A stretch of 64,000 nt of DNA from Pseudomonas sp. J452 (GTDB taxonomy: Bacteria > Pseudomonadota > Gammaproteobacteria > Pseudomonadales > Pseudomonadaceae), in contig NZ_CP088294.1 in assembly GCF_024666525.1 (NCBI RefSeq), positions 930,001 to 994,000 on the forward strand. The letters are read 5' to 3'. Positions 1 to 64,000 of this stretch are shown here, one piece after another; position 1 is the stretch's first letter, and every line of letters starts with the position of its first letter. The notes under the pieces are model-generated. The model saw only the letters and a program-made list of their open reading frames with translations, did no database searches and was not told the DNA's origin. A program made the position numbers and the translations under genes.

Positions 1-2321
<2,321 letters not shown>

Positions 2322-2343
2322 ACCGACTCCAATCATTCTTTTC

Positions 2344-3225
2344 TTAGCCCTTGCGGGTAAACGCCAGCACACGCTCGTCGGCCACCGGAACCAGATCCGG
2401 GTGTTGCCAACCAACCACTTCCCCCACCCCGACGACCAGCAACCCCCCAGGCGCCAGGCGTTCGGCCAGGCGGTTGAGGATTTCGCGGCGCCGCCAGCGG
2501 CGGAAATAGATCAGCATGTTCTGACAGAAGATAACGTCCATGCCGGACAGGGGCGCCTTGCCCAGTTCCAGCACATTCAATCTGGCGAAACAGATACGTG
2601 CCGCCAGATCCGGCACTACCTTGAAGCGTCCATCAACCTCGGTAGCGAAGTAGCGCTCACAGAGGTCTGCATCCATTTGTTCCAGCTTGCGCGCGCCGTA
2701 CAGCGCTTCGCGAGCTTTGCTCAGCGCATTCAGGCTGATATCTGTGCCCGTCACGCCGAACTGCTGCGCACTCTCGGTCTCACGCAGCACCTCGGCCGCG
2801 CAGATGGCCATCGAGTAAGGCTCTTCGCCGCTCGAGCAACCCACGCTCCAGAGTGCCCAGGGCTGTTGCTGTTGATCAGTGGCCAAACGGCCGCGCAAAT
2901 AACTGTCGAGTACGTCGAAGGAGGGCCGGTGCCGGAAGAAGCGCGTCTCCTGCACGGTCAGACGATCCAGCAGGGTCGACCACTCCACCGCACCCCGCGG
3001 GCCATCGGTGACCATGCGGAAGTAACTGGCGTAGTCGGCAACCTCCAGCTCTCGCATGCGCGCGCTCAGGTTGGTCTGCAGAAATGCCCGCCGCTGTTCG
3101 TTGATCACCACGCCCGTGCGCTCTTCGAGCAGGGCCTGCCAGTCACGAAACTCCGCCTGTGACATATCGGCCAGGGGTTTCAAGGCCCAGACGCCGCTTG
3201 GCTGCATGCCGTGCCCCTCGCTCAT
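2344..3225 (-). CDS. pilK: PilK, CheR-type chemoreceptor methyltransferase
   Basis: A 293-residue CheR-family S-adenosylmethionine-dependent methyltransferase, expected to methylate glutamates of the chemoreceptor PilJ. The N-terminal CheR helical domain covers roughly residues 20-90; the SAM-binding fold follows, with the motif WSVGCSSGEEPYSMA around residues 125-140 and FCQNMLIYF around 235-243. It lies between pilJ and chpA on the same strand, 50 bases after pilJ. The second ATG (3207) is preceded by GAGGGG at good spacing and may be the true start, which would shorten the protein by six residues. Length matches the P. aeruginosa protein (about 291). Confidence 0.93.
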   Translation of the reverse strand: MSEGHGMQPSGVWALKPLADMSQAEFRDWQALLEERTGVVINEQRRAFLQTNLSARMRELEVADYASYFRMVTDGPRGAVEWSTLLDRLTVQETRFFRHRPSFDVLDSYLRGRLATDQQQQPWALWSVGCSSGEEPYSMAICAAEVLRETESAQQFGVTGTDISLNALSKAREALYGARKLEQMDADLCERYFATEVDGRFKVVPDLAARICFARLNVLELGKAPLSGMDVIFCQNMLIYFRRWRRREILNRLAERLAPGGLLVVGVGEVVGWQHPDLVPVADERVLAFTRKG

Positions 3226-3275
3226 GGCCGGGAACCCTGGGCAGCGACCCTCTCAGGCCGCTGCGCCTCCGTTGA

Positions 3276-5318
3276 TCAGACCTGACCGTCCGGCAGGGTG
3301 AAGCCGGACACCGACTTACGCATCTCGCTGGCCATCTTGGCCAGGTTACCAATGCTCTTGGCGGTGGCAGTGGTACCGGCGGAGGTCTGCGAGGTGATCT
3401 CCTGGATCACGTTCATGGTGTTGGAGATATGACCGGCCGAAGAGGCCTGCTGACGAGCGGCGTTGGAGATGTTCTGGATCAGGGCCGCGAGGGTCTTGGA
3501 TACCTTCTCGATCTCTTCCAGGGCCACACCGGCGTCCTGCGCCAGGCGGGCACCGCGCACCACTTCGGAAGTCGTCTGCTCCATGGAGATTACGGCTTCG
3601 TTGGTGTCGGTCTGAATCGTTTTAACCAGTGCCTCGATCTGCTTGGTCGCCGCCGAGGAACGTTCTGCGAGGCGTTGTACTTCGTCCGCTACCACGGCGA
3701 AGCCGCGACCCGCGTCACCGGCCATGGAGGCCTGGATCGCGGCGTTCAGGGCGAGGATGTTGGTCTGGTCAGCAATGTCGTTAATCAGGCTAACGATGTC
3801 ACCGATCTCCTGGGACGATTCACCGAGGCGTTTGATCCGCTTCGAGGTGTCCTGGATCTGCTCACGGATGTTATCCATGCCGGTGATGGTGTTGTGTACG
3901 ACTTCGTTGCCCTTGTTGGCGATGGCTACGGAACGTTCCGCTACCGCGGAGGATTCCGAGGCGTTCGCCGATACCTGGTCAATCGACACGGCCATTTCGT
4001 TGATGGCCGCGGAAGCACCGGCGATCTCCTGGGCCTGGTGTTCGGAAGCCTCGGCCAGGTGCATTGCCGTGGCCTGGGTTTCCTGGGCGGCGGCGGCCAC
4101 CTGAACAGCAGTCGAGTTGATCGTCACTACCAGATCACGCAGCTGGTCGATCGAGTAGTTGATGGAGTCGGCGATGGCACCGGTGAAGTCCTCGGTTACC
4201 GTCGCTGCTACCGTCAAGTCACCGTCGGCGAGGTCGGCGATTTCGTCGAGCAGACGCAGAATGGCGGACTGGTTACGTTCGTTCTTCTCGGCGGTCGAGG
4301 CCAGACGGCGGTTGGTTTCCCGCACCATCACCAGACCGATCAGGATGATCGAAGCCAATGCCAGAGCGCCCAGCACATAACCGGCCAGGGTATTGAAGTA
4401 GCGCCCGCTGGCCAGGTTCTCGAGCCCGCCGGTCAGACCGGAGGCTTTGTCCAGCAGGGTCTGCGACTCGCTGAAGATGGTGCTGGCGGATTCGCGGACC
4501 TGGAACAGTTCCGGGGAAGTTTCCAGAATCTCGTCCACCGAACCGGAGACGAACTGGAACAGCTCGGAAATCTCGGCCAGACGCTCGAGAGCATCCGGGT
4601 CGGTGACCTGGGAGATTTCCATGGCGGCGTTGCCTTCGGTCATCGCCTTGAGTACGCGACCGAACAGGCTGGCATCACGACCGAACATGTCGGCGGCCTG
4701 CACCGAATCATCGTCACCGGCCAGTACCTTGTTCACCGAACCGAGGATACGTTCGGCCAGCAGCGACTGACGCTGGGCCACGGATACCTGGGCTGCCGGT
4801 GCACCGCTCTGCAGCAGGATGTCGACGACTTCTTCGTACTCGACCTGCAGCTGCGGAATGGTTTCCGCCAGGGTCGCGGCTACCTGGTGCAGCGAGAGTA
4901 CGGTCTGTTCGCTGGCCAGAATGGCGTCGGCGTTCTTACGCAGGCTGTCCCAGTCTTTCTGCACCGCATCCATATCCGCCTGCATCGAGGCCGGGGCGGG
5001 AGGCAGGCCAGTCGCTTCGTTACCCTCGGTAAGGAAGCTCCAGCGCTCCTGGAAGCCGTTGCGCGCCTCTTTCAGCAGCGGGAAGGCCTCGGCCTTACCG
5101 GTTGCCGCTTCGGTGGCGTTCTTCGCAATACGCTGGGACAGAACACGCAGCTCACCGGCGTGGCTGATGTATTCCTTGTCGTAGTTCGACTGGGTGTTGA
5201 GATAGGCGAAGTTGGCGAACAACAACACGATGGAAATGATCAGGACGATGAACAGTCCGGCGATCAGCGTGTTACTGCGCACACCTGCCAAAAGATTGCC
5301 TGCATTGATTTTTTTCAT
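3276..5318 (-). CDS. pilJ: PilJ, methyl-accepting chemoreceptor of the Pil-Chp system
   Basis: A 680-residue inner-membrane chemoreceptor that feeds the Pil-Chp kinase and responds to surface contact or pilus signals. The start at 5318 (MKKINAGN) gives the family length (about 682) and puts the first membrane segment at residues 13-35; a second segment lies near 305-330 after a periplasmic sensing domain, then HAMP-like and signalling helices. The cytoplasmic hairpin carries [20 protein letters not shown], with NAAI and [11 protein letters not shown] close to the MCP consensus. It is followed by pilK and preceded by pilI with an 84-base gap that holds no other gene. Confidence 0.95.
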
Positions 5319-5402
5319 TATCTGGCCCCCGCCTGGACCGACCGCACTACGGTTCCCATGTAACGCCAAAAGGCCGGCAAATGCCGACCCAACCGAAAAA
5401 CT

Positions 5403-5939
5403 TTAGATCGCCACGGCAAGGAAGTCGTGATGCTGAGCCAGCGCATGCGGGCTAAACACCAGCCAGGGCTGTTCGCGCTGGAAGACACCGTGGATAAAAG
5501 GCTGAATTACCGCTTCGAGCGGTGGCAACTGCTCGGAGAAGGTATCCACCGGAAAGTGCTGCATGCCGAACACTTCGTCGACCGTCAGCCCGGCGAACAC
5601 TTCCTGGTGGTCCACCACCAGGACGCGCCGCTGCTTGCGCAGCGGCGACAGTTCGGAACCAAAGAAACCGCACAGATCCATGACCGGCAACAGCCGGCCA
5701 CGTACGTTGGCAACGCCTTTGACCCAATGTTTCACGCCCGGTAACAAGGTGTGCCGCGGCTCATGCAGGACTTCACCGATTTCGCCCATGGGCGCCACGA
5801 AGTAGCGCTCACCCATGCGAAAACCAATGCCACTCCAGGTCTGTACCGCCTGCTGCTGCGACGGCAAGCCAGCCGCCAGCAACCGACAGCGCTGATCGAT
5901 TTGCACGAGGAGCTGGAAGGGGGATTGTGCGTCCGACAT
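5403..5939 (-). CDS. pilI: PilI, CheW-like coupling protein
   Basis: A 178-residue CheW-domain protein that should couple the receptor PilJ to the kinase ChpA in the cytoplasm. Visible CheW features include a GIGFRMGERYFVAPMGEIGEVL segment around residues 33-54 and the core strand VANVRGRLLPVMDL around 71-84, which matches the conserved NlRGxilPvidL motif of CheW. Length equals the P. aeruginosa protein. It sits between pilH and pilJ on the same strand and is probably cotranscribed with them. Confidence 0.94.
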   Translation of the reverse strand: MSDAQSPFQLLVQIDQRCRLLAAGLPSQQQAVQTWSGIGFRMGERYFVAPMGEIGEVLHEPRHTLLPGVKHWVKGVANVRGRLLPVMDLCGFFGSELSPLRKQRRVLVVDHQEVFAGLTVDEVFGMQHFPVDTFSEQLPPLEAVIQPFIHGVFQREQPWLVFSPHALAQHHDFLAVAI

Positions 5940-5988
5940 GCCGGCCTTGGCCTTTTCTTGTTATTGGGCTCTACGCACTGTCACGGTC

Positions 5989-6354
5989 TCAGCCGGCCAG
6001 TACCGCATTCAGAGTTTTCATCAGCGTGTCTTCGTCAACCGGCTTGGTCAGGTAGTCACGCGCACCCTGGCGCTTGCCCCAGACCTTGTCGGTCTCCTGA
6101 TCCTTGGTGGTGACGATGATCACCGGGATGTGGCTGGTATCCGCATCCTTGGTCAGCTGACGGGTGGCCTGGAAGCCATTAAGCCCCGGCATGACGATGT
6201 CCATCAGCACAGCATCGGGTTTTTCCTGACGGGCCAAGGCAACGCCATCGGCACCGTTTTCCGCCTTGAGCACCTGATGACCATGCTTTTCCAGCATGGC
6301 AGTCAGTTTGTACATTTCAGTCGGAGAGTCATCAACAATCAAAATACGAGCCAT
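5989..6354 (-). CDS. pilH: PilH, CheY-like response regulator
   Basis: A stand-alone receiver domain of 121 residues. The start at 6354 (MARILIVDD) is preferred over an ATG four codons upstream because it gives the exact family length. Acidic pocket residues are in ILIVDDSP (Asp 8-9), the phospho-acceptor Asp is in VLMDIVMPG (about residue 52), and the conserved Lys is in YLTKP (about 103). In P. aeruginosa PilH acts as a phosphate sink and favours pilus retraction through PilT; that role is family knowledge. It lies 45 bases after pilG. Confidence 0.95.
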   Translation of the reverse strand: MARILIVDDSPTEMYKLTAMLEKHGHQVLKAENGADGVALARQEKPDAVLMDIVMPGLNGFQATRQLTKDADTSHIPVIIVTTKDQETDKVWGKRQGARDYLTKPVDEDTLMKTLNAVLAG

Positions 6355-6399
6355 GGAGTTCCCCATACGGAATAGGCTTCACCGGCTTGTGGCCGGAAA

Positions 6400-6807
6400 T
6401 CAGGAGGCTTGCTCCACCGGAACGAAGTCGGGGACATGCGTCTTGATGGCACCGAGCAGCTCTTCCTTGCTGAAGGGCTTGGTCAGGTACTGGTCGGAGC
6501 CAACGATTCGGCCCTTGGCCTTGTCGAACAGACCGTCCTTGGAGGACAGCATGATCACCGGGGTGGATTTGAAAGCACTGTTGTTCTTGATCAGGGCGCA
6601 GGTCTGATAGCCATCGAGCCGCGGCATCATGATGTCGACGAAAATGATGCTCGGGTGAGTATCGGCGATCTTGGCCAGTGCATCAAAGCCATCAACAGCC
6701 GTGATGACTTCGCATCCGACTTTTTTCAGTAGAGTTTCAGCGGTGCGACGAATCGTCTTCGAATCGTCGATCACCATGACCTTCAAACCCTCGGAATGCT
6801 GTTCCAT
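6400..6807 (-). CDS. pilG: PilG, CheY-like response regulator
   Basis: A stand-alone receiver domain of 135 residues, the first gene of the Pil-Chp operon. The start MEQHSEGLKVMVIDD at 6807 gives the family length; an in-frame ATG ten codons upstream is less likely. Acidic residues VIDDSK, phospho-acceptor in IIFVDIMMPRLDGY and Lys in YLTKPFSKEE are all present. PilG is reported to promote pilus extension and cAMP signalling. A plausible sigma-70 -10 box, TATAAC on the minus strand at 6847-6852, lies about 40 bases upstream; no clear -35 is seen. The gene is divergent from gshB. Confidence 0.95.
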   Translation of the reverse strand: MEQHSEGLKVMVIDDSKTIRRTAETLLKKVGCEVITAVDGFDALAKIADTHPSIIFVDIMMPRLDGYQTCALIKNNSAFKSTPVIMLSSKDGLFDKAKGRIVGSDQYLTKPFSKEELLGAIKTHVPDFVPVEQAS

Positions 6808-7049
6808 GTCTGCCCTACCATCGCCTCGGTGAGTCATTATTCTTACGTTATACAGTGTGCCTGAGGCCCTGCCACCGACGGGCTGCGACCCAATCGTCGG
6901 GCCTTTTTAGCACACTCTCCAGATGCAATCTATAAGCCCCGTCTTTACCGGGTTTCCCTTGACCGGCAGGGCCACCAGCGCCACCCTTGCGCATCTCAGT
7001 ATGGCCGCCCTGGCCTATTTGCCGGATTAATTTGCGGAGGTTTGCCCCG

Positions 7050-8021
7050 ATGAGCGTGCGCCTGGGGATCGTCATGGATCCTATCGACCAGATCAGCTTC
7101 AAGAAGGACAGTTCGCTGGCCATGCTTCTGGCCGCCCAGGCCCGCGGCTGGTCGCTGTTCTATATGGAGCAGAAAGATCTCTATCAGAACGCTGGCGAAG
7201 CCCGCGGTCGGATGTCACCGCTGCGCGTCTTCGACAATCCACAAAAATGGTTCGAGCTGGATACCGAACAGGATAGCCCGTTGCGCGAGCTGGACGTGAT
7301 CCTGATGCGCAAGGACCCGCCCTTCGACAACGAGTTCGTCTATTCCACCTACTTGCTGGAACAGGCCGAACGCGCCGGCGTGCTGATCGTCAACCGCCCG
7401 CAGAGCCTGCGTGACTGCAACGAAAAGCTGTTCGCTACCCAGTTCCCCCACTGCATGCCACCGACCCTGGTCAGCCGCAGGTCGGACATTCTGCGCGAGT
7501 TTGCCGAAGCGCAGCGTGACATCATTCTCAAACCCCTGGATGGCATGGGCGGCGCCTCGATCTTTCGCCACCGCGCCGGCGACCCCAACCTTTCGGTGAT
7601 CCTGGAAACCCTCACCGCCCACGGCACCCAGCAGTGCATGGCGCAGGGCTACCTGCCCGGGATCAAGGATGGCGACAAGCGCATCCTGATGATCGACGGC
7701 GAGCCGATCCCCTACTGCCTGGCGCGTATCCCGGCGCAGGGCGAGACCCGGGGCAACCTGGCCGCCGGCGGCACCGGCGAAGCCCGCCCACTGACCGAAC
7801 GCGATCGCTGGATCGCCGCCCAGGTGGGCCCTGTGCTGCGCGAGAAGGGCCTGCTGTTCGTCGGCCTGGACGTGATCGGCGAACACCTCACCGAGATCAA
7901 CGTGACCAGCCCGACCTGCATCCGCGAGATCGACAAGGCTTTCGACACCCGCATCGGCGAGCGCCTGATGGAGGCCATCGAAAACAAACTGCAAGCTGCC
8001 AAGTTCCAGCCACAAGCTTGA
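7050..8021 (+). CDS. gshB: Glutathione synthetase
   Basis: A 323-residue ATP-grasp ligase joining gamma-glutamylcysteine and glycine with ATP hydrolysis to make glutathione in the cytoplasm. The start MSVRLGIVMDPID at 7050 is supported by GCGGAGG immediately upstream. The N-terminal substrate domain has VRLGIVMDPI; the ATP-grasp part has DIILKPLDGMGGASIFR (about 152-168), GDKRILMIDGEPIPYCLAR (about 210-228) and the metal-binding end LTEINVTSPTCIREID (about 281-296). It is divergent from pilG and followed by tonB3 88 bases downstream, as in P. aeruginosa. Confidence 0.97.
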   Translation: MSVRLGIVMDPIDQISFKKDSSLAMLLAAQARGWSLFYMEQKDLYQNAGEARGRMSPLRVFDNPQKWFELDTEQDSPLRELDVILMRKDPPFDNEFVYSTYLLEQAERAGVLIVNRPQSLRDCNEKLFATQFPHCMPPTLVSRRSDILREFAEAQRDIILKPLDGMGGASIFRHRAGDPNLSVILETLTAHGTQQCMAQGYLPGIKDGDKRILMIDGEPIPYCLARIPAQGETRGNLAAGGTGEARPLTERDRWIAAQVGPVLREKGLLFVGLDVIGEHLTEINVTSPTCIREIDKAFDTRIGERLMEAIENKLQAAKFQPQA

Positions 8022-8108
8022 TCCAGCTAACAGCTTGGGACGCAAGACTTGCAGCGTGAAGCGCGAAGTCGGCAGACTGCGCGGCAATCCGCTGCCCGCC
8101 GAAAGTCG

Positions 8109-9005
8109 ATGAACGCTGCCACGCTCCCACCCCAATTGCCCAGCACCAGCGTCCGCCCCGCGGATCGCCTGGGCTTTACCCTGCTCATCGCGACCATCCT
8201 GCACCTGGCCGTGATCCTCGGCGTCAGCTTCACCCTGGCCAAACCCGGCACGCTGAGCAAGAGCCTGGAAATCACCCTCTCCACCTTCAAGAGCGAAGAG
8301 AAGCCCAAGGACGCGGATTACCTGGCGCAAAACAACCAGCAGGGCAGCGGCACCCTGGAGCACAAGGCCGCGCCGAAGACCACCGAACAGGCCGTCTTTC
8401 AGGACACCCAGGTCAAGCGAGTCACCCCGCCCAGCGCACCGCCCCAGGCGCAGCGCCAGGAAGCCGCACCCAAGGCTGCCATCGCCACACGCAGCCCGCA
8501 GCAGCAGAAGACACCAGTCAAGCGCGAGAAGGAAAAGCCCGTACGAGAAGCCCCCGCAGCACCTGTGTTCGATTCTGAGCAGCTGTCCGCGGAGATCGCC
8601 AGCCTACAGGCGGAGCTGGCGCAGGACATACAGGAATACGCCAAGCGCCCGAAGATCCATCGCCTGAATACTGCCTCGACCATGCGCGACAAAGGCGCTT
8701 GGTACAAGGATGAATGGCGCAAAAAGATCGAGCGGGTCGGCAACCTGAATTATCCGGAAGAGGCCCGGCGCAAAAAGATCTATGGATCATTGATACTCAT
8801 GGTTGCAGTGAATCGTGACGGCACAATCAACGACCTCCAAATTGTTGAATCGTCTGGTCAGCCGGCACTCGATGAAGCCGCCAAGCGCATCGTGCGCCTT
8901 GCAGCGCCCTTCGCCCCCTTTACTGGCGATATGGCGGAGTTCGATATCGTACAAATCACTCGCACCTGGCGCTTTGAGCGCAGCGACCGTCTGTCGAGCA
9001 ACTAG
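8109..9005 (+). CDS. tonB3: TonB-family energy transducer (TonB3-like)
   Basis: A 298-residue TonB-family protein. An N-terminal membrane anchor (about residues 18-40, LGFTLLIATILHLAVILGVSF) is followed by a charged, Lys/Pro/Gln-rich periplasm-spanning region (about 60-180) and a C-terminal TonB domain with YPEEARRKKIYGSLILMVAV near 218-237. TonB proteins pass inner-membrane proton-motive energy to outer-membrane receptors. The start MNAATLPPQ at 8109 avoids an upstream extension with no membrane logic. Between gshB and algH, this is the position of P. aeruginosa tonB3 (PA0406), which was linked to twitching motility rather than to siderophore uptake; no exbB/exbD lie nearby. The pilus link here is inferred from synteny. 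Confidence 0.9.
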   Translation: MNAATLPPQLPSTSVRPADRLGFTLLIATILHLAVILGVSFTLAKPGTLSKSLEITLSTFKSEEKPKDADYLAQNNQQGSGTLEHKAAPKTTEQAVFQDTQVKRVTPPSAPPQAQRQEAAPKAAIATRSPQQQKTPVKREKEKPVREAPAAPVFDSEQLSAEIASLQAELAQDIQEYAKRPKIHRLNTASTMRDKGAWYKDEWRKKIERVGNLNYPEEARRKKIYGSLILMVAVNRDGTINDLQIVESSGQPALDEAAKRIVRLAAPFAPFTGDMAEFDIVQITRTWRFERSDRLSSN

Positions 9006-9015
9006 TGGCTTGCCC

Positions 9016-9081
9016 GTAGGAGCGAGCTCTGCTCGCGAACCCAGGCCCGTCAAGGCTTTGCGAGCAGAGCTCGCTCCTACA
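9016..9081. repeat. REP palindrome pair between tonB3 and algH
   Basis: Two facing copies of a Pseudomonas REP-type element: GTAGGAGCGAGCTCTGCTCG on the left and its near-exact reverse complement GAGCAGAGCTCGCTCCTAC on the right, separated by about 20 bases. The folded hairpin would sit just after the tonB3 stop codon and could stabilise the mRNA end or end transcription. Confidence 0.85.
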
Positions 9082-9131
9082 GACCTTGCCTGCTGCTTGA
9101 AGCCCGTCGTCTTAAGGTCGAAACTAGCCCC

Positions 9132-9701
9132 ATGAAGAATTCCGCGCCCAGCTACCTCAAGCACCACTTCCTGATCGCCATGCCGCACATGGCCGATCCG
9201 AACTTCGCGCAGACCGTCACCTACCTGGTCGAACACAACGATCAGGGCGCCATGGGCCTGGTGATCAACCGGCCGAATGACCTCAGCCTGGCCGACGTAC
9301 TCGAACAATTGCGCCCGGACGAAGAGCCGCCGCTGCGCTGCCAGAGCCTGCCGATCTTCGCCGGCGGCCCGGTACAGACTGACCGCGGCTTCGTCCTGCA
9401 CCCGAGCGGACAGACCTTCCAGGCCACTCTCGAACTGGGCGAGCTGGCCCTGTCGACCTCGCAGGATGTGCTGTTCGCCATCGCCGACGGCACTGGCCCG
9501 CAACAGCACCTGATCACCCTCGGCTACGCCGGCTGGGAAGCCGGTCAGCTGGAAGCCGAACTGGTCGACAATGCGTGGCTGACCTGCCCGGCCGCTGCCG
9601 ACATCCTCTTCGACCTGCCCTTCGACCAGCGCCTGGCCGCCGCTGCCGCCCGCCTCGGGGTCAACCTGAGCCTGCTCAGCGCCCAGGCCGGCCACGCATG
9701 A
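9132..9701 (+). CDS. algH: AlgH / YqgE, UPF0301 family protein
   Basis: A 189-residue protein of the UPF0301 (YqgE/AlgH) family, recognised by HHFLIAMPHMADPNFAQTVTYLVEHN near the N-terminus, GAMGLVINRP (about 39-48) and GYAGWEAGQLEAEL (about 132-145). The family's biochemical activity is not established; in P. aeruginosa AlgH was named for an effect on alginate. The stop overlaps the start of ruvX by four bases (ATGA), so the two are translationally coupled, a pairing conserved in many proteobacteria. Confidence 0.95.
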   Translation: MKNSAPSYLKHHFLIAMPHMADPNFAQTVTYLVEHNDQGAMGLVINRPNDLSLADVLEQLRPDEEPPLRCQSLPIFAGGPVQTDRGFVLHPSGQTFQATLELGELALSTSQDVLFAIADGTGPQQHLITLGYAGWEAGQLEAELVDNAWLTCPAAADILFDLPFDQRLAAAAARLGVNLSLLSAQAGHA

Positions 9702-10135
9702 GCAATCCGGACAAACCGCTGCGCCTGCTGCTCGGCTTCGATTACGGCAGCAAGCAGATCGGCGTCGCCGTCGGCCAGGTGATCACCGGCCAGGCCCGCG
9801 AGCTGTGCGTGCTCAAGGCGCAGAACGGCGTCCCCGACTGGCAGAAAGTCGAAGCATTGATCAAGGAGTGGCAGCCGGACGCCATAGTCGTCGGCCTGCC
9901 GCTGAACATGGACGGCAGCCCGAGCGAGATGAGCGAACGTGCGGAGAAATTCGCCCGCCGCCTCAACGGCCGTTTCAACCTGCCGGTTCACACCCACGAC
10001 GAACGCCTGACCACCTACGAGGCCAAGGGCGAACGCATGGCCCAGGGCCAGCGCGGCGGCAGCTACCGGGACAACCCGGTCGACGCCCTGGCCGCGGCAC
10101 TACTGCTCGAAGGCTGGCTGGCCGAGCACCCGTGA
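9698..10135 (+). CDS. ruvX: RuvX / YqgF, RNase H-fold Holliday junction resolvase-like protein
   Basis: A 145-residue RNase H-like protein of the YqgF family, associated with 16S rRNA 5'-end processing and, in some species, Holliday-junction resolution. Key acidic motifs are LLGFDYGSKQIGVAVG (Asp near residue 15), IVVGLPLNMDGSPSEM (about 65-80) and DNPVDALAAALLLEGW near the C-terminus. The ATG at 9698 overlaps the algH stop (ATGA), which fixes the start. A longer in-frame reading inside algH is rejected. Confidence 0.95.
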   Translation: MSNPDKPLRLLLGFDYGSKQIGVAVGQVITGQARELCVLKAQNGVPDWQKVEALIKEWQPDAIVVGLPLNMDGSPSEMSERAEKFARRLNGRFNLPVHTHDERLTTYEAKGERMAQGQRGGSYRDNPVDALAAALLLEGWLAEHP

Positions 10136-10232
10136 CATCCTTTATTAAACGGCTTCGCGCGCATTTGGCGCAGTAATCGCCACGCGCTCGGCTATGTTGT
10201 GCCAACAGCTTCCATTTGCACGAGGATCGTCC

Positions 10233-10739
10233 ATGACCCTACCCAACCCCGCCGAACTGTTGCCGCGCATGGCCGCCGAGTTGCAGCAACTGCTGGCCAG
10301 TCGCGGCATCGAACAGGCCCACTTCATCGGCATCCGTACCGGCGGCGTGTGGGTCGCCGAGGCCCTGCTGGCGCAGCTGGGCCTGGACCAGCCGCTCGGC
10401 ACCCTTGACGTATCCTTCTACCGCGACGACTTCACCCGCAGCGGCCTGCACCCGCAGGTACGCCCGTCCGCGCTGCCGTTCGATATCGAAGACCAGCACC
10501 TGGTACTGATCGACGACGTGCTGATGAGCGGGCGCACCATCCGCGCCGCGCTCAACGAGCTGTTCGACTACGGCCGCCCGGCCAGCGTGACCCTGGTCAG
10601 CCTGCTCGACCTGAATGCCCGCGAGCTGCCGATCCATGCCGATGTGCTCGGCGCAACGCTCGCCCTGGCAGCCAACGAGCGGGTAAAATTGCTCGGCCCC
10701 GCGCCGCTCGCCCTCGAGCTGCAACGCCTTTCCGCCTAG
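10233..10739 (+). CDS. pyrR: PyrR, bifunctional regulator / uracil phosphoribosyltransferase-like
   Basis: A 168-residue phosphoribosyltransferase-fold protein. The PRPP-binding loop is [17 protein letters not shown] (about residues 91-107) and [16 protein letters not shown] lies near 30-45. In Gram-positive bacteria PyrR is an mRNA-binding attenuator; in pseudomonads it is reported to regulate pyrimidine genes, but the mechanism is less clear. The start at 10233 follows GAGGAT. It ends nine bases before pyrB and is probably cotranscribed with pyrB and pyrC'. Confidence 0.94.
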
Positions 10740-10748
10740 GAATCCCCC

Positions 10749-11750
10749 ATGCCTATCGACGCCAAGCGCTCGCTGCAGCTCAACGACCAGGGCCAGCTGC
10801 GCCACTTCCTCTCGCTCGACGGTCTGCCCCGCGAGCTGCTGACGGAAATCCTCGACACCGCCGACTCCTTCCTCGAAGTCGGCGCCCGCGCGGTGAAGAA
10901 AGTCCCGCTGCTGCGTGGCAAGACCGTGTGCAACGTGTTCTTCGAGAACTCCACGCGCACCCGCACCACCTTCGAACTGGCTGCCCAGCGCCTGTCCGCC
11001 GACGTGATCAGCCTCAACGTGTCGACCAGCTCGACCAGCAAGGGCGAGACCCTGTTCGACACCCTGCGCAACCTGGAAGCCATGGCCGCCGACATCTTCG
11101 TGGTACGGCATGCCGACTCCGGCGCGGCGCACTTCATCGCCGAGCACGTCTGCCCCAACCTGGCGATCATCAACGGTGGCGACGGCCGCCATGCGCACCC
11201 GACCCAGGGCATGCTCGACATGCTCACCATCCGTCGGCACAAGGGCGGTTTCGAAAACCTCTCGGTGGCGATCGTCGGCGACATCCTCCATTCGCGGGTA
11301 GCGCGCTCCAACATGCTCGCGCTGAAGACCTTGGGCTGCCCGGATATCCGCGTGATCGGGCCGAAGACCCTGCTGCCAATCGGCATCGAGCAGTACGGGG
11401 TGAAGGTCTACAGCGACCTCGCCAGCGGCCTCAAGGATGTCGACGTGGTAATCATGCTGCGCCTGCAGCGCGAGCGCATGCAGGGCGGCCTGCTGCCCAG
11501 CGAAGGCGAGTTCTACAAGCTATTCGGCCTCACCGAGCAGCGTCTCAAGCTGGCCAAGCCGGATGCCCTGGTGATGCACCCGGGGCCGATCAACCGCGGC
11601 GTGGAAATCGAATCGGCGGTGGCCGACGGCCCGCAGTCGGTGATCCTCAATCAGGTCACCTACGGCATCGCCATCCGCATGGCCGTGCTGTCCATGGCCA
11701 TGAGCGGCCAGACCGCCCAGCGTCAACTGAATGCCGAGGAGCAGAACTGA
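10749..11750 (+). CDS. pyrB: Aspartate carbamoyltransferase catalytic subunit
   Basis: A 333-residue aspartate transcarbamoylase: carbamoyl phosphate plus aspartate gives carbamoyl aspartate, the committed step of pyrimidine synthesis. The carbamoyl-phosphate loop is [16 protein letters not shown] (STRTRTTF at residues 68-75), and [16 protein letters not shown] (about 141-156) and [12 protein letters not shown] (about 275-286) are conserved. Pseudomonas ATCase forms a dodecamer with the inactive dihydroorotase homologue PyrC'; the next gene overlaps the stop by one base (TGATG), in keeping with co-assembly. No pyrI regulatory subunit is present. Confidence 0.97.
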
Positions 11751-13021
11751 TGCGTACCCGTATCTTCGGCGCCCGCGTGATCGACCCGGCCAGCGGCCTC
11801 GACCAGGCTAGCGACCTCTACCTCGACAGCGGCAAGATCGTTGCCATCGACCAGGCACCTGCCGGCTTCGTCGCCGACAAGACCATCGACGCCAGCGGCC
11901 TGATCGCCAGCCCCGGCCTGGTCGACCTGTCCGTGGCCCTGCGCGAGCCCGGCTACAGCCGCAAGGGCAACATCGCCAGCGAAACCCTGGCCGCCGCTGC
12001 CGGCGGTGTGACCAGCCTGTGCTGCCCACCGCTGACCAAGCCGGTACTGGACACCTCGGCCGTGGCCGAACTGATCCTCGACCGCGCCCAGGAAGCCGGA
12101 CACGCCAAGGTCTTCCCCATTGGCGCCCTGACCAAGGGTCTGGCCGGCGAGCAGTTGGCCGAGCTGGTGGCCCTGCGCGACGCCGGCTGCGTGGCCTTCG
12201 GCAACGGCCTGGCACCGATGGCCAACAACCGCACCCTGCGCCGCGCCCTGGAATACGCGGCGACCTTCGACCTGACCGTGGTGTTCCACGCCCAGGATGC
12301 CGACCTGGCCGAAGGCGGCCTGGCCCACGAAGGGCCAACCGCCAGCTTCCTCGGCCTGGCCGGCATCCCGGAAACCGCCGAGACCGTGGCCCTGGCCCGC
12401 GATCTGCTGCTGGTCGAGCAGAGCGGCGTGCGCGCGCACTTCAGCCAGCTCACCAGCGCCCGCGGCGCCGAGATGATCGCCGCCGCCCAGGCCCGTGGCC
12501 TGCCGGTCACCGCCGACGTGGCGATGTACCAGCTGATCCTCACCGACGAAGCACTGCAGGGCTTCTCCAGCCTCTACCACGTGCAACCGCCGCTGCGCGC
12601 CGCGCGTGACCGCGACGGCTTGCGCGAAGCCCTGAAGGCCGGGGTGATCGGCGCCATCGCCAGCCACCACCAGCCGCACGAAGCAGATGCCAAGCTGGCG
12701 CCGTTCGGCGCCACCGAGCCCGGCATCAGCAGCGTCGAGTTGTTGCTGCCGTTGGCCCTGACCCTGGTGCAGGACGGCCTGCTCGACCTGCCAACCCTGC
12801 TCGCGCGCCTGACCGCGGGCCCAGCCAAGGCCCTGCGCCTGCCCGCCGGCCGCCTGGCCGTGGGCGCTCCCGCCGACCTGCTGCTATTCGATGCCGAGGG
12901 GCAGACCCTGGCCGGCGAAACCTGGTACTCGAAGGGCGGCAACAGTCCGTTCATCGGTCACTGTCTGCCGGGCAAGGTGCGCTACACCCTGGTCGACGGG
13001 CGCATCAGCTATCAGGCCTGA
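11750..13021 (+). CDS. pyrC: PyrC', dihydroorotase-like structural subunit, probably inactive
   Basis: A 423-residue amidohydrolase-fold protein of the dihydroorotase family. The strand that in active enzymes reads DxHxHxRxPG here reads DLSVALREPG (residues 59-68), so both metal-binding histidines are replaced by Ser and Ala. This matches the pseudo-dihydroorotase of Pseudomonas, which is needed to assemble the PyrB holoenzyme; the true dihydroorotase must lie elsewhere. It is coupled to pyrB by a one-base overlap. Later parts of the fold, such as ASHHQPHEADAKLAPFGATEPGISSVELLLPL, are kept. Often annotated simply as dihydroorotase, which would be misleading. Confidence 0.93.
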   Translation: MRTRIFGARVIDPASGLDQASDLYLDSGKIVAIDQAPAGFVADKTIDASGLIASPGLVDLSVALREPGYSRKGNIASETLAAAAGGVTSLCCPPLTKPVLDTSAVAELILDRAQEAGHAKVFPIGALTKGLAGEQLAELVALRDAGCVAFGNGLAPMANNRTLRRALEYAATFDLTVVFHAQDADLAEGGLAHEGPTASFLGLAGIPETAETVALARDLLLVEQSGVRAHFSQLTSARGAEMIAAAQARGLPVTADVAMYQLILTDEALQGFSSLYHVQPPLRAARDRDGLREALKAGVIGAIASHHQPHEADAKLAPFGATEPGISSVELLLPLALTLVQDGLLDLPTLLARLTAGPAKALRLPAGRLAVGAPADLLLFDAEGQTLAGETWYSKGGNSPFIGHCLPGKVRYTLVDGRISYQA

Positions 13022-13098
13022 CGGGGCGCACCAGCATGCATGCCCCACAGCAGCCCTGGCGCAAGCCAGGCTGACTGCGGGCATTGCGCCAAAGCGCC

Positions 13099-13896
13099 TC
13101 AGAAGGGGTAATGCGCTTCCAGCCCGTAGCGCCTGTAAATGGCAAGCAGGCTGCCATCCTGCTTCATCCGCCGCAGCTCTTCGTCGTAACGCTCGGCCAG
13201 CATCTCCAACCCAGGATAGGTCGAGCCTTTTACGAAGGTGTTGAAATAAGCCTCGCTCTTGATCGGCTTGGGCAAATAGCCGATACGCTCGGCATAGCCG
13301 CCCTGGTGCGCCCCGTAGAGCGTCACCATCGCCGGTAACGGGACAATATCGATGCGACCATGCAGCAGCTTCTGCATCTGCAGGGCAGGCTGAGTCACCA
13401 GATCGGTATGCCAGATACCCGCCTCCACGGCAGTCCAGAACTCCTTGGTATAGGAGAAACCCTGAGTCGCGCCGACCCGTAGGCCTTTCAGATCAGCAAA
13501 GTGCTGGTAATCCCAGCGCCCCAGATTTTCCTTGAGCGCGAAGAAGTACCAGTTGTTATGGATATGCGCTTCCCGGGCATAGAGCAGATAGGGCGTGCGC
13601 TCATCCTTGAAGGAATAGGTGAACACCATGTCGTACACCTTGCCTTGCCGCCAGTTGTTCTCCAGGCGAGCGGCGGATGACTCCAGCACAATTCGATAAT
13701 CCACACCGAGGCGAGTCAGGATATGCGCGAGCACATCGACATCGAGCCCCTTGATTACCCCGTCGCGCGGATCGACATAACGCACTGGCTCCTCAGGAAT
13801 ACCGCCAACCACCAGCTCCCGGGCCTGCGCCGACACCATGCCCAGCCATAGCGACAGTGCATAGAGCAACATGCGGGCAAGCGTAGATAGGCGCAT
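13099..13896 (-). CDS. Periplasmic amino-acid-type substrate-binding protein (SBP_bac_3)
   Basis: A 265-residue secreted protein with a signal peptide (about residues 1-26, ending SAQA) followed by a family 3 solute-binding fold: ELVVGGIPEEPVRYVD at the start, IKGLDVDVLAHILTRLGVDYRIV around 48-70 and ADLKGLRVGATQGFSYTKEFW around 133-153. No permease or ATPase gene is adjacent, so it is either an orphan binding protein or an enzyme-free sensor type found in many copies in Pseudomonas. It faces pyrC' tail to tail; the 77-base gap holds an imperfect hairpin but no U-tract. GGGAGG precedes the ATG at good spacing. The ligand cannot be told. Confidence 0.85.
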   Translation of the reverse strand: MRLSTLARMLLYALSLWLGMVSAQARELVVGGIPEEPVRYVDPRDGVIKGLDVDVLAHILTRLGVDYRIVLESSAARLENNWRQGKVYDMVFTYSFKDERTPYLLYAREAHIHNNWYFFALKENLGRWDYQHFADLKGLRVGATQGFSYTKEFWTAVEAGIWHTDLVTQPALQMQKLLHGRIDIVPLPAMVTLYGAHQGGYAERIGYLPKPIKSEAYFNTFVKGSTYPGLEMLAERYDEELRRMKQDGSLLAIYRRYGLEAHYPF

Positions 13897-14089
13897 ACAT
13901 TTCCTCCCAAGCGCCGGCGCGGCTGGACGCGCATGACGGTATCCGCCAGCCCCGCCGGCAACCCGGAAAATCAGCGGGATCCTTCTGTCACCTTAGCATT
14001 CCGCGCATGGGATACGTGGCAATGGCCGCCTGCGCTGAGAAGCCAGGCGCAGCGGAGGGCACAGCCCACCAGTGCCTGAGCGCCACCTG

Positions 14090-14503
14090 TCAGGGCGCCG
14101 AGCGGGCGGCCATGGCGTTGCGCAGAGAAACCTGCTCATTGAGCGTCCAGAAGTCGTACAGCACACCCAGACCGAGGAAGCCAAAGGTCAGCAGGTAGAG
14201 GATGCCGCTGATCCACTTGCCCTGGTACATGCGGTGCACACCGAAGAAACCGAGGAAAGTCAGCAGAATCCAGGCCACGTTGTAGTCGGTATCACCGGCG
14301 TTGAAGCGCAGGTCAGCCTCGCGATCCATGCTGGGGATGAGGAACAGGTCGATGATCCAGCCAATGAACAGCAGGCCCAAAGTCAGGAACCAGATGGTTC
14401 CGGTGACCGGTTTGCCGTAGTAGAACCGATGCGCGCCGAGGAAGCCGAAGATCCACAGCAGATAGCCGATGACCTTGCTGTGAGTGTCCTGTCTTAGATC
14501 CAT
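14090..14503 (-). CDS. TM2-domain membrane protein
   Basis: A 137-residue polytopic membrane protein with TM2-type pairs of helices. GYLLWIFGFLGAHRFYYGKPVTGTIWFL (about residues 13-40) and ILLTFLGFFGVHRMYQGKWISGILYLL (about 79-105) are two copies of the same helix-GxHRxYxGK-helix pattern, so the protein is an internal duplication. The function of TM2 proteins in bacteria is unknown. AAAAGGAG lies just before the ATG. It is on the same strand as pilU-pilT, but the terminator after pilU suggests independent expression. Confidence 0.88.
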   Translation of the reverse strand: MDLRQDTHSKVIGYLLWIFGFLGAHRFYYGKPVTGTIWFLTLGLLFIGWIIDLFLIPSMDREADLRFNAGDTDYNVAWILLTFLGFFGVHRMYQGKWISGILYLLTFGFLGLGVLYDFWTLNEQVSLRNAMAARSAP

Positions 14504-14565
14504 GCCTAACTCCTTTTATGATCCGGATGATTGAGACCGACCAACCGCCCAGAGGTTTCGCGACA

Positions 14566-14592
14566 ATAAAAAGCCCGCTTGCGCGGGCCTTG
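14566..14592 (-). terminator. Rho-independent terminator after pilU
   Basis: Read on the minus strand: the hairpin AAGGCCCGC-GCAA-GCGGGCTT is followed directly by TTTATT. It lies 14 bases after the pilU stop codon and should end the pilT-pilU transcript. Confidence 0.85.
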
Positions 14593-14605
14593 GCAACGGC
14601 GTCGG

Positions 14606-15751
14606 TCAACGGAAGCGCCGCCCCGGATCTTCCTCACTGACCTCCAGCGACAGCCCCTGGCTCATGCTGGTCAGGTGGTCGCCGTCGGTTTCCGAACCGA
14701 GTTTGATCATCAGGCGCAGGTCGTTGGCCGAGTCGGCGTAGAGCAGCGCATCTTCGTAGGTGATCTCGCCCTGGGTGTAGAGGTTGTACAGGGCCTGGTC
14801 GAAGGTCTGCATGCCCAGCTCGGTGGAGCGCTTCATCAGTGCCTTGAGCTCATGCACCTCGCCCTTGCGGATCAGGTCGGCGGCCAGCGGGGTATTGATC
14901 AGTACCTCGATCACCGCGCGGCGGCCCTTGCCATCCGGGGTCGGCACCAGTTGCTGGGCGACGATGGCCTTGAGGTTCAGCGACAGGTCCATCCACACCT
15001 GATTCTGCCGGTCAGCCGGGAAGAAGTTGATGATCCGGTCCAGCGCCTGGTTGGCGTTGTTGGCGTGCAGGGTAGCCAGGCACAGGTGGCCGGTTTCGGC
15101 GAAAGCCACGGCGTGGTCCATGGTCTCGCGGGTACGCACCTCACCAATCAGGATCACGTCCGGCGCCTGGCGCAGGGTGTTCTTCAGCGCCACCTCGAAG
15201 GACTCGGTATCGATGCCCACTTCGCGCTGGGTGACGATGCAGCTCTGGTGCTGGTGAATGTATTCGATCGGGTCTTCGATGGATATGATGTGGCCGCTGC
15301 TGTTCTTGTTGCGGTAGCCGATCATCGCCGCCAGCGAGGTGGACTTGCCGGTACCGGTGGCACCGACGAACAGCACCAGGCCGCGCTTGGTCAGTGCCAG
15401 CTTCTTCAGCACTTCCGGCAGTTTGAGGTCATCCAGGGTCGGGATGTTGGTCTCGATACGGCGCAGCACCATGCCGGCCAGGTTGCGCTGGTAGAAGGCG
15501 CTGACGCGGAAGCGACCGACGCCGCGGGCGCTGATGGCGAAGTTGCACTCGTGGTTCTCGGCGAAGTCACGGCGCTGCTGCTCGTTCATCACCGAGTGCA
15601 CGGTTTCCCGCGTCTGTTCCGGCGACATCGGGTTCTTGGTCACCGGCATGATCTTGCCGTTGACCTTCATCGACGGCGGTACACCGGCGGTAATGAACAG
15701 GTCGGAACCACCTTTTTCCACCATCAAACGCAGCAGCTTTTCGAATTCCAT
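14606..15751 (-). CDS. pilU: PilU, type IV pilus retraction ATPase paralogue
   Basis: A 381-residue hexameric AAA+-like secretion ATPase. Walker A is GATGTGKST (residues 130-138), the Walker B region has VILIGEVRTRETM (about 199-211), and the His box is GHLCLATLHANNANQAL (about 220-236). PilU works with PilT in pilus retraction and supports force generation and twitching. It lies 72 bases downstream of pilT on the same strand. Length matches the P. aeruginosa protein (382). Confidence 0.97.
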   Translation of the reverse strand: MEFEKLLRLMVEKGGSDLFITAGVPPSMKVNGKIMPVTKNPMSPEQTRETVHSVMNEQQRRDFAENHECNFAISARGVGRFRVSAFYQRNLAGMVLRRIETNIPTLDDLKLPEVLKKLALTKRGLVLFVGATGTGKSTSLAAMIGYRNKNSSGHIISIEDPIEYIHQHQSCIVTQREVGIDTESFEVALKNTLRQAPDVILIGEVRTRETMDHAVAFAETGHLCLATLHANNANQALDRIINFFPADRQNQVWMDLSLNLKAIVAQQLVPTPDGKGRRAVIEVLINTPLAADLIRKGEVHELKALMKRSTELGMQTFDQALYNLYTQGEITYEDALLYADSANDLRLMIKLGSETDGDHLTSMSQGLSLEVSEEDPGRRFR

Positions 15752-15823
15752 CGTTCTCGCCCGTGTGTCCTGTGCGCTGCTGGCGGAGGGCCGGCAGCAG
15801 CCTGTTGCCGATGATCCAGAAGC

Positions 15824-16858
15824 TTAGAAGTTTTCCGGCGACTTGGCCTTCTCGCGAGCCGCCTCGCGGCTGACCAGGCCCTTGGCCACCAGCCCCTTGA
15901 GGCACATGTCGAGGGTCTGCATGCCCAGCGAGGCACCGGTCTGGATCGACGAATACATCTGCGCCACCTTGTCCTCGCGGATCAGGTTACGGATCGCCGG
16001 GGTACCGATCATGATCTCGTGGGCCGCCACGCGACCGCCGCCGATCTTCTTCAGCAGGGTCTGCGAGATCACCGACTGCAGCGATTCGGAGAGCATGGAG
16101 CGAACCATGGACTTTTCTTCGGCGGGGAATACGTCGACCACGCGGTCGATGGTCTTGGCCGCCGAGGTGGTGTGCAGGGTGCCGAATACCAGGTGGCCGG
16201 TTTCCGCGGCGGTCAGCGCCAGGCGGATGGTCTCCAGGTCACGCATCTCGCCGACCAGGATGATGTCCGGGTCTTCACGCAGGGCCGAGCGCAGGGCTTC
16301 GGAGAAGCCGTGGGTGTCGCGGTGCACTTCACGCTGGTTGACCAGGCACTTCTTCGACTCGTGCACAAATTCGATCGGGTCTTCGATGGTCAGAATGTGG
16401 TGGTACTTGTTGCTGTTGAGGTGGTCGATCATCGCCGCCAGGGTGGTCGACTTGCCCGAACCGGTCGGCCCGGTGACCAGGACCAGGCCGCGCGGGACGT
16501 CGGTGATCTTCTTGAACACCTCGCCCATGCCGAGGTCTTCCATGGTCAGCACTTTCGACGGAATGGTCCGGAATACCGCACCGGCACCGCGGTTCTGGTT
16601 GAAGGCGTTGACCCGGAAACGCGCTACGCCCGGCACTTCGAAGGAGAAGTCGGTCTCGAGGAATTCCTCGTAATCCTTGCGCTGCTTGTCGTTCATGATG
16701 TCGTAGATCAGCGCATGGACCTGTTTGTGGTCCAGTGCCGGCAGGTTGATCCGCCGTACGTCGCCGTCGACCCGAATCATCGGCGGCAGTCCCGCCGAGA
16801 GGTGCAGGTCCGACGCGCCTTGTTTGGCACTGAAGGCCAACAGCTCGGTAATATCCAT
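15824..16858 (-). CDS. pilT: PilT, type IV pilus retraction ATPase
   Basis: A 344-residue retraction motor, exactly the P. aeruginosa length when started at MDITELL (16858). Walker A is GPTGSGKST (residues 130-138), the Asp box lies around 157-180, Walker B is IILVGEMRDLETI (about 199-211), with the catalytic Glu at 204, and the His box GHLVFGTLHTTSAAKTI is at 221-237. The C-terminal AIRNLIREDK motif (about 288-297) is needed for retraction in studied PilT proteins. It is divergent from yggS, with only 72 bases between the two starts. Confidence 0.98.
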   Translation of the reverse strand: MDITELLAFSAKQGASDLHLSAGLPPMIRVDGDVRRINLPALDHKQVHALIYDIMNDKQRKDYEEFLETDFSFEVPGVARFRVNAFNQNRGAGAVFRTIPSKVLTMEDLGMGEVFKKITDVPRGLVLVTGPTGSGKSTTLAAMIDHLNSNKYHHILTIEDPIEFVHESKKCLVNQREVHRDTHGFSEALRSALREDPDIILVGEMRDLETIRLALTAAETGHLVFGTLHTTSAAKTIDRVVDVFPAEEKSMVRSMLSESLQSVISQTLLKKIGGGRVAAHEIMIGTPAIRNLIREDKVAQMYSSIQTGASLGMQTLDMCLKGLVAKGLVSREAAREKAKSPENF

Positions 16859-16930
16859 GGGACTCCCCAATCACATGCAAGCAGGTAGAATGCCGCAAAC
16901 CCATGATGGGCGGGCTATAGAGCGCGAGTA

Positions 16931-17623
16931 ATGTCCACGATAGCAGAGAATATTGCAAAGGTTCGCGCGCGTATCCGTGAGGCGGCGCAAGCCTCGCAGC
17001 GTGATTCGGCAGCTATCGGCCTGCTCGCGGTGAGCAAGACCAAGCCGGCGCAGGCCGTGCGCGAGGCGCATGCGGCCGGCCTCCGTGATTTTGGCGAGAA
17101 CTACCTGCAGGAAGCCCTGGGCAAGCAGCAGGAGTTGGCCGATCTGGACTTGATCTGGCACTTCATCGGCCCCATTCAATCGAACAAGACCAAGCAGATC
17201 GCCGAGCACTTCCAGTGGGTGCACTCGGTGGATCGCCTGAAGATCGCCCAGCGCTTGTCCGAGCAGCGCCCGGCACACCTGCCACCGCTGAATATCTGCC
17301 TGCAGGTGAATGTCAGCGGCGAGGCCAGTAAATCCGGCTGTACCCCTGACGAACTGCCGGCACTGGCACAGGCGGTTACACAACTGCCGCAGCTGAGATT
17401 GCGCGGATTGATGACAATCCCCGAACCGACCGATGATGCTGGCGAACAACACCGCGCCTTTGCCCGCCTCCGCGAGCTGCGCGACGACCTGAACTTGGGC
17501 CTCGACAGCCTGTCGATGGGCATGAGTCACGACCTGGAAGCCGCCATCGCCGAAGGTGCCACCTGGGTACGGATCGGTACCGCCCTGTTTGGCGCCCGCG
17601 ACTACGGCCAAACGCAGAATTGA
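16931..17623 (+). CDS. yggS: YggS / PLPBP, pyridoxal phosphate homeostasis protein
   Basis: A 230-residue PLP-binding alanine-racemase-fold protein without known catalysis, involved in vitamin B6 and amino-acid homeostasis. The PLP lysine lies in LLAVSKTKPAQAVREA (Lys near residue 36-38), followed by FGENYLQEALGKQ (about 55-67), WHFIGPIQSNK (about 76-86) and the phosphate-binding end SMGMSHDLEAAIAEGATWVRIGTALFG (about 195-221). Upstream of proC, as in many gamma-proteobacteria. Confidence 0.96.
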   Translation: MSTIAENIAKVRARIREAAQASQRDSAAIGLLAVSKTKPAQAVREAHAAGLRDFGENYLQEALGKQQELADLDLIWHFIGPIQSNKTKQIAEHFQWVHSVDRLKIAQRLSEQRPAHLPPLNICLQVNVSGEASKSGCTPDELPALAQAVTQLPQLRLRGLMTIPEPTDDAGEQHRAFARLRELRDDLNLGLDSLSMGMSHDLEAAIAEGATWVRIGTALFGARDYGQTQN

Positions 17624-17642
17624 TGTGAAGGAAACCCGCTAA

Positions 17643-18461
17643 ATGAATCACCCACGAATTGCCTTTATTGGCGCCGGCAACATGGCCGCCAGTCTGATCG
17701 GCGGCCTGCTCGCCCAGGGCACCCCGGCCAGCCAGATCCGCGCCAGCGACCCGGGCGCCGAGCAACGGGCCAAGGTCGCCGCCGAGTACGGCATCGAGCT
17801 GTTCGAAAGCAATGCCGACGCCATCGCCGGCGCCGATGTGGTGGTCCTGGCGACCAAACCGCAGGTGCTCAAGGGCGTATGCCAGACTCTGGCGCCGAAC
17901 CTGGCTGATGGCCAGTTGATCGTATCCATCGCCGCCGGTATCGGTTGCGCCAGCCTGGCCAACTGGCTGGGTCCGCGGCCGATCGTGCGCTGCATGCCGA
18001 ATACTCCCGCACTGCTGCGCCAGGGCGTCAGCGGCCTGTACGCCAACGCCGAGGTCTCCACCGCACAGCGCCAGCTGGCCGAGCAACTGCTCAGCGCCGT
18101 GGGCCTGGCCCTGTGGCTCGACGAGGAACAGCAGATCGACGCGGTCACCGCCGTCTCCGGCAGTGGCCCAGCTTATTTCTTCCTGCTGATCGAGGCGATG
18201 ACCGCCGCTGGCGAGCAACTCGGCCTGCCCCGCTCCATCGCCGCCCAGCTGACCGTGCAGACCGCCCTCGGCGCCGCGCGCATGGCTAGCGAGAGCGATG
18301 TGGAGGCTGCCGAACTACGCCGCCGGGTCACTTCACCCAACGGCACTACCGAAGCAGCGATCAAGACCTTCCAGGCTGGTGGTTTCGAAGCTCTGGTACT
18401 GCAGGCCCTGGATGCCGCCGCCACGCGTTCGGCCGAACTCGCCACGCAACTGGGTCAATAA
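17643..18461 (+). CDS. proC: Pyrroline-5-carboxylate reductase
   Basis: A 272-residue NAD(P)H-dependent reductase making proline from 1-pyrroline-5-carboxylate. The Rossmann nucleotide-binding motif is IAFIGAGNMAASLIGGLL (residues 5-22); the catalytic C-terminal signature is AVTAVSGSGPAYFFLLIEAM (about 165-184) and LRRRVTSPNGTTEAAIKTF (about 223-241). Nineteen bases separate it from yggS, with AAGGAAAC as ribosome site, so the yggS-proC-yggT-yggU cluster is probably one operon. Confidence 0.97.
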   Translation: MNHPRIAFIGAGNMAASLIGGLLAQGTPASQIRASDPGAEQRAKVAAEYGIELFESNADAIAGADVVVLATKPQVLKGVCQTLAPNLADGQLIVSIAAGIGCASLANWLGPRPIVRCMPNTPALLRQGVSGLYANAEVSTAQRQLAEQLLSAVGLALWLDEEQQIDAVTAVSGSGPAYFFLLIEAMTAAGEQLGLPRSIAAQLTVQTALGAARMASESDVEAAELRRRVTSPNGTTEAAIKTFQAGGFEALVLQALDAAATRSAELATQLGQ

Positions 18462-18500
18462 AAACAGCTCAATAAACAGCTGGATCAATAAGGAGCCTGC

Positions 18501-19094
18501 ATGTACGGATTCACGGAAGCCCTCAGATATATCATCCAGACCCTCGGCAGCCTGTACCTGCTGATCGTGCTACTGCGCTTCATCCTGCAACTGGTGCGCG
18601 CCGACTTCTACAATCCGCTCAGCCAATTCGCCCTTAAAGCCACCCAGCCGCTGCTCAAGCCGCTACGGCGGATCATTCCAGGCCTGGGTGGCCTGGATCT
18701 GGCCTCTCTGGTGCTGGCGCTGCTGGTGCAACTGCTGCTGATGGTGGTGATTATCCTCATCTACGGGGCCAATCCACTCGCCTATGGCCTGCAGCTGCTG
18801 GTGTGGACGGTGATCGCAGTGACTTCGCTGTTCCTGAAGATCTTCTTCTTCGCCATGATCATCAGCGTGATCCTCTCCTGGGTCGCCCCCGGCAGCTACA
18901 ACCCAGGCGCACAGCTGGTCAACCAGATCTGCGAGCCGCTGCTGGCGCCGTTCCGCAAGCTGATCCCGAACCTGGGCGGTCTGGATATCTCGCCAATCTT
19001 CGCCTTCATCGCACTGAACCTGCTGGACCGTTTCGTGATCGGCAACCTCGCCGTCATGAGCGACATGCCGACCATTCTCCGCACGTTCATGTAA
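18501..19094 (+). CDS. yggT: YggT-family integral membrane protein
   Basis: A 197-residue protein with two YGGT domains, each a pair of membrane helices with a basic/Pro loop: YLLIVLLRFILQLVRADFYNP...PLLKPLRRIIPGLGG (about residues 18-56) and FFFAMIISVILSWVAPGSYNP...PLLAPFRKLIPNLGG (about 115-156). The family has been linked to osmotic stress and cell-shape effects, but no defined activity. The stop is immediately followed by the yggU ATG (TAAATG). Confidence 0.94.
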   Translation: MYGFTEALRYIIQTLGSLYLLIVLLRFILQLVRADFYNPLSQFALKATQPLLKPLRRIIPGLGGLDLASLVLALLVQLLLMVVIILIYGANPLAYGLQLLVWTVIAVTSLFLKIFFFAMIISVILSWVAPGSYNPGAQLVNQICEPLLAPFRKLIPNLGGLDISPIFAFIALNLLDRFVIGNLAVMSDMPTILRTFM

Positions 19095-19391
19095 ATGACC
19101 TGGTTCCGCTGGGACGGCGACGACCTGCTGCTCGACTGCCATCTGCAGCCCAAGGCCAGCAAGGACGAATTCGCCGGCCTGCATGGTGAGCGGTTGAAAA
19201 TCCGCCTCACCGCGCCACCGATGGAAGGCAAGGCCAATGCCCAGCTGCTGACCTTTCTCGGCAAGGCCTTCGGCGTGGCCAAGAGTCAGGTCAGCCTGGA
19301 AAGCGGGGAGTTGAACCGGCAGAAGCGCGTACGCATTCGTGCCCCGCAGCGCCTGCCCGAGCTGCCCGGACTGACCGCTCGGTCGCCTTGA
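19095..19391 (+). CDS. yggU: YggU, DUF167 family small protein
   Basis: A 98-residue protein of the DUF167/YggU family, identified by the conserved core HLQPKASKDEFAG (about residues 16-28), LKIRLTAPPMEGKANAQLLTFLGKAFGVAKSQVSLESGE (about 34-72). Small basic fold of unknown role. It begins directly after the yggT stop and is the last gene of the proC cluster. A 176-base stretch follows before the next start. Confidence 0.94.
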   Translation: MTWFRWDGDDLLLDCHLQPKASKDEFAGLHGERLKIRLTAPPMEGKANAQLLTFLGKAFGVAKSQVSLESGELNRQKRVRIRAPQRLPELPGLTARSP

Positions 19392-19567
19392 GCAACCACC
19401 AGGCCGAAGTTGTGCAGCAGAGCAATTGACGGCGCCCAACCGCTCCGCATAATGCAGCTATCTCCGGCAAAGCCTCAGGCGTTGTGGCGGAGCAGCTCTT
19501 TATCGCACTGTTGCCCTATCGAACCGCCCGACCACCGCAGGATGCGCTACCCGAGAGGAGTTACCGG

Positions 19568-21556
19568 ATGAGCATGGAACGTCTCAGTCAACAGGTCGAC
19601 GCCTACGTCACCTGGAAGCGCGAGTTGATGCGCGAAATCACCCGCTACCGTAGCTGGCTGGTGCACAACCGCCTCGGTTCGGAAGCGGTCGATACGCGCC
19701 TGGAGCGTGCCCTGCGCCTGTTGCGCACCGATCACATCACCCTGGCCTTCGTCGGCGAGTTTTCTCGCGGCAAGACCGAGCTGATCAACAGCCTGTTCTT
19801 CTCCGAATACGGTCAGCGCATGCTGCCGTCGCACGCCGGGCGCACCACCATGTGTCCCACCGAGCTGTTCTTCGATCCACGCTCGGAACGCTCCTATATC
19901 CGCCTGCTGCCGATCGAAACGCGCACCGCCGCGGCCAGCGTGGCGCAGTTCAAGCGCATTCCCGGCAACTGGGTAAACATCCCGCTGGACATCAGCGACC
20001 CGGACAACATGGTGCAGGCCTTCGCCCAGGTGGCGAAAACCAAACCCATGCCGGTGGAGCAGGCGATCCAGCTCGGCTTCCACCCGGACATGCTGGAAAG
20101 CGCCGGCAAACCCGGCCTGGTGCTGGTGCCGGCGTGGCGCCATGCCATGGTCAACTTCGACCACCCGCTGCTGCGCCAGGGCCTGCGCATCCTCGACACG
20201 CCCGGCCTGAACGCCCTCGGCAGCGAACCGGAACTGACCCTGTCGATGCTGCCCAGCGCCCAGGCGATCATCTTCCTGCTGGCTGCCGACACCGGCGTCA
20301 CCGCCAGCGACATGGCGATCTGGCAGCAGCATATCCGCCAGCTCGACGAAGAAACCCAGGCCAGCCTGTTCGCCGTGCTGAACAAGATCGACGTGCTGTG
20401 GGACGACCTCGCCGGCGAGGAGTTCGTGCAGCAGGCCATCGGCCAGATCCGGCATGCCACCGCGCGCCAGCTGGGCATTTCCGCCGATAACGTGCTGCCG
20501 CTGTCGGCCAAGCAGGCGATGCTGGCCAAGGTACGCAAGGACGAGGCCTTGCTCGAACGCAGCCAGCTCGGCGACCTGGAGAACCTGCTGTGCGAACGCA
20601 TCGTCGCGCAGAAGGAGCGCCTGCTCGAAGAGCGCGTGGTCAATCAGGTCCTGGCCCTGCTCAACAACAGCCAGCACGTGCTCAACCTGCGCCTGGAGAA
20701 GGTTCGTGAACAGCAGGAGCTGCTCTCCACGCACCAGCAGGACAATGGCCAGATGCTCTTCGAGCTGACCGCCAAGACCAAGGAAGACCACAGCCAGCAC
20801 CACAAACGCCTGCTCGGCCTGAAGACCAACCAGCGCCTGCTCCGGCGCCAGGGCGATCTGTTGCGCAGCGCCGTGCGCCCGGACAAGCTCGACGAGCACC
20901 TGGCCACCGTGCGCCAGGGCCTCAGCGGCAGCTGGACCACCTTCGGCATCAACCAGTCGATCCTGCAGTTTTTCCAGGCGGTGGAAACCGACCTGGGCAA
21001 CCTGGCCCAGGAAGCCGGAATGGCCAACAAGATGGTCGCCGCCATCTACCGCCGGCACAACGAGGAGAACCCGCTGCACGGGGTCGACGCGCCGCAGTTC
21101 AACAGCCAGCGCTACCTGCGCGAGCTGAAGCAGCTGCAGGCCAAGGCCGACCAGTTCCGCCTGCACCTGAAGACCCTGCTCAGCGAGCAGAAAGTCCTGA
21201 CCCGACGCTTCTTCGCCACCCTGGTGCAGGAAGTCATCGGCCTGCACCAGCGCCTGCGCAACGAGGCCGAGCAATGGGCCAACGACGCGCTGATGCCGCT
21301 GATGCAGCACACCCTGGAACACAAGCAGCTGCTGGAAACCCATATGCTGCGCCTCAAGGCCCTGGCCCAGGACACCCAGCAGGCCCGTCAGCGCGGCCAG
21401 CAACTGGCGCGCTATATCGGTGAACTGGAAACCCAGCTGGCTCAGGCCAACGAAATGCTTCGCGCCCTGCGCCGACCGGCACCGATCCAGCGCCAGGGCA
21501 AGGTCGTCACCCTGCCCGGGGTGATCCGCCAGCAGGGCGCTGGCGAGCACGCCTAA
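19568..21556 (+). CDS. Dynamin-like GTPase
   Basis: A 662-residue large GTPase of the bacterial dynamin-like family. P-loop FVGEFSRGKTELINSL (G1 GEFSRGKT at residues 63-70), G2 Thr in GRTTMCPTEL (about 93-102), G3 LRILDTPGLNALG (about 212-224), G4 VLNKIDVLWDD (about 277-287). The long C-terminal half is helical and Gln/Leu-rich with probable coiled coils, as in the assembly stalk of dynamins. The start MSMERLSQQ (19568) has a strong GAGAGGAG site; a 28-codon upstream extension is rejected. No partner dynamin gene lies next to it. Likely role is membrane remodelling or protection, by family analogy only. It lies between yggU and metX on the same strand. Confidence 0.85.
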   Translation: MSMERLSQQVDAYVTWKRELMREITRYRSWLVHNRLGSEAVDTRLERALRLLRTDHITLAFVGEFSRGKTELINSLFFSEYGQRMLPSHAGRTTMCPTELFFDPRSERSYIRLLPIETRTAAASVAQFKRIPGNWVNIPLDISDPDNMVQAFAQVAKTKPMPVEQAIQLGFHPDMLESAGKPGLVLVPAWRHAMVNFDHPLLRQGLRILDTPGLNALGSEPELTLSMLPSAQAIIFLLAADTGVTASDMAIWQQHIRQLDEETQASLFAVLNKIDVLWDDLAGEEFVQQAIGQIRHATARQLGISADNVLPLSAKQAMLAKVRKDEALLERSQLGDLENLLCERIVAQKERLLEERVVNQVLALLNNSQHVLNLRLEKVREQQELLSTHQQDNGQMLFELTAKTKEDHSQHHKRLLGLKTNQRLLRRQGDLLRSAVRPDKLDEHLATVRQGLSGSWTTFGINQSILQFFQAVETDLGNLAQEAGMANKMVAAIYRRHNEENPLHGVDAPQFNSQRYLRELKQLQAKADQFRLHLKTLLSEQKVLTRRFFATLVQEVIGLHQRLRNEAEQWANDALMPLMQHTLEHKQLLETHMLRLKALAQDTQQARQRGQQLARYIGELETQLAQANEMLRALRRPAPIQRQGKVVTLPGVIRQQGAGEHA

Positions 21557-21590
21557 GAACCTGTTTAGGATCTCTTGATCGGCGGCCAAG
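21553..21590. repeat. Fragment of a dispersed repeat (AGAACCTGTTTAGGATC type)
   Basis: AAGAACCTGTTTAGGATCT just after the GTPase stop resembles the end sequence CAGAACCTATCTACGATCT of the palindromic element at 47777-47863. It may be one half of such an element; no matching right end is seen here. Confidence 0.45.
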
Positions 21591-21616
21591 CCAAGTAATT
21601 CAATACCTTAGCCCCT

Positions 21617-21641
21617 GCCCCCGGCGCTTGCTGCCGGGGGC
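21617..21641. other. Perfect 9-bp stem hairpin upstream of metX
   Basis: GCCCCCGGC and its exact complement GCCGGGGGC, separated by a seven-base loop (GCTTGCT), lie about 45 bases before the metX start. The following bases (CACGGTCTTTAG) contain only a short T run, so it is either a weak terminator for the GTPase gene or an element in the metX leader. Confidence 0.6.
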
Positions 21642-21686
21642 CACGGTCTTTAGACTGCTGCACTTCCTTGATCGAGAGCAGGGTCG

Positions 21687-22826
21687 ATGCCGACAGCCTT
21701 CCCACAAGATTCCGTCGGTCTGGTCACACCGCAGACTGCCCACTTCGCCGACCCGCTCGCGCTGGTCTGCGGGCGCAGCCTGGCCGACTACCAGTTGATC
21801 TACGAGACCTACGGCACGCTGAACGCCACGGCCAGCAATGCCGTGCTGATCTGCCACGCGCTGTCCGGCCATCACCACGCCGCTGGCTACCACAGCCCGG
21901 ACGAGCGCAAGCCGGGCTGGTGGGACAGCTGCATCGGCCCCGGCAAACCGATCGATACCGACAAGTTCTTCGTCGTCAGCCTGAACAACCTCGGCGGCTG
22001 CAATGGCTCCACCGGGCCGGCCAGCCTCAACCCGGCCACCGGCAAGGTGTTCGGCGCCGACTTCCCGGTACTCACCGTGGAAGACTGGGTACACAGCCAG
22101 GCGCGCCTGGCCGACCTGCTCGGCATCCAGCAGTGGGCCGCAGTGGTCGGCGGCAGCCTCGGTGGCATGCAGGCCCTGCAGTGGGCCATCAGCTACCCCG
22201 AGCGTATCCGTCACTGCCTGTGCATCGCCTCGGCGCCCAAGCTGTCGGCGCAGAACATCGCCTTCAACGAAGTGGCGCGCCAGGCCATCCTCACCGACCC
22301 GGAATTCCACGGCGGGCACTTCCAGGAACAGGGCGTGATCCCCAAGCGCGGCCTGATGCTGGCACGCATGGTCGGCCACATCACCTACCTGTCGGATGAC
22401 GCCATGGGCGAGAAATTCGGCAGAGGCCTGAAGAGCGAGAAGCTCAACTACGACTTCCATAGTGTCGAGTTCCAGGTCGAGAGCTACCTGCGTTACCAGG
22501 GCGAAGAGTTCTCCGGGCGTTTCGACGCCAATACCTACCTGCTGATGACTAAGGCGCTGGACTACTTCGACCCGGCCGCCACCCACGGTGACGACCTGGC
22601 CAAGACCCTGGCCGGGGTCAAGGCCGACTTCTGTGTGATGTCCTTCACCACCGACTGGCGCTTCTCGCCGGCGCGCTCGCGGGAAATCGTCGATGCCCTG
22701 CTGGCGGCGAAGAAGAACATCAGCTACCTGGAAATCGATGCGCCGCAGGGTCACGACGCCTTTCTCATCCCGATCCCGCGCTACCTGCAGGCCTTCGGCG
22801 GTTACATGAAACGGATCGAGGTATAA
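21687..22826 (+). CDS. metX: Homoserine O-acyltransferase (MetX; probably succinyl-CoA dependent)
   Basis: A 379-residue alpha/beta-hydrolase-fold acyltransferase that activates homoserine for methionine synthesis. The nucleophile elbow is [15 protein letters not shown] (Ser 157); the acid is in [10 protein letters not shown] (about 315-324) and the base in [10 protein letters not shown] (about 350-359). Pseudomonas MetX enzymes use succinyl-CoA despite the acetyltransferase-like sequence; that specificity is family knowledge. It ends two bases before metW, with which it forms a conserved pair used for methionine synthesis. Confidence 0.96.
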
Positions 22827-22828
22827 GC

Positions 22829-23449
22829 ATGCGCGCTGATCTGGAAATCATTCAGGAGTGGATTCCCGCCGGTAGCCGCGTGCTCGACCTCGGCTGTGGC
22901 GACGGCGAACTGCTGGCCTGGCTGCATGAGCACAAGCAGGTCAGCGGCTATGGCCTGGAAATCGACGGCGACAAGATCGCCACCTGCATCGAGCGCGGGG
23001 TCAACGTGATCGAACAGGACCTCGATGAGGGCCTGGGCAACTTCGCCAGCAACAGCTTCGATGTGGTGGTGATGACCCAGTCGCTGCAGGCTCTGCGCTA
23101 CCCGGACAAGGTGCTGGCGGAGATGCTGCGGGTCGGCAGAACCTGCATCATCACCTTCCCCAACTTCGGCCACTGGCACTGTCGCTGGTACCTGACCACC
23201 AAGGGCCGCATGCCGGTATCGGAGTTCCTGCCGTACACCTGGTACAACACGCCGAACATCCACTTCTGTACCTTCGCCGACTTCGAGCGCCTGTGCCTGC
23301 AGCTGGGCGCCCGCGTCGAAGAGCGCCTGGCGGTGGACCATGAACATCGCCACAGCCTGGGCAGCAAGCTATGGCCTAATCTGATGGGTGAGATCGGCAT
23401 TTATCGCGTCAGCGGCCCCGGCCTGGCCGATCACCGTGTAGCCGTCTAA
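22829..23449 (+). CDS. metW: MetW, methionine biosynthesis methyltransferase-like protein
   Basis: A 206-residue class I methyltransferase-fold protein: VLDLGCGDGELLAWL (about residues 18-32) is the SAM-binding motif I and FDVVVMTQSLQALRYPDKVL (about 74-93) follows. MetW is required together with MetX for homoserine succinylation in Pseudomonas and relatives, possibly by forming a complex. Start two bases after metX, so cotranscribed. Confidence 0.96.
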   Translation: MRADLEIIQEWIPAGSRVLDLGCGDGELLAWLHEHKQVSGYGLEIDGDKIATCIERGVNVIEQDLDEGLGNFASNSFDVVVMTQSLQALRYPDKVLAEMLRVGRTCIITFPNFGHWHCRWYLTTKGRMPVSEFLPYTWYNTPNIHFCTFADFERLCLQLGARVEERLAVDHEHRHSLGSKLWPNLMGEIGIYRVSGPGLADHRVAV

Positions 23450-23473
23450 CCGCCTGACGCCTGGAGAACCGCC

Positions 23474-23893
23474 ATGCCTCGCCTCGCTTCCTTGCTGCTC
23501 TGCCTGCTCGTCGCCCTGCCCGCCTTTGCCGAACGCAAACAGACCTTCGGCGAGCTGGATGTGCATTACAGCGTGTTCAATTCCAGCTTCCTGCAGCCCG
23601 ATATCGCCGCCGCAGCCGGCCTGACCCGCAGCAAGACCGGCGGTGTAGTCAATGTCGCCGCGCTCAAGGCCGGCAAGGGCGTGCCGGCCCAGGTCAGCGG
23701 CCAGATCAAGAACCTGCTGGGCCAGACCAGCACCCTGAGTTTCAAGCAGGTGCTGGAAAGCGGCGCGGTCTACTACCTGGCCGAATTCCCGCTGCGCGAG
23801 CGGGAAATCCTCACCTTCAGCCTCAGCGTGCAGGTCGGCGACAGCACGCCGCACAGCTTTACCTTCAACCAGGAAGTGTTTCCGGACGAATGA
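23474..23893 (+). CDS. Exported DUF4426 protein
   Basis: A 139-residue protein with a clear signal peptide (residues 1-19, [13 protein letters not shown] then ERKQTFG). The mature part is about 120 residues, predicted beta-rich, with [24 protein letters not shown] (about 27-50) as the recognisable DUF4426 start. Function unknown. It is placed between metW and rdgB with 24 bases after metW and a four-base overlap with rdgB, so it is part of a metX-metW-DUF4426-rdgB-hemW transcription unit, the same order as in P. aeruginosa. Confidence 0.9.
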
Positions 23894-24486
23894 TGCCCTT
23901 TAGCGAGCTCGTACTGGCCAGCCATAACGCCGGCAAACTCAAGGAACTCCAGGCCATGCTCGGCGACGCCGTGCGTGTGCGCTCGGTCGGTGAATTCTCC
24001 AGCGTCGAGCCGGAAGAAACCGGTTTGTCCTTTGTCGAGAATGCCATTCTCAAGGCGCGCAACGCCGCTCGCCTGTCCGGCCTGCCGGCGCTGGCCGACG
24101 ACTCCGGCCTGGCCGTGGACTTCCTCGGCGGCGCCCCCGGCATCTACTCGGCGCGCTATGCCGATGGCCAGGGCGATGCGGCCAACAATGCCAAGCTGCT
24201 GCAGGTGCTGAAGGATGTGCCGGATGCCCAGCGCGGCGCCCAGTTCGTCTGCGCCCTGGCCCTGGTCCGGCATGCCGACGATCCACTGCCGATCCTCTGC
24301 GAAGGCCTCTGGCACGGCAGCATCCTGCATGCGCCACGCGGCGAGCAGGGCTTTGGCTACGACCCGCTGTTCTGGGTCGTCGAGCGCAACTGCTCCAGTG
24401 CCGAGCTGCCAGCTGCCGAGAAGAACCAGCTCAGCCACCGCGCCCGCGCCATGGCCCTGCTCAAGCAACGCCTGGGGCTGGCATGA
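23890..24486 (+). CDS. rdgB: RdgB / Ham1, non-canonical purine NTP pyrophosphatase
   Basis: A 198-residue Ham1-type house-cleaning enzyme that hydrolyses dITP, XTP and ITP to monophosphates, preventing their use in DNA and RNA. Motifs: [18 protein letters not shown] (about residues 7-24), [36 protein letters not shown] (about 50-85) and [10 protein letters not shown] near the C-terminus. Two overlapping ATGs (23890 and 23893) are possible; both overlap the preceding stop. The start of hemW overlaps its end by four bases. Confidence 0.96.
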
Positions 24487-25643
24487 GCACGCCCACCGGC
24501 GGGAGCTTCCAGCTACCGCCACTGGCGCTGTACATCCATATCCCGTGGTGCGTGCGCAAATGCCCGTACTGCGACTTCAACTCCCACGCCGCCGGCCCGA
24601 CGCTGCCGGAGCAGGAGTATGTCGACGCCCTACTGGCCGACCTCGACGCCGACCTCGGCCATGTCCACGGCCGCGAACTGACCTCGATTTTTTTCGGCGG
24701 CGGCACCCCCAGCCTGTTCAGCGCCAATGCCCTGGCTCGCCTGCTGGATGGCGTCGAGCAGCGCGTGCGTTTCGCCCGCGATATCGAGATCACCCTGGAG
24801 GCCAACCCCGGCACCTTCGAGCAGGCCAAATTCCGCGACTACCGCGGCCTGGGCATCAACCGCCTGTCGATCGGCGTGCAGAGTTTCCAGGAAGCCAAGC
24901 TCAAGGCGCTCGGCCGTATCCACGACGGCAGCGAGGCGATCCGCGCCGCCGACATGGCGCGTGCCGCCGGCTTCGACAACTTCAACCTCGACCTGATGCA
25001 CGGCCTGCCCGAGCAGAGCATCGAGGACGCCCTGTTCGACCTGCGCACCGCTATCGCCCAGGGGCCGACGCACCTGTCCTGGTACCAGCTGACCATGGAG
25101 CCCAACACGGTGTTCTGGAGCCAGCCGCCGGTGCTGCCGGAAGACGACCTGCTGTGGGACATCCAGGAAGCCGGCCAGGCCCTGCTCGCCGAGCAGGGTT
25201 ACGCGCAGTACGAGGTGTCGGCCTACGCGCAAGCGGGCAAGGCGGCGCGACACAACCTCAACTACTGGACCTTCGGCGACTTCCTCGGCATCGGCGCCGG
25301 CGCCCACGCCAAGCTGAGCAGCCCGAGCGGGAAGATCGTGCGTACCTGGAAGACCCGCTTGCCCAAGGACTACCTCGATGCGAGCAAGCCCTTCCAGGCC
25401 GGCGAGCGGCTACTGACGACGGACGAGCTGCCCTTCGAATTCCTGATGAACGTGCTGCGCCTCAGCGAAGGCGTGCCTGCCGCGTTGTTCAGCGAGCGCA
25501 CCGGCCTGCCACTGGCGCAGCTGGATGGCGCCCGGCGCGAAGCCGAGGCGCGCAAGCTGCTGCTCAGCGATCCGCAGCGCCTGACAGCCAGCCGCGAGGG
25601 TCAGTTGTTTCTCAACGATCTGTTGCAACACTTCCTGCCCTGA
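24483..25643 (+). CDS. hemW: HemW, radical SAM haem chaperone
   Basis: A 386-residue radical SAM protein. The cluster motif is [16 protein letters not shown] (Cys-x3-Cys-x2-Cys, near residues 19-34), followed by [11 protein letters not shown] (about 63-73), [12 protein letters not shown] (about 101-112) and [12 protein letters not shown] (about 122-133). The long C-terminal HemN-type domain is present. HemW proteins, often misannotated as coproporphyrinogen dehydrogenase, lack that activity and deliver haem to respiratory enzymes. Translationally coupled to rdgB (ATGA overlap). The following 206 bases to the next gene hold no feature I can support. Confidence 0.95.
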
Positions 25644-25849
25644 ACCCAGCCCTACAGGCGAGAAACCGCACAGAGCGACACAGCCAGTCGCAGTCGGATG
25701 GGGTGCTCAAACACGCCAACGTCAGTGGGCGGCAACACGCCGTCTGCGATGACACTGCCGCCGGGCAGCGCAAGCAGCTCCGACCTGCGCCGTAGCCTGC
25801 CTCACCTATACTTCCCCCCGCCCCACTTCCCGATCAATCAGGAGACAAC

Positions 25850-26146
25850 ATGAAGCGTTCCTCCGGCTTGCATCTCACCGTATCGGCTCTGCTGCTCAGC
25901 ATGGCCGCTCCACCCTTCATTGCACCCCTGGCCCAGGCGGAAACCTATGGCTCCGAGCGCCGCCAGGACCGTCGTGGCGACCGCTACGATGCGCGCGACA
26001 ACCGCCAGGGCGGGCGCGAGGAAGCGCGCGATCTCAAGCAGGAGTGCCTGGATGGGGACGACAGCCGCATGGATTGCCGGCAAGACAAGCGCGGCACCAA
26101 GCAAGACACACGACAGGAATCACGAGAGATCCGTCGGGACGACTGA
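25850..26146 (+). CDS. Small exported, highly charged protein of unknown function
   Basis: A 98-residue protein with a signal peptide (about residues 1-30, ending AQA) and a mature part of about 68 residues that is almost entirely Arg, Asp, Gln, Glu and Lys, e.g. RRQDRRGDRYDARDNRQGGR. Two cysteines remain (ECLDGDDSRMDC), which could form one disulfide. The ATG follows AGGAGAC. No family is recognised with certainty; an intrinsically disordered periplasmic protein is the fair description. Not obviously linked to its neighbours. Confidence 0.75.
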   Translation: MKRSSGLHLTVSALLLSMAAPPFIAPLAQAETYGSERRQDRRGDRYDARDNRQGGREEARDLKQECLDGDDSRMDCRQDKRGTKQDTRQESREIRRDD

Positions 26147-26350
26147 GACGGGCGCTACCAGCCTGCCAACGAGTCGTGACACTCAGGCCGGCTACTGGGG
26201 GGCAGGCATCAGCCCAGAACCGTCATGGGCGGCCGCGTCCTCTTCTGTGCAGGCCTTCGGGGCATCCCTACGCCGGATCCGCCGCGCTTTGCATTCGCGC
26301 CCAGACTAGGGTGCAATGGCGGCCTCATCCGCCACCCCGAAGGACAACCG

Positions 26351-26674
26351 ATGGATCTGTTGCTCGACCTGATCGTCACGCTCTCGCGCTGGTGCCGCGG
26401 CAACCTGTACGACATTTCCCTGGCCATCATGGCCACCCTGTTCGTGCTGTTCGGCCCGGGCATCAATGCCTGGGTGCAGCGCTCGATCGGCGGTTTCAAC
26501 TTTTTCCTGCGCACCCTGATCTTCGTCCTGGTCTGCGCGGTGGGCTATGGCCTGGCCATCGTCTTCCTCACCCCCTGGCTGGCCCAGGGCCTGGGCTACT
26601 TCAACAACTTCACCCTGGCACCAGTGCTGTTGCTGGTGTTCTTCCTGATCGGCGTACTGGCCGATCGCAGCTGA
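26351..26674 (+). CDS. DUF3392 family membrane protein
   Basis: A 107-residue inner-membrane protein with three likely helices (about 22-40, 53-78, 85-104). The sequence matches the DUF3392 family by length and layout: LLDLIVTLSRWCRGNLYDISLAIMATLFVLFGPGINAWVQ at the start and FFLRTLIFVLVCAVGYGLAIVFLTPWLAQGL after it. The start MDLLLDL at 26351 follows GAAGGAC; a 42-codon upstream extension lacks coding character. Function unknown. Confidence 0.82.
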   Translation: MDLLLDLIVTLSRWCRGNLYDISLAIMATLFVLFGPGINAWVQRSIGGFNFFLRTLIFVLVCAVGYGLAIVFLTPWLAQGLGYFNNFTLAPVLLLVFFLIGVLADRS

Positions 26675-26683
26675 AGCGCCTCA

Positions 26684-26707
26684 GCACGGTTGGCCGGCCA
26701 ACCGTGC
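26684..26707. other. 24-base perfect palindrome
   Basis: GCACGGTTGGCC joined directly to its reverse complement GGCCAACCGTGC, ten bases after the stop of the DUF3392 gene. No U-tract follows, so it is not a classical terminator; a dimeric regulator site or an mRNA-end hairpin are alternatives. Confidence 0.8.
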
Positions 26708-26897
26708 GTCAGCCTTATTCACTCGCGGCCTTGCACAAAAGCCGCTGATCGCCTTTTCTCTGTAACCAAGCGAATGCGCGCTGCCAGCCAAGCCGGCATT
26801 CGCTCATGGCCCTGCCCACTCCTACCCAGATGCGGACAGGCGGTCGACTAGAACAACAATAAGCAGTCCTCCCCACCGGCCTACCCCCGGAGGCACC

Positions 26898-27011
26898 ATG
26901 AAGCGTATCGCCCCGCTGTTGCTGATCCTCGCCAGCCTGCTCAGCCCAGGCGCCCTGGCGGAAAACGTCGCCCGCGACGTGCACAAGAGCATGCTCCCGC
27001 AACCCGGCTAG
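26898..27011 (+). CDS. Very small exported peptide (37 residues)
   Basis: ATG at 26898 follows CCCGGAGGCACC, a strong ribosome site. The reading frame is MKRIAPLLLILASLLSPGAL then AENVARD..., ending with QPG at 27011. The first 21 residues are a textbook signal peptide (KR, Leu-rich core, ALA cleavage), leaving a mature peptide of about 16 residues. Upstream (26770-26803) an 8-base inverted repeat GCGAATGC/GCATTCGC is seen. It may be a functional small exported peptide or the remnant of a longer exported protein; no homologue is recalled. Confidence 0.5.
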   Translation: MKRIAPLLLILASLLSPGALAENVARDVHKSMLPQPG

Positions 27012-27177
27012 CCAGGTTGCGCCGCACAAAGCCGCGCCGAGAGTCGCGGCTGCAGCCCTGTGCGCCATGACGAAATCTGAGCGAGGCAATTCACCCGAAG
27101 CACTATCGCGAATCCGTCTAACAGACCCACTGCCGGCGGAGTAGATTGAAATCAGTGGAGTCATATAGGAGAACGGC

Positions 27178-27603
27178 ATGCAGGTATCAGGCTACAGCAG
27201 CACCCTGCCCCTCTCGACCCAGATCATCAACAAAGCCGGCCAGGCCGCACAAGCACCCGACGCCCGGGCCAACCCGGAACAGGTGAACAAGGCAGTCGAC
27301 CGCGCCGCTGATCGAGTCGTCGAGCAGCAGGAAAGCAAGGAACTGAGCCAGTCCAACCGGCGTAGCGCCGCCACTCAGTTGTACAGCGCCACCAGCCAGC
27401 AAAGGCAAATCGATACGTATCTGGCTGTAGCCAGCGAAGGTGAGATCGACAGCCAGCCGAGCACGGTGGAAACAGCACTGGAACTGCGTGATGATGTGCG
27501 CCGCAACGAAGTGGCACAGAACATCGATAGCAACACCGACCGCCCAGAGCGGCCCGAAGCAAAACCGGTCGAACCGGAACCGTACGTTGACACCCGTGCC
27601 TGA
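27178..27603 (+). CDS. Conserved hypothetical protein, disordered and Gln/Glu-rich
   Basis: A 141-residue hydrophilic protein without signal peptide or membrane segment; ATG at 27178 follows TAGGAGAACGGC. The middle (about 40-90) is probably helical: VNKAVDRAADRVVEQQESKEL and SAATQLYSATSQQRQIDTYLAVA; the C-terminus is Pro/Glu-rich. The N-terminus (MQVSGYSSTLPLSTQIIN) resembles short conserved Pseudomonas proteins of unknown role. It has its own strong terminator and faces pckA tail to tail. Confidence 0.75.
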   Translation: MQVSGYSSTLPLSTQIINKAGQAAQAPDARANPEQVNKAVDRAADRVVEQQESKELSQSNRRSAATQLYSATSQQRQIDTYLAVASEGEIDSQPSTVETALELRDDVRRNEVAQNIDSNTDRPERPEAKPVEPEPYVDTRA

Positions 27604-27624
27604 TCTGTACTGACAGCAGCGCAC

Positions 27625-27652
27625 AAAAAAGCCGCCCGAGGGCGGCTTTTTC
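27625..27652 (+). terminator. Rho-independent terminator
   Basis: AAAAAAGCCGCC-CGAG-GGCGGCTTTTTC: an eight-base GC-rich stem flanked by A and T runs, so it can work in both directions. It ends the gene at 27178-27603 and could also stop the pckA transcript from the other side. Confidence 0.92.
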
Positions 27653-27665
27653 TATGGCGCTACAG

Positions 27666-27814
27666 CTTAGAAGTTACTCAAGACCGTCGCGAGCGCAGGT
27701 CAGGCTAGGCGCAAACAGGCGAGGGCGCGGAGTTTACGAGCTGTAAATGAGCAGCCCGAGCCTGTTTGCAACGCTGCATGATCAAGCGCAGCAGGTATTG
27801 AGCAACTTCTTACA
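27666..27814. repeat. Palindromic dispersed element at the 3' end of pckA
   Basis: About 149 bases whose ends are inverted repeats (TTAGAAGTTACTCAA at the left, TTGAGCAACTTCTTA at the right). Inside are CAAACAGGCG...CGAGCCTGTTTG, a small hairpin TTTAC-GAGCT-GTAAA and the core CAACGCTGCATG...GCGCAGCAG. The pckA stop codon lies in the right end. Related elements are at 39176-39340 and 47777-47863. Confidence 0.7.
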
Positions 27815-29351
27815 GCTGCGGGCCGGCGCTGCGGATAGCGTCGGACACGTCGAACTTCTTGAAGTTCTCGATGAACAGGCCAGCCAGACCTTTGGCCGCC
27901 TCGTCGTAGGCATTCTGGTCAGCCCAGGTGTTGCGCGGGTTGAGCAGGTTGGTCTCGACGCCCGGAACGGCCTTCGGCACGCTCAGGTTGATGATCGGCA
28001 GCTGCTCGGTTTCGGTACCGATCAGCGCGCCGCTCTGGATTGCGGCGATCACGCCACGGGTGGTCGGAATGTTGAAGCGCTTGCCGACGCCGTAGCCGCC
28101 ACCGGTCCAGCCGGTGTTGACCAGGTAAACCTTGGAACCGAAGCCACGGATGCGCTTGATCAGCAGCTCGGCGTACTCGCCAGCCGGACGCGGGAAGAAC
28201 GGCGCGCCGAAGCAGGTGGAGAAGGTCGACTTGATGCCGCCGCCGCTGCCCATTTCGGTGGAACCGACCAGCGCGGTGTAGCCGGACAGGAAGTGGTAGG
28301 CCGCCTGCTCTTCGCTGAGGATCGATACCGGCGGCAGTACGCCAGTCAGGTCGCAGGTCAGGAAGATCACGGCGTTCGGCTCACCGCCGAGGTTCTTCTC
28401 GCTGCGCTTCTCGACCAGCTCCAGCGGGTAGGCCGCACGGCTGTTCTGGGTCAGGCTGTCGTCGGTGTAATCCGGCAGGCGGTTTTCGTCGAGGACGACG
28501 TTTTCCAGCACGGCGCCGAACTGGATGGCTTTCCAGATCACCGGTTCGTTCTTCTCAGACAGGTCGATGCACTTGGCATAGCAACCGCCTTCGATGTTGA
28601 ACACCACGCCCACGCCCCAGCCGTGCTCGTCGTCACCGATCAGGTAACGGCTTTCGTCGGCCGACAGGGTGGTCTTGCCGGTGCCGGACAGGCCGAAGAA
28701 CAGGGTCACGTCGCCGTCTTCGCCGATGTTGGCGGCGCAGTGCATCGGCAGCACGTCGGCTTCCGGCAGCAGGAAGTTCTGCACGGAGAACATGGCTTTC
28801 TTCATTTCACCGGCGTAGCGCATGCCGGCGAGCAGGACTTTCTTGGCGGCGAAGTTGATGATCACGCAGCCATCGGAGTTGGTGCCGTCACGCTCCGGTA
28901 CGCACTCGAAGTTGGCGACGTTGAGGATCTGCCACTCGTCCTTGCCGGCCGGGTTGTACTGCTCCGGGTTGATGAACAGGCAACGGCCGAACAGGTTCTG
29001 CCAGGCAGTCTGGGTGGTCATCTTGACCGGCAGGTAGTGGGCATCGGCCGAACCGACGTGGACGTAGGAAACAAAGTGATCCTGGGCGTTGTTGAACGCC
29101 TCGACGCGGTCCCACAGGGCATCGAACTTGTCGGCCGGGAACGGGCGGTTGATCGAGCCCCAGGCGATTTTCGCCTCGGTGCTCGGCTCCTGCACGATGA
29201 AACGGTCAGCCGGGGAACGGCCGGTGCGATGGCCGGTGCGTACCACCAGCGAACCGTTGGCGGCCAGCTCGCCTTCGCCACGGCGAATGGCTTCTTCGAC
29301 CAGTTGGGCAGCGCTGATGTCGGTGTAAACGGCGGTATTGGCTTGCGTCAT
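27810..29351 (-). CDS. pckA: Phosphoenolpyruvate carboxykinase (ATP)
   Basis: A 513-residue ATP-dependent PEPCK converting oxaloacetate to phosphoenolpyruvate, the entry to gluconeogenesis. The kinase-1a P-loop is [19 protein letters not shown] (GLSGTGKT near residues 226-233); the kinase-2/metal motif is [10 protein letters not shown] (about 245-254); substrate contacts include [12 protein letters not shown] (about 43-54) and [15 protein letters not shown] (about 420-434). The 157-base upstream gap before hslO contains no gene. Confidence 0.98.
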
Positions 29352-29508
29352 GAGTGTCCCCGTCGGCGGCTGGCCGAGTCTTCCAAACTTGTGTAGCGCG
29401 CATGCAGCCGCACTACAGCGATAAAAAAGTCGCGGGAGTATGCCAGAAAAGCCGGCTTCTTGGCAGCCTCTTGTCTACCTAAGCGACCGATAGACGCACG
29501 CTATCGTT

Positions 29509-30396
29509 TTAGTGGCGAGTCGCCGAGGGCTCCTGGCTATCACCACTGGTAAACAGCTGCGCCACATCGGCCGCATCAAAGGCATAGCGCTGGTTGCAGA
29601 ACTGGCAATCGATTTCCACCTGCCCGCCATGCTCGGCCAGCAGCAATTCGGCATCGCCCTGGCCCAGGCTGATCAGTGCCCGCGCCGAACGCTCACGCGA
29701 GCAGCTGCAACGGAACTGCAGCGGGTTCGGTTCGAACAGGCGCACCGCCTCTTCGTGGTACAGCCGGTGCAGCACGGTCTCGTTGTCGAGGCCGAGCAGT
29801 TCTTCGGCGGTCAGGGTATTGGCCAGGGTCAGCAGGTGCTGCCAGCTGGCTTCGCGCTCGTCGGCATCTGGCAGGCGATCCACCGGCAGCTGCTGCAGCA
29901 GCAGGCCGCGGGCGCGTTGGCCGTCGGCGTGCAGCCAGAAGCGGGTGGACAGCTGCTCGGAGGTGGCAAAGTAGGCGGTCAGGCAATCGGCCAGGGTATC
30001 GCCTTCCAGGTCGACGATGCCCTGGTAGCGCTGGCCCTGCTTCGGGTCGACGGTCAGCGCCAGCACGCCGTCCGGCATCAGCTCGCGCAGGCCGGCATCG
30101 GCGCCGATCTGCTCGGCGTGGTAGCGGGCGATGCCGCGCACTTCGCGCTCGCTGGAGCATTCGATCATCAACAGTGGCACCGGACCGGAGGAGCGCACCT
30201 GCAGGATCAGCAGGCCGTCGAACTTCAGGGTGCCGACCAGCAGCGCGGCGGCGGCCAGCATCTCGCCGAGCAGCTGGGCCACCGGTTGCGGGTAGGGGTG
30301 CTTGGCCAGCACATGCTGGTAGCTCGCGCCGAGGCTGACCAGCTCGCCACGCACGTCGGCGTCGTCGAAGAGGAAACGTTGGGTAAAGTCGGCCAT
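29509..30396 (-). CDS. hslO: Hsp33 redox-regulated chaperone
   Basis: A 295-residue holdase activated by oxidative unfolding. The C-terminal zinc-binding redox switch is intact: [10 protein letters not shown] (Cys-x-Cys) and [13 protein letters not shown] (Cys-x2-Cys). The start [20 protein letters not shown] at 30396 matches the family; an upstream extension of 25 codons is not conserved in type. Next to hslR, the usual heat-shock pair, 84 bases downstream on the same strand. Confidence 0.96.
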
Positions 30397-30480
30397 GGGC
30401 GGATGCTGCCTGGATACTGGGGCGGCGATTTTAGGCGCAAAGCCCGGCGCGACCAAGGGCCGGTTGTCCAACGGCCGGCT

Positions 30481-30876
30481 TCAGTCCTGACCGCCGCGAA
30501 AATGCTGGAGCTGACGACGCTGCTTCTTGCTCGGCCGACCATCGGTCTGCAGGCCCAGGGCGCCGGCCTTGCGCAGCTCGGCGGCGGCCTCGCGGCGACC
30601 GACGCTGTCAGCAGTCTCCTCATATAACAGTTGCGCCTCGGGAGCACCGCGGCGCACCACAGACAGCGCGCGCACCTGCACCGTGCGCTCCTCGAAGCCG
30701 GTGCGGATCACGTACTGATCACCGAGCTTCGGCTCCTTGCCCGGTTTGCAGCGCTCGCCGCGGCAGTGCACCTTGCCGCCCTCGATGGCCTCCTTGGCCA
30801 GGGCCCGAGTCTTGTAGAAACGCGCGGCCCACAGCCACTTGTCCAGGCGTACCTTGTCGTCGTCTTTGTCGCTCAA
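30481..30876 (-). CDS. hslR: HslR / Hsp15, S4-domain ribosome-associated heat-shock protein
   Basis: A 131-residue RNA-binding protein with an S4 domain (VRLDKWLWAARFYKTRALAKEAIEGGKVHCRGER, about residues 9-42) and a basic Lys/Arg tail. Hsp15 rescues 50S subunits carrying a stalled peptidyl-tRNA. The only possible initiation codon in frame is TTG at 30876 (minus strand): an in-frame stop lies three codons upstream and the next Met is far inside. The desaturase stop is six bases upstream, so expression is probably coupled. A non-ATG start may keep levels low. Confidence 0.93.
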   Translation of the reverse strand: MSDKDDDKVRLDKWLWAARFYKTRALAKEAIEGGKVHCRGERCKPGKEPKLGDQYVIRTGFEERTVQVRALSVVRRGAPEAQLLYEETADSVGRREAAAELRKAGALGLQTDGRPSKKQRRQLQHFRGGQD

Positions 30877-30882
30877 AACCGA

Positions 30883-31851
30883 TCAGCTCCATACCCAGCG
30901 TTTCAATACCGCGCGCAGCGGACAGTTGCAGGCCTGCTGCTCATCGTCCTCGACCCGGCGCAACTCGGCCCGATAGGGTAGATCCAGCGGCGTTTTCATA
31001 TCCCAGACCAGACCCATACGGGCCAAGCCTTGCAGCACCCACCAGCCCGGGTCCCACTCGCCGGCATACAAGCCGAGCCGGGCCGAACCGGGAAAGGCAT
31101 GGTGGTTGTTATGCCAGCACTCGCCCATAGTCAGCAAGGCGGCAAAGGGCACGTTGTAACCCTGCACGCTGGCATCGTCGACCACATGATGTTGCGCGCC
31201 ATGACGGTGGGCGAAGTGGCCAATCAGCCAGTGGCCAAATACCCCCGCGGTGACCCGCGCACACACGCCCCAGAATACCCAGGCCCAGCCACCCAGGGCG
31301 AAGAACAGCAGCGCCCAAGGCAACTGCTGGGCCATCCAGGTGCGCTGCAGGAAGCGATAGACCGGGTCGGCGGCGACCCGTGGCTCGACCCGGATATCCG
31401 GCGGATTGGCCAGGCGCAGCTCGCAGTGCAACTGCCACCAGGCATCGCGCAGGGGCGCGCGGCGATGACCGAAGAAGTCATGACAGGCTTTCTGCCGCTG
31501 CGCGTAATCGCGCAAGTCATGGGTGCGCAGCAAGCCCAGCGGGCCTGACAAGCCAACCAGCACACCACAATAGACGAGGAAGTACTCCAGCCACTTGGGG
31601 CACTGGAAGCTGTCGTGAATCAGCTTGCGGTGCATGCCCAGCGAGTGCCCGAGCAGCAGCACCAGCGCGGTGGTTCCGGCAAACAGGGCGAACGCCGCCC
31701 AGCTGAAAGTCAGCGCCCCGCCCACCAGCGCAGCCAGCGCCATGCCACTGAACCACAGCGAGCGGATCGGCTCCCAGCGCACCTCACCGTGGACGACATC
31801 GGCGCCCAGCTGCACGCGATGGCTCTTGAGACTTTCGGGTATCACATCCAT
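30883..31851 (-). CDS. Membrane fatty acid desaturase-like protein
   Basis: A 322-residue membrane protein of the acyl-CoA/acyl-lipid desaturase superfamily. Box 1 is LGMHRKLIHDSF (HRKLIH) and box 3 is ECWHNNHHAFP; in between, the usual HRxHH is replaced by THDLRDYAQRQ...CHDFFGHRR, so the second iron-ligand set is unusual. Four to five hydrophobic segments are seen. The ATG at 31851 follows TTGGAGGCGCAT, a strong site. Thirty-two bases separate it from the upstream ArsR-type gene, and a small hairpin (AAGCCC-GTTG-GGGCTT) sits directly before the ribosome site. Substrate unknown; related to, but distinct from, DesB at 47860. Confidence 0.82.
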   Translation of the reverse strand: MDVIPESLKSHRVQLGADVVHGEVRWEPIRSLWFSGMALAALVGGALTFSWAAFALFAGTTALVLLLGHSLGMHRKLIHDSFQCPKWLEYFLVYCGVLVGLSGPLGLLRTHDLRDYAQRQKACHDFFGHRRAPLRDAWWQLHCELRLANPPDIRVEPRVAADPVYRFLQRTWMAQQLPWALLFFALGGWAWVFWGVCARVTAGVFGHWLIGHFAHRHGAQHHVVDDASVQGYNVPFAALLTMGECWHNNHHAFPGSARLGLYAGEWDPGWWVLQGLARMGLVWDMKTPLDLPYRAELRRVEDDEQQACNCPLRAVLKRWVWS

Positions 31852-31883
31852 ATGCGCCTCCAAGCCCCAACGGGCTTTTGCAG

Positions 31884-32192
31884 TTACTTCTTGGCCAACT
31901 CCTCACCCTCGCGCTTCAACTGGCTACCCGTCGGGCAGACCTCGAAGGCAAAGCCGAGCAGGGTATTCAACAGGCTGTCGGGGTTGAGCCGGTACAGCAC
32001 GTACTGCCCTTTGCGCTCGCCGACCACCAGGCCGGCCGCCGCGAGAATCGACAGATGCCGAGAGATCGCCGGCGCACTCATCGCGAAGCGGCTGGCAATG
32101 TCTCCAGCGGTCAGTTCCTGCGCCGAGAGGTAGGCCAGAATCTGCCGCCGCGGGGTAGAGGCCAGCGCTTCGAAAACCCGGTCTGTCGCCAT
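31884..32192 (-). CDS. ArsR-family transcriptional repressor
   Basis: A 102-residue winged-helix protein: RRQILAYLSAQELTAGDIASRFAMSAPAISRHLSILAAAGLV (about residues 15-56) is the helix-turn-helix with the ArsR recognition helix SAPAISRHLSIL. There is no metal-binding ELCVCDL-type motif; one Cys occurs near the end (FEVCPTG). This resembles the SdpR-like autorepressor branch. First gene of a probable operon with the desaturase and hslR-hslO. A perfect inverted repeat lies 14 bases upstream of its start, so it most likely represses itself and the desaturase. Signal unknown. Confidence 0.88.
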   Translation of the reverse strand: MATDRVFEALASTPRRQILAYLSAQELTAGDIASRFAMSAPAISRHLSILAAAGLVVGERKGQYVLYRLNPDSLLNTLLGFAFEVCPTGSQLKREGEELAKK

Positions 32193-32205
32193 GCGCTCAC
32201 CGCTT

Positions 32206-32225
32206 AATTAACATTTTAGTTAATT
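32206..32225. promoter_or_regulatory. Probable operator of the ArsR-family repressor
   Basis: AATTAAC-ATTTTA-GTTAATT: a perfect seven-base inverted repeat with a six-base spacer, AT-rich in GC-rich DNA, 14 bases before the regulator's ATG. Size and place fit a winged-helix dimer site overlapping the promoter. Confidence 0.75.
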
Positions 32226-32339
32226 GCTTTATAGCAGAGCCGCGGCGCCTGGCAAATCCTTGCTCTGGTGCATGCAGCCAGGGGTGCGGTTGTCATCTGA
32301 CCTGTCTAGAATGCCTGCACCTCCCGGGGAAAGCCTGCA

Positions 32340-32807
32340 TTGAAGACGTTCGACCAACTCGCCGTGATCGGCCTGCGTGAATGGATCAACCTGCCTGAAC
32401 TGGGCATGGTCGGCCTGCGCGGCAAGATCGACACCGGCGCCAGCACCTCGACCCTGCATGCCAGCGATATCCAGCCGTTCGAGCGCGATGGCGCAGGCTG
32501 GGTGCGCTTCACCGCCCACTTCGGTACCCAGGTGCAGCGCCGCCATCCGTGCGAGGCGCCCCTGGTGACGGTGAAGACCATCAAGAGCTCCAATGGCCAG
32601 ACCCAGACCCGCTACGTGATCCGCACCCTGCTCGCCCTCGGTGACCGGGCCTGGCCGGTGGAGTTCACCCTGGCCTGCCGCAAGACCATGCGCTACCGCG
32701 TGCTACTCGGCTCCAAGGCGCTGGTCGACGGCCAACTGGTGGTCAATCCGGCGCTGACCTACGTGCAAGACAAACCCCAGCTTTCCCTGCCTTCCGGTGC
32801 CCAATGA
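32340..32807 (+). CDS. rimB: RimB-like retropepsin-fold protease, partner of RimK
   Basis: A 155-residue protein of the RimK-linked ATP-dependent zinc protease family (retropepsin-like fold). The Asp motif [18 protein letters not shown] (about residues 25-42) contains DTGA. In P. fluorescens RimB trims glutamates that RimK adds to ribosomal protein S6. The frame opens with TTG at 32340 (TTG AAG ACG), preceded by CCGGGGAAA; no ATG is available before the conserved region, so a TTG start is likely. Its stop overlaps the rimK ATG by four bases, supporting a joint role. Confidence 0.9.
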
Positions 32808-33709
32808 AGATTGCCATCCTGTCGCGCAACCCGCGCCTGTATTCGACTCGTCGCCTGGTGGAAGCCGGTACCGCGCGCGGCCATGAAATGCAGGTGATCG
32901 ACACCCTGCGCGCCTACATGAACATCGCCAGCCACAAGCCGCAGATCCACTACCGCGGTCGCCCGCTGGAAGGCTTCGAGGCGGTGATCCCGCGCATCGG
33001 CGCCTCGGTGACTTTCTATGGCTGCGCCGTGCTGCGCCAGTTCGAGATGCAGGGCGTGTTCCCGCTCAACGAGTCGGTGGCGATCAGCCGCTCGCGCGAC
33101 AAACTGCGCTCGCTGCAACTGCTCTCGCGGCGTGGCGTCGGCCTGCCGGTGACCGGCTTCGCCCACTCGCCGGACGATATTCCCGACCTGATTCAGATGG
33201 TCAATGGCGCGCCGCTGGTGATCAAGGTGCTGGAAGGCACCCAGGGCATCGGCGTGGTCCTGTGTGAAACCGAGAAGGCCGCCGAATCGGTGATCGAGGC
33301 CTTCATGGGCCTCAAGCAGAACATCATGGTGCAGGAATACATCAAGGAAGCCGGCGGCGCCGACATCCGCTGCTTCGTGGTCGGCGACAAGGTCATCGCG
33401 GCGATGAAGCGCCAGGCCAAGCCCGGCGAGTTCCGCTCCAACCTGCACCGCGGCGGCAGCGCCAGCCTGATCAAGATCACCCCGGAAGAGCGCATGACCG
33501 CCATCCGCGCGGCCAAGGTCATGGGCCTGTCGGTGGCCGGGGTGGACATCCTGCGCTCTAACCACGGCCCGCTGGTGATGGAAGTGAATTCCTCGCCCGG
33601 TCTGGAAGGCATCGAGACCACCACCGGCAAGGACGTGGCCAGCATGATCATCCAGTACATCGAGAAGAACGGCGGCCCGCATCTGACCCGTACCAAGGGC
33701 AAGGGCTAA
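32804..33709 (+). CDS. rimK: RimK, ribosomal protein S6 glutamate ligase
   Basis: A 301-residue ATP-grasp ligase adding C-terminal glutamates to S6, modulating the proteome in Pseudomonas. The N-terminus [22 protein letters not shown] is typical; the ATP-grasp core includes [19 protein letters not shown] (about 137-155), [29 protein letters not shown] (about 175-203) and the metal-binding [14 protein letters not shown] (about 260-273). Coupled to rimB by ATGA. In P. aeruginosa and P. fluorescens RimK activity is tuned by cyclic-di-GMP; a large GGDEF-EAL protein is the convergent neighbour, which may be coincidence. Confidence 0.96.
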
Positions 33710-33725
33710 GCCCCGTACGCGAACC

Positions 33726-36700
33726 TCAGAAGCACCCTCTCCCCAGCCCTCTCCCGTGAACGGGAGAGGGGGCAAAAGCGCTCCGTACCCGCTCGTCAGA
33801 GGGTGCTAGCCGGTAGCCCCCCCCTTCGCCGTGCTGCTGCAACCAGGCAAGGAACTCCGTCTCGCCGAGCGGGCGGCTGAAGTGATAGCCCTGGCCCAGC
33901 GAGCAACCGTGCTGGCGTAGCCACTCCAGCTGCACGACGCTCTCGACGCCCTCGGCCACGCATTCCAGGCCCAGGTTGCGGGCGATCAGCAGAATCGTCT
34001 CGACCAGCATCTGCCCACTGGCCTCGCCTTCCAGATCATTGATGAAACTGCGATCGATCTTCAGCCGGTCCAGCGGCAGACGCTTGAGGTAGGTCAGCGA
34101 CGAATAGCCGGTGCCGAAGTCATCGATGGCAAAGCGGATACCCAGGCGCTTGAGGACATGCATGGCCTCGATGCACTGCTCGACATCCTGCAGCAGCACG
34201 CCTTCGGTGATTTCCAGCTCCAGGGCGCTGGGCGGCAGGCCATGGCGCTGCAGGCAACTGCTGATGCGCTCGGCACAATCGTTCTGGCGCAACTCGCGCG
34301 GGCTGAGGTTGACCGCCAGCACCAGCTGCGGCCAGTCGGCCTGCCAGCGCGCCAGGCTGGCGCAGGCATGCTCCAGCACCCAGTGGCCGAGCTCCTGGAT
34401 CAGCCCGGTCTCCTCGGCCAGCGGAATGAACTGGCCGGGCGGGATATCGCCCCGCTCCGGATGGTTCCAGCGCAGCAGTACCTCGGCCCCGGCAACCCGG
34501 CCAGTGGCCAGTGCCAGTTGTGGCTGGAACACCAGGCACAGCTGATCGCGTGCCATGGCCTGGCGCAGCTCGCTCTGCAACTGCAGGCGCTGGTCGATCA
34601 CCGCCTGCATTTCCGGGGCGAAGAAATGCAGGGCGTTACGCCCGCCCTGCTTGGCCTGGTACATGGCGGTGTCCGATTGCTTCAGCGCATCGGCGGCATC
34701 CTGCCCCGGCAGCGGGTGTAGGGTGATGCCGATGCTGCCGCTGACGGCCAGCTCGTGACCGTTGACCAGATAGCTGCCGCGCAGGTTGAGCAGCAGCTTC
34801 TCGCCCACTTCAGCCGCATGTTCGGCGGCCAGCGCCGGACTGTCCGCCAGCTGTTCCAACAGCACGACGAACTCGTCGCCACCCAGTCGGGCCAGGGTGT
34901 CCTCGGCGCGCAGGCATTCGCCCAGGCGCGCGGTGACGGCCCTGAGCAAGGCATCGCCGGTGGGGTGGCCGAGGCTGTCGTTGACCGTCTTGAAATGATC
35001 GAGGTCGATGAACAGCAAGGCGCCGTAACTGCCCTCGCGCTGTTCGCGGGTCATCGCGTGATGCAGACGGTCCTGCAGCAAACGGCGGTTGGGCAGTCCG
35101 GTCAGTTCATCACTGTAGGCCAGGCGCTCGATCTCGCGCTGGTAGCGCTGGCGTTCGGAGATGTCGGTGATGCTGGCGCGAATCAGCAGCGGCTTGCCGG
35201 GCATGCACACCAGGCGCACTTCGCAGGGCAGCACGCGACCGGCACTGTCGCGATGCAGCCACTCGAACACCGGCGTCCCGCCGCCGATCGCCGCCTCCAG
35301 GTAACGCTGCGCGAGTGGTGCGGAGTCCTGGCCGTCGGCCTGGCGCGGCGGGCTCAGCTCGATCGGGCGGCGGCCCAGCAACTCGGCATGACTGAGGCCG
35401 AACAGGCGCAGGGCATTTTCGTTGGCCTCGATGATGCCGCCCTTGGGGCTAAACAGCACGATGGCCTCCGGGGCATGCTCGACCAGCGTGCGGTAGCGCG
35501 CCTCCGCCTCGTGGCGCGCGGTGATGTCCTCGATGATCGCCAGACAGGCCTCCAGACGGCCACCCTGTGCACGCACCGCGCGTAGGCTCAGGCGGCTGAA
35601 GATCACCGAGCCGTCCTGGCGCAGGAAGCGCTTTTCTAGTTCGTAATCATCGCGCTCGCCACGGCGAATGGCATCGAACAGGGCCTCCTCACGCTCGACA
35701 TCCTGCGCATGGGTGATCTCCTGCCAGTTGCCGCTGCACAGCTCCTGACGGCTGCGGTCGAGGATCTGGCAGAGCTTGAAGTTGACCTCCAGCCACTGGC
35801 CCTGCGGGTTGATCATGGCCATGCCAATCAGCGGTGCCTCGAAGAACAGGCGCAGCCACTCGTCGCGTTCGCGCAGCTGCTGCTCGGCGAGTTTGCGCGC
35901 GCTGATGTCCTGCATCGCGCCGTACAGGCGCACAACCTTGCGCCCGTCCATTTCCGGAAAGCCCTTGAGGCGCACCCAGCGCGAGGTGCCGCGCAAGCCG
36001 GACAGGCGCACCTCCATGTCGAACGGCTGCCCCGAACGCAGGATCTGCCGGAGGGTGCGCTGGATCAGCTTGCGGCTCTCCGGCTCGTAGCGACTGAGCG
36101 CCAGTGACAGCGGCGGAGCACCCGCCGAGGGGTCCATCTCGTTCATGCGGAAGCAGCCATCGGTCCAGTACATGCGCTGGTCGGCCATCTCCAGGACCCA
36201 GCCACCGATATCGGCGATCGCCTCGGTCTGCGACAGCAGATGGGTCTGGCGCATCAGCTCCTCGCGACGCCTGGTCAACTCCCTGGCCAGGCGCTCACGC
36301 TCGCTGACATCCTGGTTGAGCGCGACGAAATGGCTGACCTTGCCGCGTGCATCGAGCAGCGGTGCGATGGTCACCTCGTTCCAGAATTCCTCGCCATTTT
36401 TGCGGTAATTGCGCAGCACCTCATGATGCGGCAAGCCGCGGCTGAGGGCCTGGCGCGCCCGCTGCAAGGCACCGTGGTCACTGTTGCCGGCCAACAACAG
36501 GCGGCTGCCACTGCCGAGGATTTCCGCACGACTGTAGCCGCTCATCTTCTCCAGCGCCGGGTTGCAATAGATGAAGGGGTTACCGGGCTGGCGCGCGTCG
36601 GAGATCGACACGCCCAACGGGCAGGACTGCAGTGCCTGGCTGACCAGGGCCAGCTCCTGCTGCATCGCCGCACTGCTGTACAGGGTGCGGCGCAGGTCGC

Positions 36701-37589
36701 TGAGCGCACGGCCGACCAGCAGCGTGGCGATCATCAGCAGCAACAGGCTGAAGTGCATCTCCAGGCGCTGCGGGCTGGCCCAGTCGAGATCGCTGACCAG
36801 CACACCGGCCAGCGGCAGCGCCAGTACGCTCAGTACGGTCAGGGACGCGCCCCAGAGTGCGCCACTGAAGCCCCAGAGCATGGCCAGCACCAGCATCATG
36901 GCGCCAATCAGCGGCAGGATCAGCAGCAGCGGTAACACGCAGAGCAACACCGGCAAGCCCACCAGCAGCGCGAGCAAGGCCCACCAGGGCGGGGTCTGCA
37001 GCCCGGCGCTCGGCGCGCCGTGCGCAGCCAGCGGATTGCCCCGCGCCCAGCCGCGCCGGCGCAGGCGCTGGGTCAGTCCGGTCAGCAGCGGCAGCGCCAC
37101 TCCCAGGGCAATCAGGCTATCGGCCAGCCACAGGGTCAGGCTCGCCTGGGCCCATTGTTCGCTCGCCAGCACGCCGCTCAGCAGCAGGTTGGCCTGCACG
37201 CCGAGCGCGGCAACCGCCGCCGGCACCAGCACGCCCAGGAGGATAAAGCGCACCAGGCTGGCTACCGTGGACAGGGCCGCATCGAACTCGCGGCGGCGCA
37301 GAAACAGCCAGGCCACACCGACAGCCAGGGTTTCCGGCACGGCATACAGCGGCGCCCAGCGCCAATCCAGCCCCCACAGGGGAATACTCAACAGGGCGTT
37401 GAGGTAGAGCGCCGGCAGCACTCGTGGCCCCCACCACAACAGCAGCGTCAGGCCGAGCGCGAACGGCAGGTACCAGAGTGCAGCACCACTGACAAACTGG
37501 GTCGACAGGGACAACCAGGTGCCCAAATGGAACAGTGGCAACGGCAGCCACCAACTCCACCCCGGCAGTCGATCCGAATCCACAGGCAT
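33726..37589 (-). CDS. MASE1-PAS-GGDEF-EAL cyclic-di-GMP turnover protein
   Basis: A 1,287-residue inner-membrane protein. Eight or so helices of a MASE1 sensor come first (about 1-300), then about four PAS/PAC modules (330-830), then GGDEF (LARLGGDEFVVLLEQL) preceded by SDELTGLPNRRLLQDRL, then an EAL domain beginning AEVLLRWNHPERG (EVL in place of EAL) and keeping LELEITEGVLL and FAIDDFGTGYSSLTYLKRL. Both domains look catalytically possible. The ATG at 37589 follows GAGG; an alternative TTG 15 codons upstream is weaker. The last roughly 20 codons read into the repeat at 33733-33771 (ending SPVHGRGLGRGCF), which is unlike the rest of the protein. Confidence 0.93.
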   Translation of the reverse strand: MPVDSDRLPGWSWWLPLPLFHLGTWLSLSTQFVSGAALWYLPFALGLTLLLWWGPRVLPALYLNALLSIPLWGLDWRWAPLYAVPETLAVGVAWLFLRRREFDAALSTVASLVRFILLGVLVPAAVAALGVQANLLLSGVLASEQWAQASLTLWLADSLIALGVALPLLTGLTQRLRRRGWARGNPLAAHGAPSAGLQTPPWWALLALLVGLPVLLCVLPLLLILPLIGAMMLVLAMLWGFSGALWGASLTVLSVLALPLAGVLVSDLDWASPQRLEMHFSLLLLMIATLLVGRALSDLRRTLYSSAAMQQELALVSQALQSCPLGVSISDARQPGNPFIYCNPALEKMSGYSRAEILGSGSRLLLAGNSDHGALQRARQALSRGLPHHEVLRNYRKNGEEFWNEVTIAPLLDARGKVSHFVALNQDVSERERLARELTRRREELMRQTHLLSQTEAIADIGGWVLEMADQRMYWTDGCFRMNEMDPSAGAPPLSLALSRYEPESRKLIQRTLRQILRSGQPFDMEVRLSGLRGTSRWVRLKGFPEMDGRKVVRLYGAMQDISARKLAEQQLRERDEWLRLFFEAPLIGMAMINPQGQWLEVNFKLCQILDRSRQELCSGNWQEITHAQDVEREEALFDAIRRGERDDYELEKRFLRQDGSVIFSRLSLRAVRAQGGRLEACLAIIEDITARHEAEARYRTLVEHAPEAIVLFSPKGGIIEANENALRLFGLSHAELLGRRPIELSPPRQADGQDSAPLAQRYLEAAIGGGTPVFEWLHRDSAGRVLPCEVRLVCMPGKPLLIRASITDISERQRYQREIERLAYSDELTGLPNRRLLQDRLHHAMTREQREGSYGALLFIDLDHFKTVNDSLGHPTGDALLRAVTARLGECLRAEDTLARLGGDEFVVLLEQLADSPALAAEHAAEVGEKLLLNLRGSYLVNGHELAVSGSIGITLHPLPGQDAADALKQSDTAMYQAKQGGRNALHFFAPEMQAVIDQRLQLQSELRQAMARDQLCLVFQPQLALATGRVAGAEVLLRWNHPERGDIPPGQFIPLAEETGLIQELGHWVLEHACASLARWQADWPQLVLAVNLSPRELRQNDCAERISSCLQRHGLPPSALELEITEGVLLQDVEQCIEAMHVLKRLGIRFAIDDFGTGYSSLTYLKRLPLDRLKIDRSFINDLEGEASGQMLVETILLIARNLGLECVAEGVESVVQLEWLRQHGCSLGQGYHFSRPLGETEFLAWLQQHGEGGGYRLAPSDERVRSAFAPSPVHGRGLGRGCF
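33733..33771. repeat. CCCTCTCCC-type palindromic repeat
   Basis: CACCCTCTCCCCAGCCCTCTCCCGTGAACGGGAGAGGG-type element (stem CCCTCTCCCG/CGGGAGAGGG). It lies between rimK and the convergent GGDEF-EAL gene and overlaps the 3' coding end of the latter. Similar copies are at 53447-53570 and 54900-55019. Confidence 0.8.
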
Positions 37590-37645
37590 GCTGACCTCGG
37601 CTAATCCATCTGAGCAGCATAGATCAGCCGCCAATCAGCGGACCC

Positions 37646-37675
37646 ATGCAAAAGCCCGCCGGGTGGCGGGCTTCT
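37646..37675 (-). terminator. Rho-independent terminator after the 454-residue secreted protein gene
   Basis: On the minus strand: AGAAGCCCGCC-ACC-CGGCGGGCTTTTGC, a strong stem followed by TTTT. It lies 18 bases after the stop at 37694. Confidence 0.85.
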
Positions 37676-37693
37676 GCACAGCGTGGGATCAAC

Positions 37694-39058
37694 TCACTGC
37701 GGATTGCTTTGCAGCTGCAGCGTGGGCTTCGGCGGTTCCGGCTGCGGCTGCGGCGCCTTGATCTGCAGCACCGGCTTGGGTGGTTGCGGCGGGGTTTGCG
37801 GCGCCTGCAGTTTCAGCTCGGGCTTCGGCGGTTGCGGCTCATTGGCCTTGAGCTGCAGTTGCGGCTTCGGCGGCTCGGGCTGCGGTTGCGGCGCCTTGAT
37901 CTGCAGGCCCGGCTTCGGCGGTTCGACCGGTGCTACCTGCAGCTTGCCACTACCACCCGGTTGCACGTTGAGGGTACTGGTGCAGAGCACCTCGACCTCG
38001 ACCTTGCTCGACTGCTGCTTGTTCGGCGCCAGCACATGCAGGCGGTAGCTGCGCTTGACCAGCGTGCCCTGGCCCTGGGTATTGGCCTTGAAGCCACCGA
38101 TACCCTGCTGCTGCGGCTGCGCATCCGGCTTGATGGTGACCTTTTGGTTGAGCACACGCTGGGTCGCCTCGCCCACCTTGCCCGGCAGGTTGCTGGTCAT
38201 CTGCATGGCGGCGCCCTTGCCGCCGACTTCTTCCAGCCAGTACTTGATCTCGCCGCCACCGACACCCTTGATGGTGGCCTTGAGATTCACTTCCGCCGGG
38301 CACACACCCTTGAACTTGGCGGGCTGGGCGACCAGCTCGACGCTGGTGACCTGGAACTGCGCCGCTACACCTTGCGGGCCTTTCGGCGGGGCGACCTTGT
38401 CGGCGATGGTCGGGTTGCCCAGGCACTGGATGGTCACCGGCGCGGTTTTGTCCCACAGGTGGTACTGGTGGCTGCTGGCCGGCCGCGAGGTGTTCGGCCC
38501 GCCGCCCAGCTGGTAGAAACCGGCCATTTTCAGCGGCACATCGAGCTTGACGTTGAAGCCCTGGCGCAGCACCTGATTGAGGCCCTTGCCCTGCTTCAGG
38601 CGGTTGTGCTTTTCGAAGCTGCAGTAGGTGGCGATATCGGCACCGGGGATGCCGTCATTCACCAGCAATTTGAACGGCAGGTTGGCGTTGAGATAGCCAC
38701 TGGCAGCCTTTACCTGGGCGGCGCCGAGATCGAACATCTGCGCTTTCTCGAAGAGCATCTCGCCATTGCTGGGGATCTTCGCTTCGCCGACGTAGATCCG
38801 CGCCCAGGGCTTGCTCGGCTGCTGCGACCACTGGTGGGTGTACTGGAAGCGCATTTTCACCGTGCTGCTGGGCACCACCGACCACTCGCCCTTCTGGTCC
38901 AGCTGGACCTGCAAGGTGTGCGGCTGGCCGCCATTGGGCGCAGCCTTGATGGTGGCGGTGGCAGCCGGGTTGTCATCGACAGCTTGGGCGGCGGTGCTGG
39001 CCAGTAACAGGGCCAGGCTGAGGCTGCTGAGGGTGAAGCGGGCGTTGAACGCTTTCAT
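37694..39058 (-). CDS. Secreted protein with C-terminal PPKP repeats, ECF-regulon member
   Basis: A 454-residue exported protein, signal peptide about residues 1-26 (ending AAQA). The body (about 30-375) looks beta-rich and contains four or more Cys (ATYCSFEK, IQCLGNP, GVCPAEV, VLCTST), possibly disulfide-linked Ig-like modules. The last 75 residues hold five imperfect repeats around PPKPxLQ (for example EPPKPGLQIKAPQPQP), which could span the peptidoglycan or bind a partner. I do not recognise a family. A promoter 43 bases upstream (39101-39133) matches the one heading the barrel operon at 46192, which places this gene under the ECF sigma factor encoded at 41500. Confidence 0.8.
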   Translation of the reverse strand: MKAFNARFTLSSLSLALLLASTAAQAVDDNPAATATIKAAPNGGQPHTLQVQLDQKGEWSVVPSSTVKMRFQYTHQWSQQPSKPWARIYVGEAKIPSNGEMLFEKAQMFDLGAAQVKAASGYLNANLPFKLLVNDGIPGADIATYCSFEKHNRLKQGKGLNQVLRQGFNVKLDVPLKMAGFYQLGGGPNTSRPASSHQYHLWDKTAPVTIQCLGNPTIADKVAPPKGPQGVAAQFQVTSVELVAQPAKFKGVCPAEVNLKATIKGVGGGEIKYWLEEVGGKGAAMQMTSNLPGKVGEATQRVLNQKVTIKPDAQPQQQGIGGFKANTQGQGTLVKRSYRLHVLAPNKQQSSKVEVEVLCTSTLNVQPGGSGKLQVAPVEPPKPGLQIKAPQPQPEPPKPQLQLKANEPQPPKPELKLQAPQTPPQPPKPVLQIKAPQPQPEPPKPTLQLQSNPQ

Positions 39059-39100
39059 GGTAGAGATCCTTGTAGGGGTGGCGATAAATTTGCCTTGCCA

Positions 39101-39133
39101 CCCTCTGTCGTTGATCGCTACTGCAGCGGTTCA
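39101..39133 (-). promoter_or_regulatory. ECF sigma promoter, copy 1
   Basis: Minus strand: TGAACCGCTG, 13 bases, CGACAGAGGG, with an AT-rich stretch just upstream. It is 43 bases before the secreted-protein ATG at 39058. The two decamers and the gap length are identical to copy 2 at 46192-46224, while the 13 bases between differ, as expected for -35 and -10 elements. GAAC...CGAC fits ECF-type promoters. Confidence 0.8.
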
Positions 39134-39175
39134 AATTATTTTTGCCGCTCGCGATAATCCTTCTGAGTAAAGCCG

Positions 39176-39340
39176 CTAGTGGCCTGTGCGGCTAATTCGT
39201 GCATTCAAGTTCGAGTGCCAGGGTTTGCCAGACAAGGCGCCGCGACGAGTCGTAGCAGGGCTACGGTGAGGAGCGGCAACGCCGTATGGCGAAGTCTGGC
39301 GCCGAAATTGAGTATTTGAATTAGCCAAACAGGCCACTAG
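39176..39340. repeat. Palindromic dispersed element after the subtilase gene
   Basis: A 165-base element with long inverted ends: CTAGTGGCCTGTGCGGCTAA on the left and, as reverse complement, CTAGTGGCCTGTTTGGCTAA on the right. Inside lie GCCAGAC...GTCTGGC, a hairpin CGTAGC-AGG-GCTACG and the core CAACGCCGTATGGC, shared with the elements at 27666 and 47777. It fills most of the gap between the subtilase gene and the promoter at 39101. Confidence 0.75.
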
Positions 39341-39357
39341 GCCAGGATTGGCGAGGC

Positions 39358-40815
39358 CTAGCGACAGCCGGGCAGGCGCGCCAGACCGGCGCCGTACTGC
39401 TCGTCGCGGCCGCTCTCACCGAGATCACGGGCCTGCGCCAGCAGCGCTTCGGCAGAGGGCGCCAGGGCCAGGGCGGCGCTGACGAAGGGCGCGGCGAAGG
39501 AGGTACCGCTGGCGTAGAAGCCCTGGCCATTGCCGTCCAGGGTCCAGATATCCTCGCCCGGCGCCACCAACGCCAGATGCCGGCCGAAGTTGGACTGGCG
39601 CAAACGCCGCAGCCGCGCATCCACTGCGCCCACCGCGAGCACGCCGGGATAGGCGGCCGGATAACGCACGCCGGCCTGGCCGTCGTTGCCGGCGGCCGCG
39701 ACGAAGTCCATCCGGGCTGCAAGCTGCTCGAACAGCTCCGCCAGCAAACGACTGTGCGCCCCGCCGAAGCTCAGGTTGACCGCCTGCGGCGCTGGCTGCA
39801 GGCCGGCCAGCTGCTCCAGGGCGTTGATCACCCAGTCGCTGCGGGTGTGCAGGCCGGCCGTGCGGTCTTCACCAAAAATCCCCAGGGCCTGCAGGCGCGC
39901 GCCGGGCAGCAGGCCGGCAACCTGCTCGCGGCCGACCAGCAACGCCGCCAGCGCGGTGCCGTGCCGCGCCGCCTCGCTACTGCGGGCCAGGTACTGCGCC
40001 GGCGGCAGGCTCTGGTAATGCAGATCGGCACCGGCAAACTCGCTCAGCGCGCTGTTCACCGGGCCGTCGAGCATGGCCAGCAGCTTGCCCTTGCCGCAGT
40101 CGACGGCGGCTCGTTGCTGGCGGCCCATGGCGCGCTGGCCCCAGTTGCGTTGTTGCAGCTCGGCCGCGTCCGGCAACTGCAACGGCCGGTAGCGCTGATT
40201 GAGCTCCTGCTGCCAGTGCGGAAACTGCCGCCTTAATTCGGCTTCCAGTTTTTGCAGGTCGAGCTGCGCGGGGATGCGGTAGACGCTGAGCACCCGCTGC
40301 AGATTAGGCAACTGCTGGCGACGCAGTATCGACAGCTGGAACGCTTGCAGGGCCAGGCGCTGCTGCTCCGCTTCGGCCAGGTCGCGGCTGAACACCAGCC
40401 ACTCGCGCAACGGCGGCAGCTCCTCCGTCGGCGGCTGCACCACACCGCGCCACTGCTGGGGTGGCGCCTGCAGCATGGGCTGATCGAGCAGGCTGCCCGT
40501 GGCGCGGCGGGGCGGCGGGATGGCAGTAGGAGCTGCCGGAGTTACGGGTGGGATAAGCTCCGGCGCCGGCACTGGCGCCGGCACTGGCGCTGGCGAAGCA
40601 AGCGGGGCGGCGGGAGTTGCCGCGGGTACGACAGGCGCCGGAGCAGGCGTCGGCGCAGGGCCGCCAGGCACGGGTGGCACAGCCGGTGCAGGCGGCGCAC
40701 TGCTGGCGGGCGGGCCACCCGGAACGCTGGGCGTTGCCGGCCCACCAGCGGCGTCGCTGGCAGCCTGCAGCGGCAGGCTCAGAAGCAGCGCCAGCAGCAG
40801 CCAGGGCCGCCTCAT
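39358..40815 (-). CDS. Secreted subtilisin-like (S8) serine protease
   Basis: A 485-residue exported protease. Signal peptide about 1-18; a Pro/Ala-rich linker about 20-105; a helical prodomain-like part about 125-225; then the S8 domain with Asp 250 (LLAMLDGPVNSAL), His 285 (ARHGTALAALLVG), NLSFGG (347-352), oxyanion Asn 377 (AAAGNDG) and Ser 439 (ASGTSFAAPF). The triad is complete. It overlaps the anti-sigma gene by four bases (ATGA), so it is translated with it; I infer that it could process the anti-sigma factor or the outer-membrane partners, or be an effector of the response. Length and linker are unlike housekeeping subtilases. Confidence 0.88.
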   Translation of the reverse strand: MRRPWLLLALLLSLPLQAASDAAGGPATPSVPGGPPASSAPPAPAVPPVPGGPAPTPAPAPVVPAATPAAPLASPAPVPAPVPAPELIPPVTPAAPTAIPPPRRATGSLLDQPMLQAPPQQWRGVVQPPTEELPPLREWLVFSRDLAEAEQQRLALQAFQLSILRRQQLPNLQRVLSVYRIPAQLDLQKLEAELRRQFPHWQQELNQRYRPLQLPDAAELQQRNWGQRAMGRQQRAAVDCGKGKLLAMLDGPVNSALSEFAGADLHYQSLPPAQYLARSSEAARHGTALAALLVGREQVAGLLPGARLQALGIFGEDRTAGLHTRSDWVINALEQLAGLQPAPQAVNLSFGGAHSRLLAELFEQLAARMDFVAAAGNDGQAGVRYPAAYPGVLAVGAVDARLRRLRQSNFGRHLALVAPGEDIWTLDGNGQGFYASGTSFAAPFVSAALALAPSAEALLAQARDLGESGRDEQYGAGLARLPGCR

Positions 40816-41438
40816 GGCTTCTCACGCGCCAGCAGCGCGGCATGCTGCACCACCGCTTGCTGCTGCAACCACTGCAGCAGGGCCTGGCCATCGGCGAAGC
40901 GCCGATCGGCCGGCACATGCACCTGCACGACACCCAGCGCCGAAGGGCCATCCACCAGCACCGCGTCGACCTCCAGCAGCAGCCCGCGCACCTGCTGCCA
41001 CTGGGCATGCTCGACGAAACGCAGCTGCACCCGGTAGCCACCGCTGAGTACCTGCTGCGGCCCGCCGCTCTGCAGTTGCCAGTCCATGTCGGTCGGCGCC
41101 GGGCGCATCAGGATGCCCAGTTGCAGCGCCACCACCAGGGCTGCAGCGGCCGCCAGCGAAGGCTTCCACCAGTCGCGCCGGGCCGCCGTCGGTTCTTGTT
41201 GCAGGCTGCGCTGCAGGCGCGCCCAGCCTAGTTCGGCCGGTGCGCTGTGGGCGTTGTTGTGCTGCTGTTCCGCCTGCTGCAGCGCCGGCGCCAGTTGGCG
41301 CAAGCCGGCCAGTTCCTCGCGGGCCTCGGCGGAGCGTTGCAGCAGCGCCTCGACCCGGGCCCGCTCGTCTGCCGCCAACGTGCCGTTGAGGTACCAGGGC
41401 AGCAGGGCGCGTAAATCGTCGTCAGTTTCGTTGTTCAT
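40812..41438 (-). CDS. Membrane anti-sigma factor
   Basis: A 208-residue single-pass protein. The cytoplasmic part (about 1-90) starts with LRALLPWYLNGTLAADERARVEALLQ, the pattern of anti-sigma domains, but there is no Cys in the protein, so it is not a zinc-binding ZAS domain. One membrane helix lies at about 95-112 (LAAAAALVVALQLGIL). The periplasmic part (about 113-208) is of unknown fold. Placed directly after the ECF sigma gene (61-base gap with strong GGAGG site) and overlapping the protease gene. Role inferred from position and topology. Confidence 0.85.
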   Translation of the reverse strand: MNNETDDDLRALLPWYLNGTLAADERARVEALLQRSAEAREELAGLRQLAPALQQAEQQHNNAHSAPAELGWARLQRSLQQEPTAARRDWWKPSLAAAAALVVALQLGILMRPAPTDMDWQLQSGGPQQVLSGGYRVQLRFVEHAQWQQVRGLLLEVDAVLVDGPSALGVVQVHVPADRRFADGQALLQWLQQQAVVQHAALLAREKP

Positions 41439-41460
41439 TGTTCACCTCCGCAGCCTGTAC

Positions 41461-41492
41461 CCCTGAGTCGTCTGCGCCGGTGTAGCGGTTCA
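41461..41492 (-). promoter_or_regulatory. Possible ECF sigma promoter, copy 3 (imperfect)
   Basis: Minus strand: TGAACCGCTA, 12 bases, CGACTCAGGG. Matches copies 1 and 2 at 9/10 and 8/10 positions, but with one base less between the two blocks. It sits in the gap between the sigma and anti-sigma genes, 23 bases before the anti-sigma ATG, and could drive the anti-sigma and protease genes separately. Confidence 0.5.
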
Positions 41493-41499
41493 GTCTTTC

Positions 41500-42063
41500 T
41501 CATGCCTCGGCCCCTCCCAGCAGGCGCCGCAGACACTGCAGCAACTGCTGTTTGGCGTGCAGCATGCGGGTCTTCACGGTGCCATTGGGGATGGCCATGA
41601 TCTCGGCGATTTCCGGGTAGGACAGTTCCTCGAAGAAGGTCAGGTAGACCACCTGGCGATGGCTGTCCTTGAGCCGGTCCAGGCACAGGCGCACCTGTTC
41701 GCCCTGCTGGCCCAGCTCCATGGCCAGGCTCATAGGGCAGCTCGCCTCCTCCTCGCCTTCGTCCAGGCTCGCTTCGTCGAGCAGTTCGGTGGGGCGCTTG
41801 CGGCGCAACAGGTCGATCGACTTGTGCCGGGTGATGCTCAGCAGCCAGGTGCGCACCTGCGACTGGCCCTGGAAGCTGGCGGCGCGGCGCCAGACTTCCA
41901 GCATCACCTCGTTGAGCACCTCGGCGGCATCGGCGGCGTTGGCCACCGTGCGCATGGAGAACTGGTAGACCACGCCGTGGAAGCGCTCATAGAACTGGCG
42001 CAGGGCGCGCTGATCCTGGCCGGCGATGCGCAGCAGCAATTGTACGTCCGTGTCTTCGCTCAT
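41500..42063 (-). CDS. ECF-family RNA polymerase sigma factor
   Basis: A 187-residue sigma factor. Region 2 is FYERFHGVVYQFSMRTVANAADAAEVLNEVMLEVWRRAASFQGQSQVRTWLLSITRHKSIDLLRR (about residues 22-90); region 4 is CLDRLKDSHRQVVYLTFFEELSYPEIAEIMAIPNGTVKTRMLHAKQQLLQCL (about 122-175) with the helix-turn-helix SYPEIAEIMAIPNGTVKTRM. Start MSEDTDVQL at 42063 overlaps the stop of the upstream gene by four bases (ATGA); an ATG seven codons earlier lies inside that gene. It probably recognises the promoters at 46192, 39101 and perhaps 41461, which would make the operon self-activating. Not a FecI-type iron factor: no FecR-like protein or TonB receptor nearby. Confidence 0.93.
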   Translation of the reverse strand: MSEDTDVQLLLRIAGQDQRALRQFYERFHGVVYQFSMRTVANAADAAEVLNEVMLEVWRRAASFQGQSQVRTWLLSITRHKSIDLLRRKRPTELLDEASLDEGEEEASCPMSLAMELGQQGEQVRLCLDRLKDSHRQVVYLTFFEELSYPEIAEIMAIPNGTVKTRMLHAKQQLLQCLRRLLGGAEA

Positions 42064-43637
42064 GGCTGGTAGCGCACTCTCCATTCCTGGCTCTTGCCGA
42101 TCAGCGCGCCACCCTGGTCATGGGCGGTCACGCGCCACAGATAGTAACGCCCCGGCTCCAGCTTGTTGCGCATCAGCGCCGACAACGGGGTCTGGGTGGT
42201 GCTGGCCGGCAGCAGCATGCCGGCGACGAAGCTGGGCGACTCGCCGAGCACCTCGACCTCGCCGGCATTCTGCTGGTCGAGGCCAATGGCGAACAACTGC
42301 AGCTGGTAGACCACCGCGCCGTCCACCGCCCGCCACTGGAAGGCCGTGGCCGCATCGACCGTGCCGCTCTGCGGGCTGGCGGCAATCGCCAGTTGAGCAG
42401 CGGGGCCGCTGCCGCCCAGCACCTCGTAGACGGTTTCCACGGTGAGGCTCTCGATCGGGCAGCCGGAGTCCAGCACCAGGGCATCGGCCGGCACCAGATC
42501 CTGGTTGGTCACGCAGAAGCGCAGCCGATACTTGCCGGCCTTGGCCGTCGGCAAGGGCGGGCTGTACAGCGTGCTCTGCTGGGCACTGCCAAGCTGGCTG
42601 CGCACCAGGGTGAGGGTGCGGTAGAACGGCTTGCCCTCGGTGCTGCCCGGCTCGGCCACCTGCCAACGCCCCTCGACCAGGCCATTGCCGCTGTAGCCCA
42701 GCAGTACCTTGGCTTTCAGCTCAGTGGCCGGCGGCACCAGCTTGATCCGCTGGTTGTCGAGGAAGCTCAGGCTCAGGCGCTGCACCAGCAGCTCGCCGTC
42801 GCGGTTTTCCCGCGGCGCGCGCAGGCCGCTGCTGACCAGGGTGAGGACCACCTGAGCGCTCAGGCTCTGGCTGCCGCTGGAGAACTCGCGCTGCAGGATC
42901 AGCCGGCGCAAGCCACGGGCATACCAGCCCTGCACCTCGGCCGCCGACAGCTCCAGCTGCTCGCTGAGCAGGAAGGGCGTGCGGCCACTGGCGCTCAGGC
43001 CGTCGCCCAGGGTGGTCAAGACGCCGCCACTGGCCGGGTCGATGATGCGTGCGCGGCTGGAACTGACCCGCCCGCTGAAGTCGTCACTGGCCACCACCTG
43101 CCAGGCCAGGGCCAATACATTGCGCTGGCTGGCCAGCACCTGGCGCTGCGCCGGCTGAATCTTAACCGCGCGCAGGCTGCCCACCGGCTGGGTCGGCTGG
43201 GTCGGCGCGGGCAGCACCAGCACCTGCTGGCCACGTACCGTGCCGCCCCCTGCCAGGTCGGCGAAGTCACGCACCAGCAGGACCCGGCGCAGACCGCTGC
43301 GCTGCCAGCCCTGCACTGTGGCCAGCGGCAGACTGATGAACTCGCCGAACGTGAACGGCCCGCTGCCACCCTGGCTGAGGGTGCCACCGACCGTGGCCAG
43401 GGTCGCGCCGCCGGACGGGTTGATGATGCGTGCCGCGCTGGAGGCGGCGCCGCCCCGGTGGACAGCACCCGTCGTGACGCGCCAGTTGACCGCAAAATTG
43501 TTGTCCTGGTTAACCTGCAACTGGCGCTGGTTGGGCTGGGCGGTCGCTGCCAGCAAGGCGGCCTGGGCAGAAAAGGCAGGCAGGCCGAGGCAGGTAACCA
43601 GGGCGAGCAGCAGCCAGTGCTTGGAAAATCGGTTCAT
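42060..43637 (-). CDS. Secreted protein with a tandemly duplicated domain
   Basis: A 525-residue exported protein (signal peptide about 1-26, ending SAQA). Residues about 34-143 and 160-268 are two copies of one beta-rich domain: both have ARIIxPxxGG, GPF/TPF, VQGWxxxGLRR (GW at 110 and 237) and a closing xVLxLP/LTL strand. The remainder contains further Ig-like stretches with two Cys (RFCVTNQD, DSGCPIES) and ends with an extracellular-type module (HDQGGALIGKSQEWRVRYQP). No family recognised. GGAAGG precedes the ATG. It sits between the barrel gene and the sigma gene and is coupled to the latter, so it belongs to the same operon. Confidence 0.8.
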   Translation of the reverse strand: MNRFSKHWLLLALVTCLGLPAFSAQAALLAATAQPNQRQLQVNQDNNFAVNWRVTTGAVHRGGAASSAARIINPSGGATLATVGGTLSQGGSGPFTFGEFISLPLATVQGWQRSGLRRVLLVRDFADLAGGGTVRGQQVLVLPAPTQPTQPVGSLRAVKIQPAQRQVLASQRNVLALAWQVVASDDFSGRVSSSRARIIDPASGGVLTTLGDGLSASGRTPFLLSEQLELSAAEVQGWYARGLRRLILQREFSSGSQSLSAQVVLTLVSSGLRAPRENRDGELLVQRLSLSFLDNQRIKLVPPATELKAKVLLGYSGNGLVEGRWQVAEPGSTEGKPFYRTLTLVRSQLGSAQQSTLYSPPLPTAKAGKYRLRFCVTNQDLVPADALVLDSGCPIESLTVETVYEVLGGSGPAAQLAIAASPQSGTVDAATAFQWRAVDGAVVYQLQLFAIGLDQQNAGEVEVLGESPSFVAGMLLPASTTQTPLSALMRNKLEPGRYYLWRVTAHDQGGALIGKSQEWRVRYQP

Positions 43638-43682
43638 CGTTCACCTTCCTTTCCCTCCCCGGCCAGCGGCCCGGGCGGGGCA

Positions 43683-45884
43683 TCAATATGTGTGGGTATC
43701 CCAGCGCAGGTCGAAGCCCAGCAGCAGCTGCCAGTCCTCCAGGCCCTGGTCGTAGAGGTCGCTGTCCTGCTTGGCGTAACTGCTCTTGATGAACCAGTCG
43801 AGGCCGGGGTTGAGGCCATCGGGCTGCATCTGCGTCCAGGTCAGCTGCAGGTTGGCGGTCTGCTGCAGCATGCTGTCGCCGAGGAAGTCGCCGTCGCCGA
43901 AGTGGCTGGTATCGCGGCCGCGGTAGTAGGAGGCATTCAGCAGCCAGCGCTCGGGGACAATCTGCCAGGCTACATCCAGGCCCCGGCTGACGCTGCGGTA
44001 GAGATTGTCGTCGTCGCTTTCCTGCTGCTTGTTCCATTGCCAGCTGGTGGAAATGCTCAGCACGTCCCAGGGCATGTAGCCGATCTGCAGGGTGGTGAAG
44101 CGGTTGCGCTGATCGGACGGCGGCTCGTAGATCAGGTAGCCGTTCTGCTCCACCGCCTGCGAATCGTCGCGGGTTTCCTGCAGGGTGTGCTGCACCGACC
44201 AGTTCCAGCGGTTGTGGTAGAAATTCACCCCGACCAGGCTTTCGCGCGTCTCGTCGTTGAGGTCGAAACCGACCACCTGGGCGTCTTCGCGATCCTGCCG
44301 GCGGCGGGTCTCGGTCACTCCAGCATTCAGCGAGGGCATGCCGAGGATGCGCCAGGGCAAGGCGTTGCTGTCGACCATCGGGTAGTAGTAGAGGTTGAAC
44401 ACCTGGCGATGGGCGACCTGGTCAGCGATGTCGTCCTGGTCATCGAGGTTGTTGGTCTCGCGCGCCAGCTCGGCTTCCACCTGCAGGTTGCCGACAAAGG
44501 CCTGCCAGTTGGCCCGCTCCAGCTGCAGGTCGCCGGGTAGCGAGAGGTTGCCGAGGGTGAAGAAATCCAGGCCCACCTCGCGCCGCTGCAAGGTCAGGTT
44601 CCACTGGTCGAACGGCCCGGAGGGGAACCATTCGCCGGAGCTGAACTGGGTCTGCAGATCGTGCGCGCTATCCGTGCGCGCGTCTGCGCCGATACCGAGG
44701 CCGTCGCTGTCGAAACTGGAGTGGGCGTAGTCGCCATGCAGCCACAGGCTGTTGTTGCCCAGGCGCGAGTCGACTGCGATGTTCCAGCTGTCGCCACCGT
44801 AGCGGGTCTGCTGATCCGGCGACCACCAGCCGACCCCGCTGTCGGTGGTCTCGCCGTTGAGGTAGGCGGTGCTGAACTGCAGCCATTGCGGGTTTTCCTG
44901 CAACGGGGTGAAGGTCAGCAGGCCGCCGGCACTGCGCTCCTCGCTGCTCTGCGGGTAACCGAGGCGGCGCCGGTAGTCGGTCAGCGGCTCGCTCTGCAGG
45001 CCGAACACCTCCAGCTGCAAGGGGCTGCTCAACGCATCACCGAGGCTCAGCGCCACACCGCGGCGCTGGTAGGCGCTGAACAGCAGGTCCTCGCGCAGCA
45101 CGTTGTAGGTGCCCAGGGCCAGCCCCTGGCGACTCAGGCCCGTACCGCGCGAAGCGGCCAAACGGTAGTTGGGCAGCTCCCATTCGTAGCCGTTGGGGTT
45201 GTTCTCACTGAGATTGTCGTACAAGGCATCCAGCTCACCCTGCCACTGCCAGTCGGCGCCAGCGCCTTCGCCGCGGTAGCTGACACCGCCATTGCTGGCG
45301 TAGCGCGGGCTATCGGGATAGTTGGCGGCATCCTTCTCGTCGACCCGGTAGTTGTTGCTGAGCAGGCCGTAGAGGGTATAGCGGTGGGCGAGCGGTGCCG
45401 CATCCTGGGCATAGGCATCGACCGCCGTGGCGGCCTCTTCGCTGGCAGGCTCCGCCGCCAGCACCTCGGTGGTGTCCGTACCTGGATCGGGCGCGGCCGC
45501 CGTCTCGTCGCTCGCCTGCGGCGCGCTGCCGGCGGCCACTTCGACGCTGGCTTCGAGCAGGGTGGCGACGTTGCCGTTGGCATAGAACACCAGCACCAGC
45601 AGCGGGTGGCTGCCGTCAGCCAGCGGGCTGGGCATGTCGAGGAGAAAATCGCTGTCGCTGCGGCTGATCAGGGCGCTGACGTCGTAACCATCCAGCTCCA
45701 CAGCCAGCTGGTCACCGGCGCCCAGCGTCTCCAGGCCGAGCACGCTGAAACTCAGGCGGGTCTGCCCGGGCGCCAGGTTGAGCACGTCCTCGGCCGCCGC
45801 CTGGCCGGCCAGGCTACCGAGCAGGAACACCGCGCAGCAGCGACGGGTGCTGGTGATCAGTCGGTGCACGATGCTCATGGCCAT
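43683..45884 (-). CDS. Large outer-membrane beta-barrel protein
   Basis: A 733-residue exported protein. Signal peptide about residues 1-31 (AAA then ED). An N-terminal beta domain (about 32-120, LNLAPGQTRLSFSVLGLETLGAGDQ) is followed by an acidic, Ala/Thr/Glu-rich linker and then, from about 170 to the end, alternating amphipathic strands rich in Trp, Tyr and Asn (for example YTLYGLLSNNYRV, WQWQGELDALYDN, WQLLLGFDLRWDTHTY). The ending in an aromatic residue (Tyr) fits BamA-dependent barrels. The layout loosely recalls PapC/CsgG-like or pilus-usher-like export barrels, but no plug or usher motif is certain. Start at 45884 (AGGA six bases upstream); an alternative Met is two codons later. Confidence 0.8.
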   Translation of the reverse strand: MAMSIVHRLITSTRRCCAVFLLGSLAGQAAAEDVLNLAPGQTRLSFSVLGLETLGAGDQLAVELDGYDVSALISRSDSDFLLDMPSPLADGSHPLLVLVFYANGNVATLLEASVEVAAGSAPQASDETAAAPDPGTDTTEVLAAEPASEEAATAVDAYAQDAAPLAHRYTLYGLLSNNYRVDEKDAANYPDSPRYASNGGVSYRGEGAGADWQWQGELDALYDNLSENNPNGYEWELPNYRLAASRGTGLSRQGLALGTYNVLREDLLFSAYQRRGVALSLGDALSSPLQLEVFGLQSEPLTDYRRRLGYPQSSEERSAGGLLTFTPLQENPQWLQFSTAYLNGETTDSGVGWWSPDQQTRYGGDSWNIAVDSRLGNNSLWLHGDYAHSSFDSDGLGIGADARTDSAHDLQTQFSSGEWFPSGPFDQWNLTLQRREVGLDFFTLGNLSLPGDLQLERANWQAFVGNLQVEAELARETNNLDDQDDIADQVAHRQVFNLYYYPMVDSNALPWRILGMPSLNAGVTETRRRQDREDAQVVGFDLNDETRESLVGVNFYHNRWNWSVQHTLQETRDDSQAVEQNGYLIYEPPSDQRNRFTTLQIGYMPWDVLSISTSWQWNKQQESDDDNLYRSVSRGLDVAWQIVPERWLLNASYYRGRDTSHFGDGDFLGDSMLQQTANLQLTWTQMQPDGLNPGLDWFIKSSYAKQDSDLYDQGLEDWQLLLGFDLRWDTHTY

Positions 45885-45943
45885 ACCTGTTCCTGGTTGC
45901 CAGCCCAGCGACCACGCGCACTCGGCTGGGTAGCCGGCGAGGC

Positions 45944-46162
45944 TCACTGGAGCACAACCGCGGCGCGCAGTGGCGCACGGTCGGGTTGCGGGGTGCCACA
46001 GCCATGCCCTGGCACTGTGACCCATGCCGGCTGGTTGTCTCGTTGGGGTATCACGCGTACAGCCGGGCAACACACATCGTAGACCAGGGGCGGTACGCAG
46101 CATGCTCGATAGCCGGCAGCAACAGCGGGCGGCGCGTGCGGGGCAACACGGGGCAAGTACAT
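45944..46162 (-). CDS. Possible 72-residue Cys/Pro-rich leader protein
   Basis: ATG at 46162 follows CCAGGAGCGTCACCC, a good ribosome site, and is the first frame after the ECF promoter at 46192. The product starts MYLPRVAPHAPPAVAAGYRA and has two Cys pairs (ACCVPP, DVCCPAV) and one more Cys, with no signal peptide. It ends at 45944, 60 bases before the barrel gene. It could be a real small protein, a leader peptide controlling the operon, or a chance frame in GC-rich DNA. Confidence 0.4.
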   Translation of the reverse strand: MYLPRVAPHAPPAVAAGYRACCVPPLVYDVCCPAVRVIPQRDNQPAWVTVPGHGCGTPQPDRAPLRAAVVLQ

Positions 46163-46191
46163 GGGTGACGCTCCTGGCAGGTGGCTGACAC

Positions 46192-46224
46192 CCCTCTGTC
46201 GTAGTCCACCGGGCCAGCGGTTCA
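46192..46224 (-). promoter_or_regulatory. ECF sigma promoter, copy 2 (barrel-sigma operon)
   Basis: Minus strand: TGAACCGCTG, 13 bases, CGACAGAGGG, preceded by AAAATAAAG. Both decamers and the spacing are identical to 39101-39133. It is 30 bases before the 72-residue frame and 308 bases before the barrel gene. The rest of the upstream gap (46225-46295) contains no other feature that I can see. Confidence 0.8.
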
Positions 46225-46295
46225 CTTTATTTTCGCGGTACTGTGATTCGCCAGCACACGACAGCACCCGTGAACGCGTCAGGCAGTGCTCGCCG

Positions 46296-47612
46296 TCAGT
46301 CCTGCATGGCCTCGGTGAACTGGCCGATGGCATCTACCACGCGCTGTGCCTCGTCGCGGATTTCCAGCATCACTTCGCCCGCCCGGTTGACCAGCTGCAC
46401 GCCCTGCTCGGCCTTGGTCTTGCTGCCGTCCATGCCGCTGACCGCCTGCTGGGCCAGCTCATGGTTGAGGCGTACCACCTCGTTGATCTCCACCGTGGCC
46501 TGGCTAGTGCGCGCCGCTAGATTGCGCACCTCGTCGGCGACCACAGCAAAGCCGCGCCCCTGCTCGCCGGCGCGTGCCGCCTCGATGGCCGCATTCAGCG
46601 CCAGCAGGTTGGTCTGCTCGGCAATCCCGCGGATCACCTGCACGATGCTGCTGATGCGCTCCGACTGCTCACTGAGTGCAGCGATCTTGCCGGCCACCTG
46701 CCCCAGCTCCTCGGCGATACCGCGCACCACCTGCACAGCCTCATCGACGGTGCCGGCGCCCTTGATCGCACTGTCATCGGTCTCCCGGGCGATGTCGAAC
46801 GCCAGTTGCGCAGCCGCCGCCTCGGCTTCGCGGTGCTCGACCTGGGCAGTGATGTCGCTGGCGAACTTGACCACCCCGTAGAGCTGGCCGGTGGCGTCAT
46901 ACAGCGGGTTGTAGGTGGCACGCAGCCATACCGTCTGGCCGGACTTGGTGATGCGTTTGAAGCGATCGGAGATGAACTCGCCCTGGTTCAGGCGCTGCCA
47001 GAAACGCCGGTAGGCATCGCTGCCGGTCTCTTCGCGGGCGCAGAACTGGCTGTGGTGTTTGCCGCGAATCTCGTCCAGGCGATAGCCCATGGTCTGCAGA
47101 AAGTTATCGTTGGCCTCCATCACCTCGCCCTTGAGGTTGAACTCGATCACCGCCATGGAACGGTTGATCGCGTTGAGCAGGCTCTGGTGCTGGTGTTCGG
47201 CATGCACCTGGGCGGTGATATCGATGGCCACCTTGATCACCTTGCTGACCCGTCCGGAAACATCGCGCACCGGCAAGTAACTGGCCTCCAGCCAGATTTC
47301 CCGGCCGCCCTTGGCCACCCGCATGAAGCGGTCACTGAAACTCTCGCCATTGCCTAGACGCTGCCAGAACTGGGCGTAGGCCGGGCTGGACAGCAGCGCC
47401 TTGGCGCAGAACAGCCGGTGGTGCTGGCCACGCAGCTCATCCAGGCGGTAACCCATGGTCGCCAGGAACGCTTCGTTGGCCTCGAGAATCTCCCCCTGTG
47501 GGGTGAATTCGATCATTGCCATGGTCTGTCGGATAGCGGCCAACACCTGCTGGCTGGAGGCCAACTGGGCCTGACTCTGTTGCAGTTCCATGCGAAGAGC
47601 TGATCCGAACAT
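46296..47612 (-). CDS. Soluble double-PAS chemoreceptor (BdlA-like)
   Basis: A 438-residue cytoplasmic methyl-accepting chemotaxis protein. Two tandem PAS/PAC domains (about 21-137 and 143-259) are close copies: [32 protein letters not shown] and [32 protein letters not shown]. The MCP signalling domain follows (about 265-438) with [38 protein letters not shown]. No membrane segment. The layout is that of P. aeruginosa BdlA, which mediates biofilm dispersion. The ATG at 47612 has GAGGT upstream; a GTG 27 codons earlier is less likely. The signal may be redox- or ligand-based; not determinable. Confidence 0.88.
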
Positions 47613-47733
47613 GACAACCTCACAATCCATTAGGGGGTCGATGCAGCATAGATGCCAGACTATCGGCGTGCGCTCGGTACTCCTTGAGCACACTGGCGGA
47701 CGAGTGACAGATAGGCTAGCCAGCTGCCCATAA

Positions 47734-47760
47734 CGAAAAAGCCCGCCAAAGGGCGGGCTC
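47734..47760 (-). terminator. Rho-independent terminator after desB
   Basis: On the minus strand: GAGCCCGCCC-TTT-GGCGGGCTTTTTCG. It ends about 100 bases after the desB stop, beyond the palindromic element at 47777-47863. Confidence 0.85.
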
Positions 47761-47776
47761 GTTCATCTCGGTGCAA

Positions 47777-47863
47777 CTCAGAACCTATCTACGATCTAGC
47801 GAGCTAGAGCCTGACCTCAACGCCGTATGGCCGACGCGCAGCAGATCGTGGCCAGGTTCTCAG
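47777..47863. repeat. Palindromic dispersed element at the 3' end of desB
   Basis: An 87-base element with inverted ends (CTCAGAACCTATCTACGATC at the left; the right end reads, as complement, CTGAGAACCTGGCCACGATC), a central hairpin TCTAG-CGAG-CTAGA and the core CAACGCCGTATGGCC...GCGCAGCAG. It includes the desB stop codon. Same family as 27666-27814 and 39176-39340. Confidence 0.75.
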
Positions 47864-49047
47864 GCCATGGCGGCCGGGCGCAGCGAGTAGGTCTTAAGCT
47901 GTTCGGCGAACTCGCGCAGCGACTGGATGCCGCTGGCTTCCGCCTCGCTCACCCACTGCTTGATCGCTTCGAGCATGTCGTGGCCGTTGCTGCTGGTCTT
48001 AACCCAGATCTGCTGCAGGGCCAGGCGCTTCTCGTAGATCACCTTGAGTGCCTGGCTCTGCTCCAGCATGCGCTGGATACGCGCCTGGTGGGTTTCGTCG
48101 AGCAGGCTCGGCTCACGCGACAGCAGACGCTTGGCGCGGTGGAACTGGTGACGAACCGAGGCGTCGGCCTTGGCCAGTTCCTGCTTGACCAGCGGCGCGA
48201 TGACCAGCTTGCGGTACTGCGCCATGATCTGGAAACGGTTGTTGAGGATGGCCATGGCGGTGTCCATGTCCAGATTGCGCTTGCCTTCCACGCGGTGGGC
48301 GATCGGCGCCACGCGCTGTACCTTGGCCATACGCAGGAAGCTGAACAGCTGGATCCAGGCCCAGCCCATGTCGAACTCCCACTTCTTCACCGACAGCTTG
48401 GCGCTGTTCGGATAGGTGTGGTGGTTGTTGTGCAGTTCCTCACCGCCGATCAGGATGCCCCAGGGCACCAGGTTGGTGGCGGCGTCGCGGCACTCGAAGT
48501 TGCGGTAGCCGACGGCATGACCGAGACCATTGATCACGCCTGCAGCCCAGACCGGAATCCACATCATCTGGATCGCCCAGACGGTCATGCCGAGCACGCC
48601 GAACAGGGCCAAGTCGATCACTGCCATGGCAATGATGCCGCCCATCGGAAAACGGCTGTAGACGTTACGTTCGACCCAGTCTTCCGGGCAGTTCTTGCCA
48701 TAGATGCGCAGGGTTTCCGGGTTCTTGGCTTCCTGCTGGTAGAGCTCGGCGCCGGTGCGCAGCACGGTGCTCAGGCCTTTGATCACCGGGCTGTGCGGGT
48801 CATCCACGGTCTCGCATTTGGCGTGGTGCTTGCGGTGGATGGCGGTCCACTCGCGGGTGTTCTGACCGGTGGTCATCCACAGCCAGAAACGGAAGAAGTG
48901 CTTGAGGGCGGGGTGCAGCTCCAGCGCACGGTGCGCCGAGTAGCGGTGCAGATAGACGGTGACGCTAACGATGGTGATGTGCGTCATCACCAGGGTGACC
49001 GCCACCAGTTGCCAGACCGACAGGTCAAGTAAACCGTTGTACCACAT
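47860..49047 (-). CDS. desB: DesB-like acyl-CoA delta-9 fatty acid desaturase
   Basis: A 395-residue membrane di-iron desaturase. All three His boxes are canonical: HRYSAH (about residues 34-39), HRKHH (about 70-74) and HNNHH (about 207-211, in GGEELHNNHHTYPN). Length and sequence fit P. aeruginosa DesB, which desaturates acyl-CoA made from exogenous fatty acids. In P. aeruginosa desB is next to desC and is controlled by DesT; here no desC or desT is adjacent, so regulation differs or is distant. Divergent from the GGDEF-EAL gene with a 176-base shared gap. Confidence 0.93.
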   Translation of the reverse strand: MWYNGLLDLSVWQLVAVTLVMTHITIVSVTVYLHRYSAHRALELHPALKHFFRFWLWMTTGQNTREWTAIHRKHHAKCETVDDPHSPVIKGLSTVLRTGAELYQQEAKNPETLRIYGKNCPEDWVERNVYSRFPMGGIIAMAVIDLALFGVLGMTVWAIQMMWIPVWAAGVINGLGHAVGYRNFECRDAATNLVPWGILIGGEELHNNHHTYPNSAKLSVKKWEFDMGWAWIQLFSFLRMAKVQRVAPIAHRVEGKRNLDMDTAMAILNNRFQIMAQYRKLVIAPLVKQELAKADASVRHQFHRAKRLLSREPSLLDETHQARIQRMLEQSQALKVIYEKRLALQQIWVKTSSNGHDMLEAIKQWVSEAEASGIQSLREFAEQLKTYSLRPAAMA

Positions 49048-49223
49048 GGAAGGTGTTGCCTCGCAGGGAAGAGAGAGACGGCCCGGATTGCAGGCTCGCC
49101 CGCATTATCTCTTAGTGCAGGGATAAAGCCAGTACGCCCTTAGAAGGGAATACGCTGGATAACGACTTATCTATAATGTGCGCCCGCTCACATTCCCCCC
49201 CGCCATGGCCGGCCTCTCACCCG

Positions 49224-51497
49224 ATGAAACTTCAACGCAGCCCGCTGCAGCTCACCCTGCTTTATCTATCGCTTGCCGCCCTCTGGGTGCTTGGCAGCGA
49301 CGCCCTGCTGCTCTGGCTCGGCCTCAACATCGAAACCCTGGCACGCTACCAGCTGCTCAAGGGGCTCGCCTTCGTTCTGCTGACCGCCGCCCTGCTGTAC
49401 CTGTCCCTGCAGCAGTACCAGCAGGCGCAGCGCAGCGCGCGAGAACACATCCGGCGCAGTGAAGAGCGCCTGACCCTGGCCATGGACTCGGCCCAGGAGG
49501 GCTTGTGGGACTGGGACATGCAAAGCGACAAGGTCTTCTACTCGCGGCGCTACTGCACGTTGCTGGGCTACACCCCCGAGCAGTTCGGCAACGCCCGCAG
49601 CGCCTGGGAAGAACGCCTGCACCCCGAAGACCGTGAACGCGTGATCGAGCGCTTCCACAGCCTGCTGGAAGCGCGCACCCCCTACTTCGAGATCACCTAT
49701 CGCCTGCGCCATTGCGATAGCAGCTACCGCTGGCTACTCGCCCGTGGCCAGGTGCTGCTCGACGAATACAACCGACCGAACCGCCTGATCGGCACCGCCG
49801 TGGACATCACCCAGCGCCGCGCCGACGAGGAAAGCCTGCGCCAGGCCGCCGCCGTGTTCGACAGCACCCAGGAGGGCGTGCTGGTCACCGACCACAGCCA
49901 GAAAATCGTCCACGTCAACCCGGCCTTCAGCCGCATCACCGGCTACAGCGCCGAGGAAGTGCTCGGGCAGAGCCCCAACCTGTTCAAGTCCGGCCGCCAC
50001 GACGCGGCCTTCTACCACAGCCTGTGGCACGCCCTGGAGCAACGTGGCGCCTGGAGCGGCGAGATCTGGAACCGGCGCAAGGACGGCGAAGTCTTCCCCA
50101 TGTGGCAATGCATTCGCAGCATTCATGACGAAACCGGCAATCTCAGCCACTACGTCGCGGTGTTTTCCGACATCAGCGCGCTCAAGCGCTCGCAGCACGA
50201 GCTGGACTACCTGGCCCATCACGATCCACTGACCACCCTGCCCAATCGCCTGCTGCTCAGCGAGCGCATCGAACAAGCCGTGCAGCGCGCCCAAAACAGC
50301 AAGCAACGTGGCGCCTTGCTGCTGATCGACCTCGACCATTTCAAGATCATCAATGAAAGCCTCGGCCACAACACCGGCGACCAGTTGCTCAAGCTGATCG
50401 GCGAGCGCCTGGCGCTGCGCTTCGACAAGCAGCTGACCCTGGCGCGCCTGGGCGGTGACGAGTTCGGCCTGCTGAGCAATGACTGCGCCAATGCCGAACA
50501 GGCCTCGCAACTGGCCCAACGCCTGCTCGACAGCCTGGCCCAGCCCTTCCAGATTGCCGGCGAAACCCTGTTTATCAGTGCCAGCATCGGCATCAGCCTG
50601 TACCCGGATGATGGCGATAGCGTCGAGCAACTGCTGCGCAATGCCGACTCGGCGCTGTTCCGCGCCAAGAGCAGCGGGCGCCAGGCCTTCAGCTTCTACA
50701 GCCAGGACATGACCGCCCAGGCGCGTCAGCGGGTCAAGCTGGAGGCCGAGCTGCGCCAGGCCCTGGAGCAGAACCAGCTGCGCGTGTACTACCAGCCGAT
50801 CCACCGCCTCGATGACGGGCGCATGCTCGGCGCCGAAGCCCTGGTGCGCTGGCAACACCCCGAGCGCGGCCTGGTGCCGCCTGGCGAGTTCATCCCGATG
50901 GCCGAAGACAGCGGGCTGATCGGCGCCATCGACGCCTGGGTGCTGGAACAGGCCTGCCTGCAGATGTGCCGTTGGCTGGCACGCGGCATTGAGCTGGACT
51001 TCATCGCGGTCAACGTCTCCAGCCGCCTGTTCTGCCGGGGCGAGCTGGATCTGCGGGTAGCGCGGGTCCTGGCCGACACCGGTCTCGACCCGGCACGCCT
51101 GGAACTGGAAGTCACGGAAAGTGCGGTGATGGACGACCCGGAGCACGCCCTGGAACTGCTGCAACATCTGCGCGGGCTGGGCGTGCGCCTGGCCATCGAC
51201 GACTTCGGCACCGGCTACTCCTCGCTGGCACGCCTCAAGCGCCTGCCGGTGGACAAGCTGAAACTGGATCAGAGCTTCGTCCGCGGCCTGCCCAACGACG
51301 CCGAGGACGCCGCCATCGCCCACGCGGTGATCACCCTCGGCCAGAGCCTGGGCTTGCGCGTGCTGGCCGAAGGCATCGAGACCGAGGAACAGGCCGCCTA
51401 TCTGCGCGAGATCGGCTGCGGCCTTGGCCAGGGCTACTGGTTCGGCCGCCCGCAGCCGGCCGAACAATTGCTGCCGACAACGGCGGGCACCTTGTAG
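49224..51497 (+). CDS. PAS-PAS-GGDEF-EAL cyclic-di-GMP turnover protein
   Basis: A 757-residue membrane protein. Two helices at about 8-28 and 45-62, then two PAS/PAC domains (about 80-198 and 205-320), GGDEF (HHDPLTTLPNRLLL at 332-345, GGDEF at 410-414) and EAL (AEALVRWQHPERG, EAL at 538-540; LELEVTESAVM; LAIDDFGTGYSSLARLKRL). Active-site residues of both domains look intact, so it may be bifunctional. Start MKLQRSPLQL at 49224; a perfect -10 box TATAAT lies at 49172-49177 without a good -35. Divergent from desB. Confidence 0.95.
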   Translation: MKLQRSPLQLTLLYLSLAALWVLGSDALLLWLGLNIETLARYQLLKGLAFVLLTAALLYLSLQQYQQAQRSAREHIRRSEERLTLAMDSAQEGLWDWDMQSDKVFYSRRYCTLLGYTPEQFGNARSAWEERLHPEDRERVIERFHSLLEARTPYFEITYRLRHCDSSYRWLLARGQVLLDEYNRPNRLIGTAVDITQRRADEESLRQAAAVFDSTQEGVLVTDHSQKIVHVNPAFSRITGYSAEEVLGQSPNLFKSGRHDAAFYHSLWHALEQRGAWSGEIWNRRKDGEVFPMWQCIRSIHDETGNLSHYVAVFSDISALKRSQHELDYLAHHDPLTTLPNRLLLSERIEQAVQRAQNSKQRGALLLIDLDHFKIINESLGHNTGDQLLKLIGERLALRFDKQLTLARLGGDEFGLLSNDCANAEQASQLAQRLLDSLAQPFQIAGETLFISASIGISLYPDDGDSVEQLLRNADSALFRAKSSGRQAFSFYSQDMTAQARQRVKLEAELRQALEQNQLRVYYQPIHRLDDGRMLGAEALVRWQHPERGLVPPGEFIPMAEDSGLIGAIDAWVLEQACLQMCRWLARGIELDFIAVNVSSRLFCRGELDLRVARVLADTGLDPARLELEVTESAVMDDPEHALELLQHLRGLGVRLAIDDFGTGYSSLARLKRLPVDKLKLDQSFVRGLPNDAEDAAIAHAVITLGQSLGLRVLAEGIETEEQAAYLREIGCGLGQGYWFGRPQPAEQLLPTTAGTL

Positions 51498-51545
51498 GGC
51501 GGGTGCCACCCGCGTGCTGGATGTCGCGGGTTGCAGCCGCCCTAC
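51495..51545. repeat. REP pair, TAGGGCGGGTG type
   Basis: TAGGGCGGGTGCCACCCGCG and CGCGGGTTGCAGCCGCCCTA facing each other, overlapping the stop of the GGDEF-EAL gene and close to the ssuF stop. Same family as the repeats next to the transposase at 58840. Confidence 0.8.
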
Positions 51546-51550
51546 GAGCC

Positions 51551-51766
51551 TCAGAGCTTGGCGATCGACACCTCGGTGGATTTGACGAAGGCGATTACTT
51601 CGCTGCCCACGCCCAGTTCCAGCTCGCGCACGGAGCGGGTGGTGATCACCGAGGTGACGATGCCGGCAGCGGTCTGCACGTCGATTTCCGACAACACGTC
51701 GCCTTCGACGATTTCCTTGATGGTGCCTTTGAACTGGTTGCGTACGTTGATGGCTTTGATGGTCAT
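51551..51766 (-). CDS. ssuF: SsuF-like molybdenum-pterin-binding (TOBE/Mop) protein
   Basis: A 71-residue single Mop/TOBE domain (IKAINVRNQFKGTIKEIVEGDVLSEIDVQTAAGIVTSVITTRSVRELELGVGSEVIAFVKSTEVSIAKL is nearly the whole protein). It resembles small molbindins. Such a gene ends ssu operons of pseudomonads as ssuF and is reported to be needed for growth on some sulfonates; its role is unclear. Start at 51766 follows AAGGAGC. It lies 55 bases after ssuB. Confidence 0.9.
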   Translation of the reverse strand: MTIKAINVRNQFKGTIKEIVEGDVLSEIDVQTAAGIVTSVITTRSVRELELGVGSEVIAFVKSTEVSIAKL

Positions 51767-51821
51767 GGTATTGCTCCTTGGATCATGGGTAACCCGAATG
51801 CAATCCGGGACAGGGGTTTGC

Positions 51822-52622
51822 TCAGAGCGCCCAGCGCAATTGCGTGGGCAGGGGTGAAACGGGTTCTGCCTGGGGTGGTAGTGGGGGCAGCGCCAGCACC
51901 CGGTTGAGCACTTCGGCTTCCAGTGCGGCCAGGCGCGCCGAGCCACGCTGACGCGGACGCGGCAGCTCGACCGGCAGATCGAGACCAATCTGGCCGTCCT
52001 CGATCAGGATTACCCGGTCGGCAATGGCCACCGCCTCGCTGACGTCGTGGGTAACCAGCAGCACGGTGAAACCATGCTGCTGCCACAGGCGTTCGATCAG
52101 TTGTTGCATCTCGATACGGGTCAGCGCGTCCAGTGCACCGAGCGGCTCGTCGAGTAGCAGCAGGCGCGGCTGGTGGATCAGTGCACGGGCCAGGGCCACG
52201 CGCTGCTTCTGCCCACCGGACAAGGCCGCGGGCCACTCGTTGGCGCGGTCGGCCAGGCCCACGGCGGCCAGCGCGTCACGGGCCTTGGGCTGCCAGTTGC
52301 CGGACAGGCCCAGGCCGACGTTGTCGATCACCCGCTTCCACGGCAGCAGCCGGGCGTCCTGGAACATCAGCCGGGTGTCTTCGCGGGCGGCAGACAGCGG
52401 GCCCTTGCCGGCCAGCAGCTGGCCGCCACTGGGCGCATCCAGCCCCGCCAGCAGGCGCAGCAGGGTGCTCTTGCCGCAACCACTGCGACCCACTATCGCG
52501 ACGAACTGGCCGGCCGGAATATGCAGGTCGATGGCGCTCAGTACCTGGCGTTCGCCAAACGACTTGTGGATACCTTCGATGGCCAGCGGTATGCCCTGGC
52601 GAATGCTGTGCAGGGCGCTCAT
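51822..52622 (-). CDS. ssuB: Aliphatic sulfonate ABC transporter ATP-binding protein
   Basis: A 266-residue ABC ATPase powering sulfonate uptake. Walker [10 protein letters not shown] (residues 45-53), Q-loop [10 protein letters not shown] (86-95), signature [15 protein letters not shown] (134-148), Walker [13 protein letters not shown] (154-165) and the switch His in [10 protein letters not shown]. The C-terminal 30 residues are Pro-rich. It overlaps ssuC by four bases (ATGA). Confidence 0.95.
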
Positions 52623-53413
52623 TGGCCACCTGCCTTGGCCTGGTAGGCCGGGTGCCAGCGCAGCCACAGCCGCTCCAGGCCACGGGCGGCCAGATCCGCC
52701 AGCTTGCCGAGCACGGCGTAAAGCAGGATCGCCAGCACCACCACATCGGTCTGCAGGAACTCGCGGGCGTTCATCGCCAGGTAACCGATGCCGGCACTGG
52801 CGGAAATGGTCTCGGCGACGATCAATGTGAGCCACATAAAGCCGAGAGCGAAGCGCACGCCGACCAGGATCGACGGCAGCGCGCCGAGCAGAATCACCTG
52901 CCAGAACAGGCCGATGCCTTTCAGGCCATAGCTGCGCGCCATCTCCACCAGCGCCGGGTCGACGTTGCGGATGCCGTGGTAGGTGTTCAGGTAGATCGGG
53001 AACAGGGTGCCGAGGGCGACCAGGAAGATCTTCGCGCTCTCGTCGATGCCGAACCACAGGATCACCAGCGGGATCAGCGCCAGGTGCGGCACGTTGCGGA
53101 TCATCTGCACCGAGCTGTCGAGCAGGCGCTCACCCCATTTCGACAGGCCGGTAATAAAGCCCAGCAGCAAGCCCAGACCGCCGCCGATGGCGAAACCGAT
53201 GGCGGCGCGCTGGCCGCTGATGGCCAGGTGCATCCAGATCTCGCCACTAGCGAGCAGCGCCCAGCCGGCCGCCAGCACCGCGCTCGGCGCCGGTAGGATG
53301 CGGGTGGACAGCAAACCGGCGACTACGGCGATCTGCCAGACCGCCAGCAGCGCCAGCGGCAGGGCCCAGGGCGCCAGGCGCAGGCCGATTTTGTGTAGCG
53401 TTTGCGTCGACAT
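52619..53413 (-). CDS. ssuC: Aliphatic sulfonate ABC transporter permease
   Basis: A 264-residue permease with about six membrane helices and the cytoplasmic EAA-like loop [61 protein letters not shown] (about 130-190). Start [11 protein letters not shown] at 53413; upstream in-frame codons fall in the repeat cluster and are rejected. Expected to form a homodimer with SsuB and to receive substrate from SsuA. Confidence 0.95.
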
Positions 53414-53446
53414 GTTCAACGCTCCTTCACTATGTGTATGGACAAC

Positions 53447-53650
53447 CACCCTCTCCCCCAGCCCCTCTCCCGCAAGCGGGAGAGGGGAGCCAAGTCCGTG
53501 CCAGCGAACTGGCTGGCAGCGCAGATCTGCCCCCTCTCCCATTTATGGGAGAGGGCTGGGGAGAGGGGCCGTTCTCGTGCTCAGCCCCGTAGCCCGGATG
53601 CAATCCGGGAAACCCGGCACGCAGGACCCCGGATTGCATCCGGGCTACGG
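53447..53650. repeat. Repeat cluster between ssuC and ssuD
   Basis: Two CCCTCTCCC palindromes (stems around CGCAAGCGGGAGAGGG and CATTTATGGGAGAGGG) followed by a facing pair of GCCCGGATGCAATCCGGG and CCCGGATTGCATCCGGGC. The stretch is inside the ssu operon, between the stop of ssuD and the start of ssuC. Confidence 0.85.
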
Positions 53651-53660
53651 TTTCAGCAAA

Positions 53661-54809
53661 TCAACTGGCGGCTGCCGCCTTGGGCAGGATGTCGCTGGAG
53701 ATCATTTCGCCGAACGGGCTGACGTAGCCGCGGCTCTGCGGGCGCTCCGGCGGGGCGACGTCCAGGTGCGGGAACAGCAGCTCGGCGACCCGGTACGACT
53801 CTTCCAGGTGCGGGTAACCGGAGAAGATGAAGGTGTCGATGCCCAGCGCGGCGTATTCCTTGACCCGTGCCGCTACGGTCGGGCCGTCGCCGACCAGTGC
53901 AGTGCCGGCACCGCCGCGCACCAGGCCAACCCCGGCCCAGAGGTTGGGACTGACTTCCAGCTTGTCCTTCTTGCCACCGTGCAGGGCAGCCATGCGTTGC
54001 TGGCCGACCGAGTCGAAACGCGCCAGGGAGGCCTGAGCACGAGCGATGGTGTCGTCATCGACATGGCTGATCAGCTTGTCGGTGGCCTTCCAGGCCTCTT
54101 CGTTGGTCTCGCGCACTATCACGTGCAGGCGGATGCCGAAGCGCACTTCGCGGCCCTGGGCCGCTGCCTTCTCGCGCACCTGGGCGATCTTCTCGGCCAC
54201 CGCAGCCGGCGGCTCGCCCCAGGTCAGGTACAGCTCGACCTGCTCGGCGGCGAGGTCCTGGGCGGCATCCGAGGAACCGCCGAAATACAGCGGCGGACGC
54301 GGCTGCTGGATCGACGGGTAAAGCAATTTGGCACCCTTCACCTGGATGTGTTTGCCGTCGTAGTCGACGCTCTCGCCCTCCAGCACCCGGCGCCAGATAC
54401 GGGTGAATTCCACCGAGGCTTCGTAGCGCTCGGCGTGGGACAGGTTGAGGCCGTCACCGGCCAGTTCGTCCGGATCGCCACCGGTCACCAGATTGAACAG
54501 CGCGCGGCCGTTGGACAGCCGATCGAGGGTCGCGGCCTGCCGCGCCGCCACCGTCGGGGAAATGATCCCGGGGCGCAGGGCAACGAGGAATTTCAGGCGT
54601 TGCGTCACCGGGATCAGCGAGGCGGCGACCAGCCAGGAGTCCTCGCAGGAACGCCCGGTGGGGATCAGCACGCCGCCAAAACCGAGGCGGTCGGCCGCCT
54701 GGGCGATCTGACTGAGGTAGCCATGGTCGACGGCGCGCGCGCCCTCGGCGGTGCCGAGGTATTTGCCATCGCCGTGGGTGGGCAGGAACCAGAAAATATT
54801 CAGGCTCAT
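53661..54809 (-). CDS. ssuD: Alkanesulfonate monooxygenase (FMNH2-dependent)
   Basis: A 382-residue bacterial-luciferase-type monooxygenase that cleaves C2-C10 alkanesulfonates to aldehyde and sulfite using reduced FMN from SsuE. The start [19 protein letters not shown] at 54809 is characteristic, as are [35 protein letters not shown] (about 87-122) and HERYE-type [21 protein letters not shown] (about 132-152). It fits the family length (about 380). AGGAGA precedes the ATG. Confidence 0.97.
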
Positions 54810-54832
54810 GGAGTGGTCTCCTTGGTCATGCA

Positions 54833-55019
54833 TGGCCCGGATGCGATCCGGGGCGGGATTTCCCGGATTGCATCCGGGCTACTAGAAGCATTTGGATCAC
54901 CGTCCCCTCTCCCGGATCTTCGGGTCACCCTCTCCCATAAACGGGAGAGGGAAGAACCGAGCCGGTGCCACAGTCGCCCCTCTCCCATTTATGGGAGAGG
55001 GGCTGGGGTAGAGGGAGGG
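54833..55019. repeat. Repeat cluster between ssuD and ssuA
   Basis: A facing pair GCCCGGATGCGATCCGGG / CCCGGATTGCATCCGGGC, then two CCCTCTCCC palindromes (around CATAAACGGGAGAGGG and CATTTATGGGAGAGGG). Inside the ssu operon. Confidence 0.85.
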
Positions 55020-55022
55020 CCG

Positions 55023-55985
55023 TTACTGCTGCGCCACCTTGGCCGGCGGCGCCCAGATCACGTCCTTGATGGTCAGGCGCTTGGGGATCAGCTTGAGGTC
55101 GCTGAAGGTGTCGGCGATCTGCTGCTGCGCCTCTACCACCTCGGGGCTGATGAACTGCGCGCCGTAGGCCTGGCGCTCAACCGCCGTGCGGGTGATCGCC
55201 GGGGATAGACCGAGCAGCGGCGCCACCTGGGCAGTCGCCTCGGCACTGTTGGCGCGGGTCCACTCGCCGATGCCACGGACCTCCTCGACCAGCACGCTGA
55301 CCACCTCGGGGTTCTGCAGCGCGTAGGGCTTGGCGGCCAGGTAGAACTGGTGGTTGGCCACCAGACCCTGGCCGTCACGCAGGCTGCGGGCCTGCAGCTG
55401 ATGCTCGGCGGCTGCCTGGAAGGGGTCCCAGATCACCCAGGCATCGACGCTGCCACGCTCGAAGGCGGCGCGGGCATCGGCCGGCGGCAGGTACACCGGC
55501 TGGATGTCGCTGTATTGCAGGCCGGCGTCCTCTAGGGCACGCACCAGCAGGTAATGCACGTTGGAGCCCTTGTTCAGGGCGACTTTCTTGCCCTTCAGTT
55601 CGGCGACCGACTTGATCGAGGAATCCTTGGGCACCAGGATCGCTTCGCTGGTCGGCGCCGGCGGTTCGTGGGCCACGTAGAGCAGGTCAGCCCCCGCCGC
55701 CTGGGCAAAGATCGGCGGCGCTTCGCCGGTTGTACCGAAGTCGATGGAGCCGACATTGAGCCCTTCGAGCAACTGCGGACCGCCCGGGAACTCGGTCCAC
55801 TGCACCTCGATGCCCTTGTTGGCCAGACGCTTCTCCAGCGAACCCTTGGCCTTGAGCAGCACCAGGGTGCCGTATTTCTGATAACCGATACGTAGCGTTT
55901 CGGCTTGTGCTTGAGTGATGGCGCCGAAGGAAATGGCCGCGGCAAACAGGGCGACCAGGCTCCGACGCAAAGTGATAGTGCGCAT
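55023..55985 (-). CDS. ssuA: Aliphatic sulfonate-binding periplasmic protein
   Basis: A 320-residue exported protein, signal peptide about 1-27 (ITQAQA). The mature protein opens ETLRIGYQKYGTLVLLKAKGSLEKRLANKGIEVQW, typical of SsuA, with FGTTGEAPPIFAQAAGADLLYVA (about 86-108) and DAWVIWDPFQAAAEHQL (about 200-216). Delivers alkanesulfonates to SsuC/SsuB. Start MRTITLRR at 55985 follows AAAGGAGAG. Confidence 0.96.
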   Translation of the reverse strand: MRTITLRRSLVALFAAAISFGAITQAQAETLRIGYQKYGTLVLLKAKGSLEKRLANKGIEVQWTEFPGGPQLLEGLNVGSIDFGTTGEAPPIFAQAAGADLLYVAHEPPAPTSEAILVPKDSSIKSVAELKGKKVALNKGSNVHYLLVRALEDAGLQYSDIQPVYLPPADARAAFERGSVDAWVIWDPFQAAAEHQLQARSLRDGQGLVANHQFYLAAKPYALQNPEVVSVLVEEVRGIGEWTRANSAEATAQVAPLLGLSPAITRTAVERQAYGAQFISPEVVEAQQQIADTFSDLKLIPKRLTIKDVIWAPPAKVAQQ

Positions 55986-56063
55986 GGCGCTCTCCTTTGC
56001 AATTCGTGATTTAGGTGTCGACCTGCTCGCCCGTTGGCGGGTGAGTAAGGAGGGGTGTTGCTG

Positions 56064-56224
56064 TGTCTCGCGGGTTTCACCCGCCCTACGCACGTGTCCG
56101 TTGGCCAGTGCGTAAAGCGGGGGTTACCTGTTCCTGTAGGAGCCAGCTTGCTGGCGATCAGCGAATCCAATGGCAGTTGCTCTGCTCCCTGTCGCCCCGG
56201 ATCGCCAGCAAGCTGGCTCCTACA
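56064..56224. repeat. REP elements between ssuA and ssuE
   Basis: One single CGCGGGTTTCACCCGCCCTA copy at about 56069-56090, of the transposase-linked family, and a facing pair GTAGGAGCCAGCTTGCTGGC / GCCAGCAAGCTGGCTCCTAC at about 56136-56222. Fills most of the 257-base gap between ssuA and ssuE, which contains no gene. Confidence 0.85.
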
Positions 56225-56242
56225 ACAATCAACAATGCGTCT

Positions 56243-56836
56243 TCAGATACTCCAGCGGGCATTCACCAGCCGGTCGTTCAACAGCTGCGGGTCGATCGGC
56301 CGCGGGCGGCGGGCCAGGGCGGCGAGCAGTTGCTCGACCGACTCGTCCAGGCGTTCGAGCAGTTCGTCATCCAGCTGCGCCGGGCGCTCGCCCTCGGCAT
56401 AGGCGATCTGCTTGTCCACGGCGAACACGCCATGCAGCATTTCCTGGGCCTTGAGCGCCGCCAGCACCGGCTTCAACGCGTAATCCACGGCCAGCAGATG
56501 CGCCGGGCTGCCACCACTGGCCAGCGGCAGGATCACCTTGTGCGCCAGGGCGCGTTCCGGCAGCAGGTCGAGCAACACCTTCAGCGCCCCGGTGATCGAA
56601 GCCTTGTACACCGGCGTCGCCACCACCAGGCCGTCGGCACTGGCCACCACGGCCTGCAGCTGCTGCACCGCCGGGCTGTCGAAACGGGCGTGCAGCAGGT
56701 CCTCGGCCGGGAAGTCGCGTACCCGCAGCAGGGTCACCTCGACATGCTGGGCGCGCAGGCGCCGGCTGACATGCTCCAGCAGCACTTCGGTGCGCGAACG
56801 CGCCGCGGGGCTGCCAGACAGCAGAACTACGTGCAT
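56243..56836 (-). CDS. ssuE: NADPH-dependent FMN reductase SsuE
   Basis: A 197-residue flavodoxin-fold reductase: [23 protein letters not shown] at the start, [63 protein letters not shown] (about 69-130) as its core. Supplies FMNH2 to SsuD. Nine bases after the peroxiredoxin gene, so lsfA-ssuE are one unit. Confidence 0.95.
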
Positions 56837-56845
56837 GGCCAGTCC

Positions 56846-57484
56846 TTACCGGTTCGGCTGCGGGGTCAGGCGCAGGTAGGGTTTCACCGCGCGATAACCC
56901 TGCGGAAAGCGCCGGGCGATTTCCTCCTCGTCCTTCAACGACGGCACGATCACCACCTCGTCACCATCCACCCAGTTGGCCGGGGTGGCGACCTTATGGC
57001 TGTCGGTCAGCTGCAGCGAATCGATCACCCGCAGGATCTCGTGGAAGTTGCGCCCGGTGCTGGCCGGGTAGGTGATGGTCAGGCGCACCTTCTTGTGCGG
57101 GTCGATGACGAACAGCGAGCGCACGGTCAGGGTGTCGTTGGCGTTCGGATGGATCAGGTCATACAGGTCGGAGACCTTGCGGTCGGCATCGGCCAGGATC
57201 GGGAAATTGACCGTGGTGTGTTGGGTCTCGTTGATGTCGTCGATCCACTTCAGGTGCGAGTCGACCGGATCCACCGACAGGGCGATGGCCTTGACCCCAC
57301 GCTGGGCGAACTCGTCCTTGAGCTTGGCGGTGAAGCCCAGCTCGGTGGTGCACACCGGGGTGAAGTCGGCTGGATGGGAGAAGAGAATGCCCCAGTTGTT
57401 GCCCAGCCACTCGTGGAAACGAATGCGGCCTTCACTGGAGTCCTGTACGAAGTCGGGGGCGATGTCGCCCAGGCGGATGGTCAT
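56846..57484 (-). CDS. lsfA: LsfA-type 1-Cys peroxiredoxin
   Basis: A 212-residue Prx6-like peroxidase. The peroxidatic Cys 45 is in FSHPADFTPVCTTELG (PVCT), with no resolving Cys in the usual place. LsfA is induced by sulfate starvation in Pseudomonas and here heads the ssu operon. Start MTIRLGDIAPDF at 57484 follows AAGGAGCAGCAGC; a 12-codon extension is rejected. Confidence 0.95.
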   Translation of the reverse strand: MTIRLGDIAPDFVQDSSEGRIRFHEWLGNNWGILFSHPADFTPVCTTELGFTAKLKDEFAQRGVKAIALSVDPVDSHLKWIDDINETQHTTVNFPILADADRKVSDLYDLIHPNANDTLTVRSLFVIDPHKKVRLTITYPASTGRNFHEILRVIDSLQLTDSHKVATPANWVDGDEVVIVPSLKDEEEIARRFPQGYRAVKPYLRLTPQPNR

Positions 57485-57540
57485 GCTGCTGCTCCTTGAG
57501 CGTCGTGGCGTGGGGCTCACTATGCTCAGGAACGAAAACG

Positions 57541-57652
57541 AATAAAAAGAATAAATAATGATTTATTTATTCCATAAAGAGATATGCAGCGAATCATCGA
57601 CCGGCTCGCACAAAAGCATAAGCATCTAATTATTTATTCTTTCAAAGAATAA
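57541..57652. promoter_or_regulatory. AT-rich control region between lsfA-ssu and sbp
   Basis: The gap 57485-57701 contains an AT-rich block unlike its surroundings: AAAAAGAAT at 57544-57552, an imperfect palindrome GAATAAATAA...TTATTTATTC next to it, and the palindrome TTATTCTTT-C-AAAGAATAA at 57634-57652, followed 11 bases later by a -10-like TATAGT (57664-57669) for sbp. Divergent sulfur-starvation genes suggest CysB or a related LysR-type activator; that is inference. Confidence 0.6.
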
Positions 57653-57701
57653 AAACGCTCTCCTATAGTCGCTGCGTTCCCCCTCCTTCCAAGGACGTCC
57701 G

Positions 57702-58697
57702 ATGAAACGCCTACTGTCCCCTTCCCTGCTCGCCGCCGGCCTGCTGCTGGCCTCCAGCACCCAGGCCGCGACCCTGCTCAACGTCTCCTACGACGTGATG
57801 CGCGACTTCTACAAGGACTACAACGCCGCCTTCCAGCAGCACTGGCAGGCCGAGGGCGGCAAGCCGCTGCAGATCCAGATGTCCCACGGCGGTTCGAGCA
57901 AACAGGCACGGGCGGTGATCGACGGCCTGGCCGCCGACGTGATCACCATGAACATGGCCACCGACATCAATGCCCTCGCCGACCATGGCGGCCTGGTGCC
58001 GAAGGACTGGGCCGAACGCCTGCCCAACCACAGCGCGCCGTTCACCTCAGCCACCGTGTTCATCGTGCGCAAGGGCAACCCCAAGGGCCTGAAGGACTGG
58101 CCGGACCTGCTCAAGGACGGCGTGCAGGTGGTAGTGCCCAACCCGAAGACCTCGGGCAACGGCCGCTACACCTACCTGTCGGCCTGGGGCTATGTGCTGG
58201 AAAAAGGCGGCGACGAAAAAGCCGCCAAGGACTTCGTCGGCAAGCTGTTCAAGCAGGCGCCGGTGCTCGACACCGGTGGTCGCGCCGCCACTACCACCTT
58301 TATCCAGAACCAGATCGGCGACGTGCTGCTGACCTTCGAGAACGAAGCCGAGATGATCGCCCGCGAGTTCGGCCGTGGCAGCTTCGAAGTGGTCTACCCG
58401 AGCGTCTCCGCCGAAGCCGAGCCACCGGTCGCGGTGGTCGACAAGGTGGTCGACAAGAAAGGCACCCGCCAGGAGGCCGAGGCCTACCTGAAATACCTGT
58501 GGTCCGAGGAAGCCCAGCGCATCGCCGCCAACAACTACCTGCGCCCACGCAACCCGGCGATCCTCGCCGAGTTCGCTGACCGCTTCCCCAAGGTCACCTT
58601 CTTCAATGTGGTGCAGACCTTCGGTGACTGGCCGCTGATCCAGAACACCCACTTCAAGGATGGCGGGGTATTCGACCAGATCTACGGCGCGCAGTAA
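57702..58697 (+). CDS. sbp: Periplasmic sulfate-binding protein
   Basis: A 331-residue exported protein, signal peptide about 1-22 (STQA). Sulfate-binding motifs: LLNVSYDVMRDFYKDYNAAFQQHW (about 25-48), MSHGGSSKQARAVIDGLAADVITMNMATDINALA (about 59-92), VPNPKTSGNGRYTYLSAWGY (about 146-165). Normally followed by cysT-cysW-cysA; here a terminator and a transposase follow, so the membrane parts of the transporter must be encoded elsewhere. Divergent from the lsfA-ssu operon. Confidence 0.96.
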   Translation: MKRLLSPSLLAAGLLLASSTQAATLLNVSYDVMRDFYKDYNAAFQQHWQAEGGKPLQIQMSHGGSSKQARAVIDGLAADVITMNMATDINALADHGGLVPKDWAERLPNHSAPFTSATVFIVRKGNPKGLKDWPDLLKDGVQVVVPNPKTSGNGRYTYLSAWGYVLEKGGDEKAAKDFVGKLFKQAPVLDTGGRAATTTFIQNQIGDVLLTFENEAEMIAREFGRGSFEVVYPSVSAEAEPPVAVVDKVVDKKGTRQEAEAYLKYLWSEEAQRIAANNYLRPRNPAILAEFADRFPKVTFFNVVQTFGDWPLIQNTHFKDGGVFDQIYGAQ

Positions 58698-58711
58698 GAC
58701 CCGCCCGCAAT

Positions 58712-58742
58712 GCAAAAGCCCGGCCCTGTGCCGGGCTTTTGC
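58712..58742 (+). terminator. Rho-independent terminator after sbp
   Basis: GCAAAAGCCCGGC-CCTGT-GCCGGGCTTTTGC: a 13-base stem including A and T runs, 14 bases after the sbp stop. Confidence 0.92.
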
Positions 58743-58751
58743 ATTCGTATA

Positions 58752-58804
58752 CCGCGGGTTTCACCCGCCCTACGGGGTTTGCGTAGGGCGGGTGAAACCC
58801 GCGT
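58752..58804. repeat. REP pair upstream of the transposase gene
   Basis: CGCGGGTTTCACCCGCCCTA and, facing it, TAGGGCGGGTGAAACCCGCG, exact reverse complements with a short gap (CGGGGTTTGCG). Confidence 0.92.
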
Positions 58805-58839
58805 TGCGGCCTACACTGCGCTGACCCGCCAACCACAAC

Positions 58840-59394
58840 ATGGATGTTGTGATGCCCTATTACCGCCGCGCCGCCGCTCCCGGTGGCACCTACTTCTTCA
58901 CGGTAGTGACTGCCCACCGCCAGCCGATTCTGACCAACACCGATATCCGTAGCGCACTGCGCGAGGGAGTCTCCCTGGTGCGCCAGACCTTGCCATTTCG
59001 CATCGAAGGCTGGGTGCTGCTGCCCGATCACCTGCATGCAATCTGGACCCTACCGGAAGGCGACGCGGACTTTTCCACGCGCTGGCGACTGATCAAGCGA
59101 CACGTTACCCATACGTGCGGCGCCAATTACATTCGCCACGATTATCTGAGTCCGCGACGGTTTGCCAAACAGTACGGCACGCTCTGGCAACACAGATTCT
59201 GGGAGCACCTGATACGTGACGAAACGGACATGCGCCAACACCTCGATTACCTGCACGGCAACCCACTCAAACATGGGATTGTAGAGCGAGTCAGTGATTG
59301 GCCCTGGTCGTCGTTTCATCGTTATGTGCGCCAAGGCATTTATCCCACCGATTGGGGTGGCTCGACAGACGAGGAAACGCCGATGGGCGAGTAA
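58840..59394 (+). CDS. REP-associated tyrosine transposase (RAYT, Y1_Tnp family)
   Basis: A 184-residue IS200/IS605-like single-strand transposase that is usually single-copy and tied to REP palindromes. HUH motif in LPDHLHAIW (His 64 and His 66), catalytic Tyr 138 in DYLHGNPLKHG, and the typical start YYRRAAAPGGTYFFTVVT and end SDWPWSSFHRYVRQGIYPTDWGG. All key residues are present, so it looks active. A Met four codons in (58852) may be the true start. It is flanked on both sides by near-identical REP pairs (58752-58804, 59396-59462). Confidence 0.95.
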   Translation: MDVVMPYYRRAAAPGGTYFFTVVTAHRQPILTNTDIRSALREGVSLVRQTLPFRIEGWVLLPDHLHAIWTLPEGDADFSTRWRLIKRHVTHTCGANYIRHDYLSPRRFAKQYGTLWQHRFWEHLIRDETDMRQHLDYLHGNPLKHGIVERVSDWPWSSFHRYVRQGIYPTDWGGSTDEETPMGE

Positions 59395-59395
59395 A

Positions 59396-59462
59396 AGCCG
59401 CGGGTTTCACCCGCCCTACATTTCGCCGGCAACACCACCGTAGGGCGGGTGCAACCCGCGTA
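59396..59462. repeat. REP pair downstream of the transposase gene
   Basis: CGCGGGTTTCACCCGCCCTA facing TAGGGCGGGTGCAACCCGCG with about 20 bases between. Same family as the upstream pair; one base differs in the right arm. Confidence 0.92.
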
Positions 59463-59472
59463 TGCAGCGCAC

Positions 59473-59500
59473 ATAAAAAACCGGGCCTTGCGGCCCGGAA
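59473..59500 (-). terminator. Rho-independent terminator of the sulfonate ABC operon
   Basis: On the minus strand: TTCCGGGCC-GCAA-GGCCCGGTTTTTTATG, a strong stem followed by six T, about 25 bases after the ATPase stop at 59525. Confidence 0.92.
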
Positions 59501-59524
59501 ACGTGCTTCCACCTTGAGGTTGGT

Positions 59525-60256
59525 TTACAGCGCGTGGGCCTGGTACAGCGCGGTCAGCGCCTCGCCGCGCAGGTAGGCCAGCTCCACCGCGCGGCGGTCG
59601 CGCGGGCGGGCCAGTGGCACATTCAGTTCCAGCTGCAGGCGGCTGGGTGTGCCGCCGAGGATCAGCACCCGGTCGCTCAGGTAGAACGCCTCGTCCAGAT
59701 CATGGGTGACCAGCAGCAGGGCGATGCCGTAATGCTCGGCGAGGGCAACCACCAGGTCCTGCAGTTTCATGCGGGTGAAGGCATCCACCGCGCTGAAGGG
59801 CTCATCGAGCAGCAGCACCTGTGGCCGGCCGAACAGGCCACGGGCGATGGCCACGCGCTGGGCCATGCCGCCGGAGAGATGCTTGGGCAGTTTGTCGGCA
59901 TGCCCGGCCAGGCCGACATCCTGCAGCAGCTGCGCCACCCACTCGGCATCGGCCGCGCGGCCGGCGGCAAAGCCGATATTTTCGGCCACCGTCAGCCAGG
60001 GCAGCAGGCGCGGCTCCTGGAACACCACACCGATGCCGCTGCCCCGGCCGAAGCCGAGCAGCGGGTTGAGCTCCAGACTGCCGGAGAAGTCGCGATCGAG
60101 CCCCGCGGCGATGCGCAGCAGGGTGCTCTTGCCACAGCCACTGGGGCCGAGCAGGCTGACGATCTCGCCGGGGGCCAGGGCCAGGCTGATTTCATCGAGC
60201 ACCCGCACGCCGGCGAAGGCCTTGCGGATGCCCTGCAGTTGCAGCAATGCGCTCAT
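59525..60256 (-). CDS. Sulfonate/nitrate-type ABC transporter ATP-binding protein
   Basis: A 243-residue ABC ATPase. Walker A GPSGCGKST (residues 37-45), Q-loop VFQEPRLLPW (78-87), signature LSGGMAQRVAIARGL (127-141), Walker B VLLLDEPFSAVD (147-158), switch His in LLVTHDLDEAFYLSDR. Similar to SsuB and TauB. It starts one base after the permease stop (60258), so cotranscribed with it. Confidence 0.93.
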   Translation of the reverse strand: MSALLQLQGIRKAFAGVRVLDEISLALAPGEIVSLLGPSGCGKSTLLRIAAGLDRDFSGSLELNPLLGFGRGSGIGVVFQEPRLLPWLTVAENIGFAAGRAADAEWVAQLLQDVGLAGHADKLPKHLSGGMAQRVAIARGLFGRPQVLLLDEPFSAVDAFTRMKLQDLVVALAEHYGIALLLVTHDLDEAFYLSDRVLILGGTPSRLQLELNVPLARPRDRRAVELAYLRGEALTALYQAHAL

Positions 60257-60257
60257 C

Positions 60258-61085
60258 TCATGCCTCCCCACCGCTGTAGCTGTCGCGCCAGTGCAGGGCG
60301 CGGCTTTCCAGGTTTTTCAACAGGCCGTCGCTGAGCTTGCCGAGCAGTGCGAGCAGGACGATGGCGGCGAGCACCAGGTCCGGCCGCGACGTTTCGCGAC
60401 CGTCGCTGAGCAGGTAGCCGAGGCCCTGGGTGGCGGCGATCAGTTCGGCGGCGACGAGGAACATCCAGCTCAGGCTGAGCGCCCCGCGCAGGCCGGTAAA
60501 CAGGTTGGGCAGCGCCGCCGGCAGGAGGATGCGCCGGGTCAGGGCGAAGGCCGACAGGCCATACAGCTGGCCGACTTCCACCAGTTTGCGATCGACCCCG
60601 CGAATGCCGGCGAGCAGCGCCAGGTACACCGGGAAGAAGGCGCCAAGGGCGATCAGCACGATCTTCGGCGTCTCGTCGATGCCCAGCCAGAGCAGAAGCA
60701 GCGGCACCCAGGCCAGGCTGGGAATCGCCCGCAGGGCCTGGAAGCTGGGCTCCAGGTAGGCCTCGGCACGGCGGCTGAGGCCGACCCAGGCACCGATCAG
60801 CACGGCCAGGCCGGCACCGCTGGCAAAACCCGCCGCCACCCGCGCCAGGCTGACACCGACATGCCCCCACAGCTCACCGCTGGCGGCCAGCCAATGGAGC
60901 GTCGCGCCGATCTGGCTGGGCGCCGGCAACTGGTGCGCCGGCAGCCAGCCCAGGCGCACCAGCGCCTCCAGCAGGCCGACCAACGCCAACGGCAGCGCCA
61001 GGCCACGCCAGCCCGCCAGAACGGGGCGGCGCCAGCGCGGCAGGCGCACGGCACTGCGCAGGGCGAACAGGCTGGACGCGGGCAT
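60258..61085 (-). CDS. Sulfonate/nitrate-type ABC transporter permease
   Basis: A 275-residue membrane protein of the SsuC/TauC class with about six helices and the EAA-like loop LGAFFPVYLALLAGIRGVDRKLVEVGQLYGLSAFALTRRILLPAALPNLFTGLRGALSLSWM (about 151-213). Five bases after the binding-protein stop. Substrate probably an organosulfonate or sulfate ester, from neighbours only. Confidence 0.93.
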   Translation of the reverse strand: MPASSLFALRSAVRLPRWRRPVLAGWRGLALPLALVGLLEALVRLGWLPAHQLPAPSQIGATLHWLAASGELWGHVGVSLARVAAGFASGAGLAVLIGAWVGLSRRAEAYLEPSFQALRAIPSLAWVPLLLLWLGIDETPKIVLIALGAFFPVYLALLAGIRGVDRKLVEVGQLYGLSAFALTRRILLPAALPNLFTGLRGALSLSWMFLVAAELIAATQGLGYLLSDGRETSRPDLVLAAIVLLALLGKLSDGLLKNLESRALHWRDSYSGGEA

Positions 61086-61090
61086 GGCCG

Positions 61091-62080
61091 TTACTCCGCC
61101 TTGGCCACGGGCTGGCCGATAACGCTGGCCGCCAGTTGCGGGCTGATCAGTTGCTCGACGGTGGCGGCCACGTCGGTACCCGGACGCACCAGCTGCTCCT
61201 CGACCAGGATCGGCGCGGCGGCCTTCAGCGCGGCAATGTGCTCGGCCCCCGGCTGCGGGTTGCTGAAGTCGGTACGCGACAGCTGCAGCTTGGCCACTTC
61301 CAGCGGCAGCTTGGCTTCCCGGGCGAGCAGCTCGGCCGTCTGCTGCGGATGGCTAACGGCCCAGTGGCGGGCTTGCTCGTAGGCGCCGATGACCTTCTCG
61401 ATCAGCTTGGGCTGCTCCTTGAGGAAGCCGTCGCTGACGTTGAGCACGCCATAGCTGTTGAAGTCGACATTCCGGTAGAGCAGGCGCGAACCGGCCTGCA
61501 GCTGGCTGGCGGCCAGGTGCGGATCGAGCCCGGACCAGGCGTCGACATCACCGCGCTCCAGGGCCACGCGGCCATCCGGATGCTGCAGGTGGACGATTTC
61601 CACGTCGTCCTTGTCCAGGCCGGCCGTCTGCAGGCTGCGCAGCAGGAACAGGTAGGGGTCGGTGCCCTTGGTGGCGGCGATCTTCTTGCCCTTGAGGGCG
61701 GCCAGGGTCTTGATCGGCGAGTCTTTCGGCACCGCCAGGGCGGTCCATTCCGGGCGACTGGCGATGTACACGGTCTTCACCGGGCTGCCGTTGGCACGGC
61801 TGAGCACGGCGGCCAGGCCGGCCGTGGAGGCGAAGTCGATGCTGCCGCCGTTGAGGTATTCGAGGGAGCGGTTGCTGCCCTGGCTGAACACCCACTTGAC
61901 GCGGATGCCGTCGGCGGCGAGTTGTTTCTCGAGGATGCCCTGCTCCTTCAGCACCAGGCTGGTGGGGGCGTAGTAGGCGTAGTCCAGGCGGACTTCCTTG
62001 GGCGTTTCGGCCTGCACGCCGGCGGATGCCAGTGCGGCCAGCAGGGCGCTGAGGCCGTGACGCAATGTGAAGTGTTTCAT
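61091..62080 (-). CDS. Sulfonate-type periplasmic binding protein
   Basis: A 329-residue exported protein, signal peptide about 1-24 (GVQA). SsuA/TauA-like features: VRLDYAYYAPTSLVLKEQGILEKQLAADGIRVKW (about 30-63), GGSIDFASTAGLAAVLSRANGSPVKTVYIASRPEW (about 78-112), DAWSGLDPHLAASQLQAGSRLLY (about 180-202). First gene of the three-gene transporter operon. It differs clearly from SsuA at 55023, so a different substrate range is likely. Confidence 0.93.
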   Translation of the reverse strand: MKHFTLRHGLSALLAALASAGVQAETPKEVRLDYAYYAPTSLVLKEQGILEKQLAADGIRVKWVFSQGSNRSLEYLNGGSIDFASTAGLAAVLSRANGSPVKTVYIASRPEWTALAVPKDSPIKTLAALKGKKIAATKGTDPYLFLLRSLQTAGLDKDDVEIVHLQHPDGRVALERGDVDAWSGLDPHLAASQLQAGSRLLYRNVDFNSYGVLNVSDGFLKEQPKLIEKVIGAYEQARHWAVSHPQQTAELLAREAKLPLEVAKLQLSRTDFSNPQPGAEHIAALKAAAPILVEEQLVRPGTDVAATVEQLISPQLAASVIGQPVAKAE

Positions 62081-62174
62081 GGGGTTCTCCTTGGCTCTTG
62101 GGCAGATGCCTTCCGGCCCGATGGCGGGCTGGTCAGGAGGTGGCGCCGGCGGGGTTCGCCGGCGCCTGGGTTAA

Positions 62175-63497
62175 TCAGAGGATGGGCAGGCTGTAGCTGA
62201 GGATCAGACGGTTCTCGTCCTGGTCGGCCGCGGCATTGCCGCGCAGGCTGGCGTTGCGCCAGGACACGCCAAGACCCTTGAGGGCGCCATCCTGCAGGGT
62301 GTAGTCGAGACGGAAGTCGCGTTCCCACTCCTGCTTGTCGCCGGTGGCCGAGTCGATGTTGTCGCCGGACAGGTAGGTGACGGTGGCTTTCAGGCCCGGC
62401 ACGCCGACTTTGCTGAAGTCGTAACCGTACTCGGCCAGCCAGGTGCGTTCGCCGGCACTGAGGAACTTGCCGATCTGGCGGTCGGTGATCAGGTAGGCGG
62501 TGGCGCCATCACCCTGGTTGAGGTACGGGAAGTTGCTGTCGCCGGAGACCTGCTGGTAACCGGCGCTCAGCGCGTGGCCACTGAGGCTGTAGGTGAACAG
62601 GGCGCTCCAGGTGTCGTTGTCCACTTCGCCCTTGGTCACGCCATTGCCGTAGTAACCGGTGCTGACGTAGCCGTCGTCGCGCCCGGCTGCGCTGCCGTTC
62701 TCGCCATCGGAGTCGCTCTTGAAATAGCGCAGGTCGGACTTCAGCGCGCCAGAGCCTATGGCCAGGTTGTGGGTCAGACCGAGGAAGTGCTGCTGGTAGA
62801 ACTCGTTCAGCTCGCCGTAGTAGTACTGCGCCAGCAGGTCCTTGCCGATCTTGTAGTCGGCACCCGCGTAGTAGAAGGTGTTGCTGAACTGGCCGGTCTT
62901 GGCATTGTTGGCGCCACCGATCGACAGGCCTTCGCTGCTGCTCGAGCTGCGCCCCTTGGCGTGCTCCAGCTGGCCGCCAATCAGGGTCAGGTTGTCGATT
63001 TCATTGGAGGTGATCTGCCCGCCGTCGAAGGTCTGCGGCAACAGGCGGCCGTCGTTGAAGGTCACCACCGGCAGCTTCGGCTGCAGGGTGCCCAGACGCG
63101 CCTCGGTCTTGGAGAGGCGCACCTTGCCGGTCAGGCCGAGGCTGCTGAATTGGTCTTCGGCGCGACCGTTCTCGTCGGTGGGGAACACGGTGCCGCTGTA
63201 CTTGCTGGAGTCCGGGTTGTAGTGACGACCCTTGCCGGAGTCGAGCTTGACCCCGAGCAGACCGATGGCATCGACGCCGACGCCAACGGTGCCTTCGGTG
63301 TAGCCGGAGATGTAGTTGAACTGGAAGCCCTGGCCCCATTCTTCCTGGGTGTTGGCATCCGCGTTGCGGGTGTCCTGGTTGATGTAGAAATTGCGCAGAC
63401 CGATGGTGGCCTTGCTGTCTTCGATGAAACCGGCGGCGCCGGCCTGCTGGGCGATGGCGCCGAGGGCGACGGCCAGGGCCAGGGATGACTTGTTCAT
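62175..63497 (-). CDS. OprD-family outer-membrane porin
   Basis: A 440-residue substrate-specific porin, signal peptide about 1-21 (AGA). OprD-family features: GFIEDSKATIGLRNFYINQDTRN at the mature N-terminus, EEWGQGFQFNYISGYTEGTVGVGVDAIGLLGVKLDSG (about 51-87), and the ending RLILSYSLPIL. It sits upstream of and on the same strand as the sulfonate ABC operon (94-base gap), so it probably admits the same substrate through the outer membrane. Start at MNKSSLALAVALG (63497); a 45-codon upstream extension in the intergenic region is rejected. Confidence 0.92.
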   Translation of the reverse strand: MNKSSLALAVALGAIAQQAGAAGFIEDSKATIGLRNFYINQDTRNADANTQEEWGQGFQFNYISGYTEGTVGVGVDAIGLLGVKLDSGKGRHYNPDSSKYSGTVFPTDENGRAEDQFSSLGLTGKVRLSKTEARLGTLQPKLPVVTFNDGRLLPQTFDGGQITSNEIDNLTLIGGQLEHAKGRSSSSSEGLSIGGANNAKTGQFSNTFYYAGADYKIGKDLLAQYYYGELNEFYQQHFLGLTHNLAIGSGALKSDLRYFKSDSDGENGSAAGRDDGYVSTGYYGNGVTKGEVDNDTWSALFTYSLSGHALSAGYQQVSGDSNFPYLNQGDGATAYLITDRQIGKFLSAGERTWLAEYGYDFSKVGVPGLKATVTYLSGDNIDSATGDKQEWERDFRLDYTLQDGALKGLGVSWRNASLRGNAAADQDENRLILSYSLPIL

Positions 63498-63653
63498 GCT
63501 CGATGCTCCAGATGCGTTCTTGGTCTCGTATGGGCTGGGGCTCGAGCCGGCGGTCTGTGTGCCGTGCTGCAGTGAAAGGAGAGCCCCTTGATCGGGCTCG
63601 GTGCGGTGGTCCGCTGTCGGCTTGGGGTGCAATCTAGGGGATTTTTTTAATCC

Positions 63654-63695
63654 CTAAAAAGAATTGTTTTTCACTTTTATGTAACTAAAAAGAAT
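63654..63695. promoter_or_regulatory. Direct repeat CTAAAAAGAAT in the porin / sulfonate-binding protein control region
   Basis: CTAAAAAGAAT occurs at 63654-63664 and 63685-63695, spaced by 31 bases (about three helical turns), in an AT-rich block of the 367-base divergent gap 63498-63864. The same AAAAAGAAT is present upstream of lsfA (57544-57552). A shared sulfur-starvation activator site is inferred. The rest of the gap has no gene. Confidence 0.55.
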
Positions 63696-63864
63696 ATGCA
63701 TGGCATAGCAACAAACCCATAAGCTAATTCCTGAAAAGTATTTGTAGAGTACTTTTTAGATCGACTAGCTTGTCTTCACCGGATCACCGGACTTCCTCTT
63801 CCCCCGAAGTTTCCTGTGCTCCGCCGCCTCGCAATGGCCGGAGTGCCCCTTGCAGAGGTCTGCC

Positions 63865-64000
63865 ATGTTCCCTCATTCGTTTACCCGTCGCGCCCTGCTC
63901 GGCCTCGGCTTGAGCCTTGGTCTGCTCGCCGCCCTGCCGGTCCAGGCCGAAACCCAGCTGCGCATCGGCTACCAGAAATCCTCCACCCTGATCAGCCTGC
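63865..64000 (+). CDS. Sulfonate-type periplasmic binding protein, N-terminal part only
   Basis: The gene runs off the right edge; 45 codons are visible. Signal peptide about residues 1-28 with an Arg pair (TRRALLGLGLSLGLLAALPVQA), then ETQLRIGYQKSSTLISL, which matches the mature start of SsuA-type proteins (compare ETLRIGYQKYGTLVLL in SsuA at 55985). Divergent from the porin gene, probably the first gene of another sulfonate transport unit. Confidence 0.88.
   Translation, partial: MFPHSFTRRALLGLGLSLGLLAALPVQAETQLRIGYQKSSTLISL

Follow-up and report, generated by a model that had tools for sequence, protein, structure and literature searches.

The promoter sequences indicate that six minus-strand genes of Pseudomonas sp. 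J452, located in the window (the whole 64,000-nucleotide stretch of DNA that was analysed), form a real ECF sigma regulon which, in Pseudomonas, is predicted to be self-contained. They encode a large predicted barrel, an exported duplicated-domain protein (DUP), the sigma factor, a membrane anti-sigma factor, an S8 protease and an exported protein referred to as PPKP. The order of the first five genes is kept in unrelated families, which rules out chance clustering; together with the promoter pattern common to the three predicted transcripts, this makes the regulon more than a coincidence. The observation made in the preliminary description is confirmed and is stronger than stated there. Its overall interpretation is supported in part: the regulon, the co-occurrence of the genes and the absence of Fec or Rse matches stand, while the PPKP protein did not prove to be a fixed member.

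Layout of the locus and its predicted promoters

All six frames were found where they had been reported, as a minus-strand run of closely spaced or overlapping genes. The features of the locus are as follows.

46195-46224, minus strand: P1, TGAACC-N17-CGACAGA, 340 bases before the barrel ATG
45944-45988, minus strand: remnant, by its reading frame the last part of an operon-first CARDB gene that is whole in L012, L013 and L045
43683-45884, minus strand: barrel gene from the ORF scan, 733 aa from the ATG at 45884
42060-43637, minus strand: DUP, exported, 525 aa, Ig/FN3-like domains
41500-42084, minus strand: ECF sigma factor, 194 aa, Sigma70_r2 and Sigma70_r4_2 above the Pfam cut-off
41464-41492, minus strand: P2, TGAACC-N16-CGACTCA, between sigma and anti-sigma, 54 bases before the anti-sigma ATG
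40812-41438, minus strand: anti-sigma factor, 208 aa, one membrane span between a ZAS-like cytoplasmic part and a periplasmic domain
40815-41054, minus strand: putative prodomain-related periplasmic stretch of the anti-sigma factor (PF22148 in 3/14 members; profile comparison with controls)
39358-40815, minus strand: S8 protease, 485 aa, PF00082 at 77.9 bits (above the Pfam cut-off), triad D250/H285/S439
40183-40416, minus strand: prodomain-like part of S8, about residues 134-211
39104-39133, minus strand: P3, TGAACC-N17-CGACAGA, 75 bases before the PPKP ATG
37694-39058, minus strand: PPKP protein, 454 aa, exported, with 4 Cys and a proline-rich repeat tail

The barrel and DUP genes lie 45 bases apart, DUP and sigma overlap by 25, sigma and anti-sigma are separated by 61, anti-sigma and S8 overlap by 4, and S8 and PPKP are separated by 299; for the barrel gene, a longer frame of 806 aa is also open. 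In Pfam, the sigma factor matched Sigma70 regions 2 and 4 only, DUP gave only a sub-threshold CopC match, and there was no match for the barrel up to E 0.1 and none for PPKP. In NCBIfam, the sigma factor scored best with the model of an unnamed subfamily, though under that model's cut-off, and the models for the anti-sigma factor remained far below theirs. The source genome contains 12 Sigma70_r2 matches. A PAS/chemotaxis-type gene occupies positions 46296-47693 of the window, between a desaturase gene and P1. It was rejected as a member of the system, as no match to it was found between the desaturase and the barrel in the Pseudomonas locus L011, so that it was either gained in the window or lost in L011.

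Position 46224, the limit of the locus in the preliminary description, is the first base of the P1 -35 element. An A-rich stretch and TGAACCGCTG are common to the sequences before the barrel and PPKP genes, and so is CGACAGAGGG, which comes 17 bases behind the first six. The pattern TGAACCN{14,18}CGACAGA matched the genome twice, before these two genes, vs. 0 in the control. The looser TGAACCN{16,17}CGACWNA matched the 4.86-Mb genome three times, always in this locus (control 0); it was derived from loci of this system and is thus no independent test of them. The comparison of the upstream regions shows that the same predicted ECF-type promoter pattern precedes barrel-DUP-sigma, anti-sigma-S8 and PPKP. 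The earlier claim of a self-contained ECF regulon agrees with these three sites, all within this locus, and with the co-occurrence of the genes across genera.

In genomes G095, G262 and G291, 3/3 pattern matches belong to the system locus, and in 17 congeners in which DUP had no match the pattern occurs at chance level (27 matches vs. 26 in the control). Altogether, 14 genomes were scanned, with 62 matches vs. 11 in the control; G534 (2 vs. 4) and G516 (0 vs. 2) gave no excess of sites over the control. Three of the 62 lie inside the barrel gene (L034, L035 and L041) and were rejected as promoters, as they overlie a conserved NRxxxSDD peptide. Among the distant loci, a site precedes the barrel gene in L038 and L040, the anti-sigma gene in L021, L035, L041 and L090, and genes for exported proteins in L037, L038, L040, L041 and L043. 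No exact site was found upstream of the barrel in L034, L035, L036, L037, L041 and L043, or before the anti-sigma gene in L014. Outside the core loci there were 36 matches, 24 of which, in 20 stretches, were read. According to a crude score, the frame downstream of 14 of these 24 sites starts in a signal-like manner (one encodes a multi-span protein), the same score fitting 89/247 flanking frames; in G352, 6/10 downstream frames pass it. The signal-like frames back the regulon reading in a supportive manner only.

Gene order, barrel and DUP, and candidate cargo

The system is rare but spread. With the source genome counted in each case, DUP was found in 2/148 genomes of the family and the barrel in 3/199 genomes of the genus, while the DUP profile matched 14 of the 369 genomes of the class (12/272 genera). 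A broader DUP profile matched 4/398 genomes of the phylum, namely the source genome, G095 and two weak ones. The anti-sigma profile was found in 20/229 genomes of the class, the source genome included, several weak matches covering the N-terminal part only. Plasmid carriage was rejected, as the collection of plasmids contained no match to DUP.

When the species-genome collection was scanned, with two peptide patterns setting the limits, five loci were obtained in Pseudomonas (P. guryensis, P. alcaligenes RU38D, PDM15, P. aestuarii and BMS12). All six genes are present in one order in the Pseudomonas loci L011, L012, L013 and L045; L014 has the first five, followed by another exported protein in the PPKP place, and L015 ends soon after the anti-sigma gene, with PPKP and its promoter on another contig of the same genome. 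Outside Pseudomonas, 13 DUP loci from 12 genomes were read (the G596 match was left out), and in nine of the 13 the sigma gene adjoins DUP. All five genes follow in the order barrel-DUP-sigma-anti-sigma-S8 in L034, L035, L037, L038 (where S8 runs into the contig end), L041 and L043. The order is the same in L036, where S8 is cut short, and in L021 and L040 up to the contig ends. In L033, L039 and L042, the barrel-DUP pair has no sigma factor of this group beside it. L044 consists of a barrel-like gene, a small gene and, at 6075-11623, a giant DUP-related protein of at least 1849 residues that reaches the contig end. The five-gene order is thus kept in Pseudomonas and in other gammaproteobacterial families, and the neighbourhood survey proposed in the preliminary description bears out the co-occurrence of barrel and DUP with the sigma factor across genera, while PPKP is not constant. 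Distances among the five proteins in 7 taxa were correlated at 0.58-0.92, or at 0.26-0.86 when one Pseudomonas was added, neither L012 nor any locus with an incomplete gene being used; DUP-sigma was the weakest pair (r 0.58, or 0.26 with one Pseudomonas).

The barrel protein starts with a signal-like N-terminus. Its model, built with 30 sequences (pLDDT 82, pTM 0.68), comprises an Ig-like domain (residues 33-116), a low-confidence linker and 26 strands counted within residues 166-730, with no plug, and thus predicts a barrel of about 26 strands. In Foldseek, MtrB had the highest query TM-score (0.39) among the 50 matches listed, and FimD came first by E-value among the matches listed; in VIA, MtrB stood in the first row, tied, the matches listed being a mix of large and small barrels. 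As judged from the model, the fold searches point to a large barrel and not to a family. DUP is built of arrayed Ig/FN3-like domains, and the number of its N-terminal repeats varies among relatives. With its model (pTM 0.40), most of the 50 Foldseek matches listed were Ig-array proteins, including those of the complement/macroglobulin and integrin kinds, and no query TM-score exceeded 0.33, so no function is read from this search; the DUP profile gave one match only (E 0.91) among solved structures.

The PPKP profile had no match among solved structures. PPKP had been taken as a fixed member of the unit, a claim that was not upheld: in P. aestuarii another exported protein takes its place, and PPKP is one of several exchangeable exported proteins rather than a constant partner. 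CARDB domains are present in the operon-first gene of L012 and L013, behind a site in L136 (G432) and L043, and in L033 beside the barrel-DUP pair; a Calx-beta protein lies behind a site in L037. A further remnant of the operon-first CARDB gene was noted at L015 7337-7741. The comparison of PPKP with the operon-first protein of L012/L013/L045 gave 77% (score 36.2), whereas the values were 16% for L038/L040, 15% for L014 and 0.2% for L041, vs. 0.6% and 0.04% in the controls. One Cys-Cys Ig domain for all cargo was rejected, and the cargo proteins are not claimed as one family.

Several further features of the exported proteins were observed. The tail motif [LIVM][QKRES][LIV][KR][PA], picked after looking, occurs in 5/20 regulon-type proteins vs. 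14/247 flanking frames, and a tail of the LQIK[AP] kind is found in PPKP, L014 14057-15334, L040 4309-5517, L130 and L135. In G352, a CsgG and peptidoglycan-binding lipoprotein (L128 1477-2472) stands behind a regulon-type site. In G339, the sites precede small exported proteins, His-rich or Lys/Arg-rich (L138, L139, L143 and L146), which are unlike the Pseudomonas cargo.

The anti-sigma periplasmic domain and the S8 protease

As read from the sequence, the anti-sigma factor has one membrane span. It contains no Cys, just as previously described, and this state is derived, since the anti-sigma factors of L034, L038, L041 and L043 keep a C-x-x-C pair at that place. The N-terminus gave zf-HC2 in 14/14 members, with E-values of up to 1 and a best value of 5.6e-10 (below the Pfam cut-off in the window copy), and matched the ChrR anti-sigma domain of solved structures with E 3e-4. 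Within the last 80 residues, the anti-sigma factors have a conserved core around VDGPSALG. The fervidolysin N-terminal prodomain family PF22148 was found in 3/14 members (best 2.4e-5); Pfam did not detect it in the window's own anti-sigma factor alone, which scored 2.8 bits (E 0.16) against the prodomain profile. We compared the periplasmic domain, alignment to alignment, with 18 PF22148 segments; within the stretch read, 11 of their frames contain the serine motif of S8. The score was 31.8 over 64 columns (probability 86.5%), vs. at most 12.1 for 30 column shuffles, 11.6 for the anti-sigma factor's own N-terminal part and 12.3 for a DUP domain, and the domain stops near the point where the prodomains end. 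By these profiles, the periplasmic end of the anti-sigma factor is related to subtilase prodomains. It gave no direct profile signal with the prodomain-like part of S8 itself (score 13.5), so that the relation is one of fold family and not a recent copy.

The S8 triad reported as intact, Asp250, His285 and Ser439, is present and invariant in 10/10 aligned relatives, and the prodomain-like part of S8 scored 36.3 against the PF22148 segments. The sigma-anti-sigma-S8 trio also occurs without barrel or DUP in the stretch read: in L090, where a site is found upstream of sigma as well as before the anti-sigma gene, and, in a more distant form, in L093 and L094. In L091 and L092, anti-sigma factors of the prodomain type were present and no S8 was found in the stretch read. 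These sigma/anti-sigma pairs with a prodomain-like periplasmic end (L091 9247-10516 and L092 9049-10344) lie beside genes that we take, from their sequence, to be dnaK-dnaJ-like.

The preliminary description had the protease act either on the anti-sigma factor or on the secreted partners; the domain relationship suggests a tie to the former, and the latter becomes a rival. With about even confidence, we propose a dedicated envelope regulon in which S8 binds the prodomain-like end of the anti-sigma factor and starts sigma release, the sigma factor in turn firing the locus. This is favoured because of the conserved order, the shared promoters, the prodomain relation of the anti-sigma factor and the invariant triad. 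The cleft of the active site of the exported S8 would receive the prodomain-like end in the way in which it receives the protease's own prodomain, and S8 would make or trigger the first cut in the anti-sigma factor; the only M50 protease of the genome would cut next, thereby freeing the sigma factor. The latter would fire P1, P2 and P3, giving more barrel, DUP, cargo and sigma, while P2 would renew the anti-sigma factor and S8, thus closing a feedback loop. With less confidence, barrel and DUP may serve as an outer-membrane route or scaffold for Ig/CARDB-type cargo, for instance PPKP, and S8 may report the state of the barrel/DUP/cargo assembly. That the operon builds a surface structure is plausible in view of the exported Ig/CARDB-type partners and the large predicted barrel. 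More tentatively, and at somewhat less than even confidence, the anti-sigma factor could be a membrane-tethered prodomain mimic of a dedicated subtilase, the protease being both signal and trigger, that runs an undescribed barrel/Ig system exporting or displaying exchangeable Ig/CARDB-type surface proteins. Against the proposed regulon model speak the weak window copy, the missing direct prodomain signal, the loci L091 and L092, in which no S8 was found in the stretch read, the absence of exact sites from several loci, the lack of an excess of sites in G534 and G516, and the poorly correlated DUP-sigma distances.

Rather unlikely, in our estimate, is that the substrates of S8 are PPKP, DUP or other exported cargo, with the prodomain-like anti-sigma end sensing something else and another protease cutting first. 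The co-expression with exported proteins predicted from the shared promoter pattern, the prodomain-like part that S8 itself has, and the anti-sigma factors of L091 and L092 are all consistent with it, whereas the position of S8 directly after the anti-sigma gene, overlapping or close, with P2 common to both, and the persistence of the trio without barrel or DUP nearby speak against it. Prodomains of this kind inhibit their proteases, and the anti-sigma domain stops near the prodomain end; it might be mainly an inhibitor that keeps S8 inactive at the membrane, and S8 binding would change the anti-sigma factor so that another protease cuts it. For this reading, which we consider still less probable, the lysozyme/RsiV pair (PMC5014341) is an analogous precedent, but the evidence is equally compatible with cleavage by S8. 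Very improbable is a barrel that signals through the anti-sigma factor as a FecA-kind receptor, S8 being incidental. The barrel gene does belong to the operon, and NCBIfam gave a very weak TonB-B12 match, far below threshold (17.1 bits vs. the cut-off of 599.7), but Pfam found no plug, signalling or receptor domain in the barrel, the model consists of an Ig-like domain followed by about 26 strands, and the anti-sigma factor has no FecR match. Release of the sigma factor by S8 acting on the prodomain-like end thus remains the preferred reading.

Comparison with known systems

To our knowledge, there are few systems in which it is understood how a site-1 protease selects its anti-sigma factor and what the protease senses. 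In the present case a rule is suggested by the sequence, the anti-sigma factor probably carrying a domain of the family that subtilases use to bind themselves. If true, two proteins would make up a protease-sensing switch amenable to reconstruction and testing, and in the carrier genomes the promoter pattern would point out candidates for the cargo of an envelope system that is uncharacterised.

RpoE-RseA and SigW-RsiW are ECF sigma/membrane anti-sigma pairs released by proteolysis. Like them, the present system has an ECF sigma factor, an adjacent ZAS-like membrane anti-sigma factor and a promoter pattern before the sigma factor's own operon; unlike them, it has a prodomain-like periplasmic domain and a dedicated S8 gene, with no RseA/RseB-type neighbour. 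The earlier conclusion that the locus fits neither FecIR nor RpoE-RseAB holds: Pfam gave no RseA or RseB match in the six proteins or the 14 anti-sigma members, no FecR match in these members, and no TonB receptor with plug and signalling domain in the barrel, whose model lacks a plug. Unlike MtrB, the barrel has no MtrB/PioB profile match in Pfam (query TM-score at most 0.39 among the 50 matches listed), and unlike chaperone-usher systems it gave no match to an usher profile at E 0.1 or better, even if FimD had the best E-value among the Foldseek matches listed. The periplasmic domain resembles the fervidolysin-type prodomain by profile, but in contrast to PF22148 proteins it stands at the C-terminus of a membrane anti-sigma factor and not before a catalytic domain.

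Judged by titles and the opening of abstracts, no description of the system was found in the literature searched, which did not include preprints or papers behind a subscription, and the ECF review PMC8103513 has none of five protease terms. The ECF54 group, as described in PMC8999054, has subtilase and CHAT neighbours and no anti-sigma factor; the present system is similar in having a subtilase gene near an ECF sigma gene and differs in the presence of an anti-sigma factor. The nearest published principle, by analogy, is that of RsiV, whose outer domain, according to PMC5014341, fits into the pocket of the lysozyme active site, this binding giving rise to the signal. In the proposed model, just as in SigV-RsiV of Bacillus subtilis, the outer domain of the anti-sigma factor would fit the active site of an enzyme. 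The domain, the enzyme and its origin are different: the RsiV lysozyme-binding domain is not among the 17 Pfam families listed for the 14 anti-sigma members, and the enzyme there is host lysozyme, whereas here it would be the cell's own co-expressed protease. Taken together, the sequence comparisons point to an uncharacterised envelope regulon in which the known ECF/anti-sigma control appears to be varied by a prodomain-like sensor and a dedicated protease, the job of the barrel/Ig part being unproven.
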